From assembly GCA_030407315.1 (NCBI GenBank), contig JALQPE010000502.1, forward strand, positions 1 to 33,203: a stretch of DNA of 33,203 bases, written 5' to 3'. Below the pieces are notes generated by a model, which searched no databases, was not told where the DNA came from, and was given only the letters and a program-made list of their open reading frames with translations. Source of the DNA: Asparagopsis taxiformis. Lineage: Eukaryota; Rhodophyta; Florideophyceae; Bonnemaisoniales; Bonnemaisoniaceae. Below, piece by piece: positions 1 through 33,203 of this stretch. Positions within the stretch are counted from its first letter, which is position 1; each line of letters begins with the position of its first letter. Position numbers and translations under genes: made by a program.

Positions 1-117
1 TATTTGGAACCACAATCTGCTTTCCATGAATGAGTGACATATTCAGTGTGCTCTGATAGCACCTATGGCTTCGAAAACGCAGCTCGAATGATGGATGGGA
101 AAGGGGAAGGTCATCGT

Positions 118-1406
118 GAAAATTTGATGGGGCCGTCAAACTAGTAGTGATGTTTCAGAAGCTGGTTTCGTGTATTAGTTTCATGCCCGTATGGTGGAAA
201 GACGGTCCCCATGAAGTAGAGACGGCTGACGGAGAAGGTGGCAGGAATGGAATACATTCTGGGAAGAACTGTAGACTACGTGAGACGTTGAATGAGTATT
301 GTCGAAAGTGAAGGGAGCAGGAGCACATTTGGACAAGCCTAATGTTCATCGTCTTGTCGAGTTTTGTGTTCATACGCTTCCTGCCTACGGCTCTGTGAAG
401 CACGTGCAGGAGCTTATATTCGAACGGATGCATCAGCCGCTGAAGAACAGGTGTGGAATGTCCAATCACCAAAGCGAACAGCTTTCAGCGCTGGAATTAG
501 TTCTTGCGGATGACTGGCAGACGAGAGTGGCCATTGTTTTGCGCGAAATCGGCATGGAGCCACAACATTGGTCCTCGTCCGAATGCTCTCAAATGGTCAA
601 CGTTCTTTCACAGGAGCTAGGGAGAGAAATAGATGTGGAAGACGAGGTAGTGAAAAACTGCTTCCAGGAACCGGTTCTCCAGCTTCTCTCCCAGCGTCGA
701 GGAAAGATATTGTCGGCGGATGGTGAAATTGTGACGTGGAGAGGGCATGGAGGTATATCTATTGACGAGGTCAAGGAGTACATGAATGGAAAATGTGATA
801 TGGCAGAGGGTGCTGTAGGTGTTTTCAAACGGTTCTTTACCGAAAGGTACGGAAGCGGAACAAGCGGTGTGGAAAGTATGCCGAATGGGTGAGAAGAGTT
901 TCTAGAAGCACTACGACAGAGTGGGGAGGAAAACAGTGCAGAGGTCTGGCTCTCTAGAATCAGGAGCTATCATCCATGCTGTTTGCCCTGAACAGATGAA
1001 ATGTGAGGATGGTGCAACTTCACAAGCGATTCTGTACCCGGCGTCTCGTCTCACATCAGAGATAATGCGGGGAAGAATTAATTATGAACCGCGGTTTTTT
1101 ATTGTTCTAGCGTTCTTTATCCTGAGGAACGAGAGTGCGAGAGATGAGCAAGGTACAGCTTATGGAGTTTGCCTGGGTTTGCAAAAAACTGATGAAGGAG
1201 TGTTCAAGGTCGAAGAGAGGCGACGAACAGTAATTGTGGAGATGAGTGAGGGAGTCACTGAGGTGTTTGGTATGCACTATTGCAATGGGAGTGTATGCGA
1301 ATATGATGAGAACATGAGGGAGGTAAGGCACGGACCCGGACTGCTGGAGGGTGGAGAGATATATGCACTATGTAGGCGAGACGGATTTCCACCGAGGGCT
1401 GCATGA
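118..1406 (+). pseudogene. Decayed transposase-like C-terminal fragment (frameshifted)
   Basis: Three adjoining plus-strand reading-frame pieces (about 118-310, 299-892 and 921-1406) read as one protein broken by at least two frameshifts. Neither longer piece opens with ATG: the first is preceded by an in-frame TGA at 293, and the second would need a GTG. The middle piece has a conserved-looking block, KPNVHRLVEFCVHTLP followed by HVQELIFERMHQPLK and a LADDW motif. The last piece ends with a short Cys-containing stretch and a CRRDGFPP tail. From memory this organisation resembles the C-terminal part of large cut-and-paste transposases that are repeated in algal and protist genomes, but I cannot name the superfamily. 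No DDE residues can be assigned, and the N-terminal part lies outside the window or is lost. An alternative is a host gene with unrecognised introns. Pseudogene status is fairly secure; the transposase identity is tentative. Confidence 0.45.
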
Positions 1407-1418
1407 TTTTTAGGGAAG

Positions 1419-1424
1419 AATAAA
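1419..1424 (+). promoter_or_regulatory. AATAAA polyadenylation-type signal
   Basis: A canonical AATAAA hexamer lies 13 bases after the stop codon of the decayed transposase-like remnant, which is where a cleavage signal would be expected. It could be chance in this locally A-rich stretch. Confidence 0.3.
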
Positions 1425-1526
1425 ATGAATAACCAGATGCATCACATATGAATTGTACACTCTAGGGCGGTGGTGGATTGGTGCAAAGTAGTGGGGAGAG
1501 GATCTGAGAGGATGGAGGGAGGTATG

Positions 1527-2060
1527 CTTACAGCAAAGTCATCGTTACGATGACTTTGCTGTAAGAAAACGTTTCCATTACAGTGGCCAAGAATGTTTTA
1601 CCGGGTAAAAAAATCGTGGCAGCTGTAATGATTTGCTTTCTTACAGCAAAGTCATCGTAACGATGACTTTGCTGTAAGGAACCGTTTCCTTGCAGTGGCC
1701 GAAGAATTTTTTACCGGGTAAAAAATCAGCAAGAAATTTTACCGGGTAAAAAAATTGTGGCCGCTGTAATGATTTGCTTTCTTACAGCAAAGTCATCGTT
1801 ACGATGACTTTGCTGTAAGAAAACGTTTCATTACAGCGGCCACAATTTTTTACCCGGTAAAGAAATCATGGCTACTGTAATGTTTTCTTTTCTTACAGCA
1901 AAGTCATCGTAACGATGACTTTGCTGTAAGAAAACGTTTCATTACAGCGGCCACAATTTTTTTACCCGGTAAAGAAATCATGGCTGCTGTAATGTTTTCT
2001 TTTCTTACAGCAAAGTCATCGTAACGATGACTTTGCTGTAAGAAAACGTTTCATTACAGC
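1527..2060. repeat. Palindrome cluster C1 (five P1 copies alternating with P2)
   Basis: P1 is a 39-bp odd palindrome: left half CTTACAGCAAAGTCATCGT, one central T or A, then the exact reverse complement. Copies start at 1527, 1640, 1781, 1892 and 2004, so the period is about 112 bp except for one 141-bp interval that holds an extra TTTACCGGGTAAA core. Between P1 copies lies P2, an imperfect palindrome of the form ATTACAGCGGCCA, then TTTACC(C/G)GGTAAA, then TGGCNGCTGTAAT. The right edge ends in a truncated P1 (ATTACAGCAAATTCATCG) near 2060-2071. Unlike the other clusters, C1 shows no outer inverted terminal repeat. It lies upstream of the gene at 2742. Confidence 0.95.
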
Positions 2061-2071
2061 AAATTCATCGA

Positions 2072-2741
2072 TAGTTAAGGTTAAGTAACCAACTTTAGGA
2101 TGTCCAGAGGACCTGCTCGTTGTAAGGAATAAGGAATATTGATCAACTGACGAAGAGGAAGCATTTTGAATCGACTAGGGTAGGAACGCAATGAGATTTG
2201 GTATGCAAGAAAACTGAATCGCAGTAGTGAATAGGTAGTTGAAATGAATTCATATTGATGTTCTTTGGTGTATTGTCCATTGGAGCACATTGAAAACCAT
2301 TTATATGATCACCGTTTAAATAGTCTATGAATCCTTTGCAGCCGAGTACGCCAATAGGAAGAAATTCAAGCAGTGGCCTGCACGGGAACCGTTCATTTGT
2401 GAGTAGCAAAAGTTAGTGTAGAAATGAATTTTTCAGACTTGTAGGAGAGGTGGATCGTAGTAAATGTATAAAACTCACGTAGAATCGATTGATAGGAATC
2501 AATGGTACGGAAGAAGAAGCGAGGTGGAGAGTGTGGATGAAATAGGTTGTTGGAATATGAATGATAATTGACGTGGTGAGGTAAACGGGTTCGATTGCAT
2601 TATATGCGCTAGAGGTACATACTATTAGGTGTAGATTGATGGAAAGGGCTAAACGCTTTGTGGAGGTATCAGGATCAGGTAGAGTCAGAGGTGCTGAGCG
2701 GGTGCAGCGTAAGGTTCATCAGGACTGAACGTAGGTAGGGA
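2072..2741. other. Intergenic stretch upstream of first ParB-like gene
   Basis: This is A/G-rich sequence between palindrome cluster C1 and the first ATG. Short minus-strand frames here have no recognisable content. I see no clear TATA box or tRNA. It presumably holds the promoter and 5' UTR of the downstream gene. Confidence 0.4.
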
Positions 2742-5700
2742 ATGTCTTGTCCGGACAGTATAAGAGAGGAAGCTGAGAGACGGGAAGCGCACTCGGAGGT
2801 ACCACAATTGTGGATTTCATCGTCTACACAACATTTGAACAGAGAACCGATTGAACGAACTGAGATTGCAGGGATTACAATGGGAGACAATAGTATCATG
2901 AATACTACAGCGGAGAAGAGCAATTCTCCTTCTGCTGAAGAGAAAAGCATCACTATTGCTCAGTACAGCTCTTCTAAAGTGCAAGTTGATCCTCGCAAAG
3001 TGAAATTTCCGACAGTGACCTCCCGTTTGGTGCGACCGGGTCGTGTAAACGAACTGGCCAGCATTTTCATGGATAGAGGTTTCTCTACCACTGGAACTAT
3101 GATTACAGTCTGCAAAATGGAAGATAACGAAGGAGACGAGTTTTACTGCATCGATGGCTCTCATCGCATAGCTGCTCTGCAACTATGCCTGGAGAAGTAC
3201 TCAGGAAAGAACAGGGATTCCTTGGAATTGGTTTGGGTACAACAGTTGATTGCGCCGAACGGGCGTCTAATTTTCGATGCGCTGGAGGTTCTGAAACTGT
3301 CTCTCGAAGCCAATATACAAACTCACGATGTCGCTTCTGTGAGCATTGCCGACAATGTGTGTGCGGTCATAGAGTTTCTCAGGTTTTCCAACCAGATGGA
3401 TCTTCCTGTTGTCCGGCTTATTCCTATTCTGAAAGAAGTGAGCTATATTCTGCCGTCCGACAGGAACCGTTCGGAGAACTCGTATAGGCAGTACATCAAC
3501 ATTGCGAAGGGGTTCAATCGCACAGACAGCGTTGCTTTCGTGTACTGGAGCTCTATCCCTAGCGTTTACAATGCTTTGGATAGGAACAGAGAAATCGAGG
3601 ATGCAAGAACCGAGGGAAGAGATCCGGACTTTTCTCGAATTGACTCTGCCGATATGTACGGGTGCGTGCTCGATCTTGTCAATAACGCAATATTCCGCAA
3701 TGGCACGGACGGACGCGGGACGCGCGATAAGGAGTGGTTCCAGTGGTTTGTGCTCGAGATGACAGCGTCGTGGACAAGGATGAGGAGGAAGAGAGGACTT
3801 GTCAGAAATATCGGAAGCGGAAGTCCGTTCACGATGCGCACTTGGCTACTGGCTCTGTTGGCCATCTATGATATGGCAGAGGTCGTCCGCAAGTGGTTGA
3901 ACTCTGCAACGATGGAGGAATTCGTGCGAACGGATTTGGCAGCAGAAAACGCGAAGGAGGTCGGGGATAATGATCATCGCATTGGAGAGCGCATTGTATT
4001 CGTCCTTGTCGACTTTCATGACGACGTGGTAGACAGTAGCAGTCTGAGAACCAAGAACGGGATGTTTACAAACAGTTTTTACGACAAACTGGAATATGCT
4101 ACCGGGACAAAGGCAATGCAGGAGACGAAAGCGGAGGAGGAGAGGGAACGGAATCGCATGACCCCCGGAGAAATAGAAAAAGCACTTGTTGATGGCGCCA
4201 AAGCAGAAGACGAAGAAGCACCTACTGCCGCAGAACAGGGAAATAATTCTACAGAGAAGGAAACTGTGGAAACTTCTGGTCCTGTTCAAGCAGAAGAAGG
4301 AGTATCTGCCGAAGCCCAAGCAGAGCAGGAAGTTTCTGCTGTTGTGGAGGAAGAACAGGAAATTACTCCAAATGTGGTGGCTGAAGAAGTGATTCCTGCT
4401 GTCGCGACGAAAGCAATAGAAGAGGCACCTCTGAGCACCCCGAAAGAAGCAGAAGACCGTCCTGCCGCAGCAAAAGAGGGAGGACAGGAACGTCCTGCCA
4501 CGCGTCTTGCAGCAGCTGAGAAGAGGGAAGCAGAACGTCTTGCTGTTCTCCAAAAAGAACAGGAACGTCTTTCAGCTTCAAGGGCAGAGCGGGAAAGTCG
4601 TGCCAGGGATAATTCGCCGGGAAGGATTGTCAGAGAAGATCTTCCTCAGGGAAGGAAACAAAGCGGCGATACGCAAAGTCTGGATATCAACTTGGACAAT
4701 AGTGGTCGCATGGACATAGACACGCCTGGACAACAAGCTGGAGATGCGCAGAACCGCTCTGTGATATTGAAACTTCGAATCAGGACACCAGAAACTTACA
4801 GCACTAGCCCGGCCGAAGTGGACAAGGAGAATTCGGGAAGAAGCAGGAGTTCTGGTGGAAGCGGCGATGAAAACGAGTCCAGGTTGGATAAGAAGCGAAG
4901 AAGGGAAGATACTAGCGCGAAGTTTTCTGAGCCCAATACGCCGGATGACAACATTGAGATTGGGCCTCCCCGGGAAAAGAAGAGTAGAGTCAATGCAAGA
5001 GAACGAACGACTGGAGAAGAAGCACCACTCTTCACTGACGAGCAAGAAAACTCCCTTCCAGACCGCACATTCGCAGAGGACATACCTGAGAAGCTGCCTT
5101 TATGCGTTCCTTCCAACTCGAGAATGAAGTATTATATCACAGAAGAAGACATTGATACAATCCGGACGGAGATAATGGAAGCAGCTGCAGGCTACTCTAC
5201 TTTGGTATGTCCCCTCGGTTCTTGTGAAAGCCAACAATACTTCAGCTACCAGAGAAGAATGATCGACGAGCTTGGTTACGTGGTGTTGCAAGACATTTTC
5301 TCTTCTACTACAGTGGGAGCAGCTACGCACGAGTTATTCACACAGATGGCCAGCACATTCCAAGGTACTACAAGTGGCTCAAGTGCAAGTCAGAAGAACC
5401 CGTGGAAACCACTTCGACCGAAAGACAGCACTGGTGTATTCAAGACGGACCGGAAAAGCATCTGCGATGACCTTGAGCAAGAAAGCGCGCGGCAGTACAG
5501 GAACAAGCTGATTCTGGAGCTAGGTAAGGCGATTTGTGCGGAGAACCTGAAGCTCGGGTTTGGAAGAGAAGAAGCGGTGGTCTTTCCAGAAACGGGTCTT
5601 CGTCTGATTTTGACCGCAGAAGGTAGTCAGGAGCAACTTATGCATACCGATGTTCCCGTCCGTGAGGGAACTGGAACTGGTCCTCTCAACTCGCCATCAT

Positions 5701-6002
5701 ATTTCATGATGGCTGCTGGTGCGGATGGGTTCATCATTCGTATCGCCAAGTTCAGCCATGTGTGCCTAAGTCATCCAGCGAAAGAAAAGTACCGCGTGCC
5801 AGTGACGAACGTGCGCATCCCACCGTATTCCCTGCTTGTATGCCGAACGGACGTGTATCACGGAGGAATGGGATTCGCGGAGGGTCGTTCTTCGGTGAGG
5901 TACCAGCATCCTATCCGGTCCCATCTATCACTGCGAACTTCCAGGGAGAAGTTGCTACAGCCTCCCTTCAATGTCAACTACTGGGAGCGTTTAGATATCT
6001 GA
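2742..6002 (+). CDS. ParB-like domain protein with C-terminal 2OG-Fe(II) dioxygenase-like domain (paralogue 1)
   Basis: An uninterrupted 1086-residue frame. Residues about 82-230 form a divergent ParB-like N domain: DGSHR at 138-142 matches the ParB GxxRxxA region, and LEANIQTHDV near 188 resembles the third ParB box. Residues about 460-800 are Glu/Ala-rich and probably disordered, with basic KKRRRED near 716 as a likely nuclear signal. Residues about 850-1075 look like a double-stranded beta-helix dioxygenase: HTD at 968-970, a second His at 1040 in VYHGG, and Arg1059 in PIRSH as candidate 2-oxoglutarate ligand. The substrate is unknown; nucleic acid is an inference from the ParB fusion. Its paralogue is at 7579. 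The start could instead be the ATG at 2880, which has a better context (A at -3, G at +4) and still precedes the ParB-like domain. No HTH of bacterial ParB is recognisable. Palindrome clusters lie on both sides. Confidence 0.85.
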   Translation: MSCPDSIREEAERREAHSEVPQLWISSSTQHLNREPIERTEIAGITMGDNSIMNTTAEKSNSPSAEEKSITIAQYSSSKVQVDPRKVKFPTVTSRLVRPGRVNELASIFMDRGFSTTGTMITVCKMEDNEGDEFYCIDGSHRIAALQLCLEKYSGKNRDSLELVWVQQLIAPNGRLIFDALEVLKLSLEANIQTHDVASVSIADNVCAVIEFLRFSNQMDLPVVRLIPILKEVSYILPSDRNRSENSYRQYINIAKGFNRTDSVAFVYWSSIPSVYNALDRNREIEDARTEGRDPDFSRIDSADMYGCVLDLVNNAIFRNGTDGRGTRDKEWFQWFVLEMTASWTRMRRKRGLVRNIGSGSPFTMRTWLLALLAIYDMAEVVRKWLNSATMEEFVRTDLAAENAKEVGDNDHRIGERIVFVLVDFHDDVVDSSSLRTKNGMFTNSFYDKLEYATGTKAMQETKAEEERERNRMTPGEIEKALVDGAKAEDEEAPTAAEQGNNSTEKETVETSGPVQAEEGVSAEAQAEQEVSAVVEEEQEITPNVVAEEVIPAVATKAIEEAPLSTPKEAEDRPAAAKEGGQERPATRLAAAEKREAERLAVLQKEQERLSASRAERESRARDNSPGRIVREDLPQGRKQSGDTQSLDINLDNSGRMDIDTPGQQAGDAQNRSVILKLRIRTPETYSTSPAEVDKENSGRSRSSGGSGDENESRLDKKRRREDTSAKFSEPNTPDDNIEIGPPREKKSRVNARERTTGEEAPLFTDEQENSLPDRTFAEDIPEKLPLCVPSNSRMKYYITEEDIDTIRTEIMEAAAGYSTLVCPLGSCESQQYFSYQRRMIDELGYVVLQDIFSSTTVGAATHELFTQMASTFQGTTSGSSASQKNPWKPLRPKDSTGVFKTDRKSICDDLEQESARQYRNKLILELGKAICAENLKLGFGREEAVVFPETGLRLILTAEGSQEQLMHTDVPVREGTGTGPLNSPSYFMMAAGADGFIIRIAKFSHVCLSHPAKEKYRVPVTNVRIPPYSLLVCRTDVYHGGMGFAEGRSSVRYQHPIRSHLSLRTSREKLLQPPFNVNYWERLDI

Positions 6003-6223
6003 TGAAATTAGTTCTTAATAGCATTCTATGGCAGGCATCAAGGCCGCCTTCAAGTAAACGATGAAAGTTAGGCTAGTACATGACGTTTGCGTATGTAGAC
6101 GGGTCGAGAGATATACAATACTCAATTTAATATGAGAAGGGGAGGAAACTATGGTGGGCACTACTAGAATAGAACAAGGTAATATCGCAGTCGTCTTTGG
6201 TTACAACATTGAGGTGAGGAAGG
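6003..6223. other. 3' flank of paralogue 1
   Basis: Short AT-rich flank between the stop codon and palindrome cluster C2. It probably carries the 3' UTR. No canonical AATAAA is seen; nothing else is recognisable. Confidence 0.35.
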
Positions 6224-6509
6224 CTTACAGATGATGCAGTTTCGCTGGGGTGCTGACAGCAAAGTCATCGTTACGATGACTTTGCTGTAATGATTTGATT
6301 TCTTACAGCAAAGTCATCGTAACGATGACTTTGCTGTAAGAAATCAAATCATTACAGCGGCCACAATTTTTTACCGGGTAAAAAATTCTTGCTGATTTTT
6401 TTACCCGGTAAAATTTTCTCACCACTGTAATCAAACCTTTCCTTACAGCAAAGTCATCGTAACGATGACTTTGCTGTAAGCATCCCGGGTAAACGGCTTC
6501 GGCTGTAAG
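6224..6509. repeat. Palindrome cluster C2 with inverted terminal repeats
   Basis: Three P1 copies (6253, 6302, 6442), with a P2-type segment carrying two TTTACC(C/G)GGTAAA cores between the last two. The outer edges are inverted repeats of each other: CTTACAG at 6224 followed by GCAGTTT..TGGGG on the left, and the complement of CTTACAGCCGAAGCCGTTTA ending at 6509 on the right. Similarity continues beyond the right edge to about 6610: the reverse complement of 6510-6610 matches the left flank of cluster C5 (12440-12582), including GGACGAAACTCCC and CCGTCCAAACCATC-like blocks. The unit therefore resembles a non-autonomous inverted-repeat element. Confidence 0.9.
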
Positions 6510-6610
6510 CGGTTGGGAGTTTCGTCCGTCTCCCACCCTGGGAAGGGTGAGAAGGGAAGTGTGGAGCCGGGAACATCGTACAACGATGGTTTGGACGACT
6601 GTTGACGGCT

Positions 6611-7050
6611 CTGGGGAGCACTCTGCGTCGTGCAAGCCTGGTTTGCGCTGGCTGCACTACCTGGTATTGAACGGTTCTGTGCGCAAAGTTTACTCATGAA
6701 GGAGTTAGGGTGTTGTGTACCACACCAACCATAGTTACTAACATTTGCAGTGTACTCTAGTGATGTAATTATTATTCTAGTTTCTAGCTATACAATGATA
6801 TTAAGTAAGTCAGATGTGCACAGAGCATGGTCTAAGCCTAGCACGGTAGAGAAAGATGGAAGAAAGATTGAAGGGTAGGCATGCAGAGGTATGAAGGCAG
6901 CAGTATGTGTAGACTATGGCAGTGGTAAGAAAATATTTCATGCACCAAAGGGTGGGTAGAGTGACATTAGAGAGGTGGTGTGTAGGGGGAAGGTAGGTGG
7001 AGATGATGAAGGAGGACAACAGAAACGAGAGCGAGGGTTGAGACCAACGG
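6611..7050. other. Intergenic, no gene recognised
   Basis: About 440 bases between clusters C2 and C3. Short frames on both strands show no recognisable protein. I see no RNA gene or clear repeat. Confidence 0.4.
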
Positions 7051-7374
7051 CTTACAGATGGAGCAGTTTACCAGGGATGCTTACAGCAAAGTCATCGTTA
7101 CGATGACTTTGCTGTAAGGAAAGGTTTCATTACAGTGGCCATGATTTCTTTACCCGGTAAAAAAATTCCTGGCCGCTGTAATGAAAACGTTTTCTTACAG
7201 CAAAGTCATCGTAACGATGACTTTGCTGTCAGGAAACAAAACATTACAGTGGCCATGATTTCTTTACCCGGTAAAAAAATTCCTGGCCTCTGTAATGAAA
7301 CGTTTCCTTACAGCAAAGTCATCGTAACGATGGCTTTGCTGTAAGGATCCTTGGTAAACTGCCTGAGCTGTAAT
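7051..7374. repeat. Palindrome cluster C3, complete 324-bp inverted-repeat unit
   Basis: Three P1 copies (7080, 7194, 7307; the last has one G change) separated by P2 segments. The outer 29 bp are clear inverted repeats. The left begins CTTACAGATGGAGCAGTTTA and continues CCAGGGAT; the right, read on the minus strand, begins ATTACAGCTCAGGCAGTTTA and continues CCAAGGAT. This is the cleanest example of the bounded unit. It ends about 205 bp before the ATG of the second dioxygenase-like gene, so it lies in that gene's promoter region. No convincing target-site duplication is visible. Confidence 0.92.
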
Positions 7375-7578
7375 TGTCGTACAACGAAAAGTGATGTGGA
7401 AGGTTCGGATTGGTCAACCGCTGAATATCATTACCAGGGTGTATACTAATAGGAATATGTCAGATCTCTAAGTTTCGCCTATCTTACTCAGCTTACGCAG
7501 CAAAACAGCTTGTCGTTCAGATCTTCTTCTCTCTTTCTCAATCTTTCACTCTTCGTTTGTCAATCACTCACCAAAGCA

Positions 7579-10500
7579 ATGGCTCAACAATCCCCCAACG
7601 CTTTCGACCGCCAGGTGCGCTCTGCCAGCCGCCGTGACAACGATTCTCCCACTCCTTCTCCCTCTCCTTCTCCCTCTCCTTCTCCTTCTCTGGCCCCCCC
7701 TGTCCCCATGGACGTTTGCGAAGCTGCTGCAGCGCTGACCCAGCTCAGCCCAGCACCTAAGCCCGTCCCCTCCCCCCCTTCCGCTTCCGATCCCGCGGTT
7801 GTCCCGACAATCGACGCTGGCGTTCCCGCAACTCCGCTTCCGGCTCAATCTGCCGAAGCGGCGCCAGCCGTCGAGGGATCTGGTGCTCCTCTGCCCAGCT
7901 CGCCTGCTCCGGACATGATCATCGCGTCCGGCAGCGACTTGGCAGAGGATGCGGAGAAGGTCGATGATCACAACGCTCGTGACATCGTACCGAACAAGCC
8001 TCTCCGCAGCACCAGGCTGGCCTACCCTGGCACAGTGCCCATCCCGGTGGATGTGGACTACGACATAAGTCCGGAGAGCTGCCGAAACATTCCAGTCTTC
8101 ATTTCCCCCCTGGATGTTTCTCCTCCGGCAGTCGTGTCCAGGGTGGTCAGGCCGCATCGCGTTGATGAGTTGAAGAAAACGTTTCTCACTCAGGGATTTT
8201 CCGTGATTGCTTCACGCGTGTCCGTCTGCGAGGTGATTGATTCCAATGCAAAAGTACGACTGCAATATGTCGATGGATCTCACCGAGTGACCGCGTTGAA
8301 GGCCATTCTCGAGTCGGCTGGACCTGCTCCTGCGAAGGACAGTCCAGAGTGGGAGGAGTTTGTCAAGTCTGACATCTACCGTCGCTTTGGAACTATTCCA
8401 GTCGACTTTCTCCTCCCACCGACTCGGCTTGGCCGGGATGTCTTCTGCTCCGAAGAAGTACTCCCGCTTTCACGGCTGATGAACTTCCACACCCACAATG
8501 TCAGCGAGGTAACAGTTGCTGACAATGTGTGCTCTGTGATGGAGTTCATCAATATCCACCGCCTGGGAAAGAAGAAGATCGAGCCGACCGTTCAATACAT
8601 AAAAGAACGGAAAGCGCTGAGCTGGATTCGTCCGAGACAGCTCATGCGCTACGTCTCGATCGCGCGAGGGTTCAAGACCATTGAAAGCCCTGCTTTCAAG
8701 TACTGGTCGAGCATCCCGAACAGGCCGGAGTTCGTGCAGTTCTCTTCGACCGAGGATCTGGCTGGTTGTACGGTGAACTTGTTGTTCAATGGGTCGTTCA
8801 GGAGTGCTCCGGATGTGCAGAAGTGTTTCATCCTGGAGATGACGGCGCGCTACACTTGTAGCCGTCGGTCGGCCGGGCTGAAACCGTACTCGGTTGGTAC
8901 CATTGGGCAGGAATGGATTGCTGGTTTGTTGGAAATCTTCGGGTACGTGAAGGAGGTGGCCGAGTACTGGAACGTGTCGGATGTGTTGAGGATGCTGGAT
9001 GGGTCAATTCCCAGCGTGGGTGACCCGAGCAAGAGCTTCGACATTCGCTCGCGCGTTGTCGAAGTTCTTGCTCAGATGGTCCCCAAGAAGGGGTGCTGGG
9101 CAGACTTCCGTCCCAAGGAAGGCCCCCCCGATGGTTACAGTTACGAAAATATTTTTCCCCGTAAGAAGTCTGTCTTCGGGAAGGACGCCAGGAAAATGCT
9201 CCTGCGCGTCACTGGGTACCGCGACATGCAAATGCGGAAACGCTTTCACGCGATGTACCCAGACATCCCACATGCTGCGCTCCCAGCCACATGTGGTGAT
9301 GATGCCCCCATCCCTTCCTCTTCCAATTCCTTGCCCATCCCTTCATCCTCCATTCCTTTGCCCCCACCACCTCAACTGGAATCTTCCAGCAATTCCGAGG
9401 TTGCCCCTGTTCCTGTCTCTACCCCTGCCGTGTCTGCATCCTCCCCTGCGGTGACCCCGGTCAAGCCGACTGCGCGTGGTCCCCAGGATGGCAGCGAACG
9501 CTCTGGTCCAGTTTCCCACGCCGGGACTGGTACCCCCAACCGTCCTGTCCAAGCCGCGCAGGAGCAGGTCTCACCGGCTTCGCAGCCTGAGCCTGCGACT
9601 CCGGCTGCCGAGCAGCACCCTGCTGCTCCGGCCCCCGCTGTCGAAGCTTCCCGTTCTGCATCTGCTAGCAGTTCGGGAAGCTCCAGCGATGACAGCTTCG
9701 TCCCTTCACCATCCGGTGGGGTTGGACAGAAGACGGTTGCGAGGATTTCGACGGAGGGCCCTACTCCCGAGAATGTGGTCGAGGGCAGCAGTGCGAAGGG
9801 CGGTGCAGATCCTGACGAAGATGTCATTGAAGTCAGTGATTCTGCACCGCCCGGAGTGGAAACTTCTGGGAGGAAAGTGATGCCCAGAAGGAGTACCCGC
9901 CTGCAAGCGAGTCGTTCCGGTCGTGGTGGAACGGCGGGTGGTGCTGTGGAGGTCGTCGAGCTGGAGAGCGCCCCCGAGGATGCGGGTGAAAACTCCATCC
10001 TCGGGAAGCGTAACTTGGAAGCCGCTTCTGCGACGCCCGAGCCTTCTACCAAAAAGAGAAGGCTCGGTGAGACTTCATCAAAGTCGTCGTCAAAGAAATC
10101 CAAGTCGGCTTCCCGAGGTCGCTCTCGGGAGCCGGTTCTCCAGTTCGACGACGCCCAGGAGAATCCCATTCCCGACAGCATCGTCGATGAGAATGTGGCC
10201 GCCGTTCTCCCCAGCGCAATTGCGTCTGGCAGCCGGATGAAGTACTATATGGAAAGTACGACGGTGGAGACGGTTCGGGCGGAAATGAGGGCGGCAGCAT
10301 TCCAGGCAGCTGCATCGCCGGGTGCTGAGGATACGGTGGTGGACAGGTACTTTGCGGTGAAGAAGGCATTGTTGGAAAACTTGGGGGTTATTGTTATGGA
10401 AGGCCTGTTGGCATCGTCCACGGCTGGTAATGCGACGCATGAGTTGTTCGGTCACTTCGCTAGGCAGTTCCCGCTGGTTGAGGAGGTTGAAAAACCCTCC

Positions 10501-11226
10501 CAGCAGTCTGATTCTAACGATGACGACAGGGAGCCACAGGACGAGCCGCCAGCTTTCGCAAAGCCCGGCTTCGATCCTTCGCCGTGGCAGTTCATCCACA
10601 ACGTGGGTGATGCGAAGGACCGCATCGATGGTGGTCGTGGGCGCCTCTCTCTGCCGCGGCGTGAGTTGTGCGACAAGTTGGAGGAGGGGAATTTGGAGAT
10701 GTATAAGAACAAGTTGGTGGCAGAGCTTGCTCTTGGTGTTTGTGCGGAGTTCTTGAAGTTGGGAATGGAGGGTGAGGATCCTGTCTTCTTCCCGAAGACA
10801 GGATTGCGGCTGCTTCTTACAGCAGATGGGGCTGCGGACCAGGATGGGCACACGGACTTCAAGGTAGCGACGAATAGTGTTGGAAGTCCTACCACGTCTC
10901 CATCATATTTCATGATGTCGAGCGGAGCCGATGGGTTCTCTATAGTAGTTGCCCCTTATAGTCATGTATGCCTGGCCAGTCCGGGCGCCGATATGTGGAA
11001 GGTTCCCCCTCTCATCTTTTGGGTGCCACCCTATTCCGTATTGGTTGGTCGCGGTGACCTTTACCATTACGGGGTCGGCTTCAGCCGAGGAGATCTTCCT
11101 GCAGGCGAGAAGTTAGTCTATGGCCTGCCCACGCGCGGCCACATCTACTTGAAGACGGAGAAGGACGTCCTCACGGACCACATCCACACCGTCGAATATT
11201 ACAAGTACGATAGGAGCAATAGATAG
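7579..11226 (+). CDS. ParB-like domain protein with C-terminal 2OG-Fe(II) dioxygenase-like domain (paralogue 2)
   Basis: A 1215-residue protein counted from the ATG at 7579 (GCAATGG context, after a pyrimidine-rich leader). The frame stays open upstream to 7510 but has no earlier ATG. Residues 1-150 are Ser/Pro/Ala-rich with an SP dipeptide run. The ParB-like domain is about 175-330, with DGSHR at 232-236 and NFHTHNVSEVTVADNV near 300. A long low-complexity linker carries basic KKRRLGE near 825. The C-terminal beta-helix dioxygenase-like domain (about 890-1200) has HTD at 1091-1093, His1163 in LYHYG and Arg1186 in PTRGH. The SPSYFMM..GADGF block is shared with paralogue 1, so the two are tandem duplicates. 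The coding sequence is visibly more GC- and Pro/Ala-rich than paralogue 1, suggesting old divergence or different composition pressure. The reaction is predicted oxidation of an unknown, perhaps nucleic-acid, substrate. Confidence 0.88.
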   Translation: MAQQSPNAFDRQVRSASRRDNDSPTPSPSPSPSPSPSLAPPVPMDVCEAAAALTQLSPAPKPVPSPPSASDPAVVPTIDAGVPATPLPAQSAEAAPAVEGSGAPLPSSPAPDMIIASGSDLAEDAEKVDDHNARDIVPNKPLRSTRLAYPGTVPIPVDVDYDISPESCRNIPVFISPLDVSPPAVVSRVVRPHRVDELKKTFLTQGFSVIASRVSVCEVIDSNAKVRLQYVDGSHRVTALKAILESAGPAPAKDSPEWEEFVKSDIYRRFGTIPVDFLLPPTRLGRDVFCSEEVLPLSRLMNFHTHNVSEVTVADNVCSVMEFINIHRLGKKKIEPTVQYIKERKALSWIRPRQLMRYVSIARGFKTIESPAFKYWSSIPNRPEFVQFSSTEDLAGCTVNLLFNGSFRSAPDVQKCFILEMTARYTCSRRSAGLKPYSVGTIGQEWIAGLLEIFGYVKEVAEYWNVSDVLRMLDGSIPSVGDPSKSFDIRSRVVEVLAQMVPKKGCWADFRPKEGPPDGYSYENIFPRKKSVFGKDARKMLLRVTGYRDMQMRKRFHAMYPDIPHAALPATCGDDAPIPSSSNSLPIPSSSIPLPPPPQLESSSNSEVAPVPVSTPAVSASSPAVTPVKPTARGPQDGSERSGPVSHAGTGTPNRPVQAAQEQVSPASQPEPATPAAEQHPAAPAPAVEASRSASASSSGSSSDDSFVPSPSGGVGQKTVARISTEGPTPENVVEGSSAKGGADPDEDVIEVSDSAPPGVETSGRKVMPRRSTRLQASRSGRGGTAGGAVEVVELESAPEDAGENSILGKRNLEAASATPEPSTKKRRLGETSSKSSSKKSKSASRGRSREPVLQFDDAQENPIPDSIVDENVAAVLPSAIASGSRMKYYMESTTVETVRAEMRAAAFQAAASPGAEDTVVDRYFAVKKALLENLGVIVMEGLLASSTAGNATHELFGHFARQFPLVEEVEKPSQQSDSNDDDREPQDEPPAFAKPGFDPSPWQFIHNVGDAKDRIDGGRGRLSLPRRELCDKLEEGNLEMYKNKLVAELALGVCAEFLKLGMEGEDPVFFPKTGLRLLLTADGAADQDGHTDFKVATNSVGSPTTSPSYFMMSSGADGFSIVVAPYSHVCLASPGADMWKVPPLIFWVPPYSVLVGRGDLYHYGVGFSRGDLPAGEKLVYGLPTRGHIYLKTEKDVLTDHIHTVEYYKYDRSNR

Positions 11227-11640
11227 CATATCAGAAGTATTAAAACCTATACTACTGTTCCCTGCTATAAAGTTCTGTCTTTCTCATCTCAACATTGTTA
11301 CCTTAGCCCATTTTTCAGTTCTCATCTATACATCTGTCCTTCATCTCATAGTTTAGTGCTACTCAGCAGATTGCTTGCTACTTTTTAATATTAGTCTACA
11401 ACGTTATATGATTTTACTAGCTAGGCCGTAGGGGGAGACTAGTTTCAACCCTTGACAACGCGCAGATTTCGACTACGAGAGCCGTCACTGTGATAAATTA
11501 TTTGTAGAATTTTCGTCTATCTTCCCACCTACACTAGGCTACCTATATATATACAGGGTATAACCTGAACAGAGACCACGTGAGGTAAAATACTCCTGAG
11601 AGCTGCTCACAGCCGTACAGACCTTTGCTGAGCAATTTAC
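11227..11640. other. 3' flank of paralogue 2
   Basis: Pyrimidine-rich noncoding stretch with a short TATATATATA run near 11545. I see no gene, RNA or palindrome copy here. Confidence 0.4.
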
Positions 11641-12050
11641 CCGACTTCAAACTTCGCTTCTTACCTTTACCAGGATGAGAGAAGGACGAAACTCCCTGCT
11701 GCTTACAGCCGAAGCCGTTTACCAGGGTTCCTTACAGCAAAGTCATCGTAACGATGACTTTGCTGTAAGGAACCGTTTCCTTGCAGTGGCCGAAGAATTT
11801 TTTACCGGGTAAAAAATCAGCAAGAAATTTTACCGGGTAAAAAATTGTGGCCGCTGTAATGTTTTGCTTTCTTACAGCAAAGTCATCGTTACGATGACTT
11901 TGCTGTAAGAAAACGTTTCATTACAGCGGCCACAATTTTTTTACCCGGTAAAGAAATCATGGCTGCTGTAATGATTTGTTTTCTTACAGCAAAGTCATCG
12001 TAACGATGACTTTGCTGTCAGCACCCCGCCGGAACTGCCAAAGCTGTAAG
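11641..12050. repeat. Palindrome cluster C4 with inverted terminal repeats
   Basis: Three P1 copies (11731, 11871, 11983) with central base A, T, A, separated by P2 segments. The inner unit 11702-12050 is bounded by CTTACAGCCGAAGCCGTTTA on the left and a diverged inverse on the right (minus strand CTTACAGCTTTGGCAGTT). The left flank from about 11641 (CTTCAAACTTCGCTTCTT, then GGACGAAACTCCCTGCTG) is also present left of cluster C5. Most of the C4 interior is nearly identical to 12763-13014 in C5, pointing to recent duplication or homogenisation. Confidence 0.9.
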
Positions 12051-12330
12051 CAGTCTGGCTTCACCCTCTCCCCCATTTCTCTACTCCGCCTTCAGCATCC
12101 CAGCCTCTCTGGTGACGACTGACGCCTTTCGTTTCCCCCCTCACGCCCCCTCTCGCAATGAAATACTCGTCTATTACCACGATAGGCTACTCGTACTGCC
12201 GCCTTAATTTTCCTCTACACACACCCTCCCATCCGTCTCTTCCGTACTACGATCTTAGGCTATCCTACCTTACGATTATAGTTGTATAGTGAGTAGCTAG
12301 AGTCCTACTTATTGACGACTATAGTGCACC
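12051..12330. other. Intergenic, no gene recognised
   Basis: Pyrimidine-rich stretch between cluster C4 and three consecutive perfect or near-perfect palindromes. Nothing recognisable is seen. Confidence 0.35.
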
Positions 12331-12420
12331 GGAACCGGCGCCGGTTCCCGCCCGGGCGGGTTGAATATATATTTTATGCCGTGAGGCACAGGTACCATAT
12401 GGTCGCTGTGGCTCACGGCA
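12331..12420. repeat. Three consecutive palindromes
   Basis: GGAACCGGCGCCGGTTCC (12331-12348) is a perfect 18-bp palindrome. It overlaps CCCGCCCGGGCGGG (12347-12360), a perfect 14-bp palindrome. After a short AT-rich spacer comes a 44-bp inverted repeat (12377-12420) with TGCCGTGAG/CTCACGGCA ends and an ACCATATGGT centre. They share no sequence with P1 or P2. They could be protein-binding sites or the centre of a foldback element; the function is unknown. Confidence 0.85.
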
Positions 12421-12504
12421 CAAGGAGTAGATTTTGCGACCAACAGCCGTCCAAACCATCCTCCCGTGATGTTCCCTACTTCACACTTCGCTTCTCATGT
12501 GAGA

Positions 12505-12582
12505 CAGCAGGGAGTTTCGTCCTTCTCCCATCTTGGTAAAGGTACCTTTACCAAGAAGGGAGAAGGACGAAACTCCCTGCTG
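12505..12582. repeat. 78-bp near-perfect palindrome at left edge of cluster C5
   Basis: Arms 12505-12543 and 12544-12582 are reverse complements with a single mismatched pair. The arm begins CAGCAGGGAGTTTCGTCC and the centre is GGTAAAGGTACCTTTACC. The right arm runs directly into the CTTACAGCTGAAGCCGTTTA terminal repeat of cluster C5, and the same arm sequence flanks C4 and, inverted, the right edge of C2. This looks like two element ends joined head to head. Confidence 0.92.
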
Positions 12583-13043
12583 CTTACAGCTGAAGCCGTT
12601 TACCAGGGTTCCTTACAGCAAAGTCATCGTTACGATGACTTTGCTGTAAGAAAACAAATCATTACAGCAGCCACGATTTCTTTACCGGGTAAAAAAATTG
12701 TGGCCGCTGTAATGAAACGTTTTCTTACAGCAAAGTCATCGTAACGATGACTTTGCTGTAAGGAACCGTTTCCTTGCAGTGGCCAAAGAATTTTTTACCG
12801 GGTAAAAAATCAGCAAGAAATTTTACCGGGTAAAAAATTGTGGCCGCTGTAATGTTTTGCTTTCTTACAGCAAAGTCATCGTTACGATGACTTTGCTGTA
12901 AGAAAACGTTTCATTACAGCGGCCACAATTTTTTTACCCGGTAAAGAAATCATGGCTGCTGTAATGATTTGTTTTCTTACAGCAAAGTCATCGTAACGAT
13001 GACTTTGCTGTCAGCATCCCCGGTAAACGGCCCGCACTGTAAT
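12583..13043. repeat. Palindrome cluster C5, 461-bp inverted-repeat unit
   Basis: Four P1 copies (12612, 12724, 12864, 12976) whose central base alternates T, A, T, A, with P2 segments between. Outer inverted repeats: CTTACAGCTGAAGCCGTTTA at the left and, on the minus strand at the right, ATTACAGTGCGGGCCGTTTA. The cluster ends about 275 bp beyond the 3' end of the minus-strand methyltransferase-SET gene. Confidence 0.92.
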
Positions 13044-13318
13044 GGGGTGACTGCTTCTCCTACATCGCTCTGTTACTGGTGTTCTACATGCTGCGTTGCT
13101 ACACAATTTCGCACTCACATCTTTCTAGTTTCTCTCCCTTTCGTATCCATAGGTATAGCAGTTGAAAAGTGGATAGTTTGCACTCCAGGCCGCAGATGCC
13201 TTCCTGCAGTCATGTCACGATTGTTGTAGTGTAGTCTATAATATCTAGCGCTCTTGGAAGATGATGCACAGTCTATTGTCTCTGTCAATGCGTGTTTACT
13301 CAAATCTATCAAAGTAGC

Positions 13319-16300
13319 TCAGTTAGCTGGCCAATATTTTCTACCATAGTCAGCAAATATCTCCTCATCAGCTTCAACGTCTCTGGTCAGAACGACCTTG
13401 ACAGCATGGGGATTCTTGATATTCGAAGCAAAGTCCGGTTTGTCTATGGCATCGCCTTGTCGAAACTCGGCTGACTGTGTTCGACTCACCTCGGTCGCTT
13501 TCTCCGTTCCGTCAATGACCCGACAATCATTGAGGTAGCTGGTACAATTATAGACCGCTGGAACGAGCCAGACCTTCCGAACAGGTGCACCCCTCCCTAT
13601 GTACGTGGTTTCCAATTCCATGTTGTAGTCCTGGAACCTCTGTCCTGTGCACCCAAATCCTTCCGGGCCGTACATCACTGATCTCTGCGGTTCCGAGTCT
13701 CGAATCTTCGCATAGAAAATCGTCCCGTTGTACCAGCCAATGACCGTCCCCTTCTTCAGTTTCTTCGCCGCGAATACGCCAAACCCACCACCTCTTACCT
13801 CCGATTGCGAAACATAGACACCGTAGAATGCGGCATCAGCAGCCAGAATCGCGTCCGGGTCTATGCTCCAAAACGAGTGCATGTCCTCGGCCGGCCACTG
13901 GTCCATAGGCACCCCGCTCAATCTGTGAAGCATAGAACCGTCCTTCTTCATTGACGCAACGAACACAAGCAGATGGTTCGGCAATGCTGTCACAGCAGGT
14001 AAACCTTCTGGTGCATCTGAGATGTGCTTCTGACGAAGCCTTGGAGCTTTTCCTGTGACCGGTACCGACTCGTCCCCAAGAATACTCTCCACCTCACGCT
14101 GCAAGATCCCCCCATATCGCCCGGCTTTCACCTCACTGACGAAAGCATGCAGTATCCACTCCTGCGATGCATCGTGGCACCTTTTTTCCTTCTCACACCC
14201 AATGAACCGACGATACGTACCATCCCTCAACGTCATACACGCTATGGCTGTGCTGTATGTTCCCGAGAAGAAATCCATCACGATATCGTTCTGCTTCGAA
14301 AATCGTTCCAGAAGCTCACGAAGAGTGGTCAACGCCTTCTGCTCATGGCGCAGTCGGTTGTTCTGCCCATCGTATTGAGCTTCACCAGCCGACAACCTCG
14401 GAACGTTGTCAATCGCGTTGGTGAACCCAGGGTGCCTCGATATGTCCGGATTGTGCAACCTGTAATCCACCATATCGTATGCAGCCATACCCTTCCCCCG
14501 CTTATACGCATGGATAACGAAATCGTGCATATTATGCAGTGTGCACGTTTTCGTCGATGGATTGGACGTAAAGCTGTGTGGTCGGCGAGATAGCACGACT
14601 GGAACACTGTCCACAATCATCTTGCCAGGCTCGGCATTTCTGATTGCATCCATCCATGCCACGAGTTGGCGCACGCTGGAATAGATTAGAGCATGACCGC
14701 CAGGCCGAAGAACTCGAACTATTTCACACGCAACACTCGCCAACTCTTCCGGCTCCAGAATATCGTACTCCGAGTTTTCTCTGCCGCCTTCCCGCCTCGT
14801 GTTGAATGGAGGATCAGTGAGCACAAGCTGAACACTGTCCTCCAACACGCCATCTTCCAGGAAACTAATTTTGTCCTCCACCTCTTTGGCTACATCAGTG
14901 GCGTCACAATTCACAGTGTGAATGTAACGCCCCATCACAGCTTCCAGCTTGGTGACATATTCCGGCTTGGATTCCTTTCCGACGTCAACGAGCGGTGCTT
15001 CTGTAGGCGATACAGTGTCAACCTCCATAGCGTCATCCTCGGCCGCACCTTCTCTTGTTGCTGTTTCGCTAGCAACCGCCGCATTATCGTCCTCTCCACC
15101 ACCGCGCTCCAGCCTAGCCTTCTTCCTCTGTGGCTCCAGACTATCCTCTTCTATATCCTCGCTGCCATTGTTTGGCACTGCTGCGGATATTTCCATCTGC
15201 GCAGGTGCACCTTCAAGGATGCCAGGCTCGGGCGTATCCTCAAGACTGTGCAACTCATCCATGGTCAGAGGAAGCTTTCGTTGCTCTCGGGTTCGCAATA
15301 ACCAAGCCTTCAGCCTCCTCTGACCATCCAGGGCATGAGACGTGTTCAACTTGGCTCGCATGAACGAGTTCAATCCGAACTTGTCAGGAGTGTCGAAAAG
15401 CAAGGCTCGAAGTCTCTGCATCAGCTGACCACGCTCGGCGAACACATTCACCTCAGTGACACATTGGCGTATCGACAGCAGGAAGGCGCTTGTCAATGAT
15501 CGCAGCCTTGCATCCACAGCCACTGGAAGGTCGGCACAGAACCCGTTTTCACTGTCTACAGTTTTCGGGACAATGGTCAGGTTTTTCCGATGCTCCTCGA
15601 CCGCGCAGCCATCAGACCGATTCGGGAGTGACCTGAAGCAAAGGCTCGCAGGATCGAATACCATGAACGGCCAGCACATCGATTCAACATCCTCATACCC
15701 CAACACTCTTGCCCCGGTATCCCACGCAGCTAACACACGGTCGACAACAAATCCAAGCTGGTTGGCTTGCGCACTGGATGTTGCAATTCCAACCATTCCA
15801 CCACCACCAATGGCCCCGGATGTGGCTCTGGCCCGCCTAGATGGCGCACTGCCCATCTCCTTACTGCGAATAGCCAAGATACACTGGCACATCATAACCA
15901 TCAGCCTCCTGAACCGCTTCTGGCTAGCCTGCAAAGAATCTTGCATGTCGGATGTAGCGCCGTCTAGAAAGTACCTGCTCGAAAGCAGTTCGCGGTTCAG
16001 TGGAGAGGACAATTCTCCGCGGGGTGTCTTGCCAAACATTTCGACGGCACGAGAACTAGTCACCCCCACCTGTTTCGGAAACTCAACCATCCTCGGAGAA
16101 TCACCCATCTCTGCATTGAGTCCCCATGCATGACAAAACATTTGCCACAGACGCAAATCAATCGCACTCGAATCTTCTGCTCGGTGATACGGCCGAAGCA
16201 CAGCCAGGATAGACATGCATGAGCTGTACTGCGGTTTACCACTCAGGCTTGAAGCAATTTGGCCGCTTGGATCGCAGGACTTGATCCAGCCCAACACATC

Positions 16301-16786
16301 GGCCATCCTCACAGACGAAATATGAGCGTACTTGTCCTTTCCTTTTTGGACCCAGTACTCGTCTCTGAGATCAACGGCGATCATCAGATACTCAACAAAC
16401 ATCATGCGCCTTTGCAGGCCTGCAATGTCGTTGGATGTCGTCGCTCTCACACGGTCCAGCACAACAGCAGTACTGCTGTTGGTGTCCGCCACGATAGACT
16501 CTTCTCGCATAGGAATCGTAACGCCAGGAGGAAAGACGCCCTTCTCCATTCCACGTACAATTGCCATGCAGCGGTGCGCTCCATCCAATATCTCCAGAAC
16601 GCCTTCTCGAAACCTGCCAGTCACGGGATGAGCTGTGTCATAACCGCTGTTGCGAATGCTCTCCATGAGCGCTTCCACATGACTTGCATCAACATCGCGA
16701 ATCGATACGAATTTGCTGACTTGATTGGGGTCGATGAACACCCATCCGTCGTGCTTTTCACCGTGATTGTGGAACGTTCCTTCCAT
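13319..16786 (-). CDS. ParB-like - DNA methyltransferase - SET domain fusion protein
   Basis: A 1155-residue intronless frame starting at the ATG at 16786 (perfect GCCATGG context; upstream in-frame TTG at 16795 not used). Residues about 15-150 are a ParB-like domain with DGAHR at 68-72. A long unassigned region follows, then an acidic linker with basic QRKKARLER near 552. A beta-class amino-methyltransferase follows: motif IV DPPF at 658-661, VLRPGGHALIYSS after it, and motif I FFSG at 839-842. The IV-before-I order and DPPF favour adenine-N6, but cytosine-N4 cannot be excluded. The C-terminal SET domain (about 990-1155) shows GGGFGVF from 999, YLNDC at 1084-1088 in the place of the usual NHS-type motif, and DYGRKYW near the end. 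Predicted activities are DNA methylation and lysine methylation of a histone or other protein in the nucleus. No pre-SET or post-SET cysteine cluster is seen. It is divergently placed from the gene at 17300. Confidence 0.9.
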   Translation of the reverse strand: MEGTFHNHGEKHDGWVFIDPNQVSKFVSIRDVDASHVEALMESIRNSGYDTAHPVTGRFREGVLEILDGAHRCMAIVRGMEKGVFPPGVTIPMREESIVADTNSSTAVVLDRVRATTSNDIAGLQRRMMFVEYLMIAVDLRDEYWVQKGKDKYAHISSVRMADVLGWIKSCDPSGQIASSLSGKPQYSSCMSILAVLRPYHRAEDSSAIDLRLWQMFCHAWGLNAEMGDSPRMVEFPKQVGVTSSRAVEMFGKTPRGELSSPLNRELLSSRYFLDGATSDMQDSLQASQKRFRRLMVMMCQCILAIRSKEMGSAPSRRARATSGAIGGGGMVGIATSSAQANQLGFVVDRVLAAWDTGARVLGYEDVESMCWPFMVFDPASLCFRSLPNRSDGCAVEEHRKNLTIVPKTVDSENGFCADLPVAVDARLRSLTSAFLLSIRQCVTEVNVFAERGQLMQRLRALLFDTPDKFGLNSFMRAKLNTSHALDGQRRLKAWLLRTREQRKLPLTMDELHSLEDTPEPGILEGAPAQMEISAAVPNNGSEDIEEDSLEPQRKKARLERGGGEDDNAAVASETATREGAAEDDAMEVDTVSPTEAPLVDVGKESKPEYVTKLEAVMGRYIHTVNCDATDVAKEVEDKISFLEDGVLEDSVQLVLTDPPFNTRREGGRENSEYDILEPEELASVACEIVRVLRPGGHALIYSSVRQLVAWMDAIRNAEPGKMIVDSVPVVLSRRPHSFTSNPSTKTCTLHNMHDFVIHAYKRGKGMAAYDMVDYRLHNPDISRHPGFTNAIDNVPRLSAGEAQYDGQNNRLRHEQKALTTLRELLERFSKQNDIVMDFFSGTYSTAIACMTLRDGTYRRFIGCEKEKRCHDASQEWILHAFVSEVKAGRYGGILQREVESILGDESVPVTGKAPRLRQKHISDAPEGLPAVTALPNHLLVFVASMKKDGSMLHRLSGVPMDQWPAEDMHSFWSIDPDAILAADAAFYGVYVSQSEVRGGGFGVFAAKKLKKGTVIGWYNGTIFYAKIRDSEPQRSVMYGPEGFGCTGQRFQDYNMELETTYIGRGAPVRKVWLVPAVYNCTSYLNDCRVIDGTEKATEVSRTQSAEFRQGDAIDKPDFASNIKNPHAVKVVLTRDVEADEEIFADYGRKYWPAN

Positions 16787-17299
16787 GGCGAACAAAGGTA
16801 GAGTTTTTAAGAAAGGGATAGTTGGTTGCTGCTTGACCAGGGTGGCGCAAAGCAGAAGTTGGTTGTTTAAAACAAAGTGTCAGCGAGTGGTAGCACTTCG
16901 GTGGCTGTTTCCTTTCCACCCCTGTCCGAACCTTTACAAGATAACTACATCGACTGTTAGCTCAATAATCAATGTAATACTAAAGTAATACTCAAAATAT
17001 TTTTCCATGCAATTTATTGGGCCCCGTAACATCTCTAAGCGTATCTTTGTAGTCCAATCGTATGCATCCGACATTCACTTCTAGAACGATTATTCACATC
17101 AAATTTTATGCTGCAATCAGTTCATGGCAGACATCATCCACACTGACGTGTCAATTTTGTCAATTGTCCATTCTATTTCTACACCACCTAAACATCTCTT
17201 CTGGACCTTTCCAATCCTCCTAGTATATACTACTCTTTAGCAGAAGGTAACGGTTAGGCTTTCACTAATACAACAATTCTATCCCATAGCTATCCCAAC
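16787..17299. promoter_or_regulatory. Divergent intergenic promoter region
   Basis: 513 AT-rich bases separate the start codons of the minus-strand methyltransferase-SET gene and the plus-strand gene at 17300, so both promoters should lie here. A TATATA-containing stretch at about 17222-17232 sits roughly 70 bp before the plus-strand ATG and could be its TATA box. No P1 or P2 copy is present. Confidence 0.4.
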
Positions 17300-18661
17300 A
17301 TGCTTCCTCTCGCTCCAAACGACGTTATAGAAGTTCAATGGGAACTTCGGCCGTTTGGGAGGAAACGAAAAATTGTGTGGTGGTCTGCAATCGTCAAGGA
17401 AATTACTCAGGTCAAGACCGAAACAGACCCATTCCTCCATGCATTGCTCGAATACAAAGCTGAATATGGTTTCGACTCTACCCTTTCTCAAGTCAAGATT
17501 TCAGATCGTAACGAGCTCGTCGACAAGGATTCCGGAAGGGTTCTCCCGTGGCGAAGTGGTGAGCTTCGCAGTATGGACTCACCTGCATCCCCAGCAGAGA
17601 GAGACCCGGACTACGGCATTGACCACACTCGCCACCGCCACCGCGGCATCCTTCAAGATTGCACTGCGGATCAAATGAAGAAGACCATAGCAGAAATGCT
17701 GGCAAGATTGGAAAAGCTGGAGTCAGCTGCCAAACATCCTCTTCCCCCTCCATTCGATTCCAACAGCTCCATGACCTCCTCTGCTCTGACTGTATGTAGC
17801 ATTCTGTTTCAGAAGCTTGGTGTGTACACGGACAAGCCCCTCTCCCTCCGGATGACAAAATCCGAGCACTCCAGGGGAATGCGACAAACATCGCAAGAAG
17901 AAATCAGAGTACAGGCTGACTGCTCCCTTGCTCAATTCCGCACTATTGCCATTCAATGCAAGGCGAAAGAGAATCGTGATGTTCTCTTCCTGCCGTCCTT
18001 TGAGGACATCACCTTTCCCTCTGGAAATGAGTCGGATCTTTCCATCATTTTCCCCACCTTTCAGGCACTATGTGACTCCATAGGTACCTCGCAACACGGG
18101 TTCCAGAAAATATTGGTGAAGAGCAGGGCGGAACGCGATGGAGGCAGCTCATCGATTGTCCGAATTTTAGGAAATCTAGTCGACGTTGACTGCTCTCATG
18201 ATGCTCCTTCTTCCGCATTTCTCGTCGGCTCATCTGCTTACGTCCTGTCCAGCCCAGACCAACGTATGACAGTTCTTTGCAGAGACTCCTACGAGTTTGA
18301 CCATGTCAACAATACATTTTTACATCCCCTATGTCTTAGCCAACTATCACAGTCTAGCATCGTGGACTCTTTCCACCTACGTGATAAGGCTACTGTTACT
18401 TATGGAGCAACGTTTTCGTTACTGTGGAGACGTATTCAGCGCCGAGCTTGTTACAGCACTTTCCAGCCTCTATCAACCGCAGAGACGTTTGGTACACTAC
18501 ATCTACGCTTACCTTGCTGTATTTTCAGTGGTACTACTATATGCCAGGAGCTTGAAGACATTGGCTATGAGGCTATCTCTCGTCTTGGCTTCAATGCGGA
18601 TTCAGACACTACCCACCCACCCTCTCCTCCACCTGCCACCTGCAGTCCGGAGCAAAAATGA
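17300..18661 (+). CDS. Unrecognised protein, possible N-terminal Tudor-like domain
   Basis: A 453-residue frame from an ATG with A at -3. I do not recognise the family. Residues about 8-90 have a pattern recalling royal-family folds: VIEVQWELRPF, WWSAIVKEI, then LLEYKAEYGFDSTLSQVKI and LPWR. A short helical stretch (KKTIAEMLARLEKLE) lies near 125-140. The remainder has no recognisable motif. The last 130 residues overlap a second open frame (18297-18710), so a frameshift or short intron near 18300 is possible and the C-terminus is less certain. It is divergent from the methyltransferase-SET gene and convergent with the gene at 18937. If the Tudor-like reading is right it could be a methyl-lysine or methyl-arginine reader, which would suit a SET-domain neighbour, but this is inference. 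Confidence 0.6.
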   Translation: MLPLAPNDVIEVQWELRPFGRKRKIVWWSAIVKEITQVKTETDPFLHALLEYKAEYGFDSTLSQVKISDRNELVDKDSGRVLPWRSGELRSMDSPASPAERDPDYGIDHTRHRHRGILQDCTADQMKKTIAEMLARLEKLESAAKHPLPPPFDSNSSMTSSALTVCSILFQKLGVYTDKPLSLRMTKSEHSRGMRQTSQEEIRVQADCSLAQFRTIAIQCKAKENRDVLFLPSFEDITFPSGNESDLSIIFPTFQALCDSIGTSQHGFQKILVKSRAERDGGSSSIVRILGNLVDVDCSHDAPSSAFLVGSSAYVLSSPDQRMTVLCRDSYEFDHVNNTFLHPLCLSQLSQSSIVDSFHLRDKATVTYGATFSLLWRRIQRRACYSTFQPLSTAETFGTLHLRLPCCIFSGTTICQELEDIGYEAISRLGFNADSDTTHPPSPPPATCSPEQK

Positions 18662-18936
18662 TAAAGCACACCTATCCGTAGTTATCCTGTTCCTGGGTAT
18701 TCCATTCTAGAGCTCCTGTGGCCATCAATTTCTAGTAAAGACGGATACCCTCGCCCCTTCCTACTTCGACTATTCCACTACCTGTCTCTGCGCTGTTCCT
18801 TCGACTTGACACTATCGTCTGACTGGTTTCCTGATGTCTCGCACCTATCTACTTCCATCTATTACAAAATTCACCTCAACAGAAATTTTATTTCTTCATT
18901 CTTCGTCTACTACACCGAAACTGGTTTCATCCGATA

Positions 18937-20463
18937 CTACTCCCCTTCATTCTCGATTTCATCATCGACGAATACCTTCACATATTCTGCATCTCCTCCG
19001 TCCTCTTCCATAGACCTGAAGCTCTCCTCCAGCACTGATTCCCCCCCATCGTCTACGTTCAGTTCTTCATATCTATCACGCGATATAGTCAAAACCTCCT
19101 CATTCATGAACCGACTACTCACCCGCTCCCCGGGAAGAAGCAGTTTCACTGCTTCATTGATTTCCCGGATTTGCGCTCCTTCCACCTCTGTTCCACTTTG
19201 AAATTTCAAAATCGTTCGGAACCCGTATGCAAGTATGTAGATGAATTGCAAGGAGTATTCTGAACGTCGCAGGAACATGTTCTTATCAGAACATTGCGTG
19301 TAGGCGACTGCAAAGTTCAGTGCAACCTCTACTAAATTGATCCTCCTAGTCAAAAACCTCTTGTCCGGTTCTCCAATTATTTGAACTTCGTACTCGACTT
19401 TGAATAGCATTTCTTTTCGCACTGCAATGAAGTCGCGAAGAATCTTCATATTCTTGTCATCCATTGCTGCACGCTCCGCTGCATTCATTTTCCTCTGCGC
19501 CGAGTACAGACTTGGAACTGACTCAATGTCCAGCCCACCGTCGTGCAAATGATGCTCCATTCGGACTGAACCTTGAAACCCACTGTATAGAACGAATCCA
19601 AGATCTCGGATGAACCGGTTTCGCACATGATCTCTGGACTTGTTCATAAACCCGGTCACTGCTGTGAGTGCCGATTTCGTCACAGTGATGCCTACCTCCT
19701 TTCTGTGCAACGGCCCATTGTCTCCAACCTTTCTTCGCTTCTGCTTTCGAGCGGCCCCATCACTTCCCTCGGACGTCCCATGCATTCCATCCATGCGAGC
19801 AGAGTCCGTTCCGCGAATTGTCTCCTCAATGGTCCCGGTAGTCACATACCCCCGCGCCCTCCACCGTTCGATACCTTCCGACGTTCCATTGGAGCTGGAA
19901 CGGTCTCCTCCCTCTCTGAAAGAATTGTTTTGACACGTATTCTTGATTAAAGAGGTCACAACTTGGCAGCGCAATTCAATGTGGTTCCGGCCGGCAAGCG
20001 TCCTATTGAACACATCCTTTCGCTCATTGCTCTGCCTGGCGAACATCAGCGTATTGATTAGCTGGCATCCGTTGAAATGCCTATCCCTCTTATCCACCAT
20101 TGCCTTCGTGTACGTTGGAACAACAGCACACAGCACAGCACACACCATTTCGAACGTGAACGATTTCTCCGCATCCTGCGCAATGCGGAGACGTTCCCTG
20201 TCCTTCTCGGAGGCGATCTTCTTCGGATGTCCTTGTCCCTGGCTCAGAAGCCCATCGACGATGCTCTTGACCTCCTGCATATCGGTGTTTAGCATGGAGA
20301 CAGTCTTGGCGACATTTCCGAGAGTCTCGCGTAATTGAATGGTGCTCTTCTCGACGGCATCCATTTTATCACTCAGGGCTTTCAACTCTGCAGTGATGTT
20401 CGAAAAGCCCTCACGCGTTATTTCGGAAAATGCGGCGATGCTTACGGAGGTTTCGGGATTCAT
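18937..20463 (-). CDS. Unrecognised coiled-coil protein
   Basis: 508 residues from the ATG at 20463 (A at -3). The frame stays open upstream to 20517 but only through a GTG. Residues about 12-70 have heptad-like spacing of hydrophobics typical of a coiled coil (ITAELKALSDKMDAVEK and onward). Residues about 80-180 are helical-looking with conserved Cys and aromatic positions. A Gly/Ser/Arg-rich linker lies near 185-260 with basic KQKRRK. Residues about 270-450 form a second probable globular region, and the C-terminus is strongly acidic. No enzyme motif is visible. It is convergent with the plus-strand gene ending at 18661, leaving 275 bp between them. The long clean frame and the ordered coiled-coil/acidic-tail architecture support a real gene; the function is unknown. 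Confidence 0.65.
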   Translation of the reverse strand: MNPETSVSIAAFSEITREGFSNITAELKALSDKMDAVEKSTIQLRETLGNVAKTVSMLNTDMQEVKSIVDGLLSQGQGHPKKIASEKDRERLRIAQDAEKSFTFEMVCAVLCAVVPTYTKAMVDKRDRHFNGCQLINTLMFARQSNERKDVFNRTLAGRNHIELRCQVVTSLIKNTCQNNSFREGGDRSSSNGTSEGIERWRARGYVTTGTIEETIRGTDSARMDGMHGTSEGSDGAARKQKRRKVGDNGPLHRKEVGITVTKSALTAVTGFMNKSRDHVRNRFIRDLGFVLYSGFQGSVRMEHHLHDGGLDIESVPSLYSAQRKMNAAERAAMDDKNMKILRDFIAVRKEMLFKVEYEVQIIGEPDKRFLTRRINLVEVALNFAVAYTQCSDKNMFLRRSEYSLQFIYILAYGFRTILKFQSGTEVEGAQIREINEAVKLLLPGERVSSRFMNEEVLTISRDRYEELNVDDGGESVLEESFRSMEEDGGDAEYVKVFVDDEIENEGE

Positions 20464-20985
20464 CTTGACCTTGCAATTGGAGTTTGCTAAAAGGAGAATT
20501 GCTTTGAAGGATGTCACGCTTAGTACAGCAGTGTTGTAGCAAATATCATTTCAGTGGATGCATCCATCCTGGTCTACTCTACATAATAATAATGCTTCCC
20601 AGTGCTCCGTAACGGTTATTTTTCATAATTTAGTGGTGGATGGTGCGTATTCTTTCCTTTGCCACCACCCACGTCCTGTGCATACCACACCTCGCTACCA
20701 GACTGACGTCTCCTACTAGACACTTTCAATGCAAAGATAGATAGGTATAATTTGAAATGCTAAACTCAACATATTATAGCTACTATGTACATTCTCTCCT
20801 TACGGTGAGACAAACCAGATATGTTCTGTTCTCCCAATCTTCCTTTCTCCAACGTCCTATTCAGCATCTAGCTTCCCCGCACCCAACTATCTGTAAAGCA
20901 CCATCACAATTAATATAGTCGTATACCACACACCATTCCAATATTTACCTTCACACCAACACTATGCTCCATATTTCCTCTAAGT
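20464..20985. other. Intergenic, no gene recognised
   Basis: AT-rich upstream region of the coiled-coil gene. Nothing recognisable is seen before the palindromic array that begins about 20990. Confidence 0.35.
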
Positions 20986-20989
20986 CCAC

Positions 20990-21348
20990 TCCACCAGACA
21001 GTGTTGTCAAACAATGCACGGTACTACCCGCAGACAATACAATTTGCTATCTACACTACTGTCTACAGATTTCCCCAGACAGTGCAGTAATACAGTACAA
21101 TGTATTGTCTCAGACAGTAAAATGTACTGTCTGCACATACTGTCTGGCGGCAACACTTCCGGACAGTAAAATTTACTGTTCTGGACAGTAAATTTTACTG
21201 TTTTTGGTACTGTCCAGATTTCGTGCCAGTTTACTGCTGCAGCAGTATTCTGAAATTTCCAGACAGTAAATTTTACTGTCTCCGCGCACTGTCTTGGCCA
21301 GACAGTAATTTTTACTGTCTCAGACAGTAAATTTACTGTCTGTTTTCA
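20990..21348. repeat. GACAGT palindromic array, left copy
   Basis: Dense GACAGTAAA and TTTACTGTC half-sites, many joined as palindromes such as GACAGTAAATTTTACTGTC. More than a dozen ACAGT/ACTGT half-sites fall within 360 bp, with irregular spacing. The same half-site builds the array at 31589-32340. The right edge runs into CTCAACACCGTAGTGGTACA, whose inverse occurs at the left edge of the other array. Confidence 0.88.
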
Positions 21349-21405
21349 TTCTCAACACCGTAGTGGTACAATCAGCCTAGCTGTGGGGCAACCCTATATT
21401 TTCAC

Positions 21406-23112
21406 TTATCGGCGCTTCTTAGCCGTTCGTCTTTTAGACTTTTTCTTAGCCGCTTGGCGGTTCCGCTTACGGAAGTATCGGGAGATTTGTTCCTCAGGCA
21501 CGTTGTGCCGTTGCGTCCACGTGGGGTCACGGTACCCGTACCACCTTACGAGGAACCACTCCTCATTATCGTCGTCGACGACATGGTCGATCAAGTCGTC
21601 TATGGCGAATTCCTGTTCTTCAGGTGGTTCCAGGTTCTGGGAGACAGCTCCCTGTTCTGGTAGAACATCTTGGCTCGACGAGAGTCGTCTTCTTCCGGTG
21701 TTAGCCGTGTCACCCGCAGGGGTAAGCGGCTCAGCCGAAGTGGCTTCTTGGGATATTTCCATGCCGTGTGGTCGGCTTCTTCTTGTTTGTCGTCGAGAGC
21801 GACTATTCTTCTTCGGTCTTGTTCCGGTTGGTGCCGTCTGGGTTGATCGGCGTAGCCGGGAGAACGTCTTATTGGCGTCTTGGGAAGCAGGTTCCTGTGT
21901 GGTGTCAAGAGTTTCATCCTCGGGAAGGTCAAGTTGAGTGGACATCGGCTGTGAAGCAGCATTATCCTGACGATGAATATCGGCCTGGGCCCCCTCCTCA
22001 AAGACGGTTCGTCTCGGACCGATACTCGGTATGTCGGTTAAAGGTTCACCCTCAACCGTGGAGCGGGATGACAAAGGCTTGGTTACAGGGTGACCTGGGG
22101 GTTGCTCGGTTGGAAGATGTACGCGCTGCGGGCTTGATGCATCACGATGTAGGCACTCTTCCGCCATACTCGGCATCTTGTTGGCGGTTTGATCGTCGGT
22201 TCCCACCGCAGGTACGGATGCTCCGTTAGAAGTTAACCGTGAGTGCGGTGTTTCCTGTTCAGGTTGTGGCGCATACGTCACACGGTCGTGGCTAACTTGT
22301 TCGACAAGTCCATCCCGTTCTATGTGAACGGTTCGCCTACCGGCTTTCGCGACCTTGAAAGGTCCTTGCGCCAGTGGCGTTAACTTGTTTCGTTCCCGTA
22401 CCTCGGGGTTGTCAAGGTAGACGTAGTCGCCCTCCTGGAGGAGTCGTTTGGTCTTCCGGACTCTCCGGTCAAAGTCTCGCTTATAACGCGCTTGCGTGGC
22501 GTGTAGCCTTTGACCGGCATTCTCAATTGCTTGAGCAATCCGTTGCAGGAAGTCCTGTTTCAAGAAAGCGTCCGGTTTTTGCCGTGTTCTTGTCGAGTGA
22601 TGAAGGGAATAAGGGGGTGGTGGTCTACTTAGGATAAGGTCAAAGGGTGTCGTCCCTGTCGTGCGATGCACGTGCGTATTGTACGCGTACGTCAACGCTG
22701 GTGCGTACACGTCCCAGTCATTCTGGTTTTCGTTTACGTAGTTGCGTAACATGTTCAACAACGTACGGTTATACCGTTCCACCCGATCGTTGGTCTGAGT
22801 GTGGTGGGTTGTTGCGAACAAGTTCTTTGTTCCAAGTTGCAGGCAAACAGCCTGGAAAAGTTTGGAAGCAAACTGAGGTCCGTTATCGGAGAGCAACGTC
22901 CTATGGGGACCGCACTTGAAAACCCAGTGGGTGCAAAATGCGAAAGCCACATGGTAAGCAGTGATACTGCGTAATGTTTCAACCTGTGTAAGCTTCGTGA
23001 AGCGACAGATAATCCCTAAAAGGTGAAGGTTACCCTTCTTTGTTTTAGGCAGAGGGCCTAGTACGTCTATAGAGACTTTTTCCAGCGATGCTGAATCTGG
23101 GAATAGTTTCAA
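21406..23112 (-). pseudogene. Integrase catalytic core plus chromodomain (retroelement fragment)
   Basis: A 568-residue open piece. The catalytic triad is intact: Asp16 (SIDVLGPLP), Asp76 (LSDNGPQF) and Glu112 (DRVERYNRT), with the D-35-E spacing of retroviral-type integrases. After the core comes a GPFKVAKAGRRTVHI beta-barrel-like region, a long Pro/Thr-rich linker, and a chromodomain at about 501-545 (IDHVVDDD, EEWFLVRWYGY). The C-terminus is Lys/Arg-rich. The chromodomain would direct integration to marked chromatin in a live element. It is scored as a pseudogene because the upstream domains are frameshifted. Confidence 0.85.
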
Positions 23113-23145
23113 GGTATTAGAGTGTCTACGCGAATTAAGGCGGTT

Positions 23146-23355
23146 TCAGGCGCAAGCCTGACAACGTTCAACCATAGCGGTGATATCCGCGTCCATAGCT
23201 GGCCAATAGTACGAGAGACGCATGGTCTCGTACATACGGTTTTGTACCGGGTGACTCGTGAGTACATCGTGATTACACATCTTCAACTGGCGGGGCCTGA
23301 TTGTTCCTGGTACAACCACTTGTTGGGAATTGTCAAGGGTGGATTTACGTCGCAA
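23146..23355 (-). pseudogene. Integrase H2C2 zinc-binding domain fragment
   Basis: The minus-strand piece contains HDVLTSH, YETMRLSYYWPAMDADI and CQACA, the His-Cys zinc-binding pattern at the N-terminus of Ty3/gypsy integrases. It is separated from the catalytic core by a frame change between 23146 and 23112, which confirms decay. Confidence 0.75.
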
Positions 23356-23386
23356 GACCCCTTGTTCATCTTCGAAGAAGAGAGAT

Positions 23387-24010
23387 TCAAGACTTCTGAC
23401 TTGTCAATACTTGTTGACAAAAATCATCAGAGCGTTGCTCCTCGATCCACTCGTTGAGTATTATTGGCGCGGAACCATCTATCTGAGGATGTGTCGCCAT
23501 GACAGCCTGGTTTTCTCCCATTAGGGATGTGTCAGCGGAATTCCGCGCAATGAGTAAATCAAAGAACCACGAGCTCATCTCTTCGGTAACAGGTATTTCC
23601 TGGTGAAGTTCATACACGAAGAGTCTGGGTATTTCGTCATCCACTGGGTGTGGATCTAGCCCTTCCGTTTCGACACTCGATATCGCGTCTGGTACTTGCT
23701 GAACCCTGCCAGAGTGGTAGACTATGGTGTAGTCGAACTCTGACAGGCGGAGTTTCCAACGACACAGGCGCCCTGATGGGTCAGTGATATTCATCAACCA
23801 ACGCAACGCGTTATGATCGGACCCCACAATGAACTTGGTTTGTTCAAGGTACAGTCTAAGGTTAATTACTTCCCATACTACTGTGAGATACTCGCGCTCC
23901 GTCGGAGAATATACCCGTTCGGGTTTGGTCAAGGTCCGCGACCAGTATCCTACAGGAAGATAGTCGTCATCATCCTGCTATTGCAAAAGCGCACACCCTA
24001 TCTGATACGC
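23387..24010 (-). pseudogene. RNase H domain fragment of the retroelement
   Basis: The frame at 23932-23387 contains RVYSPTEREYLTVVWEV, IVGSDHNALRWL and LRLSEFDYTIVYHSG, typical of gypsy RNase H. The start of the domain (VDTDFSAYQIGCALLQ) lies just upstream and is cut by stop codons near 24020 and 23977. Confidence 0.78.
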
Positions 24011-24024
24011 AGAGAAGTCTGTAT

Positions 24025-25113
24025 CTACGATTTAGGGTTTACCCACCCTAGGCAGTGCCAGTATCGGGGGTTGCACAGAGATTCTCTCAGTTTATCGCAC
24101 GTATGGTGTTGTTCCGCCGTTAGAGGGATTGAACCGAAGCTGGGTATTTTGTCCTTGGTCAACATCGCGTTGAGGGGATGGGAGATATCCGCGTACCCCT
24201 TAACAAAACGGCGGAATACGCCGCAGCTCCACAGGAAGGAATGCATTTGCGTGGGATGGTTGGAAATGTTGCTTTCGCGATAGCATCCGTCGAAGTTTGG
24301 GCGACCGCCAGCTTACCTGGCATGACCAAGGTAGTCTACCTTTGCTTCGAAGAAGTGGAATTTTGCCAGCTTGAGGGTTACCCCTGCCGTCCTGAACAGT
24401 AGGAGTACCTGATCCACGTGGTGGAGGTGTTCTTCCTCACTATGTGAGAAGACGATGACGTCGTCAACGTAGATGAGACATCTTTGTCAGCGTACGCTGC
24501 TTAGGATAATATCAATGGCGCGTTGGAACGTTGCTGGTGCATTCTTCAGCCCGAAGGGCAGTCGTTTCAGCCAATACGATCCAAGATGTGACGTGAAAGC
24601 CGTCTTATCCTGATCCTAGGAGGCAAAAGGTATCTGCCAATAGCCTGAGTTACAGTCGAGCGTGTTGAACACGCGTGCGTCTCCTAAGGAGTCTATACAA
24701 TCGTCCGCACGGGGCAACGGATAAGCATCCGAGATGGTGATTTCGTTGGGAGGTCGGTAGTCAACGCAGAAGCGTAATTTACCACCCTTCTTGGGTACCA
24801 GGACCACTGGGCTAGCCCATTCAGAGTTCGAGGGCTCGATGAACCCTTTTTCTAGCATGGAGATGATCTCCTTACTTGCTAGCTCCCTCCGAAAGGGTCC
24901 CACCCGGTATGGTTGTTGTCGACGTGATCGACTTCCGTCGATTACACCAATCCGGTGCACGGTTTCCTTAATGTCTCCACGAGACCCGTCCCACATGGAT
25001 TCATGTTGCGCTAGCATCGCAATAATTTTCTCCTTCAACTCCTGTTGTTGAAGGTGTTCCAAGGATGCATCCCCCCGCCATTGTGGATTCTCTTTCTCCG
25101 TGGTTCCCATCAT
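24025..25113 (-). pseudogene. Reverse transcriptase remnant of the retroelement
   Basis: The frame 25113-24616 has the N-terminal fingers and palm motifs (PYRVGPFRRELA, WASPVVLVPKKGGKLRFCVDYR, FNTLDCNSGYWQI) and ends at a TAG immediately after PFAS. Reading resumes with [16 protein letters not shown] and the catalytic YVDD at 24471-24460. The piece at 24246-24025 (CGVFRRFVKGYADISHPL) is the thumb/connection region. Several frame breaks separate these pieces. Confidence 0.85.
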
Positions 25114-25431
25114 CGGGTTGGTTGGACTGATGATACGGTTTGGGCCGGAAGAGGATAACTCACTATGGAGCTTTTGATCGGCTGGGTCGGGTTATCAACG
25201 AGCAATACCAACAACTGTCCCCTTCGGGAGGTATCTTTCTATCGAACCAAAATTGGTGAGAATAACAGTGAAGACTGTGCGAGGAATGATTTCGGCAATG
25301 CCATTCGGCATTGAGATCCGCTGTCGGTGGAATAGGTTTTTGCTTCGCCTCGAGGATGCTTAGACAAGCGATGCGTTTATTTGATTCGTAGGGGGAATGT
25401 TTATTTCTCTTGCTAGCCGGAACCAGTTCGA

Positions 25432-25703
25432 CTAGTGGTCCAGATCAGTACCATGCGAAGGGTTTGGTTCATGTACATAGCAAGAAGAGGAGTTATTCAA
25501 TTTACTCACATTCTGCATAAGCAGGATGGCTATCGAGCCATCGTCGTGTACATCAATGCGCTGAGCGCGGCATCGAATTGCATCTACATGAGAGTTCATG
25601 ATACCTGTTCCCAGGAGAACTGGTACTGCCTGCTTAGGGGCTACGAAGAACTCTGCGTCCAGAACCTTACGACCTAACTGTATTAGCAGCTTGATTCTTC
25701 CCG
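25432..25703 (-). pseudogene. Retropepsin C-terminal remnant
   Basis: Minus-strand residues in the order ITGRIKLLIQLGRKVLDAEFFVAP, then PVLLGTGIMNSHVDAI resemble the second half of a gypsy aspartic protease (flap, then ILGTDFL-like). The catalytic DTG half is missing: the frame joins gag-like sequence directly, so the protease is truncated. Confidence 0.5.
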
Positions 25704-26249
25704 TTATCCTGAGAGGATTACCATAGGCGTCAGCCAGTTGAGGGATATTCCCGGTCTGCGAGGCGTAGGACTTCCATCCTTTGGGCGGTTCTCGGCAGTG
25801 CAGTCTTGTTGGTTCCACAGCCCCTGGTACTGGTCACCGGAAGAAGAGCTAACGTAGCTTCTCCTTTGTAGGTCGGTGAAATTCTTCTCTAGACGGATAA
25901 CCCGTTCTAGAAAATCCACACGGATAGACTTCCACGTTCCCGAGAAGACTTCTACTTCTTTCTCATTTACCACTTCGTGGCAAATGGATTTCAGCTGGGG
26001 TGTATGCAAATCAATCGTGTCATCCACGAGCTTTGAGACGAGATTGTCATGCCGATCATCGAGGGTGTCCTCAACAGCTTGGCAGATCTCATCCCGAACC
26101 TCTTTCAATTTATCATTGAGAATCTTGTCCGCATGTTCATGCATAAGTCGGAAGACTCCTTCCTCAGTGATGGATTCTTGGTTTGAACCTCCCCAGATGG
26201 AGTCTGACTCGGAGTCAGAATGTTCCGGAGACCTGTCCGATGGCATCAC
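25704..26249 (-). pseudogene. Gag-like fragment
   Basis: A 181-residue acidic, highly helical piece beginning MMPSDRSPEHSDSESDS and lying just upstream of the protease remnant on the minus strand, where gag belongs. No CCHC zinc knuckle is visible. It is called gag from position and composition only. A further minus-strand frame at 26524-26252 may be its displaced N-terminus. Confidence 0.4.
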
Positions 26250-26524
26250 TTCTACTCTTGCTCAATGAGCTCACGTCCAACGACGAGTGTACTCTTCTTG
26301 AGTGATGTCGGTTTGTCGCCGGTCGGCTTAGATGACGGTAAGATTCTAGGTCGAGAGACCAATGTAGTACATAGAAAATCCGTAAAGCGGCAAAACCGCC
26401 CTACAGGTGTCCCGAGCCTCAGTAGTGTGGTAGAGCAAGCGAATCTTGCGTCAACCGCCAATAGCGAGGATACTACGAATGGTCTTCCGGTGATCCCCGG
26501 TGAAGGTTGGGGTTGCTCACGCAC

Positions 26525-27510
26525 GGAGTGCGTATTGATGGAGCAATAGACGTAACCCGTCGAGCTGTATAGCTAAAGCTATTTCGTCCTGGAAAGATAC
26601 AAAAGAGCAATGCAAACACTGTTCAGTGGAGTCGTAAATTCCACGTGAGTTTACGTTACCTCTAAAGGTTAAGCACTCTGGCTGATCCAGAGGCATTTTA
26701 TACTAGACCAAGTTACTGTAAACAGTTAGGGTAGGTGGACAGTGAGGAATAAATATCCTTATGTGTGGTGCAATTTAAGTTGGTCGATGAAATCGATGCG
26801 GGCGCGTGCGCGCGAACGTTGCCACGAAACCGCGAGCCCGGTGCCACGTGTAGCGATTTCCGCGAATTCCCCTTTATTTCCCCTTTTCGGGTTTTTTATG
26901 ACGAAAGTCTTTTCCGAAATATTTCCCTTTTTGCGTGCGAGCGTGCGGCTGCCGCCGGCCAGCCGCGCAAGGACAACCTGTCCTGAGTAGTTAGCTACTA
27001 ATGGTTGCTCTGCTTCGCACCTTACCAGTAAACAGTCAGCACTTTCGCAGCTACGAGTTAAGCGTTTAGCGCGTCGCGAGGACCGATTGCGTTACGACGT
27101 TGCGTGCGGATTGCTCACGATCGCCGACGTACGTGCGCGCGCGCCGCGTATACCGACCGTCGAATTGCGTCGCACCGCGAGACCGCGCGTTGCGTCGCAT
27201 ACCACTAGGCCAGGGATTTACGACTCCTGCGTGGATTGTGTTGAGCTCGAGTTTACTCGGTGATCTCCCCCTGAGATCACGGCTTGCGCCGGCCCGCGAA
27301 TCCCGTTTTGCGATCGATCCCTGCGCGTTCCGCCGTTGTACCACCCGATCGCCCCCGCGACCGAGCGACGTGCGAAACGCAAGTTCAACTGCGCGATCCG
27401 GTTCACCACGCCCTGACACGGCAAGCGATTCTAGAACTCTCTTAGTGACCGCCATCCCGGCTGGTCCTACATTATGTGCATCAATCAGATTCCTGATTAT
27501 GGCGACTGCG
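26525..27510. other. Retroelement leader region, no gene recognised
   Basis: This stretch lies between the gag-like piece and the primer-binding site. It holds a TATAAAA on the minus strand near 26703-26697, a CpG-rich GC stretch from about 26795 and overlapping frames on both strands around 27066-27537 that lack an ATG and have biased, Arg-rich composition. I see no recognisable domain. Confidence 0.35.
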
Positions 27511-27529
27511 GGAGCCAGCGAGATCACCA
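27511..27529 (-). other. Primer-binding site of the retroelement
   Basis: Reading on the minus strand, the LTR ends in ACTAACA, then GT, then TGGTGATCTCGCTGGCTCC. A TGG-initiated 18-19-mer two bases after the LTR end is the standard arrangement for tRNA-primed minus-strand synthesis. The primer tRNA is not identified. Confidence 0.6.
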
Positions 27530-27531
27530 AC

Positions 27532-27919
27532 TGTTAGTATTACAGTGTAAGTTAGCTGAGTCAGCTTAGTTAAAATTTGCCCCTTGTGGGGTCTTTAGTT
27601 GTCCCAATGGGTCCCTTCCCTCGACTGGTCCGAGATACAGCGAAGCTGTTTCCATTGGTAATTCCCTAGCCGGGGTCATCCAATAGGATGTCGACACGAC
27701 CCCTTCAGGGCAGGCCACATCGTGGTATGACAATACCGGCAGCTCACAGGGAGCGCGGGTGTAAAAATAGGAATAGTTTTACCAGCTAGCTACAAAAAAG
27801 TCACGAGGAAGCGACCGAAGTGGCTACGTACCAAATATATCTTGCCGACTACCTTGTAGAGTTTTCCACCCCTTCAGCTGGCATTCCATCATGGACGGTT
27901 TCACAACTGTACACTAACA
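27532..27919 (-). repeat. 5' LTR (388 bp)
   Basis: On the plus strand it begins TGTTAGTATTACAGTG and ends CAACTGTACACTAACA. The two ends are imperfect inverted repeats with TG...CA termini, as in LTRs. It is immediately followed on the minus strand by the primer-binding site. No second copy was seen in the window. Confidence 0.65.
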
Positions 27920-27959
27920 CACATGACACATAGACTGCGTGAACCACGCTGGCCGCGAC

Positions 27960-30500
27960 TCCCATTTAAGGTTTTCCGACCGCCCTGCTGTATCAGTATT
28001 TAGCCTATCCATTGAAAATCGTAGAAGGACACTTGGGGTTATCCGTCGTTCTTTAAGAAGCTATATATTAGACGGCAAGCCGCCGAGTCCTTCAATTGTA
28101 AAGTAATCGGAAGTTCGGTATTCATTTTGCTACCAAGGTGCGTTTCGCCGTCTGAGTCAGCTTGCCTCTCCATTAGCGTTAGTACTTGTCATCTTTACGT
28201 TACCCGTTCGTCGCTGATCTAGCGTTTACCCATGGCACTCCACCTGCTATATAAGCATTTTCCCTTTACCATGGAAAGCCTGTGGCGTGTGTGCCCCTGA
28301 ATCAAGATTATTCGGCCTCATGGTTTATTAACGGACCTTATTTTGTCGCTTCGCTCCCAACCTAGGGATCGCAGCCATTTTTGTTTACTCCATCTTTGGC
28401 TATAGTGATTTTCAAAAATCCGGCCTCACGCTTACCGCTTTATTAGCGCCTCCTTCAACGCCGCCCCGCTGTACTAGCTTCTCCTCTACCCTTCTACGGT
28501 CTCTTCTTTGCACGTGCCACAAGTGGTGCACGTGCCCACTCCCCGTGTCTGTGGTACGTAGTTCGGTAGAAGTAGCTGGTACGAGCTAGTGGACACGTTG
28601 TCCTGTAGACGAAACAAACGAACAGTGCCACCCGCTGGTGTTTGACTGTATGGTTAGGAAGGTAGAAGGTAGAGTAGTTAGCGGTAGACACGAGCGTCAC
28701 GACGCACAATCCACGCGTGGACTACGTTAACGAACGAGGTGGTACGCCACCGGAGGCGCTCTCAACCAAGCCCGTAGGCACTACACGCGATCAGCCTCAC
28801 GTGTGGCGATGGGTAGGGAGTACGCAGCTCGACGGAGACGAAGCCTCGTTAGGCGAAAACGTAATACGTAACGTAGAAGTCAGTCGTAGACTAGAGCACG
28901 TTGCCCGTTCGATTATTGTCCCCTTTCCCTCCCGGCACGATGCCAATACCAATATAGCCACGATGGCATCGCTTTACAGTGTAAACACCGCTCGTAACGT
29001 CCCCGAATGGGAAAGAACCTTGTGGGTCGCACGTAGGGACCCGTTGGTCCGTTGTCCGTTGCCAGTACGTTCGTTGCACACGTGTGCCGGTTGCGCGCGC
29101 ACACTGAGTGTGCGAGTCTCGCCAGCAATGTTCGTGCATTGCTGTCGCCGTTCGTGTCTGCCGAAATTCGAATTCCGCAAAAGTCGTGAATATTTGCCAT
29201 TTTAGAATTGGCCACGCATACTACAATTTCCACATATCAGGTTCCTTCATCTGCTTTGTGGACCACCATCCATGCTTTATCAGCTTCCTCAACCTTTTGT
29301 CTAGCGGCCACGCTGTATTAGCTCCCCTTCCTTTCCTTCCTGGCCGTTGATCATTCCCTTTACCGTAAAGTGTGTGACACATTAAGTGTCCGTTGACACG
29401 CAGTGTATCACCTTCACGAAGGAACACCTCAGTGAACCACTGATGAAGTGTTTGTGCTTTCCCTTTGTAGTTCAATGCCACTTGGTGAAGCGCTTACAGC
29501 TAGGTGTTTCACCTCCAATTTTGGGCACTTTACCTAATTCTTTTATTTCTCAACTATTTTGGACTATCTATTCTAACAGCGGTGCAATCACTGAACACGT
29601 GGCACGTGACACCAGTGATACACTGAATTGTACACTAAAGCTAACAGTTTACACTGTATTTACGGTGTGCCAGCGCCACCGGCGCACCCGTCACTTAGGG
29701 TTTTCCGACCACCCCACTGTATCAGAATTTAGCCTACCCATTGGGCACCAACCACAAGGACATTTAAGGCTACAAGCCATATGTAATTTATTATTTAACT
29801 AGAGGCGAACCGCCATGTCCTTTGATTGTAAAAGCCAGCCGGAAGCCCGGTGTCCAATCTACCCCCAGGGTGTGTTTTGCCTACTGATTCAGTGTGCTTC
29901 TCCCTTGGCAATGGTGCTTGGCACTCTTCCGGTGTCCCTTTTCGCTGATTCACCTTCTCAATGTCGGGACGCTGTATCAGCATTACACCTACCATGCGTC
30001 ACCAGTGGTGCGCGTGCCCCTCAATCAGGTGTCTTCGGCCGCCTGGTGCCCATCCGGAGGTATGGTTGCGAGCCACTCCCAACTTGCGTTTCGCAGTCTC
30101 TCATTGCAGCCTGCTTAGACTTTGGCTATAGTGTCTGGCCTGCTTCTGGAACCCATTCCCCGCTGTATCAGCTTTCTGTCCTGGCCGTCGTGCTGATTCA
30201 GCAACCCCCCCCGCCGACTAATCGGACTTGGTTATTGATGTGCTCCCAACTATCGTTTTGCAGTCTCATGGATGCCTGCTTCGTCGTTGGCTACAGCGCG
30301 GACCGCGCCGGCCCTGGTCACTCTCTGATTCAATTTTTGAATGGTTATTCTGCTGGATCAGCTTCCCTTTTCCCGATACCACGCTTCACCAGGGGTGCGC
30401 GTGCCCTTCGATCAGGTATCTTCGGGTGCATGGTACCCGGCTCTCGAGCCACTGCCCCTCCTCCACTGCACTAGCGTATCGCTGTATGCATCGCTGTACC
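27960..30500. repeat. Degenerate segmental repeat region
   Basis: Segment 27960-28175 is recognisably repeated at about 29690-29900 (shared GGTTTTCCGACC, CTGTATCAG.ATTTAGCC, CCGCC..GTCCTT..ATTGTAAA). Segment 28200-28470 is repeated at about 29940-30185 and partly again at 30228-30450 (shared GTGCGCGTGCCC, TCAATCAGG/TCGATCAGG, TTTGGCTATAGTG). A CGCTGTATCAGC-like motif recurs at least eight times. No reading frame is conserved between copies, so the repeats look noncoding. Confidence 0.6.
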
Positions 30501-30654
30501 AGCGCCCGCCCTATTCTATAGGGCTCCCCTTTCTTCTTCCCTTTTTTGCTTCTTATACAAGGCACTCATCCCTGTTGTGCCTGGTGTTCTCCCTTCTTCC
30601 CTATTAGGGTTGGTGAACCACAATCCTTTTGGCGCACCACAATGACTCACCATG

Positions 30655-30870
30655 TAACCACAGGATTCTAGACGGATCGTCTGTGTGGCCTTACAACCCA
30701 CACTAAGGCAGGAGCTTCGCCGTTGCTCTACCACACTCGACCCGAGCCTGACTACTGAGACACTGTCCTGGCAGGAGGGCTCGAACACCTCGCGGTGGCT
30801 CGCCGATTCGGCTTACGGCCAAGGCTGCCCGTTGTCGAATCGACCAAGCCATTGCACTACACCCTTGTAC
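30655..30870 (-). repeat. tRNA-like SINE-like unit 1
   Basis: On the minus strand there are two polymerase III-type motif pairs. One is an A-box-like ATGGCTTGGTCGATTCGAC with a downstream B-box-like GGTGTTCGAGCCC. The other is TGGTAGAGCAACGG with GGGTTGTAAGGCC. It is closely related to the unit at 30925-31190. The acceptor ends do not pair, so it is not scored as a functional tRNA. Confidence 0.5.
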
Positions 30871-30924
30871 CCTTGTATGGTTGGTCTGACAAGCCAGCCT
30901 CTCACCTGCATAGAAGTATCACTT

Positions 30925-31190
30925 AGACTAAGATTCTCAACGTATCGTCTGTGTGGCCTTACAACCAACTGTCAAGCAGGCGATCCGTCTTAGCTCTACC
31001 ATTTCTACCCTGAGCCTGAATACCGAGACAGGAGGGCTCAAACACCTCGTGCTGCTTAGCCGAATCGGCTCACAACCCCAAGTCGAATCGAAAGCTCGGA
31101 CATTGCACGACACAAGTGTCACTCTGCGACTGTGGGTGGTAAGCTTGGCAAGATTGTGGGACACTGCCTTTCTGCAGGGGGTGACAATGC
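30925..31190 (-). repeat. tRNA-like SINE-like unit 2
   Basis: A diverged direct copy of unit 1: shared CGTCTGTGTGGCCTTACAA, AGCTCTACCA, GGAGGGCTC.AACACCTCG and ATTGCACxAC blocks occur in the same order. A-box-like TGGTAGAGCTAAG and B-box-like GGTTGTAAGGCC motifs lie on the minus strand. Confidence 0.5.
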
Positions 31191-31310
31191 AATTAGTTTG
31201 CATCAAATACAGCTAAGGAGCTAGGATGGATCTCTGAGCGGTCACGAGCGCGTTAGGGGACGCGGGCGAAAGGTCGAGAACTAAAGTAACGGGCGCAGCG
31301 AGCGATGGAT

Positions 31311-31328
31311 CACGAAGTGTTGGCGCCA
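31311..31328 (-). other. Second primer-binding site
   Basis: On the minus strand, GTTACA is followed by AT and then TGGCGCCAACACTTCGTG. This is the geometry and the TGGCGCC start common in Ty3/gypsy elements. No coding region of this second element is recognisable next to it. Confidence 0.5.
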
Positions 31329-31330
31329 AT

Positions 31331-31543
31331 TGTAACTTGAATCCACGGGCACGTGTAGTAACGCGGGGGACAGCATTTTCAATATTAGTTTACTGTAGTA
31401 GAAGTACACGAAAAGTGTCAGTGTAATGGGGAATTTGTAGGGACCACAAGTTCCACCCCACTGGTTGGCTGAGACCATCGGTCCTCGCCACCGAGATCCG
31501 ACTTTAACATATTTGGTACGGTGAATCACTGCAGATGGTTACA
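31331..31543 (-). repeat. Orphan LTR-like sequence (about 213 bp)
   Basis: It begins TGTAACTTG and probably ends ATGGTTACA on the plus strand, giving short TGTAAC/GTTACA inverted ends, and abuts the primer-binding site. No partner copy is found in the window, so the right boundary is approximate. Confidence 0.4.
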
Positions 31544-31588
31544 ATAAAGTCAGTACTACCACTACGTTGTTGAAAAGGGGGCCTCAGA

Positions 31589-31940
31589 CAGTACTGGCGA
31601 GACAGTGATTTTTACTGTCTGAGACAGTAAAAATCACTATGCGGCAAATGAAAATTAATGCCACACTTGGAGACGTGATTTGCACTGTCTGGCAGACAGT
31701 CGGAACACTGTCTGCAGACAGTAAAAAACACTGTCCTCACAGTACTGTCTGAGGCAGTGAATGGAGACAGTAAAAATTAATGATTTATTCAATAGTTGGA
31801 TATGATGTAATTTACTGTACTGGGCAGTGTTGGCGGATAGTGTTTTGTATTGGCCCAAGGCAACATGGCCGGATAGTGAAATACGCTGCCTGGGACAATA
31901 GATGGAACCAACACGGTGCACTGTCCTGGGCAGTACCTGG
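31589..31940. repeat. GACAGT palindromic array, right copy
   Basis: Irregular GACAGTAAAA/TTTTACTGTC half-sites and palindromes of the same type as the array at 20990-21348, but on the other side of the retroelement block. The left edge carries ACTACCACTACGTTGTTGA, whose inverse occurs at the inner edge of the left array. It grades into the 35-bp tandem array. Confidence 0.85.
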
Positions 31941-32328
31941 AGACAGTGATTTTCACTGTCCTGGGCAGTACCTGTAGACAGTACTTTTGTGCTGCCCTGG
32001 GCAGTACCTGTAGACAGTACTTTGTGCTGCCCTGGGCAGCACCTGTTAGACAGTACTTTGTGCTGCCCTGGGCAGCACCTGTAGACAGTACTTTGTGCTG
32101 CCCTGGGCAGCACCTGTAGACAGTGTTCGTGCTGCCCTGGGCAGCACCTGTAGACAGTACTTTGTGCTGCCCTGGGCAGCACCTGTAGACAGTATTTCGT
32201 GCTGCCCCTGGGCAGCACCTGGAGACAGTATTTCGTGCTGCCCTGGGCAGCACCTGGAGACAGTATTTCGTGCTGCCCTGGGCAGCACCTGGGAGACAGT
32301 ATTTCGTGCTGCCCTGGGCAGCACCTGG
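31941..32328. repeat. 35-bp tandem repeat array, 11 units
   Basis: Eleven head-to-tail units, each starting AGACAGT and containing the 19-bp odd palindrome GTGCTGCCCTGGGCAGCAC (CACTGTCC..GGGCAGTACC in the earliest unit). Units differ by single substitutions or one-base insertions. Later units share TATTTCG and earlier ones TACTTTG, which fits local amplification. Minus-strand frames through it are simple repeat translations. Confidence 0.95.
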
Positions 32329-32345
32329 AGACAGTAAAAGTAGTG

Positions 32346-33019
32346 TCCTGATATAGTAAAATTCGGTGTCTGGGAGTGGTGGATGAGATGGAGCGTCACG
32401 CTGTCGTGGGCATCTTTCTGGGTAGAGGAAGGCAGTTCTAGCGCTATGAGGATGGGGGCATGGACGGTATTCATATGGGATGGACAGAATAGTACGGCTA
32501 GGAATTTTTATTTTCGTAGTGACTATGAGCTAGCGAGAGGTATACGCGGTAGGATAGGTAGCAATCTAAGAGGGTGCGATATGGGAAGCTTCACTCTGGA
32601 TTTGTTTATTTGCGCAGGCTACATTGAGAATAACAATCCTATGTTAAAAATGCTACTAAACTAACACTATTCCGACGAGTAAAACTAAAACTACTAGAAA
32701 AGTCTAGAAATCTATCAACTGATTGAGCTGCATGAATAAGCTAGGAAATGAGAGAAGAAGAAAAAATGATGTAGAGAAAGGAAACAAGTTAGTGACGTTG
32801 AATTGGAGAGGGAACTTGATGGTGATTTAGGAGACTAACGTACCTTAACAATACCATTGCATCAAATTGAGATATGTACTCACAGGCAGAAAAGAAAATT
32901 AGTGGAGAAGTGGTAAGAGAGAAAGATAAATGAAGTAGAATTGGAACACTCACCGACTGGAAACCTGAGAGAGAAAACGAATAGAAAACTGGGTTAGTGG
33001 CGTGAGTTGTGGAAACGTA
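32346..33019. other. Intergenic, no gene recognised
   Basis: Purine-rich sequence to the right of the tandem array. A 93-codon plus-strand frame at 32383-32664 shows no recognisable motif and is not called. No RNA gene is seen. Confidence 0.35.
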
Positions 33020-33175
33020 CCATCATGTTCATATCCGTCGGAGACAAAGCAACAACTTTGGCCTTGGGAGCCGTATTGATGATCTAAAACTTACGCTTTG
33101 GAAGCAGTTTAGATGATCTATACGGCTTCCACGGCCAGGGTTGTTGCTGTTGCTTTCCGACGGATATGAAGATGG
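33020..33175. repeat. Long foldback hairpin
   Basis: Two arms of roughly 65 bases are inverted copies with a few mismatches and small indels. The left arm begins TTCATATCCGTCGGA at 33028 and runs through AGCCGTATTGATGATCTAAA; the right arm ends TCCGACGGATATGAA at 33170. A loop of about 15 bases lies near 33094-33108. It could be a foldback transposon or a small-RNA precursor. Confidence 0.85.
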
Positions 33176-33203
33176 AAACGGGATCTCCAGAATCTGTTGT
33201 TTA

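What the first reader, a model, noticed from the sequence alone, without database searches (positions are those of the whole stretch)
13319..16786. Single protein joining ParB-like, DNA methyltransferase and SET domains
The sequence shows DGAHR (ParB-like), DPPF then FFSG (beta-class methyltransferase motif order) and GGGFGVF/YLNDC/DYG (SET) in one uninterrupted frame. Bacterial-type amino-methyltransferases captured by eukaryotes are known, including a rotifer N4-cytosine enzyme with a chromodomain. A fusion writing both DNA and protein methylation, with a ParB-like module in front, is not an architecture I know. It would couple two chromatin marks in one polypeptide.
Basis: partly seen in the sequence, partly recalled or inferred. 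Interest (0 to 1): 0.92.

Follow-up and report, generated by a model that had tools for sequence, protein, structure and literature searches.

The report
Transposon-borne DNA-and-histone methyltransferase fusion
One unbroken gene joins a ParB-like domain, a DNA-methyltransferase domain and a SET (lysine-methyltransferase) domain; it is cargo of a jumping DNA element about 26.6 kilobases long, occurs at least 40 times unchanged in one genome, probably that of a red alga, and its protein would likely write two kinds of methyl mark on the element's own chromatin.

Summary
In detail: window 13319-16795 (-) is one intron-free frame (1155 residues from ATG 16786) with a ParB-like N-terminus, an N6_N4 DNA methylase domain and a SET domain. 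It is neither an assembly join nor a host chromatin gene. The gene has at least 40 copies (the window's included) at 100% protein identity and is cargo of a ~26.6-kb DNA transposon with CACTACGGTGTTGA inverted ends, repeat-filled subterminal regions and a 1267-residue putative transposase. Two sister genes in the same element carry a ParB-like motif and a dioxygenase-like C-terminus. The genome holds two further MTase-SET families. A capped database search found ten relatives besides a near-identical copy, one annotated in Chondrus crispus; five of 13 aligned proteins have all three domains. Prior art exists: ParB-MTase accessory proteins in brown, red and green algal transposons are published. 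A SET domain is not mentioned in the main text of the paper I could search, but the key red-alga paper was not held. Likeliest role: a self-marking or anti-silencing writer that would be aimed by its ParB-like domain at palindrome arrays carried by this element and probable kin; activity, target and chromatin effect are untested.

The parts
1..21365 (.). Part of a CACTA-type DNA transposon held in the window; its left end lies before window position 1 (whole element about 26.6 kb in copy C1830:136190-162819)
   Evidence: 10 of 10 fetched right-side flanks lose homology at the same place (9 at w21365, L019 at 21367); of 10 left-side pieces 4 run colinear to w3287-3323, 2 reach their contig end first (L011, L024) and 4 break off (L014, L018, L020, L021); left terminus in L029:3191
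21352..21365 (-). Right terminal inverted repeat; reverse complement reads CACTACGGTGTTGA
   Evidence: Same 14 bases at the left terminus in L029
21032..21342 (.). Subterminal palindromic repeats (AGACAGTAAAATTTACTGTCT type)
   Evidence: 19 inverted repeat pairs in 20400-21400; GACAGT/ACTGTC 16 in the right 1 kb and 36 in the left 1 kb versus 2 in a 1-kb mid-element control
1..1406 (+). 3' part of the putative transposase gene, frame broken in this contig-end copy; an intact frame of 1267 aa is L035:70-3870
   Evidence: 37 of 37 scored copies at 100% identity, the query's own included; no Pfam match; transposase role inferred from position and recalled motifs
1525..2046 (.). Array of 39-bp palindromes CTTACAGCAAAGTCATCG...CGATGACTTTGCTGTAAG
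2742..6002 (+). ORF B, 1086 aa: ParB-like DGSHR N-terminus and a dioxygenase-like C-terminus (HTD ... YHGG)
   Evidence: no Pfam match and no convincing PDB match for the C-terminus
6256..7347 (.). Second palindrome array
7453..11226 (+). ORF C, 1257 aa stop to stop: paralogue of ORF B (34% identity over 334 aligned N-terminal columns)
   Evidence: 37 of 37 scored copies at 97-100% identity, the window's included
11724..13014 (.). Third palindrome array, between the convergent ends of ORF C and the MTase-SET gene
13319..16786 (-). The ParB-like / DNA MTase / SET gene, 1155 residues
16475..16735 (-). ParB-like domain, residues about 18-104, with DGAHR
14162..14833 (-). N6_N4_Mtase domain, residues 652-875, with DPPF, RHEQK and DFFSGT
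   Evidence: Pfam E 2.3e-16; fold matches to N6-adenine MTases E about 5e-8 from a low-confidence model
13343..13786 (-). SET domain, residues 1001-1148, with GGGFGVF, YLNDC and ADYG
   Evidence: Pfam E 4.2e-6; profile matches to SET chains 8sr6, LegAS4, KMT5A/SETD8 and SETD7, E 2e-4 to 4e-3
17300..18661 (+). ORF D, 453 aa, unknown
   Evidence: no Pfam match; lies inside the element
18937..20517 (-). ORF E, 526 aa, unknown, coiled-coil-like N-terminus
   Evidence: no Pfam match above cut-off; lies inside the element
31560..33203 (+). Left end (CACTACGTTGTTGA and repeat arrays) of a second copy running off the window
   Evidence: Matches L029:3191-5244

Best explanation
The frame is a cargo gene of a giant, recently amplified CACTA-type DNA transposon, and its product likely works as a self-marking writer: a ParB-like domain predicted to bind the element's own palindrome arrays, a DNA methylase predicted to make N6-methyladenine there, and a SET domain that would methylate a lysine, probably of a histone, on the same chromatin. 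Shown: three fused domains, high copy number, element ends, colinear cargo, palindrome arrays concentrated in the element, and conservation of MTase motifs across distant relatives. Inferred: the base product (DPPF/DPPY suggests 6mA), the lysine substrate, DNA binding by the ParB-like domain, and the purpose, which I take to be keeping the element expressed and mobile (anti-silencing), perhaps together with the two dioxygenase-like sister proteins.
For: Copy number and youth: 40 of 40 scored copies (the window's included) at 100% protein identity; seven other copies compared with the window's base by base show no change over 3474 bp; flanks differ between copies. Element ends: 14-bp inverted termini starting CACTA and dense subterminal repeats. 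Colinearity: MTase-SET and ORF C together at about the same spacing and in opposite orientation on 14 contigs (the window's included), MTase-SET and the putative transposase on 9 (positions). Architecture: MTase and SET matched in 13 of 13 aligned family members at E <= 0.5; ParB-like N-terminus in 5 of 13, all 5 matching phrog_1033. Conservation: DPP[FY], EQK and F-GT motifs in 13 of 13; the SET N-D pair in 11 of 13. MTase and SET trees share three pairs, one trio and the six-row group around the window protein; F3 changes sides, so the two domains mostly travelled together. Palindromes: 35 ACAGCAAAGTCATCGT half-sites, all inside the element and outside its genes, none in the other 11.8 kb of the window; none in 13 of 14 stretches beyond copy ends (limits in the full report). 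A viral contig encodes ParB_N + N6_N4_Mtase in one protein (L036), the likely prokaryotic form of the module.
Against: No activity, binding, transcript or methylation data. The ParB-like call misses Pfam, and a profile of five N-termini finds no ParB structure in the PDB. Eight of 13 members show no clear ParB-like N-terminus (P0005 is a fragment, P0010 may be one), including F2, which has at least 57 copies in the same genome, so ParB is not essential to the family's success. The SET NHSC histidine position is Asp (N-D), and P0010 and P0011 have lost that pair and the C-terminal Tyr. The structure model is poor (mean pLDDT 34). Only 3 of 10 and 2 of 10 inner branches of the domain trees are strongly supported. 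The transposase has no detected family, and no clean target-site duplication was found (C1830 flanks CCT/CAA; C1569 flanks share only TA).
Confidence: 0.5

Rival explanations
1. The fusion would be a repressor: it marks its own or competing elements for silencing (copy-number control), with SET-made lysine methylation as the silencing mark.
For: SET writers commonly mark repeats (recalled); the genome holds at least two MTase-SET families in high copy that nest in each other.
Against: Copies are many and unchanged, which suggests recent unrestrained transposition; no silencing data.
Confidence: 0.2
2. The methylation would serve transposition itself: marking new versus old copies or licensing the ends for the transposase, as Dam methylation does for some bacterial elements (recalled).
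For: Palindrome and subterminal repeat arrays are cis sites carried by the element and its kin; the gene keeps its place beside the putative transposase on 9 contigs.
Against: Does not explain the SET domain; the 39-bp palindrome arrays are internal, not at the ends.
Confidence: 0.15
3. The gene is a passenger: a captured host or bacterial methyltransferase fusion carried without use to the element.
For: Giant algal transposons carry accessory genes that are mostly of unknown function (PMC12477816, passages).
Against: Methylase motifs are kept across family members as little as 22% identical to the window protein, while linkers diverge; three divergent versions of the scheme in one genome.
Confidence: 0.1
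4. Assembly or annotation artefact joining three separate genes.
For: Found on a contig whose left end has a broken transposase frame.
Against: Same frame in 40 of 40 scored copies, in a separate record (P0001) and in relatives at 46% or less.
Confidence: 0.01

Closest known systems
ParB + DNA methyltransferase accessory protein of the Ectocarpus Sola1-1_Ec32 transposon (1104 aa, 21.5 kb element; PMC12477816, abstract and passages)
   Same: ParB-like and N4/N6 DNA methylase domains in one protein, on the strand opposite the transposase, in a giant algal DNA transposon; those authors already propose self-binding and self-modification
   Different: Two domains are reported; the term 'SET domain' does not occur in the paper's main text; host element is Sola-1, not CACTA-type
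Giant EnSpm elements of red algae (Petroll et al. 2025, Bostrychia moritziana genome; cited in PMC12477816; paper itself not held)
   Same: Giant EnSpm elements with several accessory genes in red algae; cited for proteins similar to ParB-MTase; I recall its abstract naming giant Plavaka elements
   Different: Cannot be compared: text not available; it may already describe the SET fusion
Chondrus crispus 'adenine specific DNA methyltransferase' (P0009, 1000 aa)
   Same: N6_N4_Mtase + SET in one protein, same family (30% identity over 72% of the query piece)
   Different: No ParB-like N-terminus; SET end reads DYI, not DYG; genomic setting not examined here
TET/JBP-carrying DNA transposons of fungi (PMC12730594, abstract and passages)
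   Same: DNA transposons, EnSpm and Plavaka among them, carrying their own DNA-modification enzymes, proposed to escape silencing
   Different: Dioxygenases that oxidise 5mC, not MTase-SET writers; the dioxygenase-like C-termini of ORFs B and C here are not shown to be TET/JBP
SET-carrying HarbingerS and MuDR transposons of Phytophthora (cited in PMC12730594, Kojima and Jurka 2014, not read)
   Same: A transposon encoding a SET lysine methyltransferase
   Different: No DNA methylase or ParB-like domain is mentioned in the passage read
ParB_N + N6_N4_Mtase protein of a viral contig (L036, IMG/VR)
   Same: ParB N-terminal domain followed by a beta-class DNA methylase with DPPF
   Different: 549 aa, no SET; sequence identity 28% over the MTase only
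Rotifer N4CMT (Adineta vaga)
   Same: Bacterial-type amino-methyltransferase in a eukaryote; its structure matches the MTase domain (E 1.4e-5)

Membership tests
CACTA/EnSpm-type DNA transposon | Terminal inverted repeats starting CACTA | tested here: met
   CACTACGGTGTTGA at both ends
CACTA/EnSpm-type DNA transposon | Subterminal repeat arrays | tested here: met
   16 and 36 GACAGT/ACTGTC per terminal kb versus 2 in a control kb
CACTA/EnSpm-type DNA transposon | 2-3 bp target-site duplication | tested here: inconclusive
   C1830 flanks CCT/CAA; C1569 flanks ATA/TAG, share TA only
CACTA/EnSpm-type DNA transposon | Recognisable EnSpm or Plavaka transposase | tested here: inconclusive
   1267-aa ORF, 37 of 37 scored copies at 100%, no Pfam match; only an insignificant local match to a Plavaka ORF in L013 (E 0.11 and 0.16)
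Beta-class N6-adenine DNA methyltransferase | Pfam N6_N4_Mtase with DPPY/F before FxG | tested here: met
   fold matches to N6A enzymes
Beta-class N6-adenine DNA methyltransferase | Makes 6mA in DNA | not testable with these tools
   Needs assay or long-read data
SET lysine methyltransferase | SET domain above Pfam cut-off with catalytic Tyr | tested here: met
   27.6 bits, cut-off 22.4; ADYG present
SET lysine methyltransferase | N-H pair of the NHSC motif (motif recalled) | tested here: not met
   YLND here; N-D in 11 of 13 family members; effect on activity unknown
SET lysine methyltransferase | Methylates histone lysine | not testable with these tools
   Needs assay
ParB-like domain | ParB-like profile match with GxHR-type motif | tested here: met
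   phrog_1033 in 5 of 5 N-termini, best 3.4e-6; but no Pfam ParB_N match and no ParB chain in the PDB search
ParB-like domain | Binds inverted-repeat DNA sites | not tested
   Palindrome arrays present; binding is inference
2OG-Fe(II) dioxygenase (ORFs B and C) | Detectable family or structure match plus HxD...H...R | tested here: inconclusive
   HTD and YHxG present in B and C; no Pfam match and no relevant PDB match; model unusable, pLDDT 32

The most novel reading that the evidence does not exclude
Red-algal giant transposons carry a self-contained epigenetic kit: a ParB-like-guided protein that writes DNA N6-methyladenine and lysine methylation on the element's own chromatin at parS-like palindrome arrays, together with two ParB-like dioxygenase sister proteins that remove or oxidise marks. 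It would be a transposon that plants its own chromatin state with a prokaryote-derived addressing module.
Probability: 0.3. Interest if true: 0.88.

Novelty: new variant of a known kind. Interest (0 to 1): 0.64.

Why it matters
Red algae are little studied for chromatin marks, and 6mA in eukaryotes is disputed (both recalled). A gene in at least 40 unchanged copies that encodes both a DNA methylase and a SET domain, next to dense candidate address sites, makes the question directly testable: where this element sits, long-read sequencing should or should not show 6mA, and chromatin profiling should or should not show a lysine mark. It would also be a clear case of a mobile element bringing its own DNA and histone writers in one polypeptide.

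Tried and rejected
Host chromatin gene: rejected, because at least 40 identical copies exist and those examined share element ends. Assembly join: rejected. LINE-like 5' truncation, suggested by variable left ends: set aside. Of the four broken left-side pieces, L014 and L018 abut other CACTA-type ends at w8377 and w8546, which fits nested insertion; L020 (w5327) and L021 (w8437) are unexplained breaks.

Plavaka transposase for this element: not established. L013 holds a clear Plavaka ORF (E 1e-24), but in the flank; the element's own ORF gives only an insignificant local match. Dioxygenase identity of ORFs B and C: motif only, no profile or structure support; ORF C found no relative in the protein database among the candidates scored. 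P0003 against 50,697 phage records gave one weak match, to the MTase only.

Naming the host by rRNA failed because the genome tool did not complete; 'red alga' rests on the Chondrus relative and the literature, not on a direct test. A genome-wide scan for the palindrome was asked for six times and never answered; specificity is therefore judged on the window and 14 fetched stretches only. The first whole-protein database search found only the near-identical P0001, so the family was seen only with the three-sequence profile.

Absence claim: a fused SET with MTase or ParB in a transposon was not found in the listings or in the passages, in an open-access library that lacks Petroll et al. 2025; Iyer et al. 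2011 was not looked up.
Full report
What is there. Window 13319-16795 on the minus strand is one open frame. From the first ATG at 16786 it encodes 1155 residues. Pfam finds N6_N4_Mtase at residues 652-875 (E 2.3e-16) and SET at 1001-1148 (E 4.2e-6), both above the curated cut-offs. The N-terminus has the ParB-like DGAHR signature; Pfam is silent, but PHROGs finds ParB-like families there, and when the N-termini of five family members are scanned all five match phrog_1033 'ParB-like partition protein' (best E 3.4e-6). A five-sequence profile found no ParB structure in the PDB, so this domain is the weakest of the three assignments.

It is transposon cargo. The window lies in a 141.5-Mb genome of 3156 contigs. 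The protein has 40 of 40 scored matches at 100% identity there, the window's own included (the tool scores only the best candidates, so this is a lower bound). Seven other copies compared with the window's show no difference over 3474 bp, while flanks differ. All 10 fetched right-side flanks lose homology to the window at the same place (nine at 21365, L019 at 21367), where the sequence ends in CGTAGTG. Of 10 left-side pieces four run colinear to w3287-3323, two reach their contig end, and four break off earlier. The left end was found in copy C1830: CACTACGGTGTTGA, the same 14 bases as the right end reversed, giving an element of about 26.6 kb (C1830:136190-162819). Both terminal kilobases are crowded with GACAGT/ACTGTC repeats (36 and 16, against 2 in a control kilobase). 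CACTA ends and subterminal repeats are hallmarks of CACTA/EnSpm elements (recalled). A clean target-site duplication was not seen: C1830 flanks read CCT and CAA, C1569 flanks share only TA.

Anatomy of the element. In order: left repeats; a 1267-residue putative transposase (L035:70-3870; 37 of 37 scored copies at 100%; no Pfam match); ORF B; ORF C (37 of 37 scored copies at 97-100%); the MTase-SET gene on the other strand; ORF D; ORF E; right repeats. MTase-SET and ORF C lie at about the same spacing and in opposite orientation on 14 contigs, and MTase-SET and the transposase on 9. ORFs B and C are paralogues with a ParB-like motif and a C-terminus carrying HTD and YHxG, which looks like a 2-oxoglutarate dioxygenase; this rests on motifs alone and the structure model was unusable.

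Candidate address sites. Twenty of the 22 long palindromes found in the window lie in the element outside its genes (nearly all in spacers, one in the right end region), one lies in ORF C and one at the left end of the second copy; five letter-shuffled versions of the window gave 0, 0, 0, 0 and 1. The main one, a 39-bp palindrome CTTACAGCAAAGTCATCG...CGATGACTTTGCTGTAAG, forms arrays at 1525-2046, 6256-7347 and 11724-13014, which hold all 35 exact half-sites of the window. Of 14 stretches beyond the ends of copies (71 kb) 13 had none and one, L014, beside another CACTA-type end, had 7. These stretches are not a pure control: L014, L015, L018, L022 and L027 hold pieces of other copies or kin, and L033, not counted, resembles the arrays beyond another CACTA-type start. 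So the arrays belong to this element and probable kin; how far beyond them they occur is unknown, because the genome-wide scan did not complete. Bacterial ParB proteins bind inverted-repeat parS sites (recalled), so these arrays are natural candidates for what the ParB-like domains recognise. No binding was tested.

The family. The genome holds a second MTase-SET family (F2, mostly a 1084-aa open frame; 57 of 57 scored matches at about 100%) and a third (F3, L034), 24% and 27% identical to the first. F2 has no ParB-like N-terminus and F3 only a stretch resembling the beginning of one, in another frame. A profile of the three found 11 proteins among the 7995 candidates scored from a database of 5.8 billion (capped): the near-identical P0001, and P0002 to P0011, among them P0009, annotated 'adenine specific DNA methyltransferase [Chondrus crispus]'. 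In the 13-row alignment (the window protein, F2, F3 and P0002-P0011; P0001 left out as near-identical) every row matches both N6_N4_Mtase and SET at E <= 0.5. DPP[FY] and the EQK motif are kept in 13 of 13, the SET N-D pair in 11 of 13; P0010 and P0011 have lost it and the C-terminal Tyr of SET. Five rows have the ParB-like N-terminus. Trees of the MTase and SET domains share the pairs window/P0002, P0004/P0005 and P0010/P0011, the trio P0007-P0009 and the six-row group around the window protein; F3 changes sides, the pair P0003/P0006 appears in the MTase tree only, and only 3 of 10 and 2 of 10 inner branches are strongly supported. The fusion therefore looks old and has mostly travelled as a unit.

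Where the parts come from. By sequence and by a low-confidence model the MTase is nearest to bacterial N6-adenine enzymes (M1.HpyAVI, CcrM, TTHA0409). The 21 viral loci confirmed with the family profile match the MTase region only; one, L036, is a ParB_N + N6_N4_Mtase protein. So a ParB-MTase module exists outside eukaryotes, and SET looks like the later, eukaryotic addition. This is inference from distribution, not a dated event.

How it likely works. The protein would be addressed to the element by its ParB-like domain and write a DNA mark and a lysine mark there. Plant and fungal transposons are known or proposed to counter silencing with their own proteins (VANC of VANDAL elements, start of the abstract of PMC10398659 in the listing; TET/JBP, abstract of PMC12730594). 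By that analogy I favour an anti-silencing role, at about even odds overall. Silencing or copy control and marking for transposition remain open.

What is known. [quoted passage not shown] 'SET domain' does not occur in its main text. It cites Petroll et al. 2025 for giant EnSpm elements with accessory genes in red algae; that paper is not held. The present case is thus a variant of a reported kind. The added parts are the fused SET domain across a family, the palindrome arrays, and two ParB-like, dioxygenase-like sister genes in the same element. Whether Petroll et al. already describe these I could not check.

Noticed in passing
window 2742-6002 and 7453-11226: Two sister genes with a ParB-like motif and a dioxygenase-like C-terminus (HTD ... 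YHxG), possible partners of the MTase-SET protein; a third, divergent relative lies in L029:1-1539, its frame ending before the YHxG part.
   Followed up: partly
window 1525-2046, 6256-7347, 11724-13014: Arrays of a 39-bp palindrome in the element's gene-free stretches; array length differs between otherwise near-identical copies (L001, L007, L024).
   Followed up: partly
window 21406-26261: Ty3/gypsy-like retroelement with integrase core (Pfam rve) and a chromodomain match below the Pfam cut-off, apparently broken into several frames.
   Followed up: no
L013:590-2527: ORF of a Plavaka transposase (Pfam E 1e-24) in the flank of one copy, so the host carries Plavaka elements too.
   Followed up: no
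L010:3123-5486 and L032:242-3493: Second MTase-SET family with no ParB-like domain and at least 57 copies; one copy is interrupted by the first element, so the two families nest.
   Followed up: partly
L019 minus strand, bases 4214-5440 of its reverse complement: Stand-alone ParB-like protein (409-aa frame, ICDGLHRH) near the third MTase-SET gene.
   Followed up: no
P0010 and P0011: Family members whose SET domain has lost the N-D pair and the C-terminal Tyr while the methylase motifs stay intact; the SET part may be dead there.
   Followed up: no
L027:5429-5430: One copy is inserted into another copy of the same element (at w20545), showing self-nesting; the far side does not resume the same target.
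   Followed up: partly
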